Assembly (NCBI RefSeq): GCF_012911015.1
Contig: NZ_WVVV01000005.1
Location: forward strand, 262,608-326,607
DNA length: 64,000 bases
Reading direction: 5' to 3'
DNA from: Chelativorans sp. ZYF759
Lineage (GTDB): Bacteria; Pseudomonadota; Alphaproteobacteria; Rhizobiales; Rhizobiaceae
The position numbers were made by a program, and so were the translations under genes. The notes below the pieces were generated by a model, which was not told the origin of the DNA, did no database searches, and was given only the letters and a program-made list of their open reading frames with translations. The stretch's first letter is position 1. Each line of letters starts with the position of its first letter. Shown here piece after piece: positions 1-64,000 of this stretch.

Positions 1-1
1 G

Positions 2-538
2 GCGCTCGATCTCAAGCTGCGCGAGGACCTTCAGGAGGAGGTTCGCAGGTTGCACCGTACGCTTGGCACCACAATCATTTTCGTGACGCATGATCAGGGC
101 GAGGCACTCGTTCTATCCGACCGAATCGCCCTTATGAACCACGGCCGGCTTTGCCAACTTGATACGCCCACCACTCTCTATGACCGGCCTGCCAGCCGTT
201 TCGTGGCAGATTTCATAGGGCGGACCAACATCGTGCCGATCGATGCTGGTGATCACGCAGCCGCCATTGGCCTTTCCAATGCGCCCGACGGAGCGGTTGC
301 GCTGAGCCTCCGCCCCGAGAAGCTTCGCCGGCAGCCTCCCGCGTTCGGCGGTGGGTTCGAAGCCATTGTTCAGGACGTCACCTTTAAGGGGGCGGCAACC
401 GAGTTCCGGCTGCAGACCGCGAGCGGACTGTCACTGCGCATGTCGGAGGCGAGAGCGACGGCACTCGCCCTTCCTGAAATCGGGCAAACCGTGCGGCTCA
501 ATGTCGTGCCGGAAGATGCGACGCCGCTCTACGAATGA
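2..538 (+). CDS. ABC transporter ATP-binding protein, polyamine type (C-terminal part)
   Basis: This is the C-terminal part of an ATPase that energises an inner-membrane ABC importer; the start lies left of the window. The visible 178 residues begin at the D-loop (ALD) and include the switch histidine (FVTHDQGEAL), followed by a C-terminal TOBE-like regulatory domain of about 90 residues. Family members are about 350 residues, so roughly half is missing, including Walker A and the signature motif. The next genes encode a binding protein and two permeases in the order typical of spermidine/putrescine (PotABCD-like) systems. The substrate cannot be read from sequence and need not be a polyamine. 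Confidence 0.9.
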   Translation, partial: ALDLKLREDLQEEVRRLHRTLGTTIIFVTHDQGEALVLSDRIALMNHGRLCQLDTPTTLYDRPASRFVADFIGRTNIVPIDAGDHAAAIGLSNAPDGAVALSLRPEKLRRQPPAFGGGFEAIVQDVTFKGAATEFRLQTASGLSLRMSEARATALALPEIGQTVRLNVVPEDATPLYE

Positions 539-560
539 ACCAACTAATGGGAGAAATGCT

Positions 561-1622
561 ATGAAAGGTCTGACGAGAAGAAGCCTGCTTGCAGCTACCG
601 CCACCCTGCCGCTGTTTGCCGTTGCAGCTACCGCGCAGAGTAGCGAGCTGACCTATGCGGGATCCGGCGGCGGGTTGGCCCAGGTCATGGACATTCTGTT
701 CGACAAACCATTCGAGGCGGAGACCGGCATCCGGATCAGGGCGATTGCGACGACCGACCGAATTTCAGCGATGCGGGCGATGATGCAGGCTGGTAACCCG
801 ATCTGGGATGTGGCCGAGTTGACGCCCGTCGAATATGCGACCGCCTCAATCGAAGGCTGGCTCGAGCCGATCGATTGGTCGGTAGCCGATCCGGACAACC
901 TCCTTCCGGAGGAAGCCAAGCTCGAGGATGCCGGCGTCGCGGCGACCTTTTCGACGATCCTGGCGCAGCGCACCGACATGTTGCCCGAGGGGCAGCAGAT
1001 GGCCTCCTGGGCTGATTTCTGGGACGTGGAGGCCTTCCCCGGCCCACGCGCCCTCCAGGATTCGGTAATGGAGAACCTGGAATTCGCACTAATCGCCGAC
1101 GGCGTGTCGCCGCGGGAGGTCTACAACGTCTTGTCGACCGAGGAAGGCGTAGACCGTGCCTTTGACAAGCTCGACGAAATCAAGCCGCACGTTGCCGCTT
1201 GGTGGTCGGCAGGGGCGCAGCCGGTCCAGATGCTGGCTGATGGCGAAGTCGCCTTTACGACTGCCTGGAACGGCCGCATTACCCAGCTTAGACAGGATGG
1301 CATTCCGGTAGAGACCATGTGGAATGGAGGCGCCCTGAAGCCCTCCTATGTCGGCATCCTGAAGGGCACACAGCACAAGACCGAGGCCGAGCAGTACATC
1401 CACTTCATGATCGGCGATCCTGAGCGCAGTGCCGAATTCGCTGCGATGGTTGCTTACCCAGGCATGGTGCAGGGCCTCTACGATCATCTCGATCCGGAGG
1501 TCGGACGCGAACTGCCGACCCATCCGGACAACATGGCCAGCCAGTTCGTGGTGGACGCCGTGTTCTGGGCCAGGAACATGGATGCGCTTCAGGAGCGTTG
1601 GCAGGAATGGCTTCTAGACTGA
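561..1622 (+). CDS. ABC transporter periplasmic substrate-binding protein (PotD/PotF-like)
   Basis: A 353-residue extracellular solute-binding protein that captures the ligand in the periplasm for the adjoining permeases. The start at 561 is chosen because GGGAGA lies just upstream and it gives a signal peptide beginning MKGLTRRSLLAAT, with a twin-arginine-like TRRSLL and a cleavage region near ATAQS. Longer in-frame starts run into the ATPase gene. The position between the ATPase and two permeases fixes it in one operon. A strong hairpin follows the stop codon and probably sets a higher level of this protein than of the permeases. Confidence 0.9.
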   Translation: MKGLTRRSLLAATATLPLFAVAATAQSSELTYAGSGGGLAQVMDILFDKPFEAETGIRIRAIATTDRISAMRAMMQAGNPIWDVAELTPVEYATASIEGWLEPIDWSVADPDNLLPEEAKLEDAGVAATFSTILAQRTDMLPEGQQMASWADFWDVEAFPGPRALQDSVMENLEFALIADGVSPREVYNVLSTEEGVDRAFDKLDEIKPHVAAWWSAGAQPVQMLADGEVAFTTAWNGRITQLRQDGIPVETMWNGGALKPSYVGILKGTQHKTEAEQYIHFMIGDPERSAEFAAMVAYPGMVQGLYDHLDPEVGRELPTHPDNMASQFVVDAVFWARNMDALQERWQEWLLD

Positions 1623-1631
1623 AACCGCTCT

Positions 1632-1655
1632 AGCGGCGGCGCATCGCGCGCCGCT
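1632..1655 (+). terminator. intercistronic hairpin after the binding-protein gene
   Basis: AGCGGC pairs with GCCGCT around an inner GCGC/GCGC stem, with no U-run. It sits in the 57-bp gap between the binding-protein and permease genes. It is probably an mRNA-stabilising or attenuating hairpin rather than a full terminator. Confidence 0.5.
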
Positions 1656-1679
1656 GCCGTCTACCTCAATCGGATTTGA

Positions 1680-2513
1680 ATGATGCGCTTCGGCGAACGC
1701 CTAACCCTTCTGCCCGCAGCTCTACTCGTGCTCGCGATGTTCGCGGTGCCGGTTGCGTTCGTCTTTGCCGAGGCGATCTTTACCCCCGGGTTTTCGCTCG
1801 CCCATTTTGACCGCTTCTTTTCGCGACCTGTCTATCTCTCCGTCTACCTCAACACGCTTGTGGTGTCGGCGGTGGTCGCTTCAATCTGCCTGGTGATTGG
1901 CTATCCGATGGCGCTGTTTATCGTGAGCCAACCGCCGGCGCGGCGGCCGCTGCTACTGTTCCTCGTCCTCGTGCCGCTGTGGATGAGCATCCTCGTGCGC
2001 ACCTATGCCTGGATGGTAGTCCTTGGCAGGGAAGGCATCATCAACGGCGCCCTGCAATGGGCAGGCCTGACAGACGGCCCGCTGACATTGATGTTCACCA
2101 CCGGGGCCGTCTTTGTTGCCATGGTCCAGATCCTGCTCCCGATCATGGTCATCACCTGCTACTCAATCATGACGGAGATCGATCCCACGCTGGTGCGCGC
2201 GGCGCGCATCTGCGGGGCCAGCGGCCTCGCTGCTTTTCGCAAGGTCTTCTTACCGCTCAGCATGGAAGGCGCCATCACTGGCTGGTCGGTAATCTTCATT
2301 CTGTCGATGGGCTTCTTCATCGTGCCGGCGCTGGTCGGCGGTCGACGTGATGTCCTTCTCGGCAACATGATCGTCAACCAGGTTGGACAGGCGAACTGGG
2401 GCTTTGCCGGGGCGCTGGCCATCATTTTGCTGGTCTCGACGATCGTGCTGCTAGGGCTGGTGCGCCTCGTCATGGGACGCTTTGTCTATTCACCGCGCGA
2501 GGCGCAGGCATGA
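1680..2513 (+). CDS. ABC transporter permease (PotB-like)
   Basis: A 277-residue inner-membrane permease of the binding-protein-dependent family, with about six hydrophobic segments. The cytoplasmic EAA-type loop that docks the ATPase is visible around residues 163-190 (ARICGASGLAAFRKVFLP). It overlaps the next permease by ATGA, indicating translational coupling. An in-frame ATG at 1683 is an alternative start. Confidence 0.9.
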   Translation: MMRFGERLTLLPAALLVLAMFAVPVAFVFAEAIFTPGFSLAHFDRFFSRPVYLSVYLNTLVVSAVVASICLVIGYPMALFIVSQPPARRPLLLFLVLVPLWMSILVRTYAWMVVLGREGIINGALQWAGLTDGPLTLMFTTGAVFVAMVQILLPIMVITCYSIMTEIDPTLVRAARICGASGLAAFRKVFLPLSMEGAITGWSVIFILSMGFFIVPALVGGRRDVLLGNMIVNQVGQANWGFAGALAIILLVSTIVLLGLVRLVMGRFVYSPREAQA

Positions 2514-3304
2514 GGTCTCCGACTCGCATTCTCGCCGGCTTGCTTTTCGCGCTGGCAGTGCTCTTCCTCTTCTTTCCAATCCTGATTGTCGCGCCGATGT
2601 CGTTCAGCGGGGACCGCTTCCTCGGCTTCCCGCCGCGGAGCTGGGGGTTGACCTGGTATCAGACCTATTTCTCCGATCCTGGCTGGCTCGCCGCCACGTG
2701 GCGTTCGCTGCGGATCGCGTCGCTCGCCAGCCTCATCGCCACCCTTGTTGGAACCGCGAGCGTTGTCGGCCTCGCCAGACTCTCGGGCCGCTGGCGGGCT
2801 GGTGTCACGGGTATGCTGCTGGCGCCGGCCATCGTGCCCAACGTAATCATCGCACTCGGTGTCTTCATGCTCGCGCTGCGCTTCGGCACGACCGACAGCG
2901 AGGTGACGCTTATCCTCGCGCATTCCGCGATTGGGCTGCCTTTCGTCGTGATGATCGTCGGCGCTGCTTACCGACAGACCGACCCGATGCTGGAGAAGGC
3001 AGCGCGCGTCTTTGGCGCAGGTCCGCTGCGTGCCTTCTGGACGGCGACAGTACCGCCGCTTGCGCCCGGCATCCTCGCCGCCTTCATCTTCGCCTTCTTC
3101 GTATCCTTCGATGAACTCGTCATAGCCCTGTTTCTGATGGGCGGATCTGAGACGTTACCGGTTCGGATCTGGAACGATCTCCGCTTCGAGATCAACCCGA
3201 CCATCGCCGCTATCTCGACCTTCTTCGTCGTCGTAACCGTTCTCGCCATGACACTGGCGGAAGTCCTGCGCATCCGCGCCACAAGAAGACAGGGAAGCAA
3301 TTGA
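2510..3304 (+). CDS. ABC transporter permease (PotC-like)
   Basis: A 264-residue second permease of the same importer, presumably forming a heterodimer with the preceding one. It has a hydrophobic N-terminal helix, further membrane segments and the EAA-type loop (KAARVFGAGPLRAFWTATVP). It starts inside the stop of the previous gene (ATGA), and its own stop overlaps the start of the crotonase gene (TGATG). Transporter and CoA-chemistry genes therefore form one transcription unit. Confidence 0.9.
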   Translation: MRSPTRILAGLLFALAVLFLFFPILIVAPMSFSGDRFLGFPPRSWGLTWYQTYFSDPGWLAATWRSLRIASLASLIATLVGTASVVGLARLSGRWRAGVTGMLLAPAIVPNVIIALGVFMLALRFGTTDSEVTLILAHSAIGLPFVVMIVGAAYRQTDPMLEKAARVFGAGPLRAFWTATVPPLAPGILAAFIFAFFVSFDELVIALFLMGGSETLPVRIWNDLRFEINPTIAAISTFFVVVTVLAMTLAEVLRIRATRRQGSN

Positions 3305-4080
3305 TGTTCAGATACGAGAAGTCTGAGGGAATCGGGATTATCACACTCGACAACCCGCCGGTCAACGTCCTTACGCCGGAACTGCATGAGGAACTCTACA
3401 GCATCCTAAAGGATTTCTACTCCGATCCGGAGGTTCGCTGCGGCATCTGGACAGGCGCGGGCGACCGCGCTTTCTGCGCCGGCGACGATGTGAAGACGGT
3501 CCGGCCCGAAAGGACGACGCCTGAGATCGTAGACCGTCACCTCACGCCGCGACGTGAGGGCGATGCGGCGGAGTATCCCGGATGGGAACAGGAGATCCTG
3601 TCGCTGAAGCGCACAAAGCCGATAATCGCTGCGGTCAACGGCGCCTGCATGGGCCAAGGCATGATCTATCTGCTCCTTCTGACGGATCTGCGGATCGCTG
3701 CGCCGAATGCGCGTTTCGGGATGCCCGAGATCGCATACGGGATGCCCGGGGCAGGCGGCGTCACGCGCCTGGGGCGCCAGATCCCCCAGACGGCGGCACT
3801 GTGGCTGGCACTCACTGGCGAGGCAATTGGCGCAGAGGAGGCCAGGCGCTGTTTCCTTGTCAACGAGGTGGTGGAACTCGATCGCTTGATGGACCGTGCC
3901 CGAGAGATTGCGGTCCGCATTGCGGCGCTGCCACCGCGCGCGGTGCGCGTCGAGATGGAGACATTCTACCGCTCTCTCGACCTCAGCCGCGACGATGCCA
4001 TGGCTCTTTCCAGCCACATGTACCAACTCGTCCGGGCGACCTTCGACAAGACGCCCCCGCTTGCTTCGAGGGAGAAGTGA
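3304..4080 (+). CDS. enoyl-CoA hydratase/isomerase family protein (crotonase)
   Basis: A 258-residue crotonase-fold enzyme acting on an acyl-CoA. Oxyanion-hole segments AFCAGDDVK and NGACMGQGM are present, and a glutamate in the FGMPEIAYG segment lies where hydratases carry a catalytic acid. ATG at 3304 is preferred because it overlaps the upstream TGA; a TTG at 3301 is also open. It lies between an uptake system and an acyl-CoA ligase, so the operon probably imports an organic acid, activates it to a CoA thioester and hydrates or isomerises it. The substrate is unknown; carnitine-type or aromatic side-chain acids are possible. Confidence 0.88.
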   Translation: MFRYEKSEGIGIITLDNPPVNVLTPELHEELYSILKDFYSDPEVRCGIWTGAGDRAFCAGDDVKTVRPERTTPEIVDRHLTPRREGDAAEYPGWEQEILSLKRTKPIIAAVNGACMGQGMIYLLLLTDLRIAAPNARFGMPEIAYGMPGAGGVTRLGRQIPQTAALWLALTGEAIGAEEARRCFLVNEVVELDRLMDRAREIAVRIAALPPRAVRVEMETFYRSLDLSRDDAMALSSHMYQLVRATFDKTPPLASREK

Positions 4081-4082
4081 AG

Positions 4083-5714
4083 ATGGCCCGCGATCCCGGC
4101 ATTGTCGAAATGCAGGAAGCCGAGCGCAGACTCGCGGCGACCGACTTTCCCTCCTCGATCGGTGCTTTCGTCGCTGAGCGCGCCGCCGCGATGGGCGACG
4201 CGCCGGCCGCCGTCTGGTTCGAGACCAGCGAAACGCTGAGCTATGCCGATCTCCACCGTCGCTCCGACGCGCTGGCAGCCAGCCTTCTGGCACGCGGTAT
4301 CCGCAAAGGCGCACATGTCGCGCTGATGATGCCCAACGGCCCGGAGTTCGTGCTCTCCTGGTTCGCGCTGGCCAAGCTGGGCGCGGTGCTGGTGCCGACG
4401 AACACCGCCTATACGAGTTCGGAACTCGACTACCTGCTAAACCAATCCGATGCCCAGGCGCTGATCGTCGATGCCTCGTTGCTCCCCGCTCTCGAGGGAA
4501 TGGCGAAGCGGCCATCATGCCTCGACGATGCCCGCGTCTTCGTCCGCGGTGGAGGCGCTCCCTATGTGTCGCTCGACGAGATGCTTGATGAAGAGAGGGA
4601 ATGGAAAGCCCCTTGGCCGGTCGTGGCGACAGACCTGGCCAGTCTTCAATACACTTCAGGCACAACCGGCTTTCCCAAAGGCTGCATGCTGACGCACGAC
4701 TATTGGCTGCTTCTTGCGTTCGCAGCCGCGGTCGGTATGGGCAGTGATAAGGTCAAGCGATCGCTCCTGTGGGCACCCTTCTTCTACATGGATCCGCAGT
4801 GGCAGCTCCTCATGACGATGCAGCTCGGCGCCACTGCATATGTGGCCAGAAGAATGAGCCTTTCACGGTTCTTCGACTGGGTACGGGACCTCGAGATCAA
4901 CTACACCTATTTCCCCGAGGCGGCGTTGAAGACCCTGAAGCCGAGCCCGGCCGACAAACAGATGTCGCTCCGCTACATTAACGCGTTTGGATGGTCTCCA
5001 GCTTCGGCGAAGGAGGCGGAGGAGCGCTTCGGAGTGGTTGCCCGCGATTCCTTCGGCATGACCGAGATTGGCGCAGGCATGATGGTGCCGATTTCCGCCA
5101 CCCACAAGCTGGACAAGCGCACCTGCGGAATAGCCGCGCCCTTCCGTGAAACGCGCGTGGTCCGGGAGGACGGAAGTCTTTGCGCGAATGGTGAGGCGGG
5201 CGAGCTTCATGTCCGGGGCCGCAGTATTTTGCTTGGCTACTACAAGCGCCCAGACGCCAACGCCGACAGTTTCGATGGCGATTGGTTCAGGACAGGCGAC
5301 CTCTTTATCCAGGACGAAGATGGCTATCTGAGCATCGTTGGCCGTATTAAGGACATGGTGCGCCGCTCAAGCGAGAACATATCAGCGCGCGAGGTCGAGG
5401 CCGTGCTGGAAGAATTCGATGGGGTCGAGGAGGCAGCTGTCGTTCCGGTGCCGGATCCACTGCGCAAAGAAGAGGTCAAGGCCTATCTGAAGCTGAAAGT
5501 TGGCGTGGATCGAAACGCATTCTCACTAGACCACCTGTTCGGACATTGTCGGCAGAGGCTGGCCGCCTTTAAGGTGCCGCGCTATGTCGCCTTCATTGAC
5601 GACTATCCCCGTACTCCCTCGCACAAGATCGCCAAGCAAAAGCTGATCGCCGCCACGGACGACTTACGAAAAGACAGCTATGACAGGGTCGAGAAAATCT
5701 GGCACCAGGCCTGA
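4083..5714 (+). CDS. AMP-dependent acyl-CoA synthetase/ligase
   Basis: A 543-residue ATP-dependent ligase of the ANL superfamily that forms an acyl-adenylate and then the CoA thioester. Motifs occur in order: the P-loop-like TSGTTGFPKG near residue 190, FGMTEIG near 325, RTGD near 400, the hinge IKDMVRRSSENIS near 420, and the C-terminal catalytic lysine in SHKIAKQKL near 515. The length is normal. The start at 4083 follows the crotonase stop by two bases with GGGAGAAG as ribosome-binding site; the upstream in-frame extension lies inside the crotonase gene and is not used. It resembles CaiC-type carboxylate ligases, but the substrate is unassigned. Confidence 0.9.
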   Translation: MARDPGIVEMQEAERRLAATDFPSSIGAFVAERAAAMGDAPAAVWFETSETLSYADLHRRSDALAASLLARGIRKGAHVALMMPNGPEFVLSWFALAKLGAVLVPTNTAYTSSELDYLLNQSDAQALIVDASLLPALEGMAKRPSCLDDARVFVRGGGAPYVSLDEMLDEEREWKAPWPVVATDLASLQYTSGTTGFPKGCMLTHDYWLLLAFAAAVGMGSDKVKRSLLWAPFFYMDPQWQLLMTMQLGATAYVARRMSLSRFFDWVRDLEINYTYFPEAALKTLKPSPADKQMSLRYINAFGWSPASAKEAEERFGVVARDSFGMTEIGAGMMVPISATHKLDKRTCGIAAPFRETRVVREDGSLCANGEAGELHVRGRSILLGYYKRPDANADSFDGDWFRTGDLFIQDEDGYLSIVGRIKDMVRRSSENISAREVEAVLEEFDGVEEAAVVPVPDPLRKEEVKAYLKLKVGVDRNAFSLDHLFGHCRQRLAAFKVPRYVAFIDDYPRTPSHKIAKQKLIAATDDLRKDSYDRVEKIWHQA

Positions 5715-6030
5715 AAGCCTGGGACAAACTCTGATGATCTCTTAGGCTGGCAGCTGTCGATTGCCGCATTGCCTTGATCGACGTTGAGTATCTGGCGCTG
5801 CCCTCGCTCGTAGCTGCGCAGAACGTTAACCGACCAACGGCTCTAAAGTGTACCGGCGTATGGCCGAAACTGCTGACCGATTGTCCTCCTGCAATATGCA
5901 GAGGCTTGGCGCTGGTATCTGAGACCCGGTTCACACAGTCGCGGTCTCGTCATCGAGGGGAGAGCTACACTTCAAAACGGGATAGGCTGACTCCCCGCGG
6001 CGCGGGCCGAACAAAATCGAGGCGGAGGTA
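5715..6030. other. intergenic stretch, no recognised gene
   Basis: A small hairpin (CCAGGC/GCCTGG, 5705-5722) overlaps the ligase stop and may be a weak terminator. Two overlapping open frames on opposite strands show no recognisable features. The last bases carry GGAGG for the next gene. Confidence 0.6.
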
Positions 6031-6924
6031 ATGGATACAGGCCTGTCAATCCTTGCCAGCCTCGTGCGGACCGTCGACGATTTCTTCTTGGCGTCCATCC
6101 GCGCTGGGCTGCTTGTCCTGTTGATTATCTCGTCCCCGGCGCTGGCTGAAGCGAGCGAACAGCCAATAATTCATCGGATATGCGCCCTGGTCGCGCTTCA
6201 TGCCGACCAGAACGGGTTGCCACGCGACTTCCTGGCACGTCTGATCTGGAAGGAAAGTCGGTTCAACCCCAACGCCGTCAGTCCCAAGGGGGCGGAAGGA
6301 ATCGCCCAGTTCATGCCCACCACAGCCGCAATGCGTGGGCTCGATGACGCGTTCGATATCGAGCAAGCGATTCCGACTTCGGCGGCCTACCTTGCCGAGC
6401 TGCGACAGAAATACGGGAATCTGGGCCTGGCAGCTGCCGCCTATAATGCAGGTGAGGGCCGCATCTCGCGCTGGCTGGACCAGGGCGGTTTTCTGCCTTT
6501 GGAAACGGAGAACTATGTCCTCGGCATTCTAGGCGAGCCGGCCGACATCTTTGTGGACCGGACACACCGTGCCAGCGTGCAGCCACTCGACCCTGGCCAG
6601 CCGTTCCCAGCCGCCTGTCGTGCCCTCCCGATCAGCGGGGCGGCCACCGTGGCAATGGCGAGCGTGCCGGTGAAACCTTGGGGCGTGCAGGTCGCGGGCC
6701 ACTTCCGCCGCGATGTGGCAATCAGGCAATGGGAAAGGCTGAGGGCCAGCCATCCGTCGCTACTTGCCGATCATGAGCCGGTGGTCAGCAATGTCCGCTC
6801 GGCAAGGGGGCGCAGGGGCATTCATGCCGTGCGCATCGGCGCAAGCGATCAGGCCGAAGCAGATCGCATCTGCGATAGGCTGCGTGGTGCAGGAGCCGCA
6901 TGCATCGTGCTTCGGAACCGGTAA
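6031..6924 (+). CDS. lytic transglycosylase, SLT domain plus SPOR domain
   Basis: A 297-residue secreted peptidoglycan lytic enzyme. A long hydrophobic N-terminus (residues 20-40) acts as signal or anchor. The SLT domain spans about 50-165 with the catalytic glutamate E75 in IWKESRFNP, followed by GAEGIAQFMPTTA and AAYNAGEGRISRW, all family hallmarks. Residues about 215-297 look like a SPOR domain (WGVQVAGHF and two repeated alpha/beta units), which binds denuded glycan at division sites. The GGAGG ribosome site at 6022 fixes the start. It stands alone, so it may serve septal wall turnover or a secretion channel. Confidence 0.85.
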   Translation: MDTGLSILASLVRTVDDFFLASIRAGLLVLLIISSPALAEASEQPIIHRICALVALHADQNGLPRDFLARLIWKESRFNPNAVSPKGAEGIAQFMPTTAAMRGLDDAFDIEQAIPTSAAYLAELRQKYGNLGLAAAAYNAGEGRISRWLDQGGFLPLETENYVLGILGEPADIFVDRTHRASVQPLDPGQPFPAACRALPISGAATVAMASVPVKPWGVQVAGHFRRDVAIRQWERLRASHPSLLADHEPVVSNVRSARGRRGIHAVRIGASDQAEADRICDRLRGAGAACIVLRNR

Positions 6925-6942
6925 GGCCGACAAGAGCTACTG

Positions 6943-7491
6943 GTGACAATACCACATTGGCTCGAGGGTCTTCTGGCTCGCCGGCATGAGGCGCGGCTTA
7001 ACGAAGAGGTGACCAGAGGGAGACGTGACGATCGAGCAACTCAAGGCGGCAGCATTCGGCAATCGGTAACGATACGCATGTACCGTCATCGGGTGAAGGA
7101 ACTTGGACCAACGCTCGAAGATCTGCACGCCGAGATCGGCAGGACCCTTGTGATCTGGGGGTGGCTCGAGGGCGAAATGATCGACGCCAAGACCAACTGG
7201 CGTCATGCCGCCCCTGAAGCAGCTACTGAGCCTTTGAGAATGTTCCTCATCGACCTCGCCGAGCCTCGTGGTGTGCGAAATGCCATTGCGCACGGGCTCG
7301 CGTCTTGCCATAGCGATCCATGGTCGGCTGACTACGAGTCCTACGCTATCTGCAGTACGCTCGACGGCGGCCTGAGGAAGTTAACGTTAAGCGATCTGCG
7401 TCGAACGCAGCAGCAGCTTGATCGCCTTCGTAACGTGCTGCGGACAATTGACACGCTCCCAGTCCCCGCCAAATCTCGACGAAGATACTGA
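6943..7491 (+). CDS. hypothetical protein with a HEPN-like RNAIAHG motif
   Basis: A 182-residue protein starting at GTG 6943; ATG 7078 is an equally possible start giving 137 residues. I do not recognise the family. Residues about 105-120 read VRNAIAHGL, which matches the Rx4H signature of HEPN domains, in a mostly helical context after a segment predicted to be helical (LVIWGWLEGEMIDAK). It may be a HEPN-type ribonuclease or an inactive relative. It follows the transglycosylase on the same strand by 18 bp, but no functional link is apparent. Confidence 0.5.
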   Translation: MTIPHWLEGLLARRHEARLNEEVTRGRRDDRATQGGSIRQSVTIRMYRHRVKELGPTLEDLHAEIGRTLVIWGWLEGEMIDAKTNWRHAAPEAATEPLRMFLIDLAEPRGVRNAIAHGLASCHSDPWSADYESYAICSTLDGGLRKLTLSDLRRTQQQLDRLRNVLRTIDTLPVPAKSRRRY

Positions 7492-7657
7492 GGCCGCTTT
7501 GCGCGCAATCCCGGCCGTTCAGTTGGTTTTTGAGAATCTCCGAAAGCCGACATTCGTTCCGCGCATGCAGCGGCGACGTTGCCCAAGGGGCCGCTACTGT
7601 CCGAGTGCCAATCGCGGTCATGTTTGTGTTGTCGGATGGGCAAGCGTTCACCCTCGT

Positions 7658-9373
7658 TCAGAGCCAAAAGCTGATCAGAGCCACAACTCCAATCAAGGCG
7701 GCTGCGAGCGTCACGGGAGTACCCAGCCGTATGAAGTCAGTGAAGCGGTAGCCTCCCAGGCTCATGACGATCATGTTGTTGTGGTGGCCGAACGGCGTGA
7801 GGAAATCGAGGGAAACGCCCAGAGCAATGGCAAGTAGAAACGGTTCAGGCGGCAGTCCCGCAGCATTTGCCAGGCCGATCGCGATCGGACCCAGCACGAT
7901 GGCTGTGGAAGCATTGTTCACGAAGGGCGTGATGATCACCGCGAGCGCTAGCATGGCGCCGACGAGCGTGACATCACCGGCCGGCAGGATTGAGAGGAGC
8001 CCATCGGCAATAACCCTGGCAGTACCCGTCGTCTCCACCGCCTCACCAATAGGAATCATGGCTGCCAGCATGAGTAGAACGGGCCACGGCAGTTCCGAAA
8101 GTCCTTCACGCAGATTCAGCCAGCCGGCGAGCGCCAGCCCGACGACCACCGCGCCAAAGGCAAGCTGGGGGGAGGCAAAGCCGAAGGCGGCGAGTGCCAC
8201 GCCGCCCAGAAAAACTCCGAGCGGTCGCCAGTCGGCCGGCCCCCGAGGGTCTGGGCCAAGACTTTCCAGCGCCAACATTTCGGTGTCATCCAGGGCTTCG
8301 CGCCGTTCCTGAGCATCGCCTTCGAGATATAGAACGTCGCCGATCGAAAGCTGAAGGTCGTCGAGCGTTCCTTCGATCCGGGGCGACTGGAGCGCGACAG
8401 CGCGGACGACGATGCCGCGCGACGAGAGCTGTTCCAGCATTCCTATTCTCGATCCGACGACTGTGCTTTCAGGCATGACAACAGCCTGACGCGCCAGCGT
8501 TCCAGGCGATGCGCTCCGATGTCGGAGGGCACCGTGCTCTATCAATCGCGACAATTCCATATGGTCGATCTCGGCGAGGACCCGATCCCCAGGCGCCATT
8601 GTCGCGACCCTTGGCATGAACAGACGTTGTCCGGCACGAGCGACTGAATGGACGATGAAGGGCAGCTCGGCCAAGGGCTTATCGGCAAGGCTGGAGTTCT
8701 GAGGCACTTCAACCTCGGTGAAGATGCTCCGAGATGGCGAGGACGGCTCCTCCGAACTTTCGCCGGACATCGGCAGGACCCGCGGCGCCCAGATGCAGAT
8801 CGCCAACAATCCTGCCAGGGCGGTGGGCAGGCCGGCATAGGCAAAGTCGAAGAAAGCCAAGCCACGGCCGGTCGCCGCTTCGAGCTGCTGGCCGACGATC
8901 AAATTGGCGGGTGTCCCGACAACAGAACACATGCCCCCCAGCAGGGCGGCGAAGGCAATGGGCATGAGACCGAGTTGGGGGTTGAGATGGCTGGCGCGGC
9001 ACACGCTGAAGACCACAGGGATCATCAACGCAAGTGCGCCGATGTTGTTCATGAACACAGATAGCGTCGCGGTGACGCCACACATCAAGGAGAGCAAGGC
9101 GGTTGGTCGCAGATGCAGCGCGACAATGCGTTCGGCCATTTGTTCGAGGAGGCCGGTGCGCGAAAGCACCTTCACAATCAGCAGGATCTCGACGACCGTG
9201 ATGAAGGCTGGATTGGCGAAGCCGGAAAAGACGTTGGCAGGCTGCACCAGGGCAAGCAGAACACCAAGCGCGAGGCCCGAAACCGCCACGACCTCCATGC
9301 GGAAGCGGTCCAACAGGAAGACCACCAGCATCCCGCACAACAGAATGATCAGAAGTGTCTGCTCGAGTGCCAA
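7658..9373 (-). CDS. SLC13-family permease with central TrkA-C domains
   Basis: A 571-residue inner-membrane transporter with two hydrophobic halves of about five or six helices each, separated by a soluble centre (residues about 210-375) carrying two RCK/TrkA-C-like segments (SLADKPLAELPF and ESTVVGSRIGML). The repeated membrane signatures FMNNIGALALMIP and FVNNASTAIVLGP, followed by GTPAN and TPFGHHNN, are typical of the family. It lies 74 bp downstream of cysA on the same strand, so sulfate or another sulfur oxyanion is the likely substrate, as for other SLC13-type sulfate permeases. This is inferred from context. Confidence 0.85.
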   Translation of the reverse strand: MALEQTLLIILLCGMLVVFLLDRFRMEVVAVSGLALGVLLALVQPANVFSGFANPAFITVVEILLIVKVLSRTGLLEQMAERIVALHLRPTALLSLMCGVTATLSVFMNNIGALALMIPVVFSVCRASHLNPQLGLMPIAFAALLGGMCSVVGTPANLIVGQQLEAATGRGLAFFDFAYAGLPTALAGLLAICIWAPRVLPMSGESSEEPSSPSRSIFTEVEVPQNSSLADKPLAELPFIVHSVARAGQRLFMPRVATMAPGDRVLAEIDHMELSRLIEHGALRHRSASPGTLARQAVVMPESTVVGSRIGMLEQLSSRGIVVRAVALQSPRIEGTLDDLQLSIGDVLYLEGDAQERREALDDTEMLALESLGPDPRGPADWRPLGVFLGGVALAAFGFASPQLAFGAVVVGLALAGWLNLREGLSELPWPVLLMLAAMIPIGEAVETTGTARVIADGLLSILPAGDVTLVGAMLALAVIITPFVNNASTAIVLGPIAIGLANAAGLPPEPFLLAIALGVSLDFLTPFGHHNNMIVMSLGGYRFTDFIRLGTPVTLAAALIGVVALISFWL

Positions 9374-9447
9374 GGTCAGCCGTTCCTCAACCGCAGCCGT
9401 CCTTCTAGCACATCAACACCGGCACGCCTCCCTTTCGCGCGGTCGAT

Positions 9448-10524
9448 TCATGCGGACTCGATGACCCGTTCAGCCTGCGGTGCCGTGCTCTCGGGAAACA
9501 GCTTCCAGCTCCTGGGGCGAAACGCAACGCGCGTCCTGCTGGCAGCGGGATGGTCGATTGGCAGTTCGATCTCGACGAGGCTATGTTGACCGCCGATCGC
9601 CAATTCGACGCGCCGCATCGCCTCCACGCGACGGCTGGAGACAACGGTTCCTGCTATGCAGCCGGAGCAGCCATCGACGAGCTCGACGTCCTGTGGTCGG
9701 AAAAACAGGGTCCCAGAGCCATTCGGCGCCCGGATATCCGATATGCCGATGCTCCTGTCGTGAAGCCAGAGCTCTCCGTTCTCGATCCGCACGGGCAATC
9801 TGCTGGAGTCTCCGATGAAGCCATAGACGAAGGGCGAACGCGGCTTGTCGTAGACGTCGTCGGCCGTACCCACCTGCTCGATGCGACCCTGGCTCATCAC
9901 GACGACGCGATCGGCGAGCTCGAGCGCCTCTTCCTGGTCGTGCGTGACGAAGACCGTGGTGTGGCCTGTCGCTTCGTGAATCTCGCGCAGCCAGCGCCGC
10001 AGGTCTCGGCGCACCTGCGCGTCGAGGGCTCCGAACGGCTCGTCGAGCAGGAGCACCTTCGGTTCGATTGCCAGCGCCCTGGCGAGCGCAACCCGCTGCC
10101 TCTGCCCGCCAGAAAGCTGGCTCGGATAGCGCTTCTCGAGCCCGGGGAGCTGGACGAGTTCGAGGAGTTCGCTGGCCCGGCGACGAATCTGCTCCGGCGA
10201 GGGACGCAGGCCGCGCGGGCGAACCTTCAGGCCGAAACCGATATTCTCGGCCACGGTCATGTGTCGGAACAGTGCGTAGTGCTGAAAGACGAAGCCCACA
10301 TTTCGCTCCTGCACAGTCTTTTCGGAGGCATCCTGATCGCCGAACAGGATCGCTCCCGCGGTCGGGAAGTCGAGCCCGGCGATGAGGCGGAGCAGCGTCG
10401 TCTTCCCGGAACCCGAAGGCCCCAGCAGCGCGATGAGTTCGCCCGACCTGATGTCGAGAGAAACGTCGTGTAGCGCGGCGAAGCGATCGAACTCCTTGCG
10501 GATATTCCTGATGATGAGTTCCAT
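9448..10524 (-). CDS. cysA: sulfate/thiosulfate ABC transporter ATP-binding protein CysA
   Basis: A 358-residue ATPase of the sulfate importer. Walker A ([16 protein letters not shown]), signature ([15 protein letters not shown]), Walker B ([12 protein letters not shown]) and H-loop (VTHDQEEAL) are all present, followed by a TOBE-type C-terminus with a shorter tail. The start at 10524 has GAGGAGAT upstream; an in-frame extension of 20 residues overlaps cysW and is not used. It is the last core gene of a minus-strand order binding protein, cysT, cysW, cysA, ten bases after cysW, and forms the complex with those two permeases. Confidence 0.93.
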
Positions 10525-10534
10525 GACGATCTCC

Positions 10535-11443
10535 TCAATGTCCTCTGCCGGCAGCGGCGATCTGATCCGCGTAGCGCCATTCAAGCCACGATTTTATGAC
10601 GAGGGTGACGAGTGCCAGCGCGGCCAGCAGCGAAGCGAGCGAAAACGCGGCCACCGAGGCGTATTCGTTGTAGAACAGCTCGACCTGCAGCGGCATCGTC
10701 ACCGTTTGCCCCCTAAGCCTGCCCGAGATGACGGCAACCGCGCCGAATTCGCCCATCGCGCGTGCGTTGCAGAGCAGCACGCCGTAGAGAAGTGCCCATT
10801 TCACGTTGGGCAGCGTGACGAAGAAGAAAGTTTGCCACCCATTCGCGCCAAGCGACAGCGCGGCTTCCTCATCGCCGGTTCCCTGGTCTTCCATCAGCGG
10901 AATGAGCTCGCGCGCAATGAAGGGAAACGTCACCAGAATAGTCGCCAGGACGATGCCCGGCACAGCAAAAATGATGCGTATCTCGAAGTTTTCGAGGAGG
11001 AAGCCGCCGATCACCGAGTTGGTGCCCAGGAGCAGAATGTAGACGAGTCCTGCCACGAGGGGCGAGATCGAGAAAGGCAGATCGATCAGCGAGACCAGGA
11101 AGGTGCGACCAGGGAAGCGGTATTTGGCGATTGTCCAGGCGGCGGCGATGCCGAAGATCAGATTGCAGGGCACCGCGATCGCAGCCACGAGCAGCGTCAG
11201 GCGAATAGCGGCCAGCGCCTCCGGACTGCGAAACGTGTTGAGATATTCGCCGATCCCGAGCCGGAACGCCTGCGCGAAGACGGTTGCCAGCGGCAGCAAA
11301 AGGAAGAGCGACAGAACCGCGACGACGAGGGCGACGAGCACGTACTGGACCGTGCGGGATTCCGTGGTGGGCGGCGTCTGGACAGGGCGAAAGGTCGTGC
11401 CGACCGAACGCCCGGCGATCGGATGCGTGGCAAGATCAGACAT
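10535..11443 (-). CDS. cysW: sulfate ABC transporter permease CysW
   Basis: A 302-residue permease with about six membrane helices and the docking loop [21 protein letters not shown]. The CysW assignment rests on similarity to known CysW proteins (segment [20 protein letters not shown]) and on gene order. Its start lies inside the end of cysT, an 8-bp overlap that suggests translational coupling. It forms the transmembrane heterodimer with CysT. Confidence 0.92.
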
Positions 11444-12275
11444 GGCCGAACCTCCTCCTGCTCCATGCCTGGATCAGATTGATCACCAGGAGAATGATGA
11501 ACGAGACCGTCATCATGACGGCGGCGATGGCGGCGGCGGCGGGGTAGTTGAATTCCTCGAGGCGGAAAACGATCAGCAGCGGCAGGATCTCGGTCTGCCG
11601 CGGCAGGTTGCCGGCGATGAAGATCACTGAGCCGTATTCACCCACCGCGCGCGAGAAAGCGAGCGCGAAGCCGGTAAGGATAGCCGGTACCAGGTTTGGA
11701 AGAAGCACCTGAACAATGGTCGTCAGGCGTGACGCGCCGAGCGTCGCCGAAGCCTCTTCTACCTCGCGGTCGAAATCCTGCAGCACCGGCTGCACCGTGC
11801 GCACGACGAAGGGCAACCCGATGAAGACGAGCGCGATCCAGATGCCGATGGGCGTATAGGCAATGCGGATGCCCAGCGGCGCGAAAAACTGCCCTATCAC
11901 GCCCGACGGGGCGTAGATGGCGGTCAGAGAAATGCCGGCCACAGCCGTCGGCAGCGCAAAGGGCAGGTCCACCACCGCGTCCAATACGCGCCGCCCGGGA
12001 AAGCTGTACCGGGTGAGTACCCAGGCAATCAGCACGCCGATCACGACATTGAACATGGCAGCGAGGGCGGAAGCGCCGAAACTCAGCTGCAGGGCGGCCA
12101 GGAATCTTGGTCCGGTGACGATGCGCACAAAGGCGTCCCAGTCGAGCTGGAATGTGTGGATGTAGATGCCGATGATCGGAATGATGACGATGATCGACAG
12201 GTAAAAGATTGTGAAGCCGAAGGTTAGCCGGAAGCCCGGAATGATGCTCGCCTCCCGGAATCGAATTTTTGCCAT
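11436..12275 (-). CDS. cysT: sulfate ABC transporter permease CysT (CysU)
   Basis: A 279-residue permease with segments VVDLPFALPTAVAGISLTAI and EEASATLGASRLTTIVQVLLP characteristic of CysT. The start at 12275 gives the usual short cytoplasmic N-terminus (MAKIRFREASIIPG). An upstream in-frame extension of 60 residues covers an intergenic hairpin and overlaps the previous gene, so it is rejected. It partners CysW. Confidence 0.92.
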   Translation of the reverse strand: MAKIRFREASIIPGFRLTFGFTIFYLSIIVIIPIIGIYIHTFQLDWDAFVRIVTGPRFLAALQLSFGASALAAMFNVVIGVLIAWVLTRYSFPGRRVLDAVVDLPFALPTAVAGISLTAIYAPSGVIGQFFAPLGIRIAYTPIGIWIALVFIGLPFVVRTVQPVLQDFDREVEEASATLGASRLTTIVQVLLPNLVPAILTGFALAFSRAVGEYGSVIFIAGNLPRQTEILPLLIVFRLEEFNYPAAAAIAAVMMTVSFIILLVINLIQAWSRRRFGHV

Positions 12276-12303
12276 CTGCCTCACCGCCGCTGGTAGAAAT
12301 CCA

Positions 12304-12333
12304 GGCAGGAGCTGCGCACCTGCAGCCCCTGCC
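12304..12333 (-). terminator. intercistronic hairpin after the sulfate-binding-protein gene
   Basis: In minus-strand sense GGCAGG and GCTGC pair with GCAGC and CCTGCC around a 6-nt loop, with no U-run. It lies between the abundant binding-protein gene and cysT and probably lowers expression of the membrane components relative to the binding protein. Confidence 0.5.
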
Positions 12334-12348
12334 GTTTCAGGATGTCGT

Positions 12349-13368
12349 TCAGTTGTCGGAGTAGATCTGGTCGAAGATTCCGCCGTCCCCGAAATGCTCG
12401 CCCTGGGCGACAGCCCAGCCGCCGAACACCTCGTCGATGGTGATAAGCTCGACATCGGGGAAGCGAGCTACGTCTTCGGGATCGGCATGCTCGGGGAACT
12501 GCGGACGGTAGTAGTTGGCGGCGATGATGCGCTGTGCCTCCCGCGTGTACAGATACTCCAGATAGGCCGTCGCCAGTTCGCGCGTGCCACGCCGGTCGAC
12601 ATTGGCGTCGATGACGGTGACCGGCGGTTCGGCGAGGATCGAAAGTGACGGCACGACGATGTCGAAGGAGCCTGGTCCTAGTTCCTCCAGCGCTAGGAAC
12701 GCCTCGTTTTCCCAGGCAAGCAGGACGTCGCCCAGGCCACGCTCCACGAACGTGGTCGTCGAACCGCGCGCGCCGCTGTCGAGAACCGGAACATTTCCAT
12801 AGATGCGACCAACAAAGTCCTGGGCTGCTGCATGGTCGCCGTCGGTGCGCCGCAGTTCGTAGCCGTAGGCGGCGAGATAGTTCCAGCGTGCCCCTCCCGA
12901 AGTTTTCGGATTGGGAGTGATGACCTCGATGTCATCGCGGACGAGATCGTCCCAGTCCAGGATGTTCTTCGGATTGCCCGAACGGACCAGAAAGACGATG
13001 GTCGAGAGATACGGCGATGAGTTGAGTGGGAGTTTTGCCTGCCAGCCGGGCTCGATGAGGCCAGCCGCCTCGACCGCGAGAATGTCTCCAGCCAGAGGCA
13101 TGGTCAGCACGTCGGCATCCAGCCCGTCGATGACGGTGCGCGCCTGAGAGCCCGAACCGCCATGAGTGGTGGAGATGTCGACCGTCTCCCCGGTCGTCTC
13201 CTGCCAATGAGCGGCGAAGGCGGCGTTGAACTCCCGATAAAGTTCGCGTGTGGGATCGTAGGATACGTTGACCAGCGTCTGTTGGGCAAAAGCGAAGCCC
13301 AGGCCGCCGAATTGAACCGTCGCGGCTAGTGCTGCGGTAAAGAGCAGGGATCGTCGAGAGTGGGCCAT
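12349..13368 (-). CDS. periplasmic sulfate-binding protein (Sbp/CysP family)
   Basis: A 339-residue periplasmic receptor delivering sulfate or thiosulfate to CysTWA. A signal peptide covers residues about 1-30 (hydrophobic core then FAFAQQ). The mature N-terminus [18 protein letters not shown] followed by [16 protein letters not shown] is the typical start of this family. Start 13368 is chosen because GGAGG lies seven bases upstream; an ATG at 13380 overlaps that ribosome site. Sbp and CysP cannot be told apart reliably here. Confidence 0.92.
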
Positions 13369-13392
13369 ATCTGCCTCCATTCGTTGCACCTT

Positions 13393-13406
13393 AACTCTAT
13401 CGAGTT
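13393..13406. promoter_or_regulatory. inverted repeat upstream of the sulfate operon, candidate Rrf2 operator
   Basis: AACTCTATCGAGTT is an inverted repeat (AACTC/GAGTT) 25 bp upstream of the binding-protein start. A related sequence lies upstream of the neighbouring Rrf2 gene at 14074. It is a candidate site for that regulator. Confidence 0.45.
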
Positions 13407-13464
13407 GGTCGAGTAATGAAATGCAGTTTCATCCTAAAATGCAGCGGCTCTTTGGAATTATCTT

Positions 13465-13917
13465 CTAGGGAAGGCGTGCTTTGCCCAGGGATTCTTGCTC
13501 ATCCGCCGCAAGGCTGTCCGCGATGGTCGTGCGATCCAGCACCATTCGTGTGGCATCTGCCACCCTTGCGAAGACGCGTCTTATCTCGCAGCGTTCCTCG
13601 CTGGCACAATCCTGGCAGCGCCGATATGCCATGCGCGAAAGGCACGGAAGGGGCGCGACGGGACCGTCGATAATCCTCAGAACCTCACCGAAAGTAATGT
13701 GGTCAGGCTGCCGCAACAGCAAATACCCGCCCGATTTGCCGCGCCGACTCGCAACGATCCCATGATGTTTCAGATCAAGCAGTATCTGCTCAAGGAACTT
13801 CTTGGGTATGCTCTGCTCATCCGCGATATCGGATATCAGGCGGGTCTCGTCGGGCGACCCGGTCTTCGCCAAGGCTACCAGTGCCCTCAGTGCATATTTG
13901 GCCTTTTGGGATATCAT
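13465..13917 (-). CDS. Rrf2-family transcriptional regulator
   Basis: A 150-residue winged-helix regulator beginning MISQKAKYALRALVALAK, the usual Rrf2 N-terminus, with the recognition helix near residues 38-60 and the wing SRRGKSGGYLLLR. The C-terminal part holds four cysteines in a cluster (PCLSRMAYRRCQDCASEERC), suggesting Fe-S or redox/sulfur sensing as in IscR-like members. It lies directly upstream of the sulfate operon on the same strand, so a CymR-like role in sulfur assimilation is plausible. A TTG at 14037 with a strong AAGGGGGG ribosome site would give a 190-residue form with an N-terminal extension; the shorter form matches family length. Confidence 0.8.
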   Translation of the reverse strand: MISQKAKYALRALVALAKTGSPDETRLISDIADEQSIPKKFLEQILLDLKHHGIVASRRGKSGGYLLLRQPDHITFGEVLRIIDGPVAPLPCLSRMAYRRCQDCASEERCEIRRVFARVADATRMVLDRTTIADSLAADEQESLGKARLP

Positions 13918-14073
13918 CGTCTCGGTTTTGCTCTTGCCCGGTCCGACGTCAAGGAAAACCTTCAGATCGGGGCGGGACGTTCTGGCTATTGGGGCATCGG
14001 CGGCCCAGGTCGCGGGGTCCCCGGATTCAAGTTTCAAATCGCCCCCCTTCGGCTTGACGATCAGCGCTGATCC

Positions 14074-14092
14074 ATACTCTATTAACTCGACC
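14074..14092. promoter_or_regulatory. second candidate Rrf2 operator
   Basis: ATACTCTATTAACTCGACC resembles the inverted repeat at 13393-13406 (shared ACTCTAT and ACTCGA or GAGTT blocks). It lies about 40 bp upstream of the extended Rrf2 start and may mediate autoregulation. Confidence 0.35.
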
Positions 14093-14151
14093 GTTTAGAT
14101 CGTGATAATAGCTGAGGGGGTGGTTGGCAATGCTGCCGGGCGGGGAATCAT

Positions 14152-14868
14152 ATGATGCTCTATCGCGGCCGGCCCTGGAAATCGAACGGTGCGCTCAGCC
14201 CATGGTTCAACGCTCGCGTCGATGAACTGGTGCGTCGAGGTTGGATGGTACGATCGGCGCCCTGGCGCAACCACTTGCTCTGGCAGAATGGGGCCACCAT
14301 TCGTGACGGGCGCGTTGCGCTGATCGTCCTTCCGGTCGGCAGCCGCCTGCAGTCGGCGGCGGAGTACGAACTGCTTCTGGCCACTGAAATCGTCGAGGCC
14401 GAGATGCGTGCACTGCATTGGAACCCCCGGGCCGAAAGAGAAGTGGGACAGGCTGGCCCCTTTCGTCGGCATGATCGGCGCCTTCCATGGGATCAGATTT
14501 GTCGATGTCGAACGCCACCTCCTTCGGATTCGGCACCGGTTGGGAACGAATTGAGGCCCACTGGCGAGCGGACAGATGCACTCTGCGAACGGCCTCGCAC
14601 TTACCGCGCGGGGGAGGTGGGCGTCTGGGAGTCGATGTCTTGTAAAATAGAACTGGCCTCACCGCAGCCCCATCCACTCTTCCCTGTGGACCTGCGAGAA
14701 CTGACAAGTCCGCGTTCGTGCTCTGGAACGACGGCAGAAATGATCTTCCAGCAGCCGGGTATGGGGCTGCCACCAACGACTGAAGCGGGGTGGTATGCCC
14801 AAAAACCTGCCGTTGGGCACCAAGAACGGCAGGCAGCCACTGTCGTTCAAGCAGCTAGAGGCACCTAG
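14152..14868 (+). CDS. uncertain open frame, hypothetical
   Basis: An open frame of 238 residues between the Rrf2 regulator and chrA. The first 100 residues (MMLYRGRPWKSNGALSPWF onward) look protein-like. The remainder has irregular composition and no recognisable feature, and both strands are open. The true gene may be only the first half, or none. Apart from this frame I see nothing in 13918-14907. Confidence 0.25.
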   Translation: MMLYRGRPWKSNGALSPWFNARVDELVRRGWMVRSAPWRNHLLWQNGATIRDGRVALIVLPVGSRLQSAAEYELLLATEIVEAEMRALHWNPRAEREVGQAGPFRRHDRRLPWDQICRCRTPPPSDSAPVGNELRPTGERTDALCERPRTYRAGEVGVWESMSCKIELASPQPHPLFPVDLRELTSPRSCSGTTAEMIFQQPGMGLPPTTEAGWYAQKPAVGHQERQAATVVQAARGT

Positions 14869-14907
14869 AAACGTGGAAGCAGAGTTCCCTGGGGCGAAGG
14901 ATACTGC

Positions 14908-16275
14908 TCACGCCGTTCCGACGAAGTGCAGCGCGAGGCCAGCTATAGCGCAGCCTGAAAGGACGGTCACAGGGCCTAGCTTGAAGCGGAAGACTGCAAC
15001 AATGGCCAGCAGTACCAGTGCCGCAGCCGCCACGTTCAGCGTCGACCAGACCGGCACATCGAGTTCGAGGCCGAATGACGTCACGGTTCGTACCTCGTCG
15101 AAGACGACATGCAGACCGAACCAGAGGGCCAGATTCATGATGACGCCCACCACTGCGGCCGTGATTGCTGTCAGTGCTGCCGTCAGTACCTTGTTGTCCC
15201 GGAGGCGCTCGATGAAAGGGGCGCCAAGAAAGATCCACAGGAAGCAGGGCGTGAAGGTCACCCATGTCGTCAGCAGCCCGCCAAGCGTTCCCGCCATCAG
15301 CGGAGACAGGCCGCCCGCCTCGCGGAACGCTCCCATGAAGCCCACGAACTGCGTCACCATGATCAACGGGCCGGGGGTGGTTTCCGCCATGCCGAGCCCG
15401 TCCAGCATTTCGCCCGGAGCGAGCCACCCGTAGTTCTGCACCGCTTCCTGCGCGACATAGGCCAGCACCGCATAGGCGCCGCCGAACGTCACCACCGCCA
15501 TGATGCTGAAGAAGCCCGCGATCTGGGCAAAGACATTAGCCGGACCGAAGACGGCGAACAGCAGGCCGACCGGCGCGAGCCAGAGCACAAGGAATACCGC
15601 CGAGATGCGAAACGCCCAGGCGCGGTTGACCTGTGTATGTTCCGGCGACTCCTCCCCGAGCAGTGTATTGGCATCATCGACCTGGACCTTGCCCACCTTG
15701 CCGTGTCCGTCGCCGCCCTGGAACGCAGGCAGACCCGCCTGCGCGCCGAAGAACCCGATCAGGCCAGCAGCGAGGATGATCAGCGGGAACGGAATGGCAA
15801 AGCCGAAGATCGCCACGAACGAGGCGGCGGCGATGGCGACCATCGCGCTGTTCTTCAGTGCACGCGAGCCGATGCGGATGACCGCCTGGACCACGATGGC
15901 CAGTACCGCGGCCTTGAGCCCGAAGAACAGCGCCTCGACCGGTCCGACATTGCCGTAGAGTGCGTAGACCCAGCTGAGCGCCATGATCGCCACGACACCA
16001 GGCAGCACGAACAGGAGGCCAGCAATGATGCCGCCCAGCGTGCGATGCATCAGCCAGCCGATATATACGGCAAGCTGCATTGCCTCCGGCCCGGGCAGCA
16101 GCATGCAGTAGTTGAGTGCGTGCAGGAACCGCTTCTCGCCCAACCATCGCTGCTCTTCGACAAGGATGCGGTGCATGAGCGCGATCTGGCCCGCCGGGCC
16201 GCCAAAGCTCAGCAGGCCGATGCGGCCCCAGATGCGGATGGCCGAAGCCAGGGTTGGATATGCGCGGTCCTGCAT
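14908..16275 (-). CDS. chrA: chromate transporter ChrA (CHR family)
   Basis: A 455-residue inner-membrane protein with two homologous CHR halves joined by a polar linker (residues about 195-225, with HGKVGKVQ). The first half starts with FGGPAGQIALMHR and has MLLPGPEAMQLAVYIGW; the second has TFGGAYAVLAYVAQ and TTPGPLIMVTQFVGF. These are the signature segments of chromate efflux proteins. The start at 16275 overlaps the stop of the upstream chrB-like gene (TGATG), so the two are co-translated. It expels chromate from the cytoplasm. Confidence 0.92.
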   Translation of the reverse strand: MQDRAYPTLASAIRIWGRIGLLSFGGPAGQIALMHRILVEEQRWLGEKRFLHALNYCMLLPGPEAMQLAVYIGWLMHRTLGGIIAGLLFVLPGVVAIMALSWVYALYGNVGPVEALFFGLKAAVLAIVVQAVIRIGSRALKNSAMVAIAAASFVAIFGFAIPFPLIILAAGLIGFFGAQAGLPAFQGGDGHGKVGKVQVDDANTLLGEESPEHTQVNRAWAFRISAVFLVLWLAPVGLLFAVFGPANVFAQIAGFFSIMAVVTFGGAYAVLAYVAQEAVQNYGWLAPGEMLDGLGMAETTPGPLIMVTQFVGFMGAFREAGGLSPLMAGTLGGLLTTWVTFTPCFLWIFLGAPFIERLRDNKVLTAALTAITAAVVGVIMNLALWFGLHVVFDEVRTVTSFGLELDVPVWSTLNVAAAALVLLAIVAVFRFKLGPVTVLSGCAIAGLALHFVGTA

Positions 16276-17096
16276 CAGTCTGCCTTCGGCTTGTTGGTGG
16301 GCCAATTGTGAGTCTCGTCGCTTGCGTCCCGCGCCCAGCGATAAAAGGCGTCGTAAAGCAGCATCCCGGCGTCGAGCTGTTCCAGATCGTCGGAATACAT
16401 CCGCGACAGGCCGAGCGAGGCCGCGAGCAGCCCTGCCGCCTCCGGAGCGAGGTCAAGCCGGGCGGTGTCGGCGCCGCGCACGATGGTCGCGAGCCGATCG
16501 AGCGCCGGAATGGCAAGTCCGAACTCATCCAGCATCACGTCGAAGGTGCAGAGCTCGCCCCGATGGCTCCAGAACACCTCCTCGATATCGAAGGGGGACG
16601 CATTGTAGCGTTCGGCCACACCCACCACCTCGGCAGGCGCCACGAACAGGATGACTGCGCGCGGATCGAGAAAGCGACGGATCAGCCAGGGACAGGCGAT
16701 GCGGTCAATCTTGGGCCTGGAGCGCGTGACCCAGACAGTGCGGCCCTGTGCATCCCGTGCCGGCAGCTTCGCCGGATCGATCAGCGGCAGCCCGACTGAC
16801 CGCCAGGCTTCGAACCCGCCTTCGAGATATTCCGACGAACAACCCTCGGCGCGAAGCCAGGCGGCTGTGCCCTGGCTGCGCCGGTGGCCGGCCTGGCAGA
16901 CGGCGATGGACGGCTGCCCGCCGAGCTGCGGCACAAGAGCGGCAAGCGCCTGGTCATCGATCCGGGCGGCGCCAGGGAGCAACCGTGGATCGGCGGCGAA
17001 ATCTTCCTCGGACCGCACGTCGAGCAAGAGCGGTGCGCGCGGAGTTCCGATGATACGGGTGAGTTTGTCGAATGAAATGGCATTGGGCGCAGGCAT
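16275..17096 (-). CDS. rhodanese-ChrB fusion protein, chromate resistance
   Basis: A 273-residue fusion. Residues 1-110 form a rhodanese domain with active-site cysteine in VCQAGHRRS. Residues about 120-265 match the C-terminal domain of ChrB (VWVTRSRPKIDRIACPWLIRRFLDP, then FDVMLDEFGL). ChrB proteins sense chromate or aid its reduction; here a sulfur-transferase domain replaces the usual N-terminal region. It is coupled to chrA by stop/start overlap. This domain order is known in alphaproteobacterial chromate loci, but the role of the rhodanese part is unclear. Confidence 0.85.
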   Translation of the reverse strand: MPAPNAISFDKLTRIIGTPRAPLLLDVRSEEDFAADPRLLPGAARIDDQALAALVPQLGGQPSIAVCQAGHRRSQGTAAWLRAEGCSSEYLEGGFEAWRSVGLPLIDPAKLPARDAQGRTVWVTRSRPKIDRIACPWLIRRFLDPRAVILFVAPAEVVGVAERYNASPFDIEEVFWSHRGELCTFDVMLDEFGLAIPALDRLATIVRGADTARLDLAPEAAGLLAASLGLSRMYSDDLEQLDAGMLLYDAFYRWARDASDETHNWPTNKPKAD

Positions 17097-17503
17097 GTGC
17101 GTTCCTCCGTCGCCGGGATTGATGTGGAACGCGATCTTCGGCTGGCGCCTCGTGGGGAGCTCGCAATCCCCATGGGGCTTAATTACCGGCGTCTCGCGCT
17201 GATCGTCAACCCGACCTGCAGCGCATCAGGGAAAAACAGTTGTCTTTGTAGCGGCAGGTGTCAGGCCAAGTCGAAGCAGGGTCTACGACCGCAGGGATAC
17301 GGAGCCGCCTTGGAGATCAGCCACTGGTCAACGGCCGCTTTCGCCCCCCCGATTGCCGGGAGGGGACAGTCCGGAGTCGGCCCCGAACACGTCCTTCGCG
17401 ATTGGCCCAGTACACCCATCCACCAGCTGGGCGACACGTCCCGCCTGTCCCCCAGTATCGCAATCCGACCGTCATCCATCCCCGTTGCAAAAGCGATACG
17501 ACC
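17097..17503. other. intergenic stretch beside the integrase pseudogene
   Basis: About 400 bp between the divergently facing chrB promoter and the integrase stop. Only overlapping open frames without features are present. An attachment site of the lost element is expected here, but I could not identify a repeat. Confidence 0.5.
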
Positions 17504-18701
17504 TCACCCGCCCATGCAGAACCGCCCCCACGCCTCCATTAGCTCACGCCGCCGGTCGAGGTATGTCGTGCGGGCATAAGCGGCCACCACCTTGTCGGCC
17601 TGCTGGTGCGCAAGCGCCGCCTCGATAATCTCCGGCGAGTAATCGGTCTGTTCGCGCGCCCATGTCGAGAAGGACGAGCGGAAGCCATGGACAGTGGCGC
17701 CGTCATCTCGGACGCCGCGAAGACATTGCAGCATAGCCATGTTGGACAGGGTAGGGGCTTTGGCCCCGGGGAACAGGTACTCGCTCGTCCGCGGCAGGCC
17801 AGCGATCAGATCGACTGCCGCCGCCGACAACGGCACACTGTGCTCCGCACCCGCCTTCATCCGGTCAGCCGCCAATGACCACAGCTTCTCATCCAGATCG
17901 ATCTCAACCCATGTCGCCAGCAAGGCCTCGCTGGTTCGCGCTGCCGTAAGGATGGTGAACAGCAGCGCCTTCGAACTCACCGAGGCCAGCGTGCCGATGT
18001 CAGCCGCCACGGAAGGCACTTCCCGGTAGGGCACGGCCGCATGATGCTTCTGCTTGCCCCGCTTCACCTTGCCCAGTGAGGGCAGGAGATGTTCGAGCGG
18101 TCCGGTGCGGCTGGCAGGGTTGTCGCCGGTCCGATATCCCATGGCCGTTGCCCAGCCCAGCACCTTGTCGATCCGGCCGCGGATGTTGCCGGCCGTCTGC
18201 GGCTTCTCATGCCAGATGGGCTTTAGCACCTTCACGACGTCATCGATTCCGACCTCGTTGACGGGCTTGTTGCCGAAGACGGGATAGACGTAGTTCTTCA
18301 AGGTCGAGGACCATTGCCGGCGGTGCTTCTCGTTCCTCCAGCTCGCCTCATGCGAGGCAATGTAAATGCGGGCGCATTCCTCGAAGGTCGGCATGGGCTT
18401 GGCTGCCGCGTGCTGCTGGTGCTTCTCCTGCCGGGCGGCTTTTCTGTCGCCGGCAGGATCGGCGCCATCACGGATCTGGATGCGCAGCCGATCAGCCTGG
18501 TTCTTCGCTTCGGCGAGGCCGACGTCTCTGGCGGATTTGAGCCCGACCACCTTCGGCTTGCCATTGACCCAAATAGCGGTAGAGCCAGCTTCTGGTGCCC
18601 TGATGGCGGACCTGCAGATACAGATTGTCGGCCACCCAGTGCATGCCGATCTCGCGCAGGCCGTCCACCTCTCGTTGAGACAGGGCGCGTCGCCGTGCCA
18701 T
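17504..18701 (-). pseudogene. P4-type tyrosine integrase, frameshifted
   Basis: An integrase of about 400 codons related to the intact one at 43302-44504. The N-terminal arm-binding part starts at 18701 (MARRRALSQREVDGLREIGM) and runs into a frameshift near 18569-18573, where an extra base turns the expected YRYWVNGKP into YRYLGQWQA. The rest is open from 18550 to 17504. Catalytic segments survive: TAARTSEALL (Arg), TVHGFRSSF (HxxR) and VVAAYARTTY (Tyr). A partial second copy at 20805 has an independent frameshift in the same codons. It is either a decayed gene or, less likely, a sequencing error. Confidence 0.85.
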
Positions 18702-18766
18702 GGGGTTCGTCCTCGTCGTTGATCGTTCGCCGTCGATGATTGCTTGGTCGGGCGGAACAGTCCAGT
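18521..18766. repeat. direct repeat copy 1 (integrase 5' end)
   Basis: A 246-bp segment covering the first 60 or so codons and upstream region of the integrase pseudogene. It is closely similar to 20805-21050 in the same orientation. The two bracket an oxidase-like gene and an MFS gene. Confidence 0.85.
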
Positions 18767-18973
18767 GCGGGCGGGGCAAGAGGATTAGCGAATTCATCAC
18801 ATCGTGCCCCGCCGGAACGCTTGGGATCTGACGCAGGGCTTTCGACGAAGCAGGTCCACCGACCACGAAGACAGTGCACAGGCCGACATCATTTTGCCGA
18901 TAGCAAGCTCAAGCGTTCAGATGTATTCTGCTCTCGCCAAACTCACTGGTGCTTTGAGGGGAGGGTTAAACAG

Positions 18974-19381
18974 ATGCCTCAAATAGCAGAGAACTTCTTC
19001 AAGCTGGCCGTCGTCTTCCTGATCTTCGGAATTCTCATGGGACTCCAGATGTCGATCAGCGGCAACCACAGCGTTATCGGCGCGCATGCACACACCAACC
19101 TGGTCGGCTGGGTTACGATGGCGCTCTTCGGCGGGTATTACGCCGTCAATCCAGCAAAGGCAGAGACCAGACTCGCCCGGATCCATTTCTGGTCATTCGC
19201 TGTCGCTGCCGTCATTCTCGCGCCGTCCCTGTACGCGATGTATATGGGCTTTACCGCCATCGAACCACTTCTGGCGATCAGCTCGATCGTTGCCTTCCTG
19301 TCGGTGCTCGTATTCGCAGCCATCGTGTTCACCAAGGCTGAGGCGACCGTGAGGCCGCCAGCAACCGCTGCAGCCGCCTGA
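18974..19381 (+). CDS. small heme-copper-oxidase-subunit-I-like membrane protein
   Basis: A 135-residue protein with four hydrophobic segments (residues about 8-28, 38-56, 68-90 and 95-118). The motif GAHAHTNLVGWVTMALFGGYY resembles the heme-binding helix region of cbb3/NOR-type oxidase subunit I, including histidines H37 and H39. It is far too short to be an oxidase; small proteins of this kind occur near respiratory or stress genes and their function is not established. Start 18974 follows GGGAGGG. A good hairpin terminator follows the stop. Confidence 0.65.
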   Translation: MPQIAENFFKLAVVFLIFGILMGLQMSISGNHSVIGAHAHTNLVGWVTMALFGGYYAVNPAKAETRLARIHFWSFAVAAVILAPSLYAMYMGFTAIEPLLAISSIVAFLSVLVFAAIVFTKAEATVRPPATAAAA

Positions 19382-19389
19382 CACGCACT

Positions 19390-19423
19390 GGCCCGACACC
19401 TCCTCTAGTGGGCATGTCGGGCC
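19390..19423 (+). terminator. hairpin terminator
   Basis: GGCCCGACA pairs perfectly with TGTCGGGCC across a 16-nt loop, followed by TTGCT, nine bases after the oxidase-like gene. Confidence 0.6.
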
Positions 19424-19633
19424 TTGCTCCACTGAGCCTGAAGACGGTCTAGCGCTTCCGACGATGCACTGGTGATCCTGCCGCATCGCTGAGGTCCTTC
19501 GAGGGTTTCGCGCTTTGGGATTGCTCTTGGGGCAGATATCGCGACGGCAGTGAGTTGCTGGCCACGCAGCCGACTTCACGATGCCGCGCGTTGCAGCCCA
19601 GGAACTGGTCAGATCGGCATAGGAGGGCCCGAC

Positions 19634-20791
19634 ATGTCTGTCGTTCCAGTTCGGATTCTCCCGACGATTGTCATCTCGCAGTTCGCCGCTACGTCGCTGT
19701 GGTTCGCCGCAAATGCGGTGATGCCCGATTTAGAGCGCAGTGCGGGCTTGCCGACTTCTGCCGTCGGCAAGATTACGATCGCCGTGCAGCTTGGCTTCAT
19801 CGCTGGCACACTGGTCTTCGCCTGGCTGTCGATTTCGGACCGTTTCTCACCGCGTATCATCTTCTTCCTGTCCACGCTCGCCGGCGCGACAGCCAATGCC
19901 GCCACGTTGCTGAGTGGAGGCGAGGTCCTGCTCGCGGCGCGGTTCGCAACCGGCTTTTTTCTCGCTGGTATATACCCCGTAGGCATGAAGATTGCGGCGG
20001 GCTGGTACGACCGTGACCTCGGCCTCGCATTGGGGTGGTTGGTTGGGGCGCTGGTACTTGGAACTGCACTTCCCCATCTCGTCCGCGGGCTGGGTGGCGA
20101 TTTGCCTTGGCAGGCAGTGATCCTGTCGGTCTCGGCGATTGCGATCGCTGGCGGCCTGGCGATGCTGCTTCTCGTTCCGGACGGCCCGCATCTCAGAGCG
20201 GGCGCAAGGTTCGATCCGACCGCATTCGCGACGATCTTCCGCTCGGCCCAATTCCGCGCGTCAGCCTTCGGCTATTTCGGCCATATGTGGGAACTCTACG
20301 CGTTCTACGCGTTCCTGCCGGTGTTGCTGGCGGCGCGCCTCGGCAGCGATGGCGCCGCGACCTCTTTGTGGAGCTTTGCGGCAATTGCCGCCGGCTTTCT
20401 CGGCTGCGTTGTCGGGGGATACCTCTCGAGGGTCATCGGAAGCCTGCGCGTTGCCTCTATCCAATTGACGGCGTCCGGCTCGTGCTGCCTCCTCTCGCCG
20501 TTGATGTTCATGGCACCATTGCCGGCGTTCCTCTCTTTTCTCCTGTTCTGGGGCGTGGTCATCGCGGGCGACTCGCCGCAATTCTCCGCACTCAACGCCC
20601 GTTTCGCTCCATCGAAGCTCGTCGGCTCGGCGCTGACGATCGCCAATTGCATCGGCTTCTCAATCACAGCAATTTCGATCGCGCTCCTTGCCTTGCTCAT
20701 CGAAATCGTCGGAGCGCAGTATGTTTTCGTGTTGCTGGTGGCTGGGCCGGTGCTCGGGCTGGTAGCGTTAAGGCAAGTGGCCGCGAACTGA
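19634..20791 (+). CDS. MFS transporter
   Basis: A 385-residue major-facilitator protein with about twelve hydrophobic helices. The loop between helices 2 and 3 (WLSISDRFSPRIIF) is a degenerate form of the family signature. AGGAGG at 19621-19626 fixes the start. It lies between two integrase-derived direct repeats, 14 bp before the second, so it is cargo of a mobile segment. The substrate cannot be inferred; efflux of a small toxic compound is likely. Confidence 0.8.
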   Translation: MSVVPVRILPTIVISQFAATSLWFAANAVMPDLERSAGLPTSAVGKITIAVQLGFIAGTLVFAWLSISDRFSPRIIFFLSTLAGATANAATLLSGGEVLLAARFATGFFLAGIYPVGMKIAAGWYDRDLGLALGWLVGALVLGTALPHLVRGLGGDLPWQAVILSVSAIAIAGGLAMLLLVPDGPHLRAGARFDPTAFATIFRSAQFRASAFGYFGHMWELYAFYAFLPVLLAARLGSDGAATSLWSFAAIAAGFLGCVVGGYLSRVIGSLRVASIQLTASGSCCLLSPLMFMAPLPAFLSFLLFWGVVIAGDSPQFSALNARFAPSKLVGSALTIANCIGFSITAISIALLALLIEIVGAQYVFVLLVAGPVLGLVALRQVAAN

Positions 20792-20804
20792 ATGATTCCA
20801 GACT

Positions 20805-21050
20805 GACGTCTCTGGCGGATTTGAGCCCGACCACCTTCGGCTTGCCAGTCACCCAATAGCGGTAGCCAGCTTCTGGTGCCCTGGTCGCGGATCTGGAGAT
20901 ACAGATTGTCGTCCACCCAGTGCATGCCGCTTTCACGCAGGCCATCCACTTCTCGCTGAGACAGGGCGCCTCGCCGTGCGATGGGGTTTGACCTCGTCGT
21001 TGAGTTTGTTCAAGGCGGGATGATTGCTTGGTCGGGGGGCATAGTCCAGC
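20805..21050 (-). pseudogene. integrase 5' fragment, direct repeat copy 2
   Basis: A second copy of the integrase start region. Its ATG has become ATC (near 20980), a two-base loss disrupts the SWLYRYW segment, and the rest of the gene is absent. It reads ARRGALSQREVDGLRESGM in the minus sense. Upstream homology with copy 1 continues to about 21050. This suggests two related elements once stood in tandem or that the integrase end recombined. Confidence 0.8.
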
Positions 21051-21206
21051 GCCTGAAAGTAACTTGGCAATTGTCCCCCTTGCTACTCGGGGGGGCGGTT
21101 AAGAAGGACACGGTGTATGTCCCCACCCAGTGGGCCGGTTGACGGGCAAGCCGATAGCTGATTTGTTCACATGGAGAAGAATTTTCGCTATGTGAAAAGG
21201 CAGACG

Positions 21207-22385
21207 ATGGAAGCCAGGAAGTTGAACGTCGCGATCGTGGGTGGAGGCATTAGCGGTCTGGCGGCTGCCGCCGCGCTCTTGCGCAAGGGTGTATCCGTCC
21301 AGGTCTTCGAGCGCGCCGACACGCTGGGCGAAGTGGGAGCGGGCATCCACATGACACCGAACAGCCTCCGACCGCTTTACGCGATGGGCATGGAGAAGGC
21401 GCTGAAGTCTGCTGGCGGTGATGTGTCGGGTAAGTCCGAATATTGCCACATGGACGGAACGGTGGTCTCGCCGATCCTCACCCACGATTCGGCCCTGAAC
21501 CAGACTTACGGCATGCACCGCGCTGATCTACTTTCGATTCTGGCCGATCAGCTCCCCGAAGGCACCGTGGTCACCGGCCACCAATGTGTGGGGTTCGAGC
21601 AGACCGACGAAGAGGCGACACTGCATTTCGCCAACGGCCAGACCGCGAACGCCGACCTCGTCATCGCGGCGGATGGCATTCATTCGGTTCTTAGGGAATT
21701 CATCACCGAGCCTACCCAGCCGGTTCATTCAGGCTCGGTTGCGTTTCGCGGCCTGATGCCGCTTGATAGGCTGGACAGCTGGCGCGACAAGGCGTTCCTG
21801 GTTTGGATGGGACAGCGTCGGCACTTCATGGCCTTCCCCGTCCGCGGCAACACGATGCTCAACTACGTTGCCTTCGTACCGACGACGGAGGAGACGGCGG
21901 AATCCTGGTCTGCCCATGGCGACCCCGTCGCACTTGCCGCCGAGTTCAAGGGCTGGGATCCCCGGGTTGAACACCTTCTGTCGCGCGTCGAATCCTGCTT
22001 CTGGTGGGGTCTCTACGATCGCGAGCCACTGCCCAGCTGGACAAAGGGCCGCTTGGGTCTTCTGGGAGACGCCGCCCATCCCATGCTGCCGCATCTCGGG
22101 CAGGGCGCCAATCAGGGCATAGAGGATGGAGTCGCGCTGGCCTGTTTCCTGGCCGGCAAGGATCGGCGCGAGGCCCCTCAGGCATTGCGCGCCTACGAAG
22201 AGTTCCGCCGGGAGCGAACTGCAATTGTCCAACTCGAGTCGCGACAGAACGGGCGCCGGTACGATTCAGAATACCAGGATATCCGGCAGCGCGACGAGGA
22301 AATCGCCAACTCGGCCAAGTTCCGCAGATGGCTCTACGACTACGATGTCGAACTCGAAGCGTTAGAGGCCGCGCGGCGGGCGTAG
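21207..22385 (+). CDS. FAD-dependent monooxygenase (salicylate-hydroxylase type)
   Basis: A 392-residue group-A flavoprotein hydroxylase. The N-terminal Rossmann motif VGGGISGLAAAAALL, the DG motif region IAADGIHSVLR near residue 155 and the GD motif GLLGDAAHPMLPHLGQGA near 285 are present. Such enzymes use NAD(P)H and O2 to hydroxylate an aromatic or heteroaromatic acid in the cytoplasm. Start 21207 has AAAAGG upstream; ATG 21171 is an alternative 12 residues longer. The next genes encode a TRAP uptake system, so the pair may import and hydroxylate the same acid. Salicylate, 3-hydroxybenzoate and nicotinate-type substrates are all possible. Confidence 0.87.
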   Translation: MEARKLNVAIVGGGISGLAAAAALLRKGVSVQVFERADTLGEVGAGIHMTPNSLRPLYAMGMEKALKSAGGDVSGKSEYCHMDGTVVSPILTHDSALNQTYGMHRADLLSILADQLPEGTVVTGHQCVGFEQTDEEATLHFANGQTANADLVIAADGIHSVLREFITEPTQPVHSGSVAFRGLMPLDRLDSWRDKAFLVWMGQRRHFMAFPVRGNTMLNYVAFVPTTEETAESWSAHGDPVALAAEFKGWDPRVEHLLSRVESCFWWGLYDREPLPSWTKGRLGLLGDAAHPMLPHLGQGANQGIEDGVALACFLAGKDRREAPQALRAYEEFRRERTAIVQLESRQNGRRYDSEYQDIRQRDEEIANSAKFRRWLYDYDVELEALEAARRA

Positions 22386-22424
22386 CGCGCGTCCCCAATA
22401 CCTGGAATCAAGGGAGGAAAATCG

Positions 22425-23462
22425 ATGACAAAACTGACGATGAAACTGGCCAAACTGGCTTTGCCGCTGTTTGCTGGCACGCTGGCAGCTACCGCGGTAC
22501 ATGCTCAGGAATACACGCTCAACATGACGCATCACCTGTCTCCGCAGGCGATCGGGCACAGGCTGTTTCTTGAACCCTGGGCTGAGCGGATTGCGGAGGC
22601 CTCTGACGGGCGGCTCCAAATCAACATCTTCCCGGCGCTTCAGATGGGCGGCTCGGCTTCGGACGTCTATTCGCAGGTTCGCGACGGCGTGGCCGATATC
22701 GGCTGGACGCTGCCCGGCTATTCGTCGGGACTGTTCCCGATCACTGAAGTATTCGAACTTCCTTTTATCGCCGGTTCCGCTACCGCTACCGCACCCGCGC
22801 TGATGGAATTCCACGACTTGTACCTTCAGGACGAATGGTCAGAAGTGAAGGTGCTTGCCCTCCACATGACGGCGCCTGGCGGGTTGCACACGGTCAGCAC
22901 GCCCATCCGCACGGTCGACGAGATGCAAGGTGTGCGGATCAGGGCACCCTCGGCAATCGGACTGACTGCCCTTGAGGAGTTCGGTGCGGTTCCGGTCGGA
23001 ATGCCCGTTCCGCAGGTTTATGAAGCCCTGCAGCGGAATGTGATGGAAGGTGCGCTCCTTCCCTGGACCATCATGGGGCCAACGCGGCTCTATGAAGTCA
23101 CCGCCTATTCAACCGATCTGCGCATTCTGGCATCGACTTTTGTCCTCTTCATGAACAAGGGGACCTTCGAAGCGCTGCCTGATGACCTGCAGCAGGTGCT
23201 GGAAGACAACAGCGGCATGGAACTGGTCAAGCAGGCCGGCGTCTTGTGGGACCAGGACGAGGCTGATGCACGTGATCGTGCCATCGAGGCCGGCGTCGAG
23301 ATCATCGAGCCGAGCGAGGAGGAACTGGCCGCCTGGCACGAAGCCGCGCAGCCGGTGCTCGACAGCTGGGTCGCCGCCATGGACGCACGCGGCCTTCCCG
23401 GCCGGGAGATGCTCGGCGAAGCGCGCGCGCTGATCGAGAAATACGAAGACGGACAGCAGTAG
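22425..23462 (+). CDS. dctP: TRAP transporter substrate-binding protein DctP
   Basis: A 345-residue periplasmic binding protein with a signal peptide (residues 1-28, ending AVHAQE). Typical DctP features are present: the carboxylate-binding arginine region MQGVRIRAPS near residue 170, and PQVYEALQRNVMEGAL. GGGAGG lies upstream. It heads a dctP-dctQ-dctM operon and probably captures an aromatic or organic acid for the neighbouring monooxygenase pathway. Confidence 0.92.
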   Translation: MTKLTMKLAKLALPLFAGTLAATAVHAQEYTLNMTHHLSPQAIGHRLFLEPWAERIAEASDGRLQINIFPALQMGGSASDVYSQVRDGVADIGWTLPGYSSGLFPITEVFELPFIAGSATATAPALMEFHDLYLQDEWSEVKVLALHMTAPGGLHTVSTPIRTVDEMQGVRIRAPSAIGLTALEEFGAVPVGMPVPQVYEALQRNVMEGALLPWTIMGPTRLYEVTAYSTDLRILASTFVLFMNKGTFEALPDDLQQVLEDNSGMELVKQAGVLWDQDEADARDRAIEAGVEIIEPSEEELAAWHEAAQPVLDSWVAAMDARGLPGREMLGEARALIEKYEDGQQ

Positions 23463-23468
23463 AACCTC

Positions 23469-24002
23469 ATGGCGTCTCAGCACGATCAGGACGAACTTCT
23501 GCCGGCATCGGGCTTCGGTCTGCTGCTGTACAAGGCCTCGGCCGGCCTGGCGCTGTTGGGCGGCTTCATCCTGCTGGCGGTGGTCCTGATGACCACCGCC
23601 AGCGTGGCTGGCCGCTACCTGTTCCGCATGCCCGTACCCGGCGACTACGAAATCGTCGGGATCGGCTGCGGGATCGCCATCCTGTTCTTCTTTCCCTATT
23701 GCGAGATGGCGTCGGGTAACATCAAGGCCTCCTTCTTCACGGACAATCTGGGCGATCGCTGGAAGCAGCTGCTCAACATGATTGCCGAAGTGCTGTTCCT
23801 GGCAACCGCCGGACTGCTGACCTGGCGGTTCGTGATGGGGGGATTGCGGCGTATGGCGGACGGCCAGTCATACATGTACACGCAGATGCCGATCTGGTGG
23901 GCCTACATCCCTGCCACATTCGCCATGAGCCTGCTGGTCATCGTGGCCGTCTATCGCCTTTTCGACTATGCCCAACGGTTCAGGAGCCAGAGCAGCACAT
24001 GA
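23469..24002 (+). CDS. dctQ: TRAP transporter small permease DctQ
   Basis: A 177-residue protein with four membrane helices, the standard small subunit, starting seven bases after dctP. Its stop overlaps the dctM start by ATGA, so the two permeases are made together. Confidence 0.9.
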   Translation: MASQHDQDELLPASGFGLLLYKASAGLALLGGFILLAVVLMTTASVAGRYLFRMPVPGDYEIVGIGCGIAILFFFPYCEMASGNIKASFFTDNLGDRWKQLLNMIAEVLFLATAGLLTWRFVMGGLRRMADGQSYMYTQMPIWWAYIPATFAMSLLVIVAVYRLFDYAQRFRSQSST

Positions 24003-25309
24003 CCGGTTCCCTCCTTGCGCTGATCCTCCTCATTGCGATGATTGGCCTGATCGTAGCGCGCGTCCATGTGGCGGTGGCGATGTTCGTTACCGCCGCGGTG
24101 GGCTTCGGATTAATTACCAACTGGAACGCGCTGTTCAACCTGCTCAACAACATGCCCTGGGGCCGCGTTTCCTACTATGGCCTGACCGTCATTCCCCTGT
24201 TCGTGCTCATGGGCCAGGTTGCGCTTCATGGCGGTTTCGGTCGATCGCTGTTCGAGGGCGTCAGGACGTGGGTTGGCCACTGGCCGGGCGGCCTGGCCAT
24301 CGCTGCGCTGCTGGGCTGCGGTGCCTTCAGTTCCATATCGGGCTCGTCAGTGGCCACAGGGGCGACCATGGGCGGCGTCGCGCTGCCCGAGATGAAGCGC
24401 TACAACTATGCCGGCTCGCTTTCCACCGGCACGCTGGCCGTCGGCGGGACGCTCGGCATCCTCATCCCGCCTTCCATCATCCTGGTGATCTATGCCAGCC
24501 TCGTCGAACAGTCGATCGGGGCGATGTTCCTTGCCGCCGTGGTGCCCGGACTGATAGCCCTGCTGGGCTATGTCGCCACGGTCGCGATCATCGTCTGGCG
24601 CAATCCAAACGCCGGGCCGGCGGCGCCCCGCGTCCCGTTCCGGGAACGCTTCCGCATCGTCTACGACCTGGTCCCGATCGGGACCATCTTCGCCATCGTG
24701 ATCGGCGGCATCTATGTCGGCATCTTCACACCCACTGAGGCGGGCGCGATCGGCGTCTTTCTCGTCGCTCTTGCGGCCTTCCTTCGTGGTGAACTCGACG
24801 CTGCCAAGGTCCATGCCGCGCTGATGGATACGGCAAGAACCACGGCGATGATCTTCCTCATCCTGATCGCCGCGGAACTTTATGGCTCCTTCATCGCAGT
24901 GTCGGGCGTCACACGCGCCCTGACCGACATGATCGTGGGCAGCGAGTTGTCGCCCTACATCATCCTGATCTTCATCCTGTTGGTCTATCTCATCGGCGGT
25001 TTCGTGATGGATGCCATGTCGATGATCCTCATCACGGTACCGGTGTTCTATCCTGTTCTCGCCACGCTCGACTTCGGGCTCTCGCCGGATGCGTTCGCCA
25101 TCTGGTTCGGTATCCTGGCGCTGATCATGGTCGAGATGGGCCTCATCACACCGCCGATCGGGTTGAACGTTTATGTCGTAAACTCGATTGCCAAGGATGT
25201 TCCGATTGTACAGACGTTCAAGGGAGTGGTGCCGTTCCTGATGAGCGACATCATTCGCGTCGGCTTGTTGATTGCAGTGCCGTGGTTCGCGCTGTGGTGG
25301 ATGGTTTGA
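23999..25309 (+). CDS. dctM: TRAP transporter large permease DctM
   Basis: A 436-residue sodium-coupled permease with about twelve helices and conserved segments FSSISGSSVATGATMGGVALPEM and GGTLGILIPPSIILVIY. The start at 23999 (ATGA overlap with dctQ) is preferred over an in-frame extension inside dctQ. It forms the membrane complex with DctQ. Confidence 0.92.
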   Translation: MTGSLLALILLIAMIGLIVARVHVAVAMFVTAAVGFGLITNWNALFNLLNNMPWGRVSYYGLTVIPLFVLMGQVALHGGFGRSLFEGVRTWVGHWPGGLAIAALLGCGAFSSISGSSVATGATMGGVALPEMKRYNYAGSLSTGTLAVGGTLGILIPPSIILVIYASLVEQSIGAMFLAAVVPGLIALLGYVATVAIIVWRNPNAGPAAPRVPFRERFRIVYDLVPIGTIFAIVIGGIYVGIFTPTEAGAIGVFLVALAAFLRGELDAAKVHAALMDTARTTAMIFLILIAAELYGSFIAVSGVTRALTDMIVGSELSPYIILIFILLVYLIGGFVMDAMSMILITVPVFYPVLATLDFGLSPDAFAIWFGILALIMVEMGLITPPIGLNVYVVNSIAKDVPIVQTFKGVVPFLMSDIIRVGLLIAVPWFALWWMV

Positions 25310-25518
25310 ACTGTGCTTTTCCCGAGCCCTGACGGCGTCTTGCCGGAGGTGAGGTCGACTGCCAGTGCTTGTATTGTTGATAAGGAGGCTGGCGATCCCT
25401 ATACGAAGCTACTTTCCCAGCCATCAGGAGAAGCCCAGATCGGCCGGCCCGAGGACAATTCGCCAACGGCTGGCCAACGAAAATAAGGACGCGACGTGGC
25501 TTGCGGAAAAAGGAACTC

Positions 25519-26307
25519 ATGACATCTGACGGCCTTACTGTGGTGGATGAAAAGCTTTCTAAGCGTAGTGAAACGCTGGGCAGTTTGGCGAAGGGGCTCG
25601 CAATCCTTGAGAGCTTCTCAATCAACCATCAGCGGCTATCCATCAGCGAGGCGTCACGGCTGACGGAAACTTCGCCGGCGACCGCACGCCGATGCCTTCG
25701 GACACTCGAGCAGCTAGGGTTCGTCGCATTTGACGGCAAGTATTACCGGCTAACACCGCGCCTCAGCCGCCTTGCAGCAGCCTATACGGATCTGCCTCTG
25801 CCTACCTTGGCACGGCCTCACTTGGATGCCGTCAGAGACGCGACCGGCAAATCTGTCTCGCTTGCGGTCCTGGAAGACAATTTCTCGGTCTTCATTGCCC
25901 GCTCCGAGGTGGATGTGGTCGTTACGGCGGCGGTCAAGGTGGGCACACGCCTGCCGGCGCCGTTATCTTCAACAGGGCGCGTCCTTCTGGCATCCATGGA
26001 AGACAGCTTCGTCCTGGAAAGCATAGATCGGCTGGCCGACCAGCACCCGCCGACGTCCCAGCCGGCGGCGGCCAGAGCTGAAATCATAAAGGCGATCGAA
26101 AAGGTACGCGAAGACGGGTTCGCTCACCTAGTCGACATACAGAATGTCGTGAGGACCCTCGCTGTACCCGTGGTCGACGCCCGCGGGATCACCCATGCGG
26201 CGATGAGTATTGTAGCCTTCGCTAGCCAGTCTACTCTGGAAGACCTGCGCGAAAGGGTGCTTCCCGTATTGCTTGGACAAGCGTCTGAATTAGGTCGCAA
26301 GCTGTGA
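25519..26307 (+). CDS. IclR-family transcriptional regulator
   Basis: A 262-residue regulator with an N-terminal helix-turn-helix (residues about 25-85, LSISEASRLTETSPATARRCLRTL) and a C-terminal effector-binding domain (about 95-260) ending in the family-typical VDIQNVVRTLAVPV segment. It resembles PcaR/PobR-type regulators of aromatic catabolism. AAAAAGGA precedes the ATG at 25519; a TTG at 25501 is a weaker alternative. It follows the monooxygenase-TRAP genes on the same strand and probably controls them in response to the imported acid. Confidence 0.88.
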   Translation: MTSDGLTVVDEKLSKRSETLGSLAKGLAILESFSINHQRLSISEASRLTETSPATARRCLRTLEQLGFVAFDGKYYRLTPRLSRLAAAYTDLPLPTLARPHLDAVRDATGKSVSLAVLEDNFSVFIARSEVDVVVTAAVKVGTRLPAPLSSTGRVLLASMEDSFVLESIDRLADQHPPTSQPAAARAEIIKAIEKVREDGFAHLVDIQNVVRTLAVPVVDARGITHAAMSIVAFASQSTLEDLRERVLPVLLGQASELGRKL

Positions 26308-26645
26308 GATGAAGTCTTGCGGGCCGTTCACCTCTCGCCGAGATACGGAGCATCGACGTGCAACGGGTAGGTAGCCGGACCGGTGCTTGGGCATAGGTGG
26401 GGCGCAGTGGAAAAGATATCCCGCCCGGAGGCGGATCGGCCCGAAGACCACGGCGAGTACTAGGCGGTTGCCGGTCGGTCAGCGAGGCGGCGGATCTCGC
26501 AGGCTCCGGTGGTGCATCTTGGGCGCCACGCCGAACCTGTCAGGCGATAGCGTGGCCTTCGGCTCCCAGTGATGGCGCTGGACCCATATCATTGGGCTGA
26601 AGGGATACTAGGTCTGCAGTCTGATCGGCCGCTGACCCAATTGCC
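26308..26645. other. intergenic stretch between convergent regulator genes
   Basis: Two short overlapping frames of odd composition and no clear terminator or repeat. I see no supported feature. Confidence 0.5.
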
Positions 26646-27356
26646 TCATTGATCGATGCCAATTGATCTTAAGGGATTGTTCCGTAGCAGATGGACTAGA
26701 TTGTCGGCCGTGCGATCGAAGTGTTCGGCAACAAGGATACATGCCGCCTCAGCGTCGCGCGAAAGCACTGCTTTCGTGATCGCGCGATGTTCCTCCAGCA
26801 GATTGCGCTCTAACCTGGCGTGATAAACCGACGCGCGGCGATACCGCTCGCACTGTTCCTGCAGCATGCCCCGATGCTTGAGCAGCCATCGGCTACCGCA
26901 GGCCTCGACCAACGCGGTGTGGAAACGGCCGTTGAGCAGTTCCCAGCGGCCGAAATCCTGGAGCTCGCCGCGCATCAGCAGCACGTCGTGCTTTTCAAGC
27001 GAGTAGGCCGCCGCCACGACGCCTGCCTCCCAGTCCTCGTCGCCATGCTCGATCGAGAGCCGCAGTGCCGCGGTCTCGATGGCCACGCGGGCACGGTTGA
27101 GGTCAATGAACTCGTCGGGATCGAGCGGGGCGACCTGGAAACCGCGATTGGAGTTGACGATGACCAGCCCGTCGGCGGCCAGTCGCTGCAGCGCCTCGCG
27201 CAGCGGCGACGGTCCGATGCCGTAAAGCGAGCGCAGCCTCTCGATGCGCAGCTTCTCCCCTGGCTGACGGGTCCCGGCGATGATGTCAGAGCGTAGTCGG
27301 TCGAGAGCCTGTTCGACCAGTGAGGGTTCGGCAAGCGTCGGCGGGCGGATATTCAT
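26646..27356 (-). CDS. GntR-family regulator, FadR/FCD subgroup
   Basis: A 236-residue regulator. The N-terminal winged helix (residues about 10-75) contains LRIERLRSLYGIGPSPLREALQRLAADGLV. The C-terminal FCD domain (about 85-220) has the acidic/His metal-binding pattern (DLNRARVAIE, WELLNGRFHTALVEAC, EEHRAI). It is divergent from a hydrolase and a tripartite transporter, with a perfect palindrome over the shared promoter region, so it is very likely their repressor. Confidence 0.9.
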   Translation of the reverse strand: MNIRPPTLAEPSLVEQALDRLRSDIIAGTRQPGEKLRIERLRSLYGIGPSPLREALQRLAADGLVIVNSNRGFQVAPLDPDEFIDLNRARVAIETAALRLSIEHGDEDWEAGVVAAAYSLEKHDVLLMRGELQDFGRWELLNGRFHTALVEACGSRWLLKHRGMLQEQCERYRRASVYHARLERNLLEEHRAITKAVLSRDAEAACILVAEHFDRTADNLVHLLRNNPLRSIGIDQ

Positions 27357-27379
27357 GCGCTAGAAATCGCCCAACAACC

Positions 27380-27421
27380 TTGACAAGTCAATCACGGTGG
27401 TTTCTGATTTTATCGATAAAA
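27380..27421 (+). promoter_or_regulatory. promoter with FadR-type operator
   Basis: TTGACA (27380-27385), a 17-bp spacer and TCTGAT (27403-27408) form a sigma-70-like promoter toward the hydrolase gene. The perfect palindrome TTTTATCGATAAAA (27408-27421) covers the expected transcription start and is a probable site for the divergent GntR regulator. Confidence 0.7.
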
Positions 27422-27442
27422 AGGCAAACCCACGAGGATTTG

Positions 27443-28294
27443 ATGAAGATCGCAGCGTTCGAATTGGATGGCCGCCAGGCCCTCGGCAGGGTCGAGGGGG
27501 ATGAGGTGGTAATCTTGCGGGAAGGCAATGCCGGTGAGGCACTTCTTTCACTCATTGAGGGCAAGGAATCCGGCGATGGCAACGGCAAGCGCGTCTCGCT
27601 ATCTGCTGTAAAGCTCCTGCCGCCCACCGTATCGAGGCGTTCGGCAGTAATCTGCGTGGGCAAGAACTACCAGGCCCACGCCAAGGAATTCTTCGGCAGC
27701 GGCTTCGATTCGAGTGCCAAGGAGGAGGTGCCGTCCGAAGCCGTGATTTTTGCCAAGGCGGGTTCGTGCCTGGTCGGCGAGGGAGACGACGTGCGCGCCT
27801 CGCTCGATCCAACCGCAACCGTCGACTATGAGGGGGAACTCGCCATCGTGATCGGCAAGACCGCCAACCGCGTGTCGAAGGAAAACGCCTTCGACGTCAT
27901 TTTCGGCTACACGATCTGCAATGACGTCACCTCGCGTGAACTGCAGAAGCGGCACAACCAGTGGCTCGTTGGCAAGAGCCTCGACACTTTCGGTCCGCTC
28001 GGCCCCTGGATCGTCACGGCCGACGAGATCGGTGACGTGGGCGAACTGGAGCTGGTGACCAGGATCAATGGCGAGGTACGCCAGCAGGCCAGGGTCGCCG
28101 ACCTCATCTTCGACATCCCGACCCTTATAGAGACGCTGACAGCGACCATGACGCTGCAGGCTGGCGACATCATCGCCACCGGCACCCCCGCCGGCGTCGG
28201 GATCGGCTTCCAGCCGCCGAAATATCTGAAGCCCGGGGATCGCATGGAGGTGAGCATCTCCGGGATCGGCACTCTGACCAACCCGGTCGTCTAA
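27443..28294 (+). CDS. fumarylacetoacetate hydrolase (FAH) family protein
   Basis: A 283-residue enzyme of the FAH superfamily, which cleaves or decarboxylates oxo-acids with a divalent metal. The metal site is visible in VDYEGELAIVIGK (E...E) and in the acidic residue of GYTICNDVTSRE; GTPAGVG and LKPGDRMEVSI end the fold. Start 27443 places the gene after the promoter; the longer in-frame extension crosses the operator. It heads an operon with a TctC-type binding protein and a TctA-TctB fusion, suggesting uptake and cleavage of a di- or tricarboxylate such as a 2,4-dioxo-acid. The substrate is unassigned. Confidence 0.87.
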   Translation: MKIAAFELDGRQALGRVEGDEVVILREGNAGEALLSLIEGKESGDGNGKRVSLSAVKLLPPTVSRRSAVICVGKNYQAHAKEFFGSGFDSSAKEEVPSEAVIFAKAGSCLVGEGDDVRASLDPTATVDYEGELAIVIGKTANRVSKENAFDVIFGYTICNDVTSRELQKRHNQWLVGKSLDTFGPLGPWIVTADEIGDVGELELVTRINGEVRQQARVADLIFDIPTLIETLTATMTLQAGDIIATGTPAGVGIGFQPPKYLKPGDRMEVSISGIGTLTNPVV

Positions 28295-28315
28295 TCAACC
28301 AAGCAGGAGGAGAAC

Positions 28316-29404
28316 ATGGAAGCACCTACGAAAATCTACGCCGCATCCACCGCCGCAGCAGCACTTGTGGCGGGGATACTCGTGGCGCCGAGCCCCGCAT
28401 CCGCCGATTTTTCGGGTCAGACAATCGAGATCATCGTGCCCTTCGCGCCGGGCGGCGCGACCGACGTCGCCGCGCGCTTTCTCGAGAAATACCTGGAACG
28501 GCATCTCGCCGGCAATCCGAATGTAGAGGTCGTCAACCGGGAGGGCGGCGGCTCTATCCTGGGCGCCAACTGGTTTGAAGCGAATGCCCGACCCGATGGC
28601 CAGCGGGTGCTGTTCACCACCTCGTCGACGGCCAATCCATATGTGCTCGGCCAGCCCGAAGTGGAATATGACCTTGCCGCCTACCGCGTGGCTTACGGTC
28701 TCCCCTTCGGCAGCGTAACCTATGTCTCGTCCGCCACCGGCATTGCCACCGTTGAGGACTTCGCCAATGCCGAAGGACTAATCTACGGCGGCATCGGCGC
28801 GGCGGCGAGCGACCTGCCGACACTTCTGTCCTTCGAACTGTTCGACGTCGACGTGCAGTCGGCGCTCGGCTTCACCGGACGCGGTCCAATCCGTCTCTCC
28901 TTCGAGCGCGGAGAGACCAATGTCGACTTCCAGTTCACGCCCGTCTACCTGACCCAGGTCGCCGACACCGTGGAGGCAGGCAACGCGGTCGCCCTCATGT
29001 CGGGCGGCTACATGGCCGCTGACGGCAACATGACAGATCGCGATCCAGCCGTCCCGGATCTGCCCTCCGTCTATGAGGCCTACGTGGATTTGCACGGTGA
29101 AGCGCCAAGCGGCGTGGAGTGGGACGCCTACAACGCAATGGCGGCCCTTACCCTCGGCTTCGGCCTTTCGGCATATCTGCACGCGGACACGCCGGAAGAG
29201 ATCATTCAGCTCTATGCGGATGCCGTGGAGCGGATCAATGCCGATCCTGAGTTCCTGGAAGAATCGCAGCAGGTCGTCGGCGGCTACCCGCTGTCCTCGC
29301 CGATTGAAGCCGAAGGCCCGTTGCGTGCGGCGCTCCAGCCCTCTGACGAGGTTCGCGAGTACCTCATCAACCTTCTATCTGAAAAATACGATGTCGATTT
29401 CTAG
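28316..29404 (+). CDS. tripartite tricarboxylate transporter substrate-binding protein (TctC/Bug)
   Basis: A 362-residue periplasmic receptor with a signal peptide (residues 1-31, ending ASADF). The TctC/Bug start IIVPFAPGGATDVAARFLEKYL is present, followed by the NREGGGSILGANW region that contacts ligand carboxylates. AGGAGG precedes the start. It is somewhat longer than typical members. It feeds the following TctA-TctB fusion. Confidence 0.9.
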   Translation: MEAPTKIYAASTAAAALVAGILVAPSPASADFSGQTIEIIVPFAPGGATDVAARFLEKYLERHLAGNPNVEVVNREGGGSILGANWFEANARPDGQRVLFTTSSTANPYVLGQPEVEYDLAAYRVAYGLPFGSVTYVSSATGIATVEDFANAEGLIYGGIGAAASDLPTLLSFELFDVDVQSALGFTGRGPIRLSFERGETNVDFQFTPVYLTQVADTVEAGNAVALMSGGYMAADGNMTDRDPAVPDLPSVYEAYVDLHGEAPSGVEWDAYNAMAALTLGFGLSAYLHADTPEEIIQLYADAVERINADPEFLEESQQVVGGYPLSSPIEAEGPLRAALQPSDEVREYLINLLSEKYDVDF

Positions 29405-29426
29405 CATCAGTTAGACTCAGGTCGAC

Positions 29427-29459
29427 CGGCGGTCGTGCTTCGGCACCGCCGCCTTTTTC
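29427..29459 (+). terminator. intrinsic terminator or attenuator between tctC and tctAB
   Basis: CGGCGGT pairs with ACCGCCG around an 11-nt loop and is followed by CCTTTTT. It lies 22 bp after the binding-protein stop and 19 bp before the permease gene, so partial termination would give excess binding protein. Confidence 0.7.
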
Positions 29460-29478
29460 TCACGGGGAACACTTCCTG

Positions 29479-31443
29479 ATGGAACACGCTCTGGCTGCCC
29501 TGAGCGAGCTTTTCGAACCAATGCGCCTGTTGGCACTGTTCACCGGGATGATTGCCGGAATGCTATTCGGCATGATGCCAGGCCTGGGCGGCGTCGCGGC
29601 AGTGTCGATTATGCTGCCCTTCATCTTCCTGTTTGACGCGATGGGCGGGCTGGCGTTGTTGCTCGGCGCGATCGCGGTGGTCTACACCTCCGACACCATC
29701 ACATCGGTGATGCTTGGCGCCCCCGGTTCCCCGGCTTCGGCCCCGACTGCCATCGAGGGCCACGCCATGGCCAAACGCGGCGAGGCCTCGACAGCGCTCA
29801 GCGTCGGCTTCCTGTCCTCTATGCTGGGTGGATTGGTGGGCGCAGTCACGCTTGCGCTGGCAATACCCATCGCGGGACCGATCGTGCTCGCGCTTGGCAC
29901 ACCCGAACTGCTGATGTTTGCCCTCGTGGGTCTCTATTTCGCGTCAAGCATGGTCGGCAAGGATCTTGCCGTCGGCATTCTGGCCGGCTGTTTCGGGCTG
30001 CTTCTCGGCACCATAGGCCCTGCCCCGGCTGCAGCAAATTTCAGGTTCACCTTCGGACAGGCTTATCTTCTCGACGGGCTGTCGCTGACCATCGTCGCGC
30101 TGGGCTTGTTCGCTATCGCCGAGGTGATCGGCATGTTGGCTGGGGGCGGTGGCATCTCCAGCGGACGCCAAGTGGTCAGCAACTGGTCGACTGGCTTCGC
30201 CGTGTTCTGGAAACACAAATGGCTTGCCCTGCGCGGAGCGATCATCGGCACGTTTGGCGGCTTCGTGCCGGCCGTTGGAGCCAATGCATCGACGTGGGTC
30301 GCCTATGGCGACGCGATGCGGTCGGCCAAGGACAAGTCGCGTTTCGGCAAGGGGGAACCGCGTGGCATCGCCGCCGCCGAGGGCGCGAACAATGCAACGG
30401 TAATCTCCGATCTCGTGCCGACGTTACTGTTTAGCGTGCCCGGCGGTCCGGCCGCCGCGATCTTTCTCGGCGCGCTGTTCTCGTTTGGCTTCTATCCCGG
30501 ACCGCGGATGGTGAGCGAACAGCCGACGCTGCTCTATCTTATCGTGTGGAGCGTGGCGCTTGCCTCCGTGGTGGGCGCGGCAATTTGCTTTGCCATCACG
30601 CCGCTGATGGCGCGGCTGACCCGCATCCGCTTTGCTCTCATTGCGGCCCCGCTTCTCCTGATCATGGTGGCAGGCGCCTATCAGTCCACCCAGACGCTTG
30701 GCGACATCGCAGTGCTGCTGGTCCTCGGCATCGTAGGCTGGTTCATGAAGCATGCCGACTGGCCGCGTGCGCCGGTTCTGGTGGGTTTCGTGCTGGCGGC
30801 CCCAATGGAGCAGTATTTCTGGCTCTCCAATCAGATCCACGGCTGGAGTTGGCTCGTCCGGCCCGGCGTGCTCATCATAGCCGGCCTCATCGTCGTTCCA
30901 ATGTTGTGGAAGGCGGTCATGGCACGCCGTCGCAAACTCGCCGACGCGGCGGCCGCGATCGGGCTCGAGCCACTGCTGTCGGCAGAGGATGACGGGCCGC
31001 GCGGCACCACCACCTCGCGCCTGATGTTGGCGGTGTTGGCGGTGGCGGTGTTCGCCTATGCCGCCTTCGAGACATCCGGCTTCAGGGCAAATGCAAGGCT
31101 TCTGCCGATGCTGGCCATCATTCCGGGGCTCGCGCTGTCGCTCTTCGTCCTAGTGCGCGAGGTGCGCTCGTTCCTTACCCAGCGCGACGCCTTCATCTTT
31201 GATGCCTGGAATGAGTATCCGGTCGCCGCAATGCTCTTGCTCTACGGCATTGGCATTGCACTCGTTGGACTCAACCTCGCCACGCTCGCCTTCCTATTGT
31301 TCGTGCTCGTCAGATTCGCGGGCATGCGGTGGATCACGGCACTCATCTACACCGGGGTGCTGATCGTGGGCATCAACGGCATGTTCGTGCTGATGCGCCT
31401 GACGCCGCCCGGCGGATACTTTACCAGCGTGAACATCTTCTGA
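29479..31443 (+). CDS. TctA-TctB fusion, tripartite tricarboxylate transporter permease
   Basis: A 654-residue membrane protein. Residues 1-500 are a complete TctA large permease (MMPGLGGVAAVSIMLPF, TSVMLGAPGSPASAPTAIEG, GTFGGFVPAVGANASTWVAY). Residues about 510-654 resemble the four-helix small subunit TctB (SRLMLAVLAVAVFAYAAFE, NEYPVAAMLLLYGIGIAL). The two subunits are usually separate genes; here they form one open frame with a polar linker (MARRRKLADAAAAIGLEPL to DDGPRG). It imports a carboxylate using the ion gradient. Confidence 0.87.
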   Translation: MEHALAALSELFEPMRLLALFTGMIAGMLFGMMPGLGGVAAVSIMLPFIFLFDAMGGLALLLGAIAVVYTSDTITSVMLGAPGSPASAPTAIEGHAMAKRGEASTALSVGFLSSMLGGLVGAVTLALAIPIAGPIVLALGTPELLMFALVGLYFASSMVGKDLAVGILAGCFGLLLGTIGPAPAAANFRFTFGQAYLLDGLSLTIVALGLFAIAEVIGMLAGGGGISSGRQVVSNWSTGFAVFWKHKWLALRGAIIGTFGGFVPAVGANASTWVAYGDAMRSAKDKSRFGKGEPRGIAAAEGANNATVISDLVPTLLFSVPGGPAAAIFLGALFSFGFYPGPRMVSEQPTLLYLIVWSVALASVVGAAICFAITPLMARLTRIRFALIAAPLLLIMVAGAYQSTQTLGDIAVLLVLGIVGWFMKHADWPRAPVLVGFVLAAPMEQYFWLSNQIHGWSWLVRPGVLIIAGLIVVPMLWKAVMARRRKLADAAAAIGLEPLLSAEDDGPRGTTTSRLMLAVLAVAVFAYAAFETSGFRANARLLPMLAIIPGLALSLFVLVREVRSFLTQRDAFIFDAWNEYPVAAMLLLYGIGIALVGLNLATLAFLLFVLVRFAGMRWITALIYTGVLIVGINGMFVLMRLTPPGGYFTSVNIF

Positions 31444-31833
31444 TCACAGGGCCGGAAACCACTTCGTTTTGTCGGCGGGTGTGCAATGCCGCCTGCTGTC
31501 GATTTGGCGGCCTTCAGTCCATTACGAGGGCAGGGCGACAAGCAGTTCCTAGCATCCCCTTCCTGGCTATAGCCGTCAGGTACTCCAAAGTGCTGTCCGG
31601 CAAAGCAGTCGCGCCGAGACAGCAGAGTGGATCGGCCGCGGCAATTGGACGATCGGACAGACGGGACGACAGACGGTGGAGCAGAGGCCCCGATCCCGCA
31701 GAACACCGCAACTTTTGTGAACATCGACCCGTTGGAGCACCGACAAAACCTGCAAATCTCTGCCATGTCTGGAGTGAATAGGCCGCAACCGCCCGGAATC
31801 CGCGGACTTTAGCAACGTGGCTAATTATGAAGA
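31444..31833. other. intergenic stretch left of the island
   Basis: About 390 bp with only overlapping shadow frames. No tRNA gene is found although the adjoining island looks like a tRNA-Ser-type integration. Confidence 0.5.
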
Positions 31834-31847
31834 TGGCGGAGAGGGGG
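31834..31847. repeat. candidate left attachment core (attL)
   Basis: TGGCGGAGAGGGGG recurs at 44731-44744 in the same orientation. It resembles the complement of a tRNA-Ser 3' end. The DNA between the copies carries the integrase next to the right copy. Confidence 0.6.
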
Positions 31848-31897
31848 TCAGCGGACTATCCCGGAAGTGTGCGGTCTTGCGGGCGGACAAATATGCG

Positions 31898-31926
31898 CAC
31901 GTGCCAGACCACGTGCCTAAGAGCAG
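31898..31926. repeat. arm-type repeats inside the left island end
   Basis: Two CACGTGCC octamers spaced 12 bp apart (31898, 31910) followed by TAAGAGCAG. A near-identical 29-bp block is at 44554-44582, 49 bp upstream of the integrase start. They are probable integrase or accessory arm sites. Confidence 0.6.
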
Positions 31927-31932
31927 GCCAAC

Positions 31933-31941
31933 GTTAACCTA
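31933..31941 (+). promoter_or_regulatory. island promoter motif, copy 1
   Basis: GTTAACCTA, about 95 bp upstream of the first island gene. It matches three other island promoter regions (34055, 41159, 42347). Confidence 0.45.
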
Positions 31942-32033
31942 CTGGAGTAACACGCGAATCCGCTGGCCGGTTCGAGTGGATGTTCGCCCGCGACCAAGCG
32001 ATTGTCTCCTTACGAACAAGGAGGCAGACCGCC

Positions 32034-32270
32034 ATGAACATCACCATCGTCACCACCGAGACAGCCGCCAAGTGGACCAACACCTACACCCAGCAGGTCA
32101 CGCCCGGCGCCGAGTACGAGGAGTGCTTCAGCGCCGCAGAGCGCGACCGCCTCGACCGGGGCGAGGTGGTGATGCGGGAGAGCCACGGGGTGGTCAGCAC
32201 CATCGTCAACGCCACCGCGCTGGCCCTCAAGGCCATTGAGGCCCACGGCGACCTGACGGTAGCACGCTGA
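32034..32270 (+). CDS. hypothetical island protein
   Basis: A 78-residue protein beginning MNITIVTTETAAKWTNTYTQ, of unknown family. AAGGAGG just upstream decides this start over an in-frame upstream one. Its stop overlaps the start of the next gene (ATGA-type overlap at 32270), so the two form an operon. No signal peptide or membrane segment is seen. Confidence 0.7.
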   Translation: MNITIVTTETAAKWTNTYTQQVTPGAEYEECFSAAERDRLDRGEVVMRESHGVVSTIVNATALALKAIEAHGDLTVAR

Positions 32271-32623
32271 TGGAGGCCCGGCCGATGACCATCCCAACCC
32301 ACCACCACCACAAGGCAGGCGCCCGGCTCCACATCACAGGTCGGGCGACCGTGGCCGAGGTCATGGACTACAGCCGCGACAACGGCCTCACGGCCGAGCA
32401 GACGGCCGAGGTCCTCGAAGGCTGGCAGGCCGCTCGGGATACAGGCGCCAAGTCGCTGCGGGACATCCGCTGGGCGACGGATGCCCGGCCGATGACGGAC
32501 GAGGAGTTCCTCGCGCACTGGGATGCGCTCATTGAGGCCGCTGCGCTCGAAGGCGATGAGGCTGAGGTCGAGCGTCTGATGCTCGCGCTGGGCGAGGCCA
32601 TCACCATCCGCTACCCCGGCTGA
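32270..32623 (+). CDS. hypothetical island protein
   Basis: A 117-residue, mostly helical acidic protein of unknown family, translationally coupled to the preceding gene; ATG 32285 is an alternative start. Several segments (TAEQTAEVLEGWQAA, MTDEEFLAHWDALIEA) look like short amphipathic helices. It is followed 15 bp later by a strong paired hairpin. Confidence 0.65.
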   Translation: MEARPMTIPTHHHHKAGARLHITGRATVAEVMDYSRDNGLTAEQTAEVLEGWQAARDTGAKSLRDIRWATDARPMTDEEFLAHWDALIEAAALEGDEAEVERLMLALGEAITIRYPG

Positions 32624-32637
32624 CGGGCTGCGCCACA

Positions 32638-32692
32638 CGCCAGTATCGCTAAGGGCTCCCAGCTGGGAGCCCTGCTCGTTGCGATACTGGCG
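32638..32692. repeat. GTATCGC/GCGATAC hairpin element a
   Basis: Outer arms CGCCAGTATCGC and GCGATACTGGCG are perfect complements. Inside lies the 20-bp perfect palindrome GGGCTCCCAGCTGGGAGCCC. It is between convergent gene ends (32623 and 32714) and probably serves as a bidirectional terminator. It is one of five elements with the same outer arms. Confidence 0.75.
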
Positions 32693-32713
32693 ATGTGGCA
32701 TCTGTATCGAACT

Positions 32714-33958
32714 CTACCAGTCCTGTTCCCAGTCCGCGTCGATTGGACCGTCCCGGTCAATATCCTTGCGGAGCCTTACGGTTGTCGCGACAACCTCCAA
32801 GAGCTGAACGGCATCGATGCTCCGAGGGTGCATGGTCGGATTGCGAATACCAATCAGCCGCTCAATGTCGACCTGCAGACGTTCACGCCTGCGGAATACC
32901 TCTCCGAACAGGGCATCCCAGTTATCGCGACGTAGGATGATCGAACACACTTCACCGAGGTGCAGGAAGTGGTGGAGCGGGGCAAAGCTCTCTCCTCGTC
33001 GTAGCGCCTCCTTCCGCCGCGTCTTGGTCGCAAGCAACAGGTCGCCGGGAGCGCGGTGCTTCAACCATTCTATGCCCGCCACGGCTTCCAGTCTGCAGGC
33101 AACGAACTCTCTCAGATATACCTCGAAGGTATCTATCACCCGGAAGGCGCCGACCTTGGGCTGAGACGCGGCGACGTGGACCTCAACCGGACCGAGGTTC
33201 AAGACAGCCACGGCACGGGCACCCTGCTGGCGACCCGCCTCCGCTATACCACTGTCGATGAATATCTCGACGACGTCCGTTGGCTTGGCCTCGACAAGTC
33301 CCTGGTCCACCTCCGCTTCCCGATATACTTCTCGCCTCACCTCTCGATGGCGCCAGAAGGATTGAGGGAGGTCAATCCTCGTGCGGTAGCTGCCCAGGAG
33401 TGATTCGAAGGCAACCTTGCTCGCGAGCGCGCCGGGTCGGAGGAGGCTGGTGGCTTCAGCGAAGGCTGCCACCTTCAAGTGAGTCGTGACCAATGGTCCA
33501 CTCGCGAGCGCTAGCCTTTCGGACACTAGGGCACCCCCGGCCGCTAGCGCCAAGCTGCCCGTGGCGAACTTCGCCTGCTCGCCTATGGCGCGCAGCGGCG
33601 CGAAGGCTTCTTGGATGCGACTCTGCAGCCGCGCCATCTCCTGGACCACGCTGGGCGTTGGACCGAAGATATCTGCTATGCGCGCGCTCGTTAGTTGACT
33701 GAATTCGCGCGACCACTCCGTCATCCTCGCGGCCTCGGCCAGTGACCCTGCCGCTTGAAACTGCGCGATGGCGCCGAAGCTCTGTCGCTCGATTGCCTCA
33801 ATAGCCGTCCGAGCTTGCAGGGCGCCGTCAGCCATATGTGCTGCACGAGCTGCCGCACCCTGGAGTGCTGACGCGTCACCAATATGCTTCATCAAGCGCG
33901 AAGCGGGCGTGTCCGAGAGCTGCTCCGTGGGCTGCAGGAACTTCGATATGTCGACCAT
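32714..33958 (-). CDS. HEPN-domain protein, Swt1-like
   Basis: A 414-residue protein. The N-terminal half is alanine-rich and helical (residues about 25-170), likely coiled or a scaffold. The C-terminal 150 residues resemble the HEPN_Swt1 domain: YLREFVACRLEAVAGIEWLK, then FAPLHHFLHLGEVCSIILRR and NWDALFGEVF. They end in IRNPTMHPR, which fits the catalytic Rx4H motif. HEPN proteins of this kind are often ribonucleases in RNA quality control or antiphage defence. GAGGCG precedes the start. It is a stand-alone gene in a mobile island, so a defence or abortive-infection role is a fair inference, not shown. Confidence 0.7.
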   Translation of the reverse strand: MVDISKFLQPTEQLSDTPASRLMKHIGDASALQGAAARAAHMADGALQARTAIEAIERQSFGAIAQFQAAGSLAEAARMTEWSREFSQLTSARIADIFGPTPSVVQEMARLQSRIQEAFAPLRAIGEQAKFATGSLALAAGGALVSERLALASGPLVTTHLKVAAFAEATSLLRPGALASKVAFESLLGSYRTRIDLPQSFWRHREVRREVYREAEVDQGLVEAKPTDVVEIFIDSGIAEAGRQQGARAVAVLNLGPVEVHVAASQPKVGAFRVIDTFEVYLREFVACRLEAVAGIEWLKHRAPGDLLLATKTRRKEALRRGESFAPLHHFLHLGEVCSIILRRDNWDALFGEVFRRRERLQVDIERLIGIRNPTMHPRSIDAVQLLEVVATTVRLRKDIDRDGPIDADWEQDW

Positions 33959-34054
33959 GACGTCGCCTCAGCGGTGATTCTACGTGAACAAATGTAGCAC
34001 ATCTGCCCGCTGCGGAATACCCGACCAGGTCTCCGTCCCCTGCTCAGGCCAAAC

Positions 34055-34063
34055 ATTAACCTA
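34055..34063. promoter_or_regulatory. island promoter motif, copy 2
   Basis: ATTAACCTA lies in the divergent region between the HEPN gene and the small HTH gene at 34156 and matches the other GTTAACC-type sites. Confidence 0.4.
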
Positions 34064-34155
34064 GACCACCAACCTAGCATCATGGCCACACTTCCGACTG
34101 GCGTTGCTCCTCGAAGCAAGCGGTAACAGGACACCGCACTCACAGGAGACCAACC

Positions 34156-34647
34156 ATGACCACCAGCAACCACTACCGTAAGGCCCGCGCCCTCGTCGCC
34201 AAGATTGAAGCCAACGGCTGCACGGCCGGCGAGGCCGCTTCGGCCCTGCAGACCGCTTCCGACATCGTCGCCAAGCATGGCCTCGAGCCGAGCCGCATCG
34301 ACTGGCCCGTTGCCCCGGCCGGGTACACGGTCGAGGGGACGCTAGGCGTCGACGCCAAGGTCATCAAGGTCGAGGCCGAGGAGCCCGCCACGACCAACGC
34401 CCCGAAGACGCCGCGCCGACCATCTAGCCGAAAGCTACCTCCGCGCACCCGCGCCGCAGGAGAGCCGACACAGGGCGAGCGGGTTGCTGAGATGGTCGAC
34501 CGACCTGACGGCACCTCGCTCGTCGAAATCATCGAGGCCCTCGAAATTCTGCCCCACAGCGCGCGAGCGTTGATTACCGTTCACCTCAGGAAAAAGCGAG
34601 GCTGGAAGGTCGTCTGCCGCGACGGTCGCTACTATCGCGAGGGATAG
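34156..34647 (+). CDS. DUF2786-like / DUF3489-like small DNA-binding-type protein
   Basis: A 163-residue protein. Residues 5-50 (HYRKARALVAKIEANGCTAG to KHGLEPS) resemble DUF2786. Residues about 100-163 (LVEIIEALEILPHSARALIT then RDGRYYREG) resemble the winged-helix-like DUF3489 domain. A linker rich in proline and basic residues separates them. CAGGAG precedes the start. A related C-terminal domain occurs in the nearby gene at 34954. A perfect hairpin terminator follows. The function is unknown; DNA or RNA binding is inferred. Confidence 0.7.
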   Translation: MTTSNHYRKARALVAKIEANGCTAGEAASALQTASDIVAKHGLEPSRIDWPVAPAGYTVEGTLGVDAKVIKVEAEEPATTNAPKTPRRPSSRKLPPRTRAAGEPTQGERVAEMVDRPDGTSLVEIIEALEILPHSARALITVHLRKKRGWKVVCRDGRYYREG

Positions 34648-34668
34648 ACCGGGCGCATCATGACGTAG

Positions 34669-34689
34669 GGCCGGGAGCGCTTCCCGGCC
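34669..34689 (+). terminator. hairpin terminator
   Basis: GGCCGGGA pairs with TCCCGGCC around a 5-nt loop, 22 bp after the stop of the small HTH gene. Only a weak T-run follows. Confidence 0.6.
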
Positions 34690-34793
34690 TTGTCGCGTCC
34701 ACACGGGCGGTCCCGCTCCTCGGCCCACCACCATCCGCCCGGCTGGGATACGGCGCCACGCGGGCCGCTCGTGGCCGCAGGTCGCAGGAAGCG

Positions 34794-34903
34794 GGTCCAT
34801 GGCTGAATCGGCCAATATTCGCCGCGAGATATCAGGGGGTTATGAGGCGGAAACGCACGTATCGCTCGAATCTGGCGTCCCTGTAGGGGTCGGAAAGCGA
34901 TAC
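34794..34903. repeat. 110-bp island repeat, copy b, with hairpin element
   Basis: It begins GGTCCATGGCTGAATCGGCC and ends in the hairpin GTATCGCT (34859-34866) / AGCGATAC (34896-34903) with an inner CCCTGTAGGG. Related copies are at 40134-40245 and 41213-41311. It sits between convergent gene ends. An open frame 34799-34969 encodes 56 residues but is not clearly a gene. Confidence 0.75.
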
Positions 34904-34953
34904 TGGACGGAACCCCGCATCTCCGGGCTTCTCGGGCCGCACCGCGACACCTC

Positions 34954-35448
34954 CTACCTCATCCTGTAGCGTCCTTCTTCGAATAAGGCCCGGCCTCCGA
35001 CACGGCGCGAGTTGATGCTGATCAGCGCCTTGATGCTAATCGGCTTGCAGCCCAGCTCCGCCACAGCCTCCTCGACCGAGACGCCCTGTGGGCGGCGCAG
35101 CAACTCGATGATGCGGGCGGCGCTGGAGCCAGGCTTGGGCGGGCGGACGGTCTTGGTCCTCTCAGGCTCATCGGCTTTCGGCGCCGTCGCGATGGGCTGC
35201 TCGACCGGCTCCGCCGCGACGGGCACCTCGGGCGCCATCTCGTCGGGCTGGCACGCTTGCACCTGGAGGGGCGGGATGATCGAGTTGCATAGAACGACCC
35301 GGCCGTCTCGCCAGGCGTGGCCTGGTGGTGGCGCAGGCCAGGTGTCGTCGGGCAGGGATGAGCGCGCTGCGGCTGAGAGTGCTGCGGCGCGCTCAGGGTA
35401 GGTCAGCTCGGTGTCGGCCGCTCGGGCCAGGAGGTGGCGGGTGTCCAT
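34954..35448 (-). CDS. DUF3489-like small HTH protein
   Basis: A 164-residue protein whose last 60 residues (SSAARIIELLRRPQGVSVEE onward, ending EEGRYRMR) align with the C-terminus of the gene at 34156. The N-terminal part has YPERAAALSAAARSSLPDD and a proline-rich stretch (PPPGHAWRDG). GAGGAAA lies before the start. It borders the word-repeat region directly, its start only 111 bp from module A, so it is a candidate partner of those modules by position only. Confidence 0.65.
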   Translation of the reverse strand: MDTRHLLARAADTELTYPERAAALSAAARSSLPDDTWPAPPPGHAWRDGRVVLCNSIIPPLQVQACQPDEMAPEVPVAAEPVEQPIATAPKADEPERTKTVRPPKPGSSAARIIELLRRPQGVSVEEAVAELGCKPISIKALISINSRRVGGRALFEEGRYRMR

Positions 35449-35558
35449 CGGGTTTCCTCGTCCATGGGGGCGAGGAGGAGTCTGGCTTGGTAGGCGGGAC
35501 GAAATCCACCCTGATCATGTTGGCGGGTGGGCGCGAGATGCTGAGAATCCTCTCGTCG

Positions 35559-35866
35559 CGAGGAATAGCAGAAGCCCGGAGTTGCGCGGTTCCCACCGTT
35601 GGCCCGTTTACCGCTGGCCTTTGCCCATTGGCCTCTGGCCTTTGCCCAAAGGCCAGAGATTCCGTTGGCCTGGCCAGTACTCTCAAGAAGCCCGGAAACC
35701 TGCGGAGGCCAACGGTGAGGCCAATATGGAGGCCAACGGTCCTCGGGCCTGCTGCAGCACTCAGGCCAACGGTGGGCCACTAAGGCCCACCAGTTGGCCT
35801 GAGCGCGCGTCCCCTGGCCTGGCTCCATTGGCCTGCGAGCCTTCGAGGTGAAGTAGAAGAGCGCGC
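35559..35866 (+). repeat. word-repeat module A (word TGGCC/GGCCA)
   Basis: The head contains TAGCAGAAGCCCGGAGTT (35566-35583) and the tail GAAGTAGAAGAGCGCGC (35850-35866). Between them TGGCC occurs nine times and GGCCA seven times within 235 bp, one pair overlapping. Helices visible: TCTGGCCTTT/AAAGGCCAGA (35634-35657); CCGTTGGCCT/AGGCCAACGG (35662-35715), which encloses a second AGAAGCCCGG element; and AGGCCAAC+GGTGGGCC with GGCCCACC+GTTGGCCT (35763-35800). Probably a structured non-coding RNA or DNA element; function unknown. Confidence 0.85.
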
Positions 35867-35930
35867 GGTGGCGCTGGCGGCGAGGAAGCCCGCCCGCCAG
35901 CCAGGCAATAAGCCCAGAATTCCCTCGTCT

Positions 35931-36256
35931 CGAGGAATAGCAGAAGCCCGGAATTGCGCGGTTCTCACCGTGGTCCGCTTTACCGTGGTCCGATGCCCTG
36001 GTCTGGTCCGATTTGGGCCTGTTTGGCCAAAGCGGACCACGGCGGACCACGGCGGACCAGGATTGCAGAAAGCCCGGAACTCTGGGCGGACCACGGTCGG
36101 ACCACGGTGGGACCACGGTGCTCAGGGCTTGCACGCTGTGCCCCGGACCAAGGACCCCTTGAAGGGGGGTCCATGGTCCGGGCGCGGCAGCCGTGGTCCG
36201 GTCCATGGTCCAAGCAGTAGATTGGTCCGAGGAATCCTCGAAGTAGAAGAGCGCGC
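35931..36256 (+). repeat. word-repeat module B (word TGGTCC/GGACCA)
   Basis: It has the same head (34-bp match to module A with one difference) and the same 17-bp tail (36240-36256) as module A. The internal word is TGGTCC seven times and GGACCA seven times in 258 bp; chance expectation is about 0.1. Helices: TGGTCCG/CGGACCA (36004-36039), and CCGGACCA+GGACCCC with GGGGTCC+TGGTCCGG (36143-36182). The internal AGAAAGCCCGGAACT element is at 36067. Confidence 0.85.
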
Positions 36257-36968
36257 TGGTTCCCTCGGACGAGGTCACCCAAGCGCGCGCGCGCCGTTGC
36301 CCGCGTATCGCTCTTCGCAATGCCATATCGCCCCGCAGCCCCACCACCGACTGATACCGCCCGTGTGGCCGCGCGTGGCCGAAGGCGTGGCCCTCCACGC
36401 GCGGCGGACGTTGTCTCGGACTCCGCCCGGGTTCATATATCAGTATGGCGAGCATCGCCTCGCGGGCCCGACAGCTTACACCACATGGTCCGATTCAGAC
36501 GAAGCCCCAGCGGCTGGGCGGTTGCGCGGATACAGACGATAGGGCGGACTGCATCGATTGCATCGTCTGCGGGCTGGATGCCGCCACGGTCGTTGCTTAC
36601 TAGGACAGCCATACTGACCCATCGGCCGAACCACCTCATGATGTTATGGGAATAAATACTCCATGCGGAGCCCCACATCGGGGCTCCCGCCCTCCCTCAT
36701 GGGTCCATGGCGTTCCCGGGTCCCGTTCAAGACGAGAGCCTCGACCTGGGTGAGGCCTCTCAGCCTCGAAGGCCTTGGCTCCCCATCATCTGCCCAGCTC
36801 TGTCACGGCTCGCTGCGCTCGCGCGTGTCGAGGTTCTGCGGGGTGGCGCGGCCAGGTCGACCCCTAAGGCGCCGAGCGCGTACTGCTTCCTCGCCTGCCA
36901 GCATTACGAGGCAAAGTGGCAACAGCCCAGTCGGCCCGCTCTCGTCCGCCAAGGCTCCTCGCTGGAGT
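36257..36968. other. gene-poor stretch between modules B and C
   Basis: It holds a run of three GTGGCC words (36365, 36375, 36387) with the perfect stem CCGCGCGTGG/CCACGCGCGG (36369-36403), possibly a degenerate fourth module, and half of a GTATCGCT element at 36304. An 81-residue minus-strand frame (36433-36678) has no recognisable feature. Confidence 0.55.
36667..36687. terminator. hairpin GGAGCCCC/GGGGCTCC
   Basis: A perfect 8-bp stem with a 5-nt loop in the gene-free stretch, of the same GGGCTCC composition as the core of element a at 32638. It is probably a terminator for a transcript of the module region. Confidence 0.45.
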
Positions 36969-37283
36969 GTTCTTCTACCATTCCAACTGTCCAGTCCAGT
37001 CGGTAGCACCGCCCTGTCCAGTGGAGACCCCCTTCAGGGGTCCCACTGGACAGGGGGCGCCGAGGATGCTCCGCTCGTCATTGTATAGGCGATTGGACAA
37101 GTGACTGGACTCCGCACAACTCCGGGCTTCTATGCCTACTTGTCCAGTCACTGTCCTTCGACTGGACACGTCCATTGGACAGGGGTGCCGGGAGGCCATA
37201 AAAGGGGCAGTCCAGTCGCCAGTCCAGCGGTAAACCGTCCAGCGCTGGACTCCGCAGAACTCCGGGCTTCTGCTAACCGGTCT
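36969..37283 (-). repeat. word-repeat module C (word TGGAC/GTCCA), inverted
   Basis: A third module on the opposite strand. The head TAGCAGAAGCCCGGAGTT reads on the minus strand (37258-37275) and a weaker tail GTAGAAGA is near 36975. On the plus strand GTCCA occurs eight times and TGGAC six times in 262 bp. Helices: TGTCCAGTC/GACTGGACA (37141-37168); GTGACTGGAC/GTCCAGTCAC (37101-37151), enclosing the internal AGAAGCCCGG element; GTCCAGTGG+GACCCC with GGGGTC+CCACTGGAC (37016-37051); and the palindrome GTCCAGCGCTGGAC (37237-37250). Confidence 0.85.
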
Positions 37284-37421
37284 CTCCTGAGGAATCGAGC
37301 AGCAACTCCTCGGCTTTCAGCTTGCCCGCCTCCGTGAGGGAGAGCGAGTGGTCGGCTGGGCGAGCAGTCCCCTCAGCCTCAAAGCCCGAGCAGCACTGAC
37401 CGCCTGCCCGGCCTGCTAGGC

Positions 37422-37859
37422 TCAGCGCCCCCTCGGACGAGGCTTCGCGCCGACGATGCGCTTGAGGGTGTCGTAGCCGGGTCCATGACCAGATATCGAG
37501 CGGTCGACGCCATCATCCGTGTTGGCCTTGCAGGTGCCATGCTTCGCCCAATACCGCGATGATACCTCGGCCATGCTCTTTGCCTTCGCAGGCTCCAGGC
37601 GCTTGCCATCGGCAGAAGCCCGAAGAGTAGTCAGGCTGGATGCTTCAGCCATCGAGCCCGAGGTGTCGAGCTTCGTGTAAGCAGCCATGATTGCCTCGAG
37701 GCGCGCTTCGCGCTGGGCAGGTGTGGCGTCCTCTGGGAGGTCGGTCATGAATGCCGCCGTCGCTTCGAGATAAGCCTCCACCGCGCTTTCCGGGAAGACG
37801 GCGACCGGGCCGCTAGTGGCATAGCCGGTGATTGCAATTCGTGGTTCGTCGGTCTGCAT
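37422..37859 (-). CDS. hypothetical island protein
   Basis: A 145-residue protein starting MQTDEPRIAITGYATSGPVA after an AAAGGAA ribosome site; an upstream in-frame extension is rejected. Residues about 30-70 are acidic and helical; the C-terminus is basic (KRIVGAKPRPRGR). No family is recognised. It lies downstream of module C and may share its neighbourhood promoter. Confidence 0.6.
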   Translation of the reverse strand: MQTDEPRIAITGYATSGPVAVFPESAVEAYLEATAAFMTDLPEDATPAQREARLEAIMAAYTKLDTSGSMAEASSLTTLRASADGKRLEPAKAKSMAEVSSRYWAKHGTCKANTDDGVDRSISGHGPGYDTLKRIVGAKPRPRGR

Positions 37860-38079
37860 GATGCTGTTCCTTTCGTGGTGTTGATAGGGCGTGGCCGGAA
37901 CCGCTCTGAGAGAGGACGGGCGATTCCGGCCACAAGGAGACGCGTCGATGTTCCCTGCCGACCCGCCTGCTATTCTTTCCCGGCCAGACGGAGGGAGGAC
38001 ACGACTCCATCCGGCCGGGAGGTACACGCGCGCATCTGGGGCTGGGTAAGATGTGGCCCGTCGAGCGCTGCGCTGTGAC

Positions 38080-38107
38080 GGCCGGTCAGCTTCTGGCCTG
38101 ACCGGCC
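38080..38107. terminator. perfect 10-bp hairpin downstream of the coiled-coil gene
   Basis: GGCCGGTCAG pairs with CTGACCGGCC around an 8-nt loop, 49 bp beyond the stop at 38156 on the minus strand. A CTCGCGAGGAATA sequence nearby resembles the module heads. Confidence 0.55.
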
Positions 38108-38155
38108 AACGTCCTCGCGAGACGATACCAACTCATCTACGCCTCGCGAGGAATA

Positions 38156-39238
38156 CTAATGTCCGGTGATCATCTGCCGCCCGCCGCCGCCGCTGACCTC
38201 GGTCTCCTGCGCCCGCGCTTCGCGGAGCAGCGCAACGTCAACTCGTAGGCCCAGCACTGCGTCGGCGGGCAGCGCTCGCCACGTGACGTCCTCGCCAGAG
38301 TCGATGGCCTGCCAGACGGCTTCGGCTTCGAGGCGCTCGACATCGGCAATCTGTCGGTCGAGAGCGCGGACCAGCTTGCGGCGCTCAAGCGCGTCGATGC
38401 CGTCAGTGGTGTCGTAGGCCTCGTCGATGTTGGCCTCGAGGGTCTCGATCAACTTTTCCTTGAACAACCAGGCCGTCAGCGCGGCCGCGTCGACCACGCT
38501 GGGCGTGATGTCGGTGATGCCGTTCAGACGCTTCTTCGGCCAGCTGATGCCAACGCTCGGCGGATGGATGTGGCCTTCACCATGATCGATGAAGGGTTCG
38601 CCCGCGCCCGAGACGGTCGGGGCGCCGCGCCTGGCGAGGGCCTCGACTTCGCTTCGTACCTTGGCCTTAACCTCTTCGGCCGAGAGCGGCGCATGCTGCG
38701 CCTCCTTCTTATCCTCGCGCAGGCGCAGGGCGTCGGAGCGATACTTCGCGACGAGGGCCGCGCAGCCGCCCGTGGCGGGCAGCTTCAGCTCGGGCCTGGC
38801 ATCGACCAGCGTTCCCGCAGGATGACCGTTGACGAAGCGCTTCGCTTCCGCCTGCAGGTCGCGCGTGGCATGGAGCTGGCGGATGATTTCGCTCTGCGCC
38901 TGCATCGCACGCTCATGGCTACGCCGTGCGCGCGGCAGAGCTTCCTCGGCTGAGGCCAGCGAGGCCTTGGTTGCCGCGCTCACCTCCTTACGTGTGGCCC
39001 GCTCCTCGGCCGCAGCCTCCTTGAGACTTTCGACGAGGGCACGCGCATCGAGGTACCGAGCTTCCGCCTTGGTTGTGGCGTGGTGGGCTCCCTCGGAAAG
39101 GTCGGCGAGTTCATCGGCCCGCTGCGCGAGCCAGCCGAGTCGGCGCTGAGCCGCTTCGGGCAAGGATGCAATCCGGTCCTTGGGCCGGGTGGTGGTTGGT
39201 GCCGCGTCAGGCGCAGCGGCTGTCTTGAGTCCGAACAT
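38156..39238 (-). CDS. hypothetical coiled-coil protein
   Basis: A 360-residue protein. Residues about 25-165 are charged, alanine-rich and predicted coiled coil (AAQRRLGWLAQRADELADLS; AAAEERATRKEVSAATKASL). The C-terminal half has mixed composition (GEPFIDHGEGHIHPPSVGIS) and more helices (ALERRKLVRALDRQIADVERL). No family is recognised. It starts 11 bp after the stop of the upstream gene, so the two are likely co-transcribed. Confidence 0.65.
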   Translation of the reverse strand: MFGLKTAAAPDAAPTTTRPKDRIASLPEAAQRRLGWLAQRADELADLSEGAHHATTKAEARYLDARALVESLKEAAAEERATRKEVSAATKASLASAEEALPRARRSHERAMQAQSEIIRQLHATRDLQAEAKRFVNGHPAGTLVDARPELKLPATGGCAALVAKYRSDALRLREDKKEAQHAPLSAEEVKAKVRSEVEALARRGAPTVSGAGEPFIDHGEGHIHPPSVGISWPKKRLNGITDITPSVVDAAALTAWLFKEKLIETLEANIDEAYDTTDGIDALERRKLVRALDRQIADVERLEAEAVWQAIDSGEDVTWRALPADAVLGLRVDVALLREARAQETEVSGGGGRQMITGH

Positions 39239-39249
39239 GATTCAGTACC

Positions 39250-40026
39250 TCACTTGCAATGTTGCGTTGTGCGACCGCAGCCGCGCTGTCTTCCAGTGCT
39301 CGCATTAGGACTTATGTTGCTGGCGCTTGTGTAGTCTCCCGGTGGTGAAGCGACTTCCTCGTTCGAGTCGCTCCCGGCCACCAGGCGCTCGACCTCTAGC
39401 GTCCGCTCCCATTCTGGGCGCTGGCGCCAATCGATGATGGTTCGCGGCCACACGCCGATCAGGTCCGCCAGCTGCCTTATTGAGAGCGGCCGACCGACCA
39501 CCTCGGCCTCGGCCGTCAGTCGTGCGGCGGCACGGAATTCCTCGTGGAGGACGACGCCATGAATCTCTCGGATGGCATGGGCGGTGAGCCCGCGCTTGCC
39601 CACCAGGCCGAGGGCGCTCAGTATCGCGAACCACTCCTCGTAGCTCAGAGCCCGATCAGCCACCGCGTGCAGATGGCCAAGCAGGGCCAGCCGCTCCTGA
39701 CGTCCCCAGCGGCCTGGCTCGACCAACAGCCATACGTCGACCTCAGCCGCAGCGACCTTGGCACGGCGGAGAGCCCAGGCGGTGCGGAGCGCGCTGTGGA
39801 TGTAGGCGGGCAGCGACTGCTTTATGCGGGTCAGGTGATCGACCGCCCGGCCGATGGTGAGGAGGTGATCTGCGCGACGGTGTTCGCGGTTCAGCTGGAG
39901 GGCCTGTTCGGCTTCGAGGACGGCCTGCTCCATGAGGCCAGGGTCCTCGCGCCACGCGGCTGGCGGGCGTAGCGCGCCAGGATGGGGTCGGCCGCGTGCG
40001 TGGGATTCATGTGTCGTGTGCTCCAT
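39250..40026 (-). CDS. hypothetical protein with a helix-turn-helix
   Basis: A 258-residue protein. Residues about 185-215 (RPLSIRQLADLIGVWPRTII DWRQRP) look like a helix-turn-helix. The rest is helical, with many arginines in the first 90 residues. The start at 40026 lacks a clear ribosome site; ATG 39933 is a plausible shorter start. It may be a site-specific DNA-binding protein of the island, and is therefore a candidate reader of the word repeats. That is inference only. Confidence 0.55.
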   Translation of the reverse strand: MEHTTHESHARGRPHPGALRPPAAWREDPGLMEQAVLEAEQALQLNREHRRADHLLTIGRAVDHLTRIKQSLPAYIHSALRTAWALRRAKVAAAEVDVWLLVEPGRWGRQERLALLGHLHAVADRALSYEEWFAILSALGLVGKRGLTAHAIREIHGVVLHEEFRAAARLTAEAEVVGRPLSIRQLADLIGVWPRTIIDWRQRPEWERTLEVERLVAGSDSNEEVASPPGDYTSASNISPNASTGRQRGCGRTTQHCK

Positions 40027-40133
40027 ACGGAGGAGTCACGCTTACCCCCGAGGTTGATTCCACCGGCATCATTCCTCGGGCTGGAAGGAATGGTTCGAGG
40101 ATTCGCGAATCGTCGGCCGGTGTCAGCGAGAAG

Positions 40134-40245
40134 TGGGTCCATGGCTGAATCGGCCGAAATAGCCACCGCGATTACAGGGGGTTACAAGGCGGAAACGCAC
40201 GTATCGCTCTGAACTGGCGTCCCTGTAGGGTCAAGATAGCGATAC
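40134..40245. repeat. 110-bp island repeat, copy c, with hairpin element
   Basis: It begins GGTCCATGGCTGAATCGGCC as in copy b. The hairpin arms GTATCGCT (40201) and AGCGATAC (40238) flank CCCTGTAGGG. It lies between two minus-strand genes, six bases from the stop of the upstream gene. Confidence 0.75.
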
Positions 40246-40251
40246 CGGCCG

Positions 40252-41133
40252 CTAGAGCCGGGTAGGGGCCGGAGAACCGGCATTCTCAGGCAGCAACTCG
40301 AGGACCGCCAGTGCCTCATCGCCAGCATCGTCGACAAGGATGTCGACCACGTCGAGCAGCGCCTGCTTGGTGTCAATCCGTGCGGCCCATTCCCAATGGT
40401 CGCCATCACCTATGCGGCGCTGGAGAATCCAGAATCCTCCATCCTCCACGATGCACCACTGGCGGCTCAGCCGGACGACCATGATTTCCTCGGTGTTGAC
40501 CTCGGGGAGTTCGGTCTCCTCCTCCTCTTCATCCTCGGTCACACGCTCTTCCAGAATCTCCAGCATCCCGTCGAGTGCGCGGCGCATGTCTTCCGTGCAG
40601 TCATCCAACTGGTGAGCGGCGAGAACGAGCGGCCGGACGTCGCCCGTCGCCATGGCCATCGCAACCATCTTCGCTTCATACAATCCGGGCCTATCCATCG
40701 ACAGCCCGGCCGCTTCCATCCAGGCGGGTCCGATGACCCACTTCTTGTGCGCAGCATGCCATGACGGCCGGTCCATCCCCTTGTCGAAGACCCACGCAAT
40801 CGCACGGGGCGTCTGGTACTCCTTGCCCTTCAGGCTTGGACCGTCCATCCTGACGAGGACCCCGTCAGTGAGCTTGATGTGCTGCGCGTCAAGCTTCTCC
40901 CAGCGAAGCGGCTGCGGAGGCGGTACGGGCGTCGGGCCCAATCTGGCCACCAGCACGTCCAGGGTCTCCTCGGGGTTGGGAACGGCAATGGAGCGAATCG
41001 CGCTCGGGCCGGTACTGCGGGACGTGGAGACGCGGGTGCTCGCGGCGCGACAGGCACCGCTGCAGAAGCGAGTGTCCCTGCGCTTCGCCTGAAACGTCTT
41101 ACCGCAGTTCATGCATGCTCTATCGACCGCCAT
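40252..41133 (-). CDS. hypothetical protein with N-terminal zinc ribbon
   Basis: A 293-residue protein. Residues 7-29 read CMNCGKTFQAKRRDTRFCSG then ACR, a CxxC...CxxxC zinc ribbon typical of nucleic-acid-binding proteins. The remainder contains an acidic run (residues about 200-215, DEEEEETELPE) and a tryptophan-rich C-terminal part (WCIVEDGGFWILQRR). GAGG is upstream of the start and an island GTTAACC motif lies 26 bp before it. No family is recognised. Confidence 0.6.
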   Translation of the reverse strand: MAVDRACMNCGKTFQAKRRDTRFCSGACRAASTRVSTSRSTGPSAIRSIAVPNPEETLDVLVARLGPTPVPPPQPLRWEKLDAQHIKLTDGVLVRMDGPSLKGKEYQTPRAIAWVFDKGMDRPSWHAAHKKWVIGPAWMEAAGLSMDRPGLYEAKMVAMAMATGDVRPLVLAAHQLDDCTEDMRRALDGMLEILEERVTEDEEEEETELPEVNTEEIMVVRLSRQWCIVEDGGFWILQRRIGDGDHWEWAARIDTKQALLDVVDILVDDAGDEALAVLELLPENAGSPAPTRL

Positions 41134-41158
41134 TCCACACCTCGCTTTCAGCTCAAGC

Positions 41159-41167
41159 GTTAACCCA
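41159..41167. promoter_or_regulatory. island promoter motif, copy 3
   Basis: GTTAACCCA, 26 bp upstream of the zinc-ribbon gene on the minus strand. Confidence 0.4.
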
Positions 41168-41212
41168 TAGTTACCTAATGATTGCCAGTCCCGAAGAAGA
41201 GGGTATGTGGCG

Positions 41213-41311
41213 TATTCGGCCGAATAAGCCCCAGCGATTACAGGGGGTTACGAGGCGGAAACGCACGTATCGCTATGGAGTGGCGTCCCTGTAGGGGTCG
41301 GAGAGCGATAC
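41213..41311. repeat. 110-bp island repeat, copy d, with hairpin element
   Basis: It starts at the perfect palindrome TATTCGGCCGAATA (41213-41226) and ends with arms GTATCGCT (41267) and AGCGATAC (41304). It is closest to copy b in the inner part (GGCGTCCCTGTAGGGGTCGG). It lies downstream of the HNH gene. Confidence 0.75.
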
Positions 41312-41401
41312 TGGACGAGAAGGGCGGAGTTGCGGGGCCTGTGGGCGCGACCGCGACGTCGGGTGGACGGTGGTGGGCGACATGGTACATGTGGACTGTC
41401 G

Positions 41402-42247
41402 CTACGCCTCGACCGTCTCCTCGCTCGCAGTGGCCGGGCGCACCACCTGCCTGCGCGGACGTGGCATCGGAGGGATATCGACCTCGCCCGATGGATTGGC
41501 ATAGGCGACCTTCTCCCAGCAGGGGACCTTGTAGCGGCGCGGGACGTTGTCGGTGTGGTCAGCCCAGACCGCCATGCCTCGGGCGATGCACTCGACCATC
41601 TCTACGGGCGTCAAGTTGAGCCTGTTGCCTTTGGATTGGTTCTCCGGGCCGGGTAGGTGGCACAGGTTCTGAGGTACGTGGAGCCCGGCGATTGGCTTAC
41701 TCTTTAGCCCGATGATGTGGTCGACGTGATGGCTGGGCGGGCAGGAATCGTAGATGGCGACGATGGCTGCGCGCTCGGCGTCGGTGAGCCATGGCGGGGT
41801 GCGGTGACGGTTGCGCCGCGCGTGCTGTTTGGCGAGGCCGGGGTTGGCCTTGCGCCATGCTGCGCCGTACTCGCGGAAGTATCCGGTCTCAGCAAGCTTG
41901 TGGATGCGGGCGTTATCGGCCTCGCGGTTCTCGGGGATGGCGAGGCGCGCTCGTGCACTGGCGTTCCGGGCCTCGCGCCATTCAGGGACGCTGGCGTTGC
42001 TGGCGTACCACTCGCGGACGCGGGCGTTCTCGGCCGCGCGGACTTCCGGGTCGGCGCAGCGCTTGCGGTCGCTCTCGCGCGCACACCCCATGCACTGCTG
42101 TCCCTTGCCCTTCCTCGTCACCCGCCACACCGACACGTGCCCATGCTTGCAAGTCCCTTCGGGATAGAAGAACGGCTCACCCGCCGCGACTGCCTCCAGC
42201 CGCGAGCCTGGTAGGCTCGGCCAATCATCAGGGTGCGGTGCTGCCAT
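41402..42247 (-). CDS. HNH endonuclease
   Basis: A 281-residue protein. Residues about 165-210 form an HNH nuclease: SHHVDHIIGLKSKPIAGLHV then PQNLCHL and ENQSKGNR, with the paired histidines, the central asparagine and the last conserved residues in place. The N-terminal 150 residues contain CKHGH and CMGCARESDRKRC, possible zinc knuckles, and a basic helical repeat (REWYASNASVPEWREARN). GGAGGTTCG precedes the start. Such HNH proteins occur in phages and islands as homing or packaging nucleases; a defence role is also possible. Confidence 0.8.
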   Translation of the reverse strand: MAAPHPDDWPSLPGSRLEAVAAGEPFFYPEGTCKHGHVSVWRVTRKGKGQQCMGCARESDRKRCADPEVRAAENARVREWYASNASVPEWREARNASARARLAIPENREADNARIHKLAETGYFREYGAAWRKANPGLAKQHARRNRHRTPPWLTDAERAAIVAIYDSCPPSHHVDHIIGLKSKPIAGLHVPQNLCHLPGPENQSKGNRLNLTPVEMVECIARGMAVWADHTDNVPRRYKVPCWEKVAYANPSGEVDIPPMPRPRRQVVRPATASEETVEA

Positions 42248-42346
42248 CGTCGAACCTCCTCATATGCCAGGGAGCCGACAAGGACTTGCCGTGCGGAGGT
42301 AGTCCACCGCCATCAACGAGGTGTGGTTAGCGCCCTCCTCGGTGTC

Positions 42347-42355
42347 GTTAACCCA
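42347..42355. promoter_or_regulatory. island promoter motif, copy 4
   Basis: GTTAACCCA in the divergent region between the HNH gene and the gene at 42433. Confidence 0.4.
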
Positions 42356-42432
42356 TTGTTCTAGAACGACTTCCAGCCTTCGAACCTTCAAGCGTGAGTG
42401 CAGCTCCCAACTCAACAGGGAGAACCACCACC

Positions 42433-42891
42433 ATGCTGAACACCATCCGCCTCATGCTGGGCCTCAAGCCGAAGGCGCCGCCCAGACCGTACATCCCCTC
42501 ACGCCCCAGGCATCGGGCCGAGGAGCCACAACCGCTCGCCCCAGAGGTTGAACTACATCGCCGCGTCCTCGCCCTCCCTATCCGGCCACGACAGGCATGG
42601 GAACGGTGGCTCGCGGGCAACGGCGTGGAGCCGAGCCTCGCCGTGTTCGAAGCGTGGCAGGCCGACCACCACCACCGGGCGAGAACGTTCCCCTGTCGCT
42701 TCACGCCCGCTGTCATCCCGCTGGATGCGCTACCAGACTTGACCCCGCGCGAGCAGACCTCTCTCGCGGCGTGGTGCATCCATCAGGGCTGCCCCATGGA
42801 TAGACATGCGTTGAGTGCGTGGCGGGCGGACGAGGCCATGACGCGACGACTGATGCATCTGCCAGCCAAGGCGCTCGGAGGTTCGAAATGA
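42433..42891 (+). CDS. hypothetical island protein
   Basis: A 152-residue basic, proline-rich protein starting MLNTIRLMLGLKPKAPPRPY after GGGAGA; a GTG 13 codons upstream is less likely. There is no known domain. It overlaps the next small gene by ATGA. Confidence 0.6.
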   Translation: MLNTIRLMLGLKPKAPPRPYIPSRPRHRAEEPQPLAPEVELHRRVLALPIRPRQAWERWLAGNGVEPSLAVFEAWQADHHHRARTFPCRFTPAVIPLDALPDLTPREQTSLAAWCIHQGCPMDRHALSAWRADEAMTRRLMHLPAKALGGSK

Positions 42892-43082
42892 GTATGGTGC
42901 GAACAATGAAGCGGGTGCTGGTCGGCCCCGATGTTGATCGAGAGTTCATGCGGAGGATTGGCAAGCTGACGCTGGACGAGCTTGAGGACTTCGATGAATT
43001 CAGCTGGCGGGCATTCCTGCCGCTCGGCCAAGATGCCCTCGATGCATGGGAAGAGTCCCGACAACCCACCATCGACGCCTAG
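42888..43082 (+). CDS. hypothetical small acidic protein
   Basis: A 64-residue protein (MSMVRTMKRVLVGPDVDREF onward) with helical acidic centre KLTLDELEDFDEFSW. It is coupled to the preceding gene by a 4-bp overlap, which supports it as real. The family is unknown. Confidence 0.6.
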   Translation: MSMVRTMKRVLVGPDVDREFMRRIGKLTLDELEDFDEFSWRAFLPLGQDALDAWEESRQPTIDA

Positions 43083-43207
43083 ACCGAGGATGGTGCATGG
43101 TGCGGCCGGGGAGGCGACTCCTCGGCCGTATCCGTTCGCGTATCGCGCCTGTGGCCGAGCAGGCCGGGCGGGTGCCCGAGGCGCGAGGTTCTGCTCGGCC
43201 ACAGCGC

Positions 43208-43264
43208 CAGTATCGCTGTTCGGTAGGCCGGAAGCGGTCGGTGTGCCACCTGAAGGCGATACTG
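43208..43264. repeat. GTATCGC/GCGATAC hairpin element e
   Basis: Arms CAGTATCGC and GCGATACTG flank a variable 39-bp interior. It sits between the stop at 43082 and the integrase stop at 43302 (convergent), consistent with a bidirectional terminator. Confidence 0.65.
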
Positions 43265-43301
43265 CCGCACACGGGCGCGACAGGCGGCAAGGAAGGGCTG
43301 C

Positions 43302-44504
43302 TCAGCGCCCCATCAGATAGTCCGCCCATCGCTGCATTAGTTCCTGGCGTTCGTCGCGACGGTAAGACTTGTCATATATCCGCTCCACCTTGCCTCGGAT
43401 GTCATGTGAGATGGCCAGCTCCGCAATCTCCCGTGGCGCCTTCGCAACCTCGCTTGCCCAGGTGCGGAACGACGTTCGCATGCCGTGGACGGTGGCGTGT
43501 GCCTGCCCAGCGCGGAGTTTCTTCACGCACTTGTTCAGTGCGTTGTAGCTCAGAGGCTCTCCCGGATTCCCACCGGGGAAGACCAGCTCCTCTGTGCGCG
43601 GCTGAGCCTGCACCAACTCGATGGTCACGTCGGCAAGCATCGAATGGTGGATGCGCTTGGTCTTCATCCTATGAGGCGGGATGGTCCAGATGCGCTGGTC
43701 CATGTCGAACTCCTCCCACAGCGCGCCTCTGGCCTCGCCGCTGCGGGCGCCAGTCAGGATAACGAGCTGCAGGACCCTAGCAGCAGGATATTCCTCCTTG
43801 CGCAGCCGCCCGAAGAACTCAGGCATCTCCTCCCAGGGTACGTAGGGATGGTTTTCGATGACCTGGAAGCTCGACAGCGGCGGGAGGAGGTGGAGGAGCG
43901 GACCATCCTTCGCGGCAGGATTGTCGCCTGAGCGAAACTTCCTTGACTTGGCCCAGTCGAGGACCTTGGCTATGCGCCCGCGCAGTCTCCCCGCCGTCTC
44001 AGGCTTCTCGTACCAAACCTCTTCCAGCGCTTCGAAGACGTCCTCGACCTCAACCTGGTCGACCGGCTTGCTCCCGAACACTGGGCTGGCGTAGTCGGCC
44101 AGCGTCTGACGCCACTGCCGTCGATGCGGCTCGGACTTCCAGCTCGCCTCATGAGCAGCGATGAATTGCGCGGCGCACCAGTCGAACGAAGGAACAGTGG
44201 TCGATGGGGATGGCCTGGCCTTGCGGCGCTCGTCGCGTGCTTGCTTGCGCTCGGCCGCAATGTCGATGCCGCGCCAGAGCTTGGCTCGTAGTTCGGCCGC
44301 TGAGGCTCTCGCCTCGTCGTACGAGACGTCGCGCCGCGCGCCCAGGCCGAGCGACCGCTTGCGGCCGTCGCGCATGTACCGGAACGCCCACGAGCACGTC
44401 CCGTCCGGGCGAACCTGAAGATACAGGTTCTGGTCAACCCGATGTGTGCCCTGCACCTTCGCCAGCGCATCGACACGTCGCGCTGACAGCACCTGCTTCG
44501 CCAT
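43302..44504 (-). CDS. int: P4-type tyrosine integrase of the island
   Basis: A 400-residue site-specific recombinase. The N-terminal DUF4102-like arm-binding domain starts MAKQVLSARRVDALAKVQGT; a central core-binding domain spans about 100-190. The catalytic domain has TGARSGEARGALW (Arg), TVHGMRTSFRTW (HxxR) and a tyrosine in VERIYDKSYRRDER. AAGGGCG precedes the start; an extension of nine residues is not used. It lies 50 bp from arm-type repeats and about 230 bp from the right attachment core, the expected position for the enzyme that inserted the island. It is a relative of the pseudogene at 17504. Confidence 0.92.
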   Translation of the reverse strand: MAKQVLSARRVDALAKVQGTHRVDQNLYLQVRPDGTCSWAFRYMRDGRKRSLGLGARRDVSYDEARASAAELRAKLWRGIDIAAERKQARDERRKARPSPSTTVPSFDWCAAQFIAAHEASWKSEPHRRQWRQTLADYASPVFGSKPVDQVEVEDVFEALEEVWYEKPETAGRLRGRIAKVLDWAKSRKFRSGDNPAAKDGPLLHLLPPLSSFQVIENHPYVPWEEMPEFFGRLRKEEYPAARVLQLVILTGARSGEARGALWEEFDMDQRIWTIPPHRMKTKRIHHSMLADVTIELVQAQPRTEELVFPGGNPGEPLSYNALNKCVKKLRAGQAHATVHGMRTSFRTWASEVAKAPREIAELAISHDIRGKVERIYDKSYRRDERQELMQRWADYLMGR

Positions 44505-44553
44505 CGCCCTTCTCCCTTCCGCACGGACCATGGGCTGAGGCGCCCACCAAGTC

Positions 44554-44582
44554 CACGTGCCAATCCACGTGCCTAATAGCAG
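44554..44582. repeat. arm-type repeats inside the right island end
   Basis: CACGTGCC at 44554 and 44566 followed by TAATAGCAG, matching 31898-31926 in 26 of 29 positions and in the same orientation. Confidence 0.6.
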
Positions 44583-44730
44583 AGCCGCATTACCGCAGCG
44601 TTCCGGGGTTGATGTAAATATCAGCGCTGCCAGGCCGTTGAGGTGGCTGCGAGAAGTGGCGGGAATGATGGATTTGAGGGCGCAACCCCGCAGGACAGCG
44701 GCATGTCCAACATTCCAGGGCAGGTAAGGG

Positions 44731-44744
44731 TGGCGGAGAGGGGG
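44731..44744. repeat. candidate right attachment core (attR)
   Basis: TGGCGGAGAGGGGG, identical to 31834-31847. The following GGACTC strengthens the likeness to the complement of a tRNA-Ser 3' end, but no tRNA can be folded from the flank. Confidence 0.6.
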
Positions 44745-44999
44745 GGACTCTTCCGCTCAATGCTCAGAAGCCCTGAATTCTAGGGTTCTACAACCGCATT
44801 GCAGGCGGGTTGTGTACCACTGATGTGACCCCTTTCCAAGCCTTTCGCGTCCTGGTCGCGTGTCATCAAGGAACGCGCCGCGATCAACTGCTGTCAAGAG
44901 AACAAGAGGTGTTCGAGATGGTCGAATTAGCGCGGGACAATCGAACTAACGTCGAAATGCCGAGAGGGCCGGCAAGATGCCGGCCCATATACTCTGGAC
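44745..44999. other. short flank right of the island
   Basis: It contains CAGAAGCCCTGAATTCTAGG (44765-44784), reminiscent of the module heads, and a perfect stem GGGCCGGC/GCCGGCCC (44966-44986) that probably terminates the minus-strand gene ending at 45000. Confidence 0.5.
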
Positions 45000-47141
45000 T
45001 CAAGCCCCGTCGGCGCCATGCGACACATCCTCGCTCTGTCCGGCCGCCTTGCGAAGACGGTCGATGAAAGTTGTCTCCCACGCCCGGGCAACGCGTCTGT
45101 CCAGTTCCTCGCTCAGCTCGGGATGGTCATCGAACCACTGCCTTAGAAGTTTCGCAACACCTTCGCGGTAGTTGCGCACGCCGCGTCCGTAGTCATCCTC
45201 ACAGGCATCCCAGAGCGCCTGATCACGGCTCAGCGGTTGGAGATAGACGGCCGAGGCTTGGTGGCGCACCGCGTTGACGAAGTCGGCCTCCCAGCTTTGC
45301 GCATCAGCCCGCACCTGTTCCAAAAAGCTCCGTGCAGAGGTGTATTCGGGATTATCCATGTCGGAATCGATAATGGCGCAGAGCGAATCAAGCACGGTCT
45401 TGGACTGCGCCTTCGCCACACCGGCCGCGCCGTCGCCCAGATACTGGAAGGCGTTGAAGTTCCAAAATCGGCCGTTCCGCAATGTCGCGGCCCAGACGGT
45501 GCGCGCATGGTTCGTTGTTACGGCGGCAAGAAGCCGTTCGTGGGCGCCGCGTCGTTTCTTCGGGAGGACCTGACTGCGGTCTGCGAAGCGTTCAAGGGTG
45601 GCACTGACCTCTGCCAACGCGGCCATGGTCTCAGCCTCAGCCCTGTTCTCGATCATTTGCTTGATAGCCGCGACCGTCGCTCTGGCCGCCTCAGCCTGTG
45701 CTTGGCGGACGGCACGGATACGACCTAGGACGAAATCAGACAGCGCGGAGGGGTCGTCAACGCTCGCATCGTAGGCGAATGCTTCTACGCCGTTCAGCCC
45801 CACTTTGGTCAAGGCATCGTCGACCTGGCCGAGCTTGATATCGTATCCTTCGTGCACATCCTGTGCCGCCTCGCCAGAGTCGTGACGCATTGATAAGGCA
45901 TCACCAGCCCGGGCCAAAGCCAGTACAACGGCGCGGCTCAACAGGGTGGGGTCTGCGTGGGTCTCCGTGACATGCTCTAGCAGAGCCTGGGCGCTCGGGT
46001 CCGGGGCACTGCCCCACTTCGAGCACAGGATGTTCACGGCACGTGGATTCTTGATATGGTCAAGGATGTCGGGGCGGACCGCGCTTCCATCGACACCTCG
46101 GGTGTCAACCACTGAGATGGCTAGACGTGCATCGGACAGAAGAGAGAACGGCACGGTCACGGTCACCCGCGCTGGCAAAGACACGTCATCCTGACGCCCA
46201 TTGTTGATTGCCATGAACGTGGATTTCAACCACCGACGTCCGGCCTGCGGATCGATGCCTTCAAACTCAAGGGTCTTTCGTTTGCGGCGCCACAGACCTA
46301 GGCGCGATCCCAGTTCCGTGACAAACCCCTCGCGGCTTCCGAAAGTCTGCGCCAACTCGATGGCCGGATCAGCTGCCGGGGCCACACCTCTCCTGGCACG
46401 CGGAGGCCGCGGCAAACTGGCCATATTGCGTAGAGCACGCTCGACTTCCTCTGGCGGCTTGAATTCGACCGACGCGTCACCGGCCTCGCCAGATACCTTC
46501 TCGTAGATGCCCCGTCCCATCTCGGCGACGAGCCGATATATTTCTTCGTCTGGCACTGCCTCGATCGCCATCGAGAAGCGATCTCCGGTTACGACGCGAA
46601 CGTCGCAGATCGTCGTTCGACCGCCGCCGGTGTCAAGCAGCATGCCCTTGAGATCGCTAGCAGTGGCCTCATCAAGAACGAGGCCAGTCTGGCGGCACAC
46701 AGCTGTCGTCTTACCGACACCGATCTCTCCGACATAGACGACATCGTGGTCGACCGAGAGGAGGAATTGTCCAGCACTTTCCAGTCGCTTATCGAGCAAG
46801 GCGGCCTGGTTAGCTAGGGTGCTTGGAACCGTCTCATCGGCAAGAAAGGTCCGAACCGTGGCCAAACCGTGTTCGATCTCAATAAGTGCATCCAGATCGG
46901 GATGGCGGAGCGACGGCCTTGGGATGTGGACCCACTCGATGGAGAGGAGCTCCTTCAGACGTTGCGCCTCGGAGGTACCGATAGCATCGAGATAGGCCGC
47001 TACATCAACTGTATCGCCCCCGCCAGCCTCAATTCGAGAGATCTTGGTCTGGTTCGCCTTCATGGCATCCGCGACCTGCTTCTGCGTCTTGTCGGATTGC
47101 GATCTCACAAGCGACAACAACTCACCCACTTCGGTATCCAC
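45000..47141 (-). CDS. HTH-fused P-loop (dynamin/GTPase-like) protein
   Basis: A 713-residue single-gene unit. Residues about 5-45 are an XRE-type helix-turn-helix (KTQKQVADAMKANQTKISRI). A P-loop GEIGVGKTT is at 138-146. TGGGRTTICDV near 171-181 resembles a dynamin-like switch, and SVVDTRGVDG near 343-352 carries a DxxG (G3) motif. The C-terminal 250 residues are helical (AEAARATVAAIKQMIENRAE) as in stalk regions. No transmembrane segment is seen. A 40-bp nested dyad immediately upstream suggests the HTH represses its own gene until the GTPase part is triggered. A stress or phage-sensing role is inferred; the family is not one I can name. Confidence 0.75.
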   Translation of the reverse strand: MDTEVGELLSLVRSQSDKTQKQVADAMKANQTKISRIEAGGGDTVDVAAYLDAIGTSEAQRLKELLSIEWVHIPRPSLRHPDLDALIEIEHGLATVRTFLADETVPSTLANQAALLDKRLESAGQFLLSVDHDVVYVGEIGVGKTTAVCRQTGLVLDEATASDLKGMLLDTGGGRTTICDVRVVTGDRFSMAIEAVPDEEIYRLVAEMGRGIYEKVSGEAGDASVEFKPPEEVERALRNMASLPRPPRARRGVAPAADPAIELAQTFGSREGFVTELGSRLGLWRRKRKTLEFEGIDPQAGRRWLKSTFMAINNGRQDDVSLPARVTVTVPFSLLSDARLAISVVDTRGVDGSAVRPDILDHIKNPRAVNILCSKWGSAPDPSAQALLEHVTETHADPTLLSRAVVLALARAGDALSMRHDSGEAAQDVHEGYDIKLGQVDDALTKVGLNGVEAFAYDASVDDPSALSDFVLGRIRAVRQAQAEAARATVAAIKQMIENRAEAETMAALAEVSATLERFADRSQVLPKKRRGAHERLLAAVTTNHARTVWAATLRNGRFWNFNAFQYLGDGAAGVAKAQSKTVLDSLCAIIDSDMDNPEYTSARSFLEQVRADAQSWEADFVNAVRHQASAVYLQPLSRDQALWDACEDDYGRGVRNYREGVAKLLRQWFDDHPELSEELDRRVARAWETTFIDRLRKAAGQSEDVSHGADGA

Positions 47142-47157
47142 GGCATATCCTCACGTT

Positions 47158-47197
47158 ATTCATTCGGTTTCTGAATATATTCAGATAGCGAATGAAT
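47158..47197. promoter_or_regulatory. nested 40-bp dyad operator of the HTH-GTPase gene
   Basis: The outer arms ATTCATTCG (47158-47166) and CGAATGAAT (47189-47197) are perfect complements. Four bases inside each lies the perfect palindrome CTGAATATATTCAG (47171-47184). The whole dyad is symmetric and begins 16 bp upstream of the start codon. Confidence 0.8.
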
Positions 47198-47299
47198 GCA
47201 AGCAAAATCTGCCGATGAGCTGCGGATGGATCTCGCCGCGCCCCGAAATGCCGATCCAACAGTACTGGCTGACAGACTTGGACGTGCCCATTGGCATGG

Positions 47300-47977
47300 T
47301 CAGGGTGCGTGCGCACCCTTTTGGGGATCGTCGCCATCTGGCGGACGGAAATCCTTGCCCCCCTTACCATCCCCGCCTGCTTCCCGGCTGTCGGTCGAAC
47401 GATCCTCTTCCTGCTGCTGCGCCTCCAGCCAGCCCAGCGCGGATCGGAGCAGCGCTATTTCGGCATCCGCGTCGATCTTCCCGGGCGGAGCGCAGGTCGC
47501 AAGCACGGCCCAGTCGTGATTGTCGCTGATTTCGTCAAGCCAGCCGTGCGCGGCAGCGGGCAGCGCGAGCCGTCGCCTCAGGACGTCGAGAGCCTCGGCA
47601 CGTGCAGCCGGTCGACGGAGGTCCGCCACAAGCCGTCTGTAGGACGGGGCTGACCGATAGCGGCCATGCATCCTGGGCGCTCTTGACCTGAGCTGTATGA
47701 TGCCGCTGCCACCCTCTCCGCGCTCCCTCTCTGCCTGCTGGGCGCACCGGTCGTCGCGGGGCGGAAGTGGAAGGGCCGCCACCTTCCAGGGCCACCAGTC
47801 CGGAACGACTGGTGCGCGTCCTACAAGGATCAGGATGATGAGCAGCAGCTGCAGCGCCGTCGATGCCGCAGGATCGATCCTCCGGATGCGCCGGCGGCGA
47901 TGGCGCCAGATGTCCAGACAGCTCCTGCGCTTCGTCTTTTGGTTCTTCGAACCGTTTTCCATCATCTCCCCCTTCAT
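47300..47977 (-). CDS. hypothetical membrane protein of the mobilisation operon
   Basis: A 225-residue protein with one hydrophobic helix (TALQLLLIILILVGRAPVV, residues about 40-60), a basic N-terminus and a charged C-terminal tail rich in Gly, Asp and Lys. It is coupled to the relaxase by an ATGA overlap at 47974-47977. It may be an accessory of DNA transfer, for example a membrane link to a coupling protein, but it has no recognised family. Confidence 0.55.
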   Translation of the reverse strand: MKGEMMENGSKNQKTKRRSCLDIWRHRRRRIRRIDPAASTALQLLLIILILVGRAPVVPDWWPWKVAALPLPPRDDRCAQQAERERGEGGSGIIQLRSRAPRMHGRYRSAPSYRRLVADLRRPAARAEALDVLRRRLALPAAAHGWLDEISDNHDWAVLATCAPPGKIDADAEIALLRSALGWLEAQQQEEDRSTDSREAGGDGKGGKDFRPPDGDDPQKGAHAP

Positions 47978-49404
47978 CTGCGTGGCCCGATAAACGTCGC
48001 GGTTTCCGACGGGTCGTGGGTCGGGTCCGCTTGAGAATCGCGCTGTATGGGCCTTCCAGCGCGACGTTTTGTTGACGGACTGCCCGAAACGGCCCGCATC
48101 CGGGCCCGCAGCGCTGCCGCCTCGTCCCAGCCCTGGACCATGTGGGCGATCAGTTCGGCCGCTCTCCGTCCCGCCTCTTCGGCCAGGCGGAGGATCTCGT
48201 TGAGGTCGACGCGGGCCAGCCTTCTCGCATCGATCGCCAGATGCGCTCGGCTGCGAGGTGAGATCCTTCGAATTCCGAAGAGCCTGGGACCATGGCTCGA
48301 CATCGCACCGGCGGCGGCTAGCTCCGCTCGTCCAGCCTGTCGGACAGGACCTCGATGGCTCGCAGGGTTTCCAGCTGCGTCTGGACGATGGTCGACAGCA
48401 GCTCCGTCACCTCGTCCAGTGCGCTCCCTTCGCCTAACTGCGTCGGGTCGAGGAGCGACAGGAGCGGTCGCAGTGCCTCGGCCGCCTCCCGGCTCCCTCG
48501 GGCCTGATCGTAGGTCGCTCTGAGGGCGCGCATGGCGGGTGGTGGTGGTGTCTGGTCCTGCATGGTCGGGTGCCTCCTGCTGCATGCGTGCCTGCACCGC
48601 GCGGCGACGCTGGCCGGCCAGTCGGTCCAGCGCGCCCAGCGCCGCACCATCTGGGCCCGTGACGATCCACACGCCCGGCTTGTCGCCGCGCGCGACACCG
48701 AGTCCGGCTTCTGCAAGGGCGGCGCGAAGGGCGTCCGCGCTGTCGCTTGCTTCCCACGCCTGCCGCACCGTGACGCGTACGTCGGGAAGGGAAACTCCAA
48801 GTCTTTCGGCCCTCGCCCTCTGCCGGCTGGACATGGCCGCGCGCGGAGGTTTGGGCATGGCTTCGCCCCTGACCCGCGCCGCGACATCGGGACGACCCAT
48901 GCGATCGAGTTCGTCGGCGATGGCGGCCACGCTGCGGACCTGGGTCAGGTCGTGACCCCAGTCATGTTCCATCGCCCGCGCGGCGGCTCCCAGCCGGACG
49001 AAGCTGTGGCCGTCTTTCAGCGCCCTGCCATCGGGCCCGACGTGTGACAGGACCAGGTGGTAGTGTGTGTCCACGTCGCGCCCACGTCGGGTCTTCCCGG
49101 CATGCTCCCAAAGGACATGGGCATGATCCTGGGCACCCATCGCCGCGAGGACCCGCTCCACGGCCTCGTCGCGTTGCGCGTCGGTCAGGGGCGCGGAAGG
49201 TGACAACGATATGTGGTGATAGGCGACCTTGGCCTGGGATCCGTCGCGAAGCGCCTCCATGTAACGGAGCGCCTCTACTTCGTCGGAAACCGGCGCTGCG
49301 ATATGCACGACGCGGGCCCGCTGGCCTTCCTGACGCCCAAGGTGCTTAAGCAGATACCGCGTATCGCGACGGGTGCGCCCGTGCCGTGTCGTAGAGACAA
49401 TCAT
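47974..49404 (-). CDS. MobA/VirD2-type relaxase
   Basis: A 476-residue DNA strand transferase that nicks at oriT. The N-terminal 160 residues carry the relaxase fold: a likely catalytic tyrosine early (YLLKHLGRQEG), VAYHHISLSPSAPLTD, and HVLWEHAGKTRRGRDVDTHY followed by HLVLSHV, the histidine cluster that binds metal. Residues about 280-380 are low-complexity (RARPQSDLRSGPREPGGGRG style) and coincide with an overlapping gene in another frame. It overlaps mobC-like upstream and the membrane protein downstream by 4 bp each. It mobilises a plasmid or integrated element with help from another conjugation system. Confidence 0.87.
   Translation of the reverse strand: MIVSTTRHGRTRRDTRYLLKHLGRQEGQRARVVHIAAPVSDEVEALRYMEALRDGSQAKVAYHHISLSPSAPLTDAQRDEAVERVLAAMGAQDHAHVLWEHAGKTRRGRDVDTHYHLVLSHVGPDGRALKDGHSFVRLGAAARAMEHDWGHDLTQVRSVAAIADELDRMGRPDVAARVRGEAMPKPPRAAMSSRQRARAERLGVSLPDVRVTVRQAWEASDSADALRAALAEAGLGVARGDKPGVWIVTGPDGAALGALDRLAGQRRRAVQARMQQEAPDHAGPDTTTTRHARPQSDLRSGPREPGGGRGTATAPVAPRPDAVRRRERTGRGDGAAVDHRPDAAGNPASHRGPVRQAGRAELAAAGAMSSHGPRLFGIRRISPRSRAHLAIDARRLARVDLNEILRLAEEAGRRAAELIAHMVQGWDEAAALRARMRAVSGSPSTKRRAGRPIQRDSQADPTHDPSETATFIGPRR
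48318..48563 (-). CDS. overlapping gene inside the relaxase, MobB-like by position
   Basis: An 81-residue protein beginning MQDQTPPPPAMRALRATYDQ in a different frame of the relaxase gene. AGGAGG lies nine bases before its ATG. Its C-terminal half (LDEVTELLSTIVQTQLETLR then AIEVLSDRL) is a regular amphipathic helix, more protein-like than the low-complexity relaxase frame at the same place. RSF1010-type plasmids likewise encode mobB inside mobA, so a mobilisation accessory is a reasonable guess; sequence similarity to MobB is not evident. Confidence 0.6.
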   Translation of the reverse strand: MQDQTPPPPAMRALRATYDQARGSREAAEALRPLLSLLDPTQLGEGSALDEVTELLSTIVQTQLETLRAIEVLSDRLDERS

Positions 49405-49745
49405 CTCGGTGGCTCCCGCAGGGCGAGCACGGCAGCGGTCAGGCGCGCCAGTTCATGACGGCATCCATTCACTGCCTCATCCGGAACAGGGCACCCCCGA
49501 TTCCCCGCGCGCGCCAGCTGATTGAGATTGTTGCCGATGCGGCCGAGGTCCCCCAGTGCCCGGCCCACGGCACGCGCCAGCCCATCTGGGCGTTGGCGCA
49601 CGGTAGCCGTCTGGCCACAGGCGGCCATTACCGCGCGCCGGACAAAGGATGACGGGCCCAGCCCTGCCGACGCGGCGGCGGCATCAAGGGCGGCACGCTC
49701 GCTGCCAGAGAGGCGGAAGCTCGTTGTCGACGTCGCGCTGGGCAT
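49401..49745 (-). CDS. MobC-like mobilisation accessory protein
   Basis: A 114-residue protein. The N-terminal half resembles a ribbon-helix-helix (TSFRLSGSERAALDAAAASA). LGRIGNNLNQLARAGN near residues 68-83 is the hallmark of MobC/TraJ-type oriT accessory proteins. It precedes the relaxase with a 4-bp overlap and should help open oriT. Confidence 0.82.
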   Translation of the reverse strand: MPSATSTTSFRLSGSERAALDAAAASAGLGPSSFVRRAVMAACGQTATVRQRPDGLARAVGRALGDLGRIGNNLNQLARAGNRGCPVPDEAVNGCRHELARLTAAVLALREPPR

Positions 49746-49754
49746 GCTGCTTCC

Positions 49755-50000
49755 TCAGGTTCCCGCTGGCAGCGGGTCACCATCGAGGGTGATGCCCCAT
49801 TGGATGGCATGACCGGCGGCCAGCCGCAGATAGTATCCGCGGAGTTCGGGTTCCTCGGTCGCCATTGTCCGGAGCACGCCAAGTGCCCGCCGCTGGTAAG
49901 CAAGCATCCGTTCGCGGTCGCCCTCCCAGCGAGCCAGATTGGTGCCCGCGAGGCAGCCGATGAGAATCTGGTCATTGGTCATTCCATTCCAGTCTTCCAT
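49755..50000 (-). CDS. hypothetical small protein of the mobilisation operon
   Basis: An 81-residue protein (MEDWNGMTNDQILIGCLAGT onward), helical, of unknown family. GGAGAA precedes the ATG at 50000; longer in-frame starts lack a ribosome site. It is ten bases upstream of mobC and is probably the first gene of the operon. Confidence 0.6.
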   Translation of the reverse strand: MEDWNGMTNDQILIGCLAGTNLARWEGDRERMLAYQRRALGVLRTMATEEPELRGYYLRLAAGHAIQWGITLDGDPLPAGT

Positions 50001-50351
50001 GTCCGTTCTCCTGTCAGCCGCCTGTGGCGGGGTGGGGTCCACGGGGAGGGAATGCCTCCCCTGGTCAGCGGCAGGGCGTAGCACCTGCCATTGCTGGCTC
50101 ACCCTTCAAGCGTGCTTGCCGGCGGAAACGGGGGCAAGGGCCCATGATGCCGGAATCGACCCCGATGCCAGGGTATCCGCATATGGGAGGGGTCAGACTT
50201 GCGTCTGTATGGGCTTCTAAACGGGAGAACGAATTCCTATTAGGCGGTCCAGGAGCGAATTTCGACGGCCAGTTGCGGCCCCAGACGAAATCTCGGGGGC
50301 AGTCCGCCATGGCAGAAATTCCGACAGAGCCGCTCCATTCATGGCCAAAAG
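50001..50351. other. upstream region of the mobilisation operon, candidate oriT
   Basis: About 350 bp without a gene upstream of a relaxase operon, where oriT normally lies. No nic site can be assigned by eye. It contains copy 1 of an inverted repeat shared with 53566-53607. Confidence 0.4.
50204..50242 (+). repeat. inverted repeat copy 1 flanking the replication region
   Basis: CTGTATGGGCTTCTAAACGG followed by GAGAACGAATTCCTATT. About 85 percent of positions match the complement of 53566-53607. Confidence 0.6.
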
Positions 50352-50385
50352 AAAGGGCGGGCGGCCAACAGGCCGCCCGCCCTTT
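50352..50385. terminator. bidirectional intrinsic terminator
   Basis: AAAGGGCGGGCGGCC and GGCCGCCCGCCCTTT form a perfect 15-bp stem with loop AACA, with A-run and T-run on the two sides. It lies just beyond the stop of the gene ending at 50407. Confidence 0.85.
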
Positions 50386-50406
50386 TCGGCGCCGTTCGTG
50401 GAAACG

Positions 50407-50979
50407 TCAGGCTGCCGACGCCCACTCCAGGAGATGATCGAGCATGACCAGAACAAAGTTCTTGGCCTCCCACTCGGTATCGAATTCCCAGGTCCGCGTG
50501 CGGCCCTCGAACGTCACCTTCGCCTCGAACCCGCCCTCCGGAAGCTCGCCGACCTCGCCGACGACTTCGCAGCCGGCCCGCGACCGCGACGTCTGCTGCA
50601 CGAACGCTACGGGCACCTTGCGCCAGCGGGATTCGACGGGAGCCCTGTCTGCAACGACCTGACGACGATTGTCGTTGCTCCCCTCGCAATGGCGGGAGTC
50701 AGAGACATCATCCTCCACGACGCAAGCCTCCTCGGTGAAGATCCCGAGCCTGGCCAGCTTCGACCGGATTGCAAGCAGCGCCCTCTTGCCGTGGACGTAG
50801 GTCTTCTCCGCGAGCGGTTCCCCGCTCGTAGGGTCGAGGTAGAGAACGTCGATGCCAGAGTCATGGGCACTCACCCATAATTCAAGCCTCTCCTCCAGAG
50901 CGTACTTTCCGATAGACCCTGACCTTGCTTCGATCAGGCGTGCGACAGAACTGAGCAGATGGGAAAGTTTTTCTGACAT
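50407..50979 (-). CDS. hypothetical protein
   Basis: A 190-residue protein starting MSEKLSHLLSSVARLIEARS after AAGGAGG. The C-terminal part (FEAKVTFEGRTRTWEFDTEW) looks like a small beta domain followed by a helix (NFVLVMLDHLLEWA). No family is recognised. It is followed by a perfect intrinsic terminator. An upstream small gene shares the same leader sequence. Confidence 0.6.
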   Translation of the reverse strand: MSEKLSHLLSSVARLIEARSGSIGKYALEERLELWVSAHDSGIDVLYLDPTSGEPLAEKTYVHGKRALLAIRSKLARLGIFTEEACVVEDDVSDSRHCEGSNDNRRQVVADRAPVESRWRKVPVAFVQQTSRSRAGCEVVGEVGELPEGGFEAKVTFEGRTRTWEFDTEWEAKNFVLVMLDHLLEWASAA

Positions 50980-51107
50980 GATGTGCCTCCTTGTGGCTGG
51001 AACACCCCTCGCCAGGAGGGGCCCTTTCCAGGCGCAAAGGGGGACACAAACCCCGTGGGTCGGCCGGATGGTACGAAAGGAGCGCTGCATGTCGCGATAG
51101 TCGTCAT
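50934..51107 (-). CDS. small open frame with strong ribosome site
   Basis: A 57-residue frame (MTTIATCSAPFVPSGRPTGF onward) preceded by AAAGGAGGCACATC, the same leader as the gene at 50979, which it overlaps by 46 bp. It could be a leader peptide or a small protein translated ahead of the main gene. It has no family. Confidence 0.4.
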   Translation of the reverse strand: MTTIATCSAPFVPSGRPTGFVSPFAPGKGPSWRGVFQPQGGTSCQKNFPICSVLSHA

Positions 51108-51681
51108 GATGTGCCTCCTTTCGCGTCTCGCGCCGTGGGTGGACCGCATGCTGTTGCGGCCGGCTCAGTTGACGCGAAGCTAGCCGCGACCCCATGAACG
51201 GATGCTTACGCTGTTGGGTCGGATTTTACTGATCTGTGGAATTGCTTCGGTGGACACCCCGGCAAAAGATGGCCTCGCCCAGTATGGGCGAGGCGAACCG
51301 CATCACGGTTCTCGACCTGCTGTCCACGCCTCTGGAAGGCCCCGTTCATCGCTCAGATTCAGCATATCGTCTACCACGACCGTAACGGACATGTCCGTTA
51401 CGCATTGAGGCCTTCTGGCTGGCGGAAGCGGCTAGCCTACCATGGGTCCTGGATACAGGCGGGCACCATCGCACGCTGTCGCGCAGTGGGCCTCGTATCC
51501 GCTGCTGGCGGTTACGGCAACCATTCGGCGGTTGCCCGGCTAGGCGTGCAAACTCCTTCCGCTACAGTTCCGCCAGCTCGAGGGCCGACGAGCGGCGCTG
51601 CAGGAAGGTGGGGATGGATCGTCTTTCGCTTGGTGGGTTCATCTGATCGAGCCAACAACCCCAGATTTGGCCCAAATCAGG
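51108..51681. other. gene-free region between replicase and hypothetical gene
   Basis: About 570 bp with only shadow frames and one perfect palindrome at 51382-51401. Candidate replication origin or control region by position. Confidence 0.5.
51382..51401. promoter_or_regulatory. perfect 20-bp palindrome, operator-like
   Basis: GTAACGGACATGTCCGTTAC, perfect and extended by one further base pair on each side. A close variant, GTAACGGAGATATCCATTAC, lies 20 bp upstream of the second methyltransferase gene at 61297. Confidence 0.7.
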
Positions 51682-51717
51682 AAAAGCCCGCCCATTCTGG
51701 CATTTGCGTGGGGCGGG
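51682..51717 (-). terminator. intrinsic terminator of the replicase gene
   Basis: On the minus strand CCCGCCC pairs with GGGCGGG around a 17-nt loop and is followed by CTTTTCC, 34 bp after the replicase stop. Confidence 0.75.
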
Positions 51718-51750
51718 AGACTGGCTTCCTTTTTATCTATACACCGATCT

Positions 51751-53184
51751 TTACACCTGCCTCAGTTGGGCAAGGGCTTCGCGCCAGTGCTTGTGCACGG
51801 TCGGCCGAGACAGGTCGGCCCTGACTGCCATTCCTGACTTCGTCAGTTCGCGGCCTTCCCTCGTTGCTTCGCGCATGGCGGTGACGAGCCTTTCCAGGCT
51901 GCGCTTGCCACGCAACTGCGCCGCGTAGCGCGCGCCCACGATTTGCCGGTCGCGTACCCCGACGATCCCCTCGACGTCCGCAGCGCAGGCACGTCGGTCT
52001 CGTGTTCCGTCGCGAGATGCGCGCGATGGGTCCCAGTGATCCGCCGCGTAAGTCACGACCCGATAGAGGATCGCCTGGGCCTGCTTCGACTTGTCAGCCA
52101 CCTTGCTGGCTTGCCCGACCAGGCGGTCGAACAGCATTTCCGCCAGTGCATCCTGGTCCTTCCTCAGGATGGCGCTCACATATGCGCTCTCTCCGGCACC
52201 GTGCATTTCGCGCAGCGACCCATAGGCCCACTCCTGGAATGTCGTGAAAAGGGCGTTGGAGGCGCGGCGTTCGACACCGGAAAGAGCGGCGGCGCTTTCC
52301 CGAATGATGCTGTCGCGCGTTGCGCCAGTGTCGACCCAGCCGGCCCATTCAGAGAGATCGGGGAAGTGGGACTCGTTCCAGAGCTTCACGGTCCAGAACG
52401 GCGACAAGGGGCACTTGATCCGCATGGGGTTGGACAGGGCGCCAGGATCGGCTCCGAGCGGGAGGAACGTTTTGCACATGCCCGCGTGCACACCACGCCA
52501 AAATCCCATGATGTCCCTGCGGCAGCGGTCATCGTCCGGATCGAACCAGACTTCGGAACCGTAGGGGAGAAGATAGAGAAGGTGAGGCCGCTCCACGCTG
52601 CCGTCTGGCAGCTCGAACGCGATGGCCGCGTGCGGCAGGCATGGGAGTGGAAGCTGCGCGACCTGAGAGCGCAACGCTTCCCAAGACCAGAACGTAAGAT
52701 CGAGATCGAGCCGGAAAACGCCTCGCACCTTGCCGTTGAGGACAACATAGGGTTCGTCCAGTCCCAGAAGCTTTGAATCCGTGGACCGCAGGATGTCCTT
52801 CGAGCGGCCGGTCGCCATCCGTGAGGCCTTGGGTACAAGCTGCACGATGCGTCGGAGCACATGGCTCGTCTCCGAGCGCAAACCCTCTTCAACGAATGGC
52901 TTGCGCCAACGCCCTCCGATCTCCTCTCCGTGGCACTCGAACCCGACCTCCAGCCGACGGCGGATCAGCTCGCGCCTGACTTCGGCGCGCCCCCGAAAGA
53001 ACTCGGCACTCTCCCGGTCGGCGCGCCGGCCAGGCTCGCTCGTCCACTCGGACATGACGTCGCGCAGCCAGCGTTCCTCTGCCCACCGCGTTTCGAAATG
53101 GCGGACGGGGTCGTCAACATTTTTGGTCTGAGGGGTAGAAGGGGGCGTCGGGGGGAGGTGGCGGCCGGTTGTCGCCGTGCTCAC
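51751..53184 (-). CDS. plasmid replicase/primase-type protein
   Basis: A 477-residue protein starting at GTG 53184 (GCGAGGG upstream); ATG 53055 is an alternative and the open frame extends further. The middle part (LPHAAIAFELPDGSVERPHL, LYLLPYGSEVWFD, then a conserved-looking PLSPFWTVKLWN) resembles ColE2-type replicase or replication-primase proteins. The C-terminus has a helix-turn-helix-like end (LTKSGMAVRADLSRPTVHKH). Beside a relaxase operon, it suggests that 45-54 kb derives from a mobilisable plasmid. Confidence 0.65.
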   Translation of the reverse strand: MSTATTGRHLPPTPPSTPQTKNVDDPVRHFETRWAEERWLRDVMSEWTSEPGRRADRESAEFFRGRAEVRRELIRRRLEVGFECHGEEIGGRWRKPFVEEGLRSETSHVLRRIVQLVPKASRMATGRSKDILRSTDSKLLGLDEPYVVLNGKVRGVFRLDLDLTFWSWEALRSQVAQLPLPCLPHAAIAFELPDGSVERPHLLYLLPYGSEVWFDPDDDRCRRDIMGFWRGVHAGMCKTFLPLGADPGALSNPMRIKCPLSPFWTVKLWNESHFPDLSEWAGWVDTGATRDSIIRESAAALSGVERRASNALFTTFQEWAYGSLREMHGAGESAYVSAILRKDQDALAEMLFDRLVGQASKVADKSKQAQAILYRVVTYAADHWDPSRASRDGTRDRRACAADVEGIVGVRDRQIVGARYAAQLRGKRSLERLVTAMREATREGRELTKSGMAVRADLSRPTVHKHWREALAQLRQV

Positions 53185-53723
53185 GCGCCCTCGCGGTGGG
53201 AAATATTGACCTGTGCGTGGCCGTTCATCACGATGGAACTCCAGACTGAACACGCGGCCCGGAGGGAACCCCTTCCCGATGATGGGCCGCGTATTCAATT
53301 GGACGGCGCCGGGAAGCAGGCGTCCAGCGCCGGCCGGGGCCGGCCAGAAAAAAAGAGCAGCGCATAAGGAACAGCCGGGGCCGCGTCCGATCATTCGGAC
53401 CAATGGCGCGGCCCGGCTGGGGAAATTCGCGACTCTGAGATCGGTTAACCAGGCAGCCGAAGGAGTGTCAGCATAGCGCCGCGAAGCGGGGCACGGGGCC
53501 GCCTGCCTCCGACGAAGAGCCCATGGCGTGTTTGGGCCGAATGGCCCGAAATTGGCTCAATCGGCCGGAATAGGAATTAGTTCTCCCGTCTACAGCCTCA
53601 TACAGCGCGATTCTCGACCCGGCATGGGTTCAGGGTCACGGCTGTAAGACGTCGATCTGCTGATCCGGCACAAGGTCGGCCGCCAGATCGCTCCGACGAC
53701 CGATGCTTCGGAACGCCATCGTG
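53185..53723. other. gene-free region upstream of the replicase
   Basis: About 540 bp with only shadow frames. It contains GGGCCGAATGGCCCG (53534-53548) and copy 2 of the inverted repeat. It could hold the replication origin or the promoter of the replicase. Confidence 0.45.
53566..53607 (-). repeat. inverted repeat copy 2 flanking the replication region
   Basis: On the minus strand it reads CGCGCTGTATGAGGCTGTAG, then ACGGGAGAACTAATTCCTATT. The first part, GAGAATCGCGCTGTATG, also occurs at 48032-48048 within the relaxase gene. Confidence 0.6.
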
Positions 53724-54062
53724 TCAGGCGACGATCCGACCGTGGGCTCGCGCATCGCTGGCGCATTCCGAAAGCCGCTGTCGGGCGACGAAATACCGAT
53801 CGACTTCAAGGAGCAGCCCCAGCCTGGTCCGGCAGGCCTTCAGTTCGGAGATGCTGACATAGCCGAGCTCAGGCATTCCGAGCCCGAGATCGGCAAGGCC
53901 GAATGCGCGGTCGGGCTCGTCGGGGTCGAGTTCGGTGAGCAACCAGGTTGCGGAGCCTCCCGGCGCGAAAACCTTCACGACGGGATAGGGATCGATCTCC
54001 ATTCCGGCAGCCGTTTTCCGGCCGTTGGCGAGAAGGCGGGCGCGAAGCGGGGCGGGGATCAT
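53724..54062 (-). CDS. DUF2958-family protein
   Basis: A 112-residue protein: MIPAPLRARLLANGRKTAAG followed by DPYPVVKVFAPGGSATWLLTEL and LGLGMPELGYVSISEL match DUF2958 well. The family is common on plasmids and integrative elements of proteobacteria with unknown function. It overlaps the upstream small gene by ATGA. A larger in-frame extension is not used. Confidence 0.85.
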   Translation of the reverse strand: MIPAPLRARLLANGRKTAAGMEIDPYPVVKVFAPGGSATWLLTELDPDEPDRAFGLADLGLGMPELGYVSISELKACRTRLGLLLEVDRYFVARQRLSECASDARAHGRIVA

Positions 54063-54268
54063 TGTTCGCCCCCCTTGTTCGCGCGGACGACGAGACGTCC
54101 GGAGAGAGGTAAGGCCGCCAGGGTTAGGTTGAAGCCTTGTCCGTCGCGGTGCGCCCACGCGCCGCCGATCCGGGTCCAGAAGGCATCCTTGCCGTCGCCC
54201 TCGACGACGAATACGCCGTGGGTGGGTGGTTCCTTCGGACGTGCCGAAGTGGGTTCTTTGCTTGCCAT
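54059..54268 (-). CDS. small plasmid-type protein
   Basis: A 69-residue protein (MASKEPTSARPKEPPTHGVF onward) with a basic-proline N-terminus and a beta-rich end (WTRIGGAWAHRDGQGFNLTL). GGAGG precedes the start. It is co-translated with the DUF2958 gene. Such pairs occur together on mobile elements; function unknown. Confidence 0.75.
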   Translation of the reverse strand: MASKEPTSARPKEPPTHGVFVVEGDGKDAFWTRIGGAWAHRDGQGFNLTLAALPLSGRLVVRANKGGEQ

Positions 54269-55057
54269 CCTGGCCTCCATCATCGGCCGCACCATTGCAG
54301 CCGTTCCAGAAGCCATTCACGGCAGGAAAGGGACGCAAGCTGACCGCCGCAGGCGCGCTCGCGCTTGGTCATGAGCGTAAGCGGCGCGTCTGCCGTAACA
54401 GGTGTGGAGGAAACGGCTTCGTGCGGCCTCAAGTGCGGGAGGTATGGCACCGAAGGACAAGCTAACGATGAGAAAGGGCTCCGGCCGACGAAATTGTGCA
54501 GGGCAACGCTTCTACGACTAATCCGAGGTCGATCACGTCCGGCACGAAGGCCGCGAGGGCTGCGGTCGAAATTGGGAGGATGGCTTCACCTCGTCAGGAT
54601 GCAGCGGGATCGATAGACTCAGAGTGTCCCGAATGAACTTCTGCTGCCGACCCCATTGTCGCCGTTCGGAATGCACCTGGCGTCACCCGAAGCCTGATGC
54701 CGTTCGTCCACATCGCCCATCCGACAGAACTGGAGTTGTGAACGGAATGTTCGCCTTCTGGCCTCGATATGGGGAAAGCCGCCATTCGTAGGCAATAAGC
54801 GCCTGGTCGCGTCTGGCTCAAAGGTGACGCCCAGGCAGGCGAAAACGGTCGTACTCAAACGGTTTTTGACGCGAATCGTGCTAGCCTATGGTCCGCCACT
54901 CGATTGAAGGACAAGCTGGGGATGCGTGCTTGCGACACGGACCGGCACTCGACAAACTGATTTTGCTCGACCATAAGAACAAGCAAGGGAGCGCATGCAA
55001 GCAGATGGCGGGTGTCGGAGCAGCGGTGCTATTCTGCGCCAAACGAATACTGAAATC
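54269..55057. other. 789-bp stretch with no supported gene
   Basis: An open frame at 54619-54858 (minus, 79 residues) and shorter shadows are present, none with a ribosome site or domain. The composition suggests decayed intergenic DNA between the plasmid genes and the methyltransferase cassette. Confidence 0.5.
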
Positions 55058-56185
55058 ATGTTGAACTGCGCGGATTTGTTCTCCGGCGCTGGCGGATTCA
55101 CCTTGGCTGCGCGACAGGCGGGGCTGCGGGTTCGTCTAGCGGTTGAAAACGATCGACATGCGATCGGCACATATCGAGACAATTTCTGCAAAGGCCCACT
55201 GGCACCAACGCTGCTTACGGATGACATTACCGAAATCGATGCCTGGAAGGCTTTTCGGGATGCCTTTCCTGACGGAGATCAGTGCGATCTGTTATTGGGA
55301 GGACCGCCGTGCCAGGGCTTCTCGACCCATCGAATCAACGATGCTGGCGTCGACGATCATCGAAATGATCTCATTCATACCTACTTCGATTTCGTCCGCG
55401 CCTTTTCGCCCAGCGTGTTTCTAATGGAGAACGTGCCAGGAATGCTCTGGCAGAGGCACGCGGCGGTGCTGGATCGTTTCTATCTCGAAGGGGCGCTGGC
55501 AGGGTACGACGTGAGGGATGCGGTCATAGTCGATGCCCGCAACTATGGGATCGGCCAAAGGCGAAAGCGCGTCTTCATTCTCGGCATTCGCAGTGGGTTG
55601 GATGCGTCTGGCTTGACATGGCCCCCAGCGCCCACACACGGCAGCGATGCCGCGCGAAAGGGCAATCCCGATCTGTTACCCTGGGTGAATTGCACCTCGG
55701 CATTTGCCAATGCTCCTGCAGAAGACGAAAACGACGTCCACATGACGCACAGCAAAGAACTTATCGAGGCGTTTCGGAGGACACCGGCCAACGGCGGCAG
55801 CCGAAAGGATTCGGGGCGCGAGCTCCCGTGTCACCGAACTCATGACGGGCATAGGGACGTGTACGGGCGGATCGATCCGCTACAGCCCGCTCCGACGATG
55901 ACGACCGCTTGCATCAACCCGTCGAAGGGCCGTTTCGTGCATCCCATCGAGCATCACGGCATTACCGTTCGACAAGCAGCGAGGATTCAGACATTTCCCG
56001 ACGAGTTCGTGTTCGGCGGCGGCCTCATGGCCGCCGGCAAACAGGTGGGAAATGCGGTTCCCGTAGAACTCGGGCGGCAGTTGATCACGCACCTATTGCC
56101 GTTGCTGCGCCGCGGCCGCATCGTGAAGGAGCGGGAGGTCGCCACCGTCCATTCTGGTATTTTCGACGAACTCGAAACCGTATGA
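55058..56185 (+). CDS. DNA (cytosine-5) methyltransferase
   Basis: A 375-residue C5 methyltransferase. Motifs in order: SAM-binding DLFSGAGGFTLAARQAGLR (residues about 6-24), catalytic GGPPCQGFS with C85, MENVPG near 122, QRRKRVFILG near 167, RIQTFPDEF and the final GNAVP. The target-recognition region lies between about 220 and 320. ATG 55058 is chosen because the fold begins directly after it, although the ribosome site is weak; an upstream ATG at 54995 gives 21 extra residues. It is the first gene of a coupled cassette with the GHKL protein (ATGA overlap). Confidence 0.92.
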   Translation: MLNCADLFSGAGGFTLAARQAGLRVRLAVENDRHAIGTYRDNFCKGPLAPTLLTDDITEIDAWKAFRDAFPDGDQCDLLLGGPPCQGFSTHRINDAGVDDHRNDLIHTYFDFVRAFSPSVFLMENVPGMLWQRHAAVLDRFYLEGALAGYDVRDAVIVDARNYGIGQRRKRVFILGIRSGLDASGLTWPPAPTHGSDAARKGNPDLLPWVNCTSAFANAPAEDENDVHMTHSKELIEAFRRTPANGGSRKDSGRELPCHRTHDGHRDVYGRIDPLQPAPTMTTACINPSKGRFVHPIEHHGITVRQAARIQTFPDEFVFGGGLMAAGKQVGNAVPVELGRQLITHLLPLLRRGRIVKEREVATVHSGIFDELETV

Positions 56186-59163
56186 TCACCCGCGTCGCAT
56201 TCCAGACAAAGGCGCGGACCGTAGATCACCTGGGCCGCGAGCAAATCGCCGACACGCCGACGGCGATATCCGAGCTGTGGAAGAACGCATTCGACGCTTA
56301 TGCGCGGAACGTGGCGCTCGACATATTCAACGGGGACAATCCGGTCGCCGTGATCGGAGACGACGGTCACGGGATGGACCGTGACGAATTCGTCAACCGC
56401 TGGCTTGTGGTGGGCACTGAATCCAAGGCAACTACCGAACGCACGCCCGACAAGGACCGGAATGGCCTCTATCCTCGTCCGCGCCAGGGCCAGAAGGGTA
56501 TTGGTCGCTTGTCCTGCGCGAATTTGGGGCCGATTCTGCTGTTGGTGTCAAAGCGCCGCGATCGACCCTTTGTCGCTGCGCTCTTAGATTGGCGTTTGTT
56601 TGAGAACCCATTTCTAGTTCTATCGGACGTCCATATCCCGGTCGTTGAATTCGAGACCGAGGCGGAGCTGTTCAACCAGGTCCCGGTCCTCATCGAGGGA
56701 CTGCTAAGGAATCTCAACGACCCCGAAAACGAAGAGCGTTCAGCGCGTCTCGAAGCAGCTTGGACCGCCTATGACAACCTCTACGATGAGGAACAGGCCG
56801 AAGGCGTGAGCAACAAGATCGGCGCGCCTTCATTGGAGATTCGCTCGTCGATCAAGAAGCTGCACTTTGAATCGCGCCATATTGCACAGTGGCCAGTGTG
56901 GTCAGGCGAATCCGAACATGGCACGGCGCTGCTCGTGTCGGGCATCAATTACGATCTCCAGGTGCAGCTTGAAACGGAGATCGCGGATTCCTCGGCGCGC
57001 GCCGCACGCGAACGTTTTTTTGAAACCCTATCGAGTTTCGTCGATCCGTTCGTCGACCCCAAGCATCCCGAAGCCCGTGCCGTGGACCTCGATTTCACCT
57101 ACACCGTGAGAACCTGGCACCATGATGTTCCCGAGCTCGTGGTCGGGAGCGAGAAACAGTTCGATCGCAGGCTGCTCGACGGGCTTGAGCATCAGATCAT
57201 CGGCACGGTTAACGCAGACGGGGTCTTTGAAGGTCGGGTCAAGGCGTTTGGCCACTGGGTTGAGGAGACCTGCCGCATCGAACCGCCGCGCGATCTGGCA
57301 ATCCCAACGCGAGCGGATACCGAAGTTGGTCCGTTCGACATGTACATAGCTTCGATGGAATTTGTGTCCGCGAACACGACGCTGCCGAAGTTGGAGTTCC
57401 AGCGCTATCAGGAATTGGCCGAGCGTTATTCTGGCTTCATGATCTTTCGCGACGGATTACGCGTCCTTCCCTACGGTCGAACCGACAACGATTTCTTCGA
57501 AATCGAATCGCGACGCAGCAAGAATGCTGGCCGAGAGTTCTGGAATCATCGGCAGATGTTCGGACGTCTCGCGATCACACGAGGTGCTAATCCGAATTTG
57601 AAAGACAAGGCGGGGCGTGAAGGACTGCTGGACAACCGAGCAGCTAAGACGCTTAAGCTGATCGTCGCCAATATCCTCAGCCAGTCGGCCCGACGATATT
57701 TCGGCTCGGCTTCGTCCATTCGCAGCGAGGTGCTCCCCCAAGTCAAGTCGTCGAACAAGGCCGAACGCGCCAAAACTGAGCGCAACAAACTGCGCCAGCG
57801 GCAGCGCAAGGAGTTCCGGTCCAAGCTCGACAGGTATGTTAAGGAACTACCGGCGCTGGTGGACGAGATTGAGGACTTCGCGCAACATCTCGACATCGCA
57901 GACGAGAGTGCGATTGCCGACGCCCAGGCGGCGTTCGAGAGCTTCAAGGACAGGGTCGCGGACTTTCGCCTTTCGGGTGCGCCGAAGAACCTCGGCTCGC
58001 TTGAGGACAAATATGCCGATTATCGGGATTCGATGCGGTCGGCGACAACGCTGATCGAGACAGCAGCGATTGAAATCGAAAGACAGATTGAGGAGATCAA
58101 CCCCACCCAGCCCCGCGAACTCCTCGAAAGGCAGCTGGCGCGACATTCCTCGCAGATTGCGCATCGTATCCAGCAATGGAAGAAGGCGATTGAAGGGCTG
58201 CAGCGGGCGGAGTTCGAACGTGTCAAGGATCTGATCACGGATAGGAACAAGTATTTTCATGCCGAGGCGAGTCCGCTCTTGGCGCGGTTTGATCGCGGAG
58301 AATTGTCCTTTGCCGAAGCCGCGAAGTTGATGGAGCAGGAAAAGGAGCGCATCGATCAGGAAAACGAAGATCTGTTCCTCCCTTACATCGGCGCGTTGGA
58401 AAGCCTGAAGGAAAGCATCGATCTCGAGCATCTCGCCGCGTTCGGCATGGAAGAGGCGGGAGACATGCGCGCGGAACTCGACCGCCTGAACAGCCTCGCA
58501 CAATTAGGCATTGCGGTGGAGATCGTCGGTCACGAACTGCAGTCCTATGACGATATCATCGGAGCGGCTCTGCGGCGATTGCCTGCTGAAGTGCGCGACA
58601 GCAAGGCAGCGAAGGACATCGAGTTTGGCTATGAGGGGCTAACCGATCAACTGCGGTTCTTGTCGCCGCTGCGTCTCGCCGGCCAGAAGATCCAGCGCTG
58701 GATCACTGGTCAGGAAATTGCCGAATATCTTGGCGAATTCTTTAAGCTCTCCCTTGCCAAGAACCACATAACGCTGTCCGCCACCGACGCATTCAAATCC
58801 TTCAGGGTCTATGACCAGCAATCGCGGCTCTATCCGGTTTTCATCAACTTGGTGAACAACAGCCTGTACTGGGTCGGAACATCCGAGCGCGACGATAGGC
58901 GAATTGTTCTCGACGTTCTCGACGACATCGTAGTTGTGTCCGACAGCGGACCAGGCATCGATGTAGAGGACATCGACAATTTGTTCAGCTTGTTCTTCAC
59001 GCGCAAGGCTCGCGGTGGACGCGGCGTGGGGCTGTATCTCTCTCGAGCGAACCTCGCCGCGGGCGGTCACCGCATCCGCTATATGGCACCGTCGGATACG
59101 CTCCCGCTTTCCGGAGCCACTTTTGGAATCGAGTTCAGGGGGGCGGAATTCGATGGCGAATGA
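56182..59163 (+). CDS. double-GHKL protein: Hsp90/MORC-like ATPase fused to histidine-kinase-like module
   Basis: A 993-residue protein. N-terminal GHKL fold: ISELWKNAFDAYARN near 25-40 (N-box with Asn and Asp), VIGDDGHGMDRDEF near 55-68 (G1), KGIGRLSCANLG near 101-112 (G2), as in MutL/MORC-type ATPases. The centre (about 520-760) is long charged helices. GHELQSYDDIIGAALRRLP follows, with H784 where a histidine kinase carries its phosphoacceptor, and then a second HATPase: NLVNNSLYWVG, VVSDSGPGI and GGRGVGLYLSRANLA (near 890-955). It is co-translated with a methyltransferase upstream and a receiver protein downstream, so a phosphorelay tied to DNA modification is inferred. Confidence 0.85.
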   Translation: MITRVAFQTKARTVDHLGREQIADTPTAISELWKNAFDAYARNVALDIFNGDNPVAVIGDDGHGMDRDEFVNRWLVVGTESKATTERTPDKDRNGLYPRPRQGQKGIGRLSCANLGPILLLVSKRRDRPFVAALLDWRLFENPFLVLSDVHIPVVEFETEAELFNQVPVLIEGLLRNLNDPENEERSARLEAAWTAYDNLYDEEQAEGVSNKIGAPSLEIRSSIKKLHFESRHIAQWPVWSGESEHGTALLVSGINYDLQVQLETEIADSSARAARERFFETLSSFVDPFVDPKHPEARAVDLDFTYTVRTWHHDVPELVVGSEKQFDRRLLDGLEHQIIGTVNADGVFEGRVKAFGHWVEETCRIEPPRDLAIPTRADTEVGPFDMYIASMEFVSANTTLPKLEFQRYQELAERYSGFMIFRDGLRVLPYGRTDNDFFEIESRRSKNAGREFWNHRQMFGRLAITRGANPNLKDKAGREGLLDNRAAKTLKLIVANILSQSARRYFGSASSIRSEVLPQVKSSNKAERAKTERNKLRQRQRKEFRSKLDRYVKELPALVDEIEDFAQHLDIADESAIADAQAAFESFKDRVADFRLSGAPKNLGSLEDKYADYRDSMRSATTLIETAAIEIERQIEEINPTQPRELLERQLARHSSQIAHRIQQWKKAIEGLQRAEFERVKDLITDRNKYFHAEASPLLARFDRGELSFAEAAKLMEQEKERIDQENEDLFLPYIGALESLKESIDLEHLAAFGMEEAGDMRAELDRLNSLAQLGIAVEIVGHELQSYDDIIGAALRRLPAEVRDSKAAKDIEFGYEGLTDQLRFLSPLRLAGQKIQRWITGQEIAEYLGEFFKLSLAKNHITLSATDAFKSFRVYDQQSRLYPVFINLVNNSLYWVGTSERDDRRIVLDVLDDIVVVSDSGPGIDVEDIDNLFSLFFTRKARGGRGVGLYLSRANLAAGGHRIRYMAPSDTLPLSGATFGIEFRGAEFDGE

Positions 59164-60910
59164 ACATTACGCCAAATTCATCGCGGAGGCTTTCGTCAAG
59201 CCGATCCGTTCGGTCTTGATTGTGGATGACGACTATCCGACGCTGGAGGAAATCCTAGACAAGGAAATAGCAAAGAAGGGCGACGGCGAGCCGCCCGCGA
59301 CGAACAAGACATGGTATCGGAATCCCGAGCGCATCAAGCGCGTGATAGATGGATTTCGGAAACCCGAACGCCCACTCCTGGTCGACATTCATGACGGCGT
59401 TAACGTCGATGCAAAGGGCGATGCCAAGGTTGCCTCACATCTGCATCAGTCGGATCTGCTGGTACTCGACTATGAATTGGACAAGGCACGGCGCGGCGAC
59501 GGCGCGCGCGCGATCGAAATCCTGCGCGGGCTGATGGCGAACGACCATTTCAACCTCGTCGTGGTTCACACGAGTGAAGACCTCGATAAGGCGTACCGGG
59601 AAATCATCCTCGGGTTGCTCGGACCGATGGAAACAAGTTTGACTGGCGAGGAACGGGCTGTGGTGGACGAGCTTATCGCCGATCGCGAGGACGCGGAAGA
59701 AGGGATCCTCGATGCTTTGCATCAGGCAGTGATCGTTGATCAGTATCTGCATGCTAGGCTCCATCCGGACACCTATCTGCGAACGATGGGCAAGAAGGAA
59801 CAACCCTATACGGGCTTCGCTGTTTTGGCCGATGAGGCCAATTGGGACAATGCCAGTCGGAAACTGGTGCTGCGGCGACTGCTGTCTGATGCTGAGAAGC
59901 CGCTGCGGCCGCAGTTAAATGGCACTTCCGCCGCAGGATTGAAATGGTCGAAGTCGGCCGTGAAATGGGTCAAGGCGGAATCGGTGTTCATTGCCTTTTC
60001 CAACAAGTCCGATCACGACGATCTTTTTGCGGATCTCCAAACGGCATTGGAAGCATGGAATCCTGCGCCATCCCGTTTGTTTATGGCGAAGCTGCGCGCC
60101 GAAATGGATGAGTACGGTGTCGTTGCGCAAACTGAAGCACTCGAGCGGCAACATGCACTGGCGCATTGGTATGCGCGGCTGCTCCGTTCCGAGGGCGACG
60201 AGCGCCGATGGCTAATTGCGGAAAGCGTCGGGCGCCATTCGGATCAGTTACTGAACATCATTCTGAGACGTGTGGAGTCCTTTGCGAGTGGGTTGGTAGA
60301 AGCGGAGGCCAAGGCGGCGGGCAAAGAAGTCGACGCGCGGTGCCTGCAGCATTTCAGCGTCGATCTGAGCAAAGAGCAATCGAAGAAGAGAGCAGAACGG
60401 GAGCACAATGCTCTTGTGTCGAGCAAGGCACCTGAGGGCTGGCATCTCACGACTGGACATGTCCTCACGATGGACGACGACTACTGGGTATGCCTGTCGC
60501 CACTGTGTGATCTGGTCCCGGGCCAAGCGGCGACGCGGAACGCGGACTTCGGCGACCGCCTACCATTCATGGCTGTGAAGCTGCACCCAGTGGCGGCCGA
60601 CGGCGATCACGACGTAAACTCCAACCTATATCTCTTCCTCACACTTGAAGACGGGGTGAAGAAGTTCTGCTTCAATTCTCAGGGAAAGGACTCGACAGCT
60701 CCAATCTGGCGTACGTTCTACGCCGAACGTCGAGGCCTTCTTGATAAGAATTTCAATCTCAAGGTATCGGTTATGAGCGCGGGCTCCAAGCGGCTAATCG
60801 CGACTGTTCATCGGTCCCAGATCGTCGCGCAATTGCGCTACGAATACGCGCTCAACCTGCTGCAGAAGCTGGGCGTCTCGATGACGCGCATTGGGCTGGA
60901 CTTCGTCTGA
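59153..60910 (+). CDS. receiver-domain protein, partner of the GHKL kinase
   Basis: A 585-residue protein. Residues about 20-150 resemble a response-regulator receiver: VLIVDDDYPT with the acidic cluster D25-D27, the likely phosphoacceptor D106 in LLVLDYEL, and VVVHTSED near 140, but with unusual insertions (GDGEPPATNKTWYRNPERIK). The remaining 430 residues have no recognised domain; a segment WVCLSPLCDLVPGQ near 445-455 stands out. The start overlaps the kinase gene by 11 bp. It is probably the effector or output of the cassette. Confidence 0.78.
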   Translation: MANEHYAKFIAEAFVKPIRSVLIVDDDYPTLEEILDKEIAKKGDGEPPATNKTWYRNPERIKRVIDGFRKPERPLLVDIHDGVNVDAKGDAKVASHLHQSDLLVLDYELDKARRGDGARAIEILRGLMANDHFNLVVVHTSEDLDKAYREIILGLLGPMETSLTGEERAVVDELIADREDAEEGILDALHQAVIVDQYLHARLHPDTYLRTMGKKEQPYTGFAVLADEANWDNASRKLVLRRLLSDAEKPLRPQLNGTSAAGLKWSKSAVKWVKAESVFIAFSNKSDHDDLFADLQTALEAWNPAPSRLFMAKLRAEMDEYGVVAQTEALERQHALAHWYARLLRSEGDERRWLIAESVGRHSDQLLNIILRRVESFASGLVEAEAKAAGKEVDARCLQHFSVDLSKEQSKKRAEREHNALVSSKAPEGWHLTTGHVLTMDDDYWVCLSPLCDLVPGQAATRNADFGDRLPFMAVKLHPVAADGDHDVNSNLYLFLTLEDGVKKFCFNSQGKDSTAPIWRTFYAERRGLLDKNFNLKVSVMSAGSKRLIATVHRSQIVAQLRYEYALNLLQKLGVSMTRIGLDFV

Positions 60911-61296
60911 TGTACTTAGTGTTGAATGTGGAGAGGACGACCTATTTTCAGCTTTACACGGCATACCTTACGCTGGATTTCTGCAGGAGGCGGAGAATGG
61001 CTCAAGCTGGTGTTGGTAGACGATAGAGCGTGCGGTGGTAGGCTCCGCAGTCGAAGGTCAGCTGTTGGTTGGCTTTGCCCTCAGATAATGCGCAGCTGCG
61101 GTGACTGACCCCTTTCGGGATTATATCGTGAATCGGCGAACGACCGGCTCGGGGCGCATTGCCGTTGAAGCGCAGCGGCGACCTGAACGGCCGCTATCCC
61201 AGCTTCCCGCCCGGACACTGCCAGTCCGTTATCTACCCGAAACGGCCACTGCGGACCCATGCCTTTATCAGTAATTGCACTTTAACGGATCGGGGG
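60911..61296. other. spacer between receiver gene and second methyltransferase
   Basis: About 390 bp with short frames only. It carries TTAACGGA half-sites (near 61282) beside the operator at 61297. No terminator is obvious. Confidence 0.5.
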
Positions 61297-61316
61297 GTAA
61301 CGGAGATATCCATTAC
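61297..61316. promoter_or_regulatory. operator-like palindrome upstream of the second methyltransferase
   Basis: GTAACGGAGATATCCATTAC, an inverted repeat with one mismatched pair, 20 bp before the start codon. It matches the perfect palindrome at 51382 in 17 of 20 positions. Confidence 0.65.
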
Positions 61317-61335
61317 GGGGCGGCGGGAAAAACAG

Positions 61336-62685
61336 ATGCGAGCGGTGGAGCTTTTTTGTGGGGCCGGAGGCATGAGCCTTGGTCTCAAAAGGGCGGGATT
61401 CGAGATCATTCAGGCGTACGATGCATGGCGGCCGGCGGTGGAGGCTTACCGCCGCAACGTGGGTCCCCACGTCTGGCAGGTTGACCTCAAGGACATTTTC
61501 CGATTCGGCCCAATGCTCGCCTCCCTGTCTCCAGACATGGTAGTGGGTGGGCCGCCCTGCCAGGATTTCTCGTCTGCTGGGCAGCGCGTCGAGCGCGAAA
61601 ACGCGGCTCTTACGCGGGCCTTTGCGATGCTGGTGGCGATAGCGCGTCCCGAATGGTTTGTGATGGAGAATGTGGCCCGCGCCTCCTCCTCAAAGGCATG
61701 GGCTGATGCGCGAGGAATGCTCGTCAAGGCCGGCTATGGCCTGACAGAGGCCAAGCTGGATGCCAGCTGGTATGGAGTGCCCCAGGTCCGGAAACGGCTT
61801 TTCGTGATCGGGCGCCTCGGAGAAGCTCATGGCTTCCTCGAAACCGCTCTGGCCGCCGCGAAATCTCCCCGCCAGATGACCGTCCGCGACATGCTTGGAG
61901 ATGGTCTCGGCGATGCCTTCTATGCCCATCCGCGGATGCCTGGGAAGCGCGGCCTGTGGTCGGCGGACGAGCCGGCTCCCACCATGCGCGCTTCCTCCCG
62001 GCGCCCTATGCCCGAAGGGTATCGCATGCATCCCGATGACATCGCGCTCCTGGAGAGGGCCTCATTCTTCACCCGACCCTATCGCACGGGTCGGGGTGTC
62101 CGGACGCTCGACGAGCCGTCGCCTGCCATCATACGTACATCACGGGAGCGACCTCGCCCCCACTACCTTTCAAGCCCGCACCCTGCCGATCCCGTCCACC
62201 CGTTGGAAGCGGCAATTCTCACGCAGGACCAAGTTTCGCGAATCCAAGGATTCCCGCCCTGGTGGGACTGGTCTGGAGCCACAATGAGGGACATCGACCA
62301 GATGATCGCGAATGCCGTGCCGGCACCGCTAGCCCAGGCGATCGGCAGCGCGGTTCTGGCCCGCGCAGCAGGAGAGACGATCCCCGAGATCCAGGGCCGC
62401 TTCCTCCATTGGCTGCGGAAGCGCGGACGATCTGACCAAGCTGCAAGGAACGTGAAGTCTCAGGTCAATCGCGCGCGCCGCCTTCTGGGCGGTCGCACCT
62501 ATGCCGACCTCGGAATCGAACTGGCCACGCTCGAAACCCGCGCAGGGTTCTCAGTTCTTCCAACCCGTACGAAATCCGACCTGCGGGCAGCGCTCAGGCT
62601 GCACCGGGATTGGCTGGCAAAGGCAGAGGCATCACCCCGCTCCAGAGGTAATGTCGCCATCCAAATCACCAAGGCGGTGGCATGA
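61336..62685 (+). CDS. second DNA (cytosine-5) methyltransferase
   Basis: A 449-residue C5 methyltransferase: VELFCGAGGMSLGLKRAGF at the N-terminus, catalytic GGPPCQDFSSAGQ with C75, MENVAR near 115, QVRKRLFVIG near 154, RIQGFPPWWDWSG and ANAVPAPLAQAIG. A C-terminal tail of about 100 residues (SDQAARNVKSQVNRARRLLG onward) follows the catalytic fold and looks helical and basic, possibly DNA-binding. ATG 61336 starts the fold at once; a longer in-frame frame crosses the operator. It is not closely related to the first methyltransferase, so the two probably recognise different sites. Confidence 0.92.
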   Translation: MRAVELFCGAGGMSLGLKRAGFEIIQAYDAWRPAVEAYRRNVGPHVWQVDLKDIFRFGPMLASLSPDMVVGGPPCQDFSSAGQRVERENAALTRAFAMLVAIARPEWFVMENVARASSSKAWADARGMLVKAGYGLTEAKLDASWYGVPQVRKRLFVIGRLGEAHGFLETALAAAKSPRQMTVRDMLGDGLGDAFYAHPRMPGKRGLWSADEPAPTMRASSRRPMPEGYRMHPDDIALLERASFFTRPYRTGRGVRTLDEPSPAIIRTSRERPRPHYLSSPHPADPVHPLEAAILTQDQVSRIQGFPPWWDWSGATMRDIDQMIANAVPAPLAQAIGSAVLARAAGETIPEIQGRFLHWLRKRGRSDQAARNVKSQVNRARRLLGGRTYADLGIELATLETRAGFSVLPTRTKSDLRAALRLHRDWLAKAEASPRSRGNVAIQITKAVA

Positions 62686-62697
62686 CAAAGCCAAAAG

Positions 62698-63228
62698 CTA
62701 GCTTGCTCCAGAGGGGTGCGGGGTGTCGGTTGGTTCTTCAACGGGTTGGGCTAGAAGGTGCTGGGGTACCATCTCCACTGTGACACCCGCCAACTCAAAG
62801 ATGCTGCGGGCATATCGATAGTGGTCAAGCCATTTCTGGTCTCGTACGGCATCGCCGCCGGGACTTGGGACTACCACTCGCGCAATGCCAACTGCTACGA
62901 TGGCTCGTGCACAATCGGCGCAGGGAAACAATGTCCCGTACATCGTGGCACCGAGCAGCTGTGAACCATTCTGCAGCGCGGAGAAGATCGCATTTCGTTC
63001 TGCATGTTCCAGCACGTGATACTTCCAGTGGGGGTCACCTTCCACCGCAGCATGACTCTGAAGCAGAGTTAGGCTCAGACGTTTGGGCGGGGCATTGGCG
63101 CCAACCCCAAGGATGCGTCCGTTAGCATCGGCGATCACCGCTCCCACCTTGCGATGGGGATCATGGCTACCTTCTTGGGCTGCTTGGCTCTGGCGGAGCA
63201 ATCGGAGGTCGTTGTGAGAAATTGCCAT
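62698..63228 (-). CDS. CMP/dCMP deaminase family protein
   Basis: A 176-residue zinc deaminase. Motifs HAERNAIFSAL (His ligand and catalytic Glu) and PCADCARAIVAVGIARVV (two Cys ligands) are intact, and DPHRKVGAVIADANGRILGV is the usual start. Such enzymes deaminate dCMP or related nucleotides. It lies divergent from a dCTP-deaminase-like gene 47 bp away, so the pair may be a nucleotide-depletion module. It could also be a modified-base or housekeeping deaminase. Confidence 0.85.
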   Translation of the reverse strand: MAISHNDLRLLRQSQAAQEGSHDPHRKVGAVIADANGRILGVGANAPPKRLSLTLLQSHAAVEGDPHWKYHVLEHAERNAIFSALQNGSQLLGATMYGTLFPCADCARAIVAVGIARVVVPSPGGDAVRDQKWLDHYRYARSIFELAGVTVEMVPQHLLAQPVEEPTDTPHPSGAS

Positions 63229-63275
63229 CAGAAACGATCGAAGTTATCAACACCTAGCGGGGTTGGGAGGAAGGG

Positions 63276-63857
63276 ATGACGCTTGTATCAGCAAGTGGGC
63301 TAGATCATGAGAAGTTTTTCAAGGAAGGCATTCCTAGATGCCAAGGTTCCAGTTTTGATCTGACCATAGGAAAAATCTATGACTGCGAGGGGCAGGAGGT
63401 CAACGGACCATATATTCTGGCACCTGGACATATGGTTCAGGTAGTGTCGAACGAGGTGTTCGACCTGCCGCCGCATATTACCGGACATGTGACCTACAAA
63501 ACAGGCTTAACTAGCCAAGGTATATGGGCGCTCACAGTAGGTATTGTTGACCCTGGGTGGGACGGCCCGGTAGCCACAACACTGTTAAATTTCAGGAGCA
63601 CGAAATTCGCTATACATCAGGGGGAGCCATTTCTGCGCGTGAGTCTATTTGAGCACGAGCCCGTTTCAAAAGAAAGAATTCGGAAGGCTCCAGATCTGAA
63701 AGAATACCTGAAAACAATACAGAATTCAGCTTCGACGATTTTTCCAGAGACATTCTTGAACACTGATGACCTTGCGCGCAAAGCAGGTGAAAGAGCTGTA
63801 AAAGTAATGAGAAATTGGGCGGCGATCTGGATCGCTGGCATCGCTCTCATTTTGTAA
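63276..63857 (+). pseudogene. dCTP deaminase/dUTPase-like protein with C-terminal membrane segment, cut by IS
   Basis: 193 visible residues. The trimeric dCTP-deaminase/dUTPase fold is recognisable: CQGSSFDLTIGKIYD near 22-36, LPPHITGHVTYKTGLTSQGI near 74-93 and GIVDPGWDGPVATTLLNF near 99-116. Residues about 178-193 (RNWAAIWIAGIALIL) start a membrane helix. The reading frame then ends at a TAA supplied by the first bases of an IS66-type element at 63854, so the natural C-terminus is lost. Deaminases of this superfamily deplete dCTP in some antiphage systems; a membrane-anchored form is less usual. The ribosome site before 63276 is GGAAGG. Confidence 0.75.
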
Positions 63858-64000
63858 CCCTTCGGCGTAGGACGCCTTGTGCGGTTGGAAGGCGGCCAAG
63901 AGATTGTGCGTATGGATATGCATACTCACACTCACACTCACGAAGTGTCCCGGCTGGAGGTCGTCGACACTGGTCGCCGCCGTCGATGGACGGATGAAGC
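63854..64000 (+). mobile_element. IS66-family insertion sequence, left end (runs off window)
   Basis: It begins GTAACCCTTCGGCGTAGG; IS66-family ends start with GTAA. An open frame from 63912 follows with the typical TnpA-type N-terminus. The right end and target duplication lie outside the window. Confidence 0.7.
63912..64000 (+). CDS. IS66-type TnpA (OrfA), N-terminal fragment
   Basis: 29 codons are visible: MDMHTHTHTHEVSRLEVVD then TGRRRRWTDEA. The RRRRWTDE segment is the usual start of the small IS66-family accessory protein, which assists the DDE transposase. The frame is open at the window edge. Confidence 0.65.
   Translation, partial: MDMHTHTHTHEVSRLEVVDTGRRRRWTDE

Follow-up and report, generated by a model that had tools for sequence, protein, structure and literature searches.

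In phage P4, the type 1 repeats in crr and ori are bound by the alpha protein. In plasmid incompatibility arrays such as P1 incA, iterons outside the origin limit replication by titration or coupling. Published work describes several further systems. In PICIs the origin directly follows the 3' end of the initiator gene, and an AT-rich region in it is flanked by two sets of iterons (PMC6092414). The PLE satellites of Vibrio cholerae have an origin with three ~30-bp semi-palindromic iterons, and RepA is encoded on the element (PMC7145576, PMC8263062). Phage ICP1 carries an origin-directed nuclease, Odn, that appears to select altered origins in satellites, and such selection is a known reason for a change of word (PMC8263062). 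SGI1 carries a pair of parS-like sequences, which bind the ParB of its helper and make use of it (PMC10954446), and replication of pRN1 requires a stem-loop 3' of the gene for the replication protein (PMC4234260).

Positions 35559..37283 of the window, by which we mean the whole 64-kb stretch of DNA analysed here, hold three related modules (A, B and C) of ~310 bp each, which have a head and a tail in common and one word of their own apiece. P1 incA-type arrays resemble these modules as iteron arrays outside an origin, but belong to the same replicon and use the same iteron as that origin. P4 crr and ori share with the modules the short words in both orientations, the tandem paralogous repeats (crr) and the separation of an array from the initiator gene (ori); P4, unlike the modules, has one word (GTTCACC-like), the alpha gene on the element and AT-rich segments. 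Both orientations and tandem paralogous repeats are P4-type features present at the modules, whereas there is no single word and no element-encoded initiator was recognised. PICI and SaPI origins have element-specific iterons and a satellite-like setting in common with the modules but differ in the initiator gene directly 5' and the iteron sets flanking an AT-rich region (PMC6092414). Repeated short iteron-like words are the one such feature seen at the modules, which have neither a recognised primase or initiator gene directly 5' nor a flanked AT-rich region. In PLE, iterons likewise set initiator specificity and replicon swapping offers a possible driver of word change, but the iterons are three ~30-bp semi-palindromes served by the element's own RepA (PMC7145576, PMC8263062). 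SGI1 is an island with sites for a helper's DNA-binding protein, and incompatibility as a result; that system, however, serves partition and not replication, with two copies of one specificity (PMC10954446).

The original prediction knew of no described repeat family with the property of these modules. Such a family does exist, as the P4 crr/ori repeats and the PICI iterons (PMC6092414) are of the same kind. The class, iterons, is known; for three orthogonal arrays in one island without a recognised initiator, a narrow search of open-access text found no description, nor any published case of several words in one element, or of initiator decoys in satellites.

Three modules, each filled with its own word

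Module A (35559..35866, plus strand) is filled with TGGCC/GGCCA (16 copies, of which 15 are non-overlapping and one overlaps; longer form CCGTTGGCCT; log10 P -18.0), module B (35931..36256, plus strand) with TGGTCC/GGACCA (14 copies; longer form CCGTGGTCCG; log10 P -23.9) and module C (36969..37283, minus strand) with TGGAC/GTCCA (14 copies; longer form ACTGGAC; log10 P -14.7). Within each module the 14-16 copies occur in both orientations. Modules A and B are in tandem, 372 bp apart, and C is inverted. The top 5-mer or 6-mer count of a module was reached by none of 1000 dinucleotide shuffles per module, and when the entire window was scanned with a Poisson model, log10 P ≤ -9 was obtained only at A, B and C, the next best value being -6.4. 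The coordinates, head and word counts of the original prediction were thus right on recount, and the saturation beat every shuffle.

The modules open with TAGCAGAAGCCCGGARTT (35566..35589 in A and 35938..35961 in B, both plus strand; 37252..37275 in C, minus strand) and end in a GTAGAAGA-type tail. The head core is present again at the midpoint of every module, as AGAAGCCCGGA in A (35686..35696, plus strand), as AGAAAGCCCGGA in B (36067..36078, plus strand) and at 37121..37131 on the minus strand in C. Each module also contains a hairpin, H3, at 35753..35809 in A (plus strand; 24 pairs, 15 of them wholly outside words), 36139..36186 in B (plus strand; 21 pairs, 15 outside) and 37006..37060 in C (minus strand; 25 pairs, 20 outside). 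A vestigial fourth head (34909-34932), followed by one C-type word at 34902 (34902..34932 in all, minus strand), looks like a truncated module copy.

When the modules were aligned, word orientation was the same in most shared word columns (54/56 for A-B, 35/42 for A-C, 36/42 for B-C), and the order of the words in the interior differed among the three. The claim that spacers stay while words are swapped applies near the head, where non-word identity between modules is 78-90%, but not further in (31-54%) or in the tail (54-63%). TTTACCG does lie between the first two words of all three modules if same-strand words are counted, but in C a GTCCA precedes.

Two other readings of the words were set aside. 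A 350-aa minus-strand ORF runs across A and B; it was rejected as a GC-rich chance ORF, since no listed ORF spans C and the 350-aa ORF has no Pfam match. The second is restriction sites: C5 methylases read palindromes such as GGCC and GGWCC, and two C5-methylase genes lie at 55-63 kb, but the TGGAC of module C is non-palindromic.

The modules likely sit in a mobile island. A tyrosine integrase gene (43302..44531, minus strand) lies ~6 kb from them, and a weak 14-bp repeat pair, TGGCGGAGAGGGGG at 31834..31847 and its candidate right partner at 44731..44744 (both plus strand), may represent the att sites of a 12.9-kb island whose limits are weak. Beside A lies a DUF3489-like gene (34954..35448, minus strand; match below the Pfam cut-off), with a DUF3489 gene recognised by Pfam further out (34156..34647, plus strand). 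Next to C is a gene of unknown family (37422..38027, minus strand), followed by a gene at 38156..39238 (minus strand) with distant relatives in the family, some of them near phage-like genes, and by an Endonuclease VII-like gene (41402..42247, minus strand). A Pfam scan of 21 island ORFs of at least ~126 aa (31.8-44.5 kb), a set that includes some chance frames, found no primase, helicase or initiator family, and no packaging or phage-structure genes were recognised among them.

Several other features of the window were recorded. A gene at 32714-33958 has weak Swt1-like HEPN and PADLOC PDC-M34B matches and is a possible island defence gene. Near the candidate right att repeat, AGAAGCCCTGAATTCTAGGGTTCT (44755-44785) resembles the module head and may be a chance hairpin. 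Outside the candidate island, a MobA/VirD2-type relaxase gene lies at 47974-49404, and at 54995-62685 two C5-cytosine methylase genes flank a large HATPase gene, which matches a PADLOC type II restriction model (REase_II); the three form a probable restriction cluster.

Searches of phages and plasmids by DNA similarity found no relatives of the modules. Exact-head scans returned one locus in IMG/VR and six in genomes of the species, with saturation absent in 6/7; the seventh, L012, was obscured by runs of N. blastn against 297 genomes of the order gave short matches in 49 besides the source, and the 29 loci that were read contained no array. A head model run on 385 genomes of the class yielded three weak matches besides the source genome, none of them saturated. 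Tandem A or B words matched in 21/374 genomes of the family, the source included, at 21 places outside it, again with no saturated array. Three B-like words (GGGACCACGG type) were seen just upstream of an integrase-like gene in another genome of the family (L236, about 1470-1520; G128 contig 18).

The neighbouring proteins led further. IMG/VR yielded no relatives of two of them, while the product of 38156-39238 has two relatives (59-62% identity) in an Aliihoeflea MAG, which points to Rhizobiaceae as the family, and distant relatives in 7/393 other family genomes. Among eight loci around such relatives, three had a strong array (L100, L103, L106), one a weak array (L104, log10 P -8.8) and four none. 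Each strong array has its own word (TTCCTAGCG in L100, GTCCCACCT in L103, TTGGTCACC in L106). In L103 and L106 a primase/helicase gene is directly followed by the array, and in L100 the array overlaps the 3' end of the gene. In L100 and L103 the relatives lie near genes for a small terminase, a tape measure or a ClpP-like protein; small terminase and tape-measure genes are present in both, the L100 tape measure being identified from its translation only.

Word arrays at primase genes

We fetched 49 viral loci with homology to the L103 primase as the sole criterion; the choice was blind to arrays on those contigs, although L103 itself was already known to carry one. An array with log10 P ≤ -9 was found at the primase stop codon in 46/49 loci, or 47/49 if L250 is counted, in which the array (log10 P -21.7) starts just after the end of the primase match; L292 and L293 fell below the threshold. 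The loci are not independent, as L266/L267, L272/L273 and L268/L286 look like near copies. The best window elsewhere in these loci reached -9 in 7/49, one of which is the L250 array. Under a two-orientation criterion (log10 P ≤ -10 and at least three copies each way), 44/49 primase loci passed, compared to 0/83 other genome loci (320 kb), a non-random set made up of blast hits, DUF3489 loci, word patterns and stretches of the source genome, with L218, which holds the array of contig C73, left out.

The words varied among elements (AGGTTGG, AGGTGGG, AGGTCGG, TCTGCCA, TAGGACA, CTATGAC and others). In 33 of the 49 arrays, oriented by hand, the 10-mer iterons were of 23 kinds. In a frequent layout, 9-bp tandem words formed two clusters, nearly mirror images of each other, on either side of a centre, and CGCGCGCG was present in 34/49 arrays. 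The source genome has such an array as well: on contig C73 (L217, 600-940) a D5_N/DUF5906 primase gene is followed directly 3' of its stop by a two-orientation AGGGACG array, which has the look of an ordinary second, phage-type origin. Across the primase loci, word saturation of the kind first noticed in the modules is thus frequent and goes with a replication gene. The scan also recovered the P4 origin regions when run as a positive control (X51522), its two best windows being the annotated crr, a tandem pair of 120-bp repeats immediately after the alpha gene, and ori; the lowest 40-nt GC was 0.25 in crr and 0.20 in ori.

A further 103 viral loci (L108-L210) were selected by pattern and are therefore biased by construction. 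Of these, 24 passed log10 P ≤ -9 and nine were read. An array lay at a primase-type gene in L185, L207, L203 and L181, a choice that was not blind; the primase types among them were AAA_25+Toprim, Prim-Pol, Prim-Pol+AAA_25 and VapE. L119, L121, L128 and L135 were set aside because their sequence seems to be coding or of low complexity. L140 has an array, but with 3.1 kb of DNA only and no initiator recognised. The related viral arrays of L283 and L289 have a conserved frame and different central iterons. With its mixed outer copies, L283 is a mosaic in which the swap is incomplete, possibly caught midway.

Word differences followed the primase. Across 31 primases, the closest agreement of word distance with protein distance came from a single C-terminal window (divergence-corrected partial r 0.37), and the observed peak was reached in 3/500 permutations, with shared ancestry not fully removed. 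In L258 the peak covers residues about 414-443. A fold predicted for this protein (mean pLDDT 72.9) shows that the peak window spans helix 419-429 and strand 434-441, that is, a predicted helix and wing strand, and the modelled C-terminal domain (strand-helix-helix-strand-strand-helix) has winged-helix order. Because word differences track a window over this predicted segment, the word is best read as a probable site for the initiator's predicted DNA-reading domain, and not as an RNA barcode. The part of the original prediction that proposed a DNA family with target specificity set by the word agrees with these results, given arrays at 46/49 primase loci and words that track the C-terminal part of the primase.

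Modules A, B and C resemble these arrays in some respects and not in others. Of the 49 primase arrays, at least ten contain the B hexamer 7-10 times and at least ten contain the C 5-mer 12-13 times, and the longer B-type form CGGACCAC occurs three times beside the primase in L287. Word A, however, has at most four copies in any of the 49 arrays, the longer forms of C at most five, and the word order and spacing of the modules are unlike the frequent 9-bp tandem layout. The base composition also differs. The lowest 40-nt window lies 2.8 bases below locus GC in A and 5.8 in B and C, compared to a median of 5.7 in ordinary segments, whereas the 49 primase arrays, taken at equal length, dip by 6.6-17.0 bases per 40, so that 0/49 are as flat as the modules. 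In absolute GC, two of them (L248 and L260) do not exceed B and C in AT content.

Explanations for the modules

With a confidence that falls just short of even, we take the modules to be iteron-like DNA arrays, each of which would bind a different initiator from another phage or satellite, and would hold it rather than fire it. We infer that A, B and C bind phage-type initiators, and that these come from outside the island, as no initiator gene was recognised among the island ORFs scanned. If an infecting element had iterons matching A, B or C, the chromosomal array would be loaded with the initiator of that element. As the array has no AT-rich segment for unwinding, it would hold this initiator and not fire it, and replication of the invader would be lowered by titration, with the three words giving three initiator specificities. 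Titration of an initiator is the principle of plasmid iteron incompatibility. Support for this comes from the primase-linked arrays, the P4 control, the covariation, the B and C words in primase arrays and the flat AT content; the rarity of word A in primase arrays, the different layout and the family search without a saturated array count against it. That the modules go further and form a panel of three orthogonal traps, tuned to the iterons of different invaders and blocking their replication, with whole-array word changes that track those invaders, seems to us doubtful.

The same site logic would serve if the modules were helper-driven origins, at which the initiator of a matching helper starts replication of the excised island, a satellite with three possible helpers. 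The integrase and the gene at 38156-39238, with relatives beside phage-like genes, agree with this, and SGI1, in which parS-like sites are used with the helper's ParB, provides a precedent (PMC10954446). We consider it unlikely, since the modules have no AT dip, unlike the 49 primase arrays (with locus GC allowed for) and P4 crr and ori. The missing dip and the lack of a recognised initiator modestly favour a decoy. Less likely again is that the modules are relics, in which case a series of satellites would have left three dead origins behind after loss of the primase. The island without a recognised initiator gene, the truncated fourth head and the tandem and inverted accretion of modules agree with relics, but decay should hit words as well as spacers, and the words are near-uniform within modules despite the low interior non-word identity between them. 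We give still less credence to sites for the island's own proteins, such as regulatory, centromere-like or packaging arrays bound by the two DUF3489 proteins, which are putative binders. The DUF3489-like gene beside A, the DUF3489 gene further out and the DUF3489 gene downstream of the array in L106 point that way; against it, two such genes face three words, and 30 loci around DUF3489 genes (37/199 family genomes matched) contained no two-orientation array, the best of them (L087) reaching -9.9 with eight copies in one orientation.

A structured RNA or DNA family had been suggested in the original prediction. We rate such a family, as an RNA or a cruciform DNA with the words as helix segments, as low as the own-protein sites. 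The modules do fold better than shuffles (z -4.4, -7.8 and -6.9), and H3 is found in all three with paired non-word positions; H3 alone argues for structure beyond the words. However, 16 of the 49 primase arrays, when folded, gave z of -2.7 to -13.6 (median -6.4; each against 20 shuffles). Complementarity is inevitable where a word stands in both orientations, so that mixed orientation alone gives the folding signal, and a different word throughout each module mimics compensatory change. The differing order of the interior words also speaks against a common fold, and Rfam has no match at the modules, its only match in the window being chrB-a RNA (RF03078; 17094-17176, minus strand). A structured RNA is thus not needed, and the idea that the words keep tandem copies from cross-pairing found no support. 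The iteron reading, for its part, gives no account of the head, its midpoint copy or H3.

These observations carry a warning, in that covarying hairpins in bacterial DNA can arise from two-orientation protein sites and not from RNA structure. The 49 primase loci, with their differing words, form a natural data set on how an initiator and a dozen sites change specificity jointly, and the covariation signal points to one predicted winged-helix segment, independent of what the modules do. If our preferred reading of the modules as arrays that hold foreign initiators is true, a mobile island would hinder, or feed on, several replicons through DNA sites alone, which would amount to protein-free phage interference.
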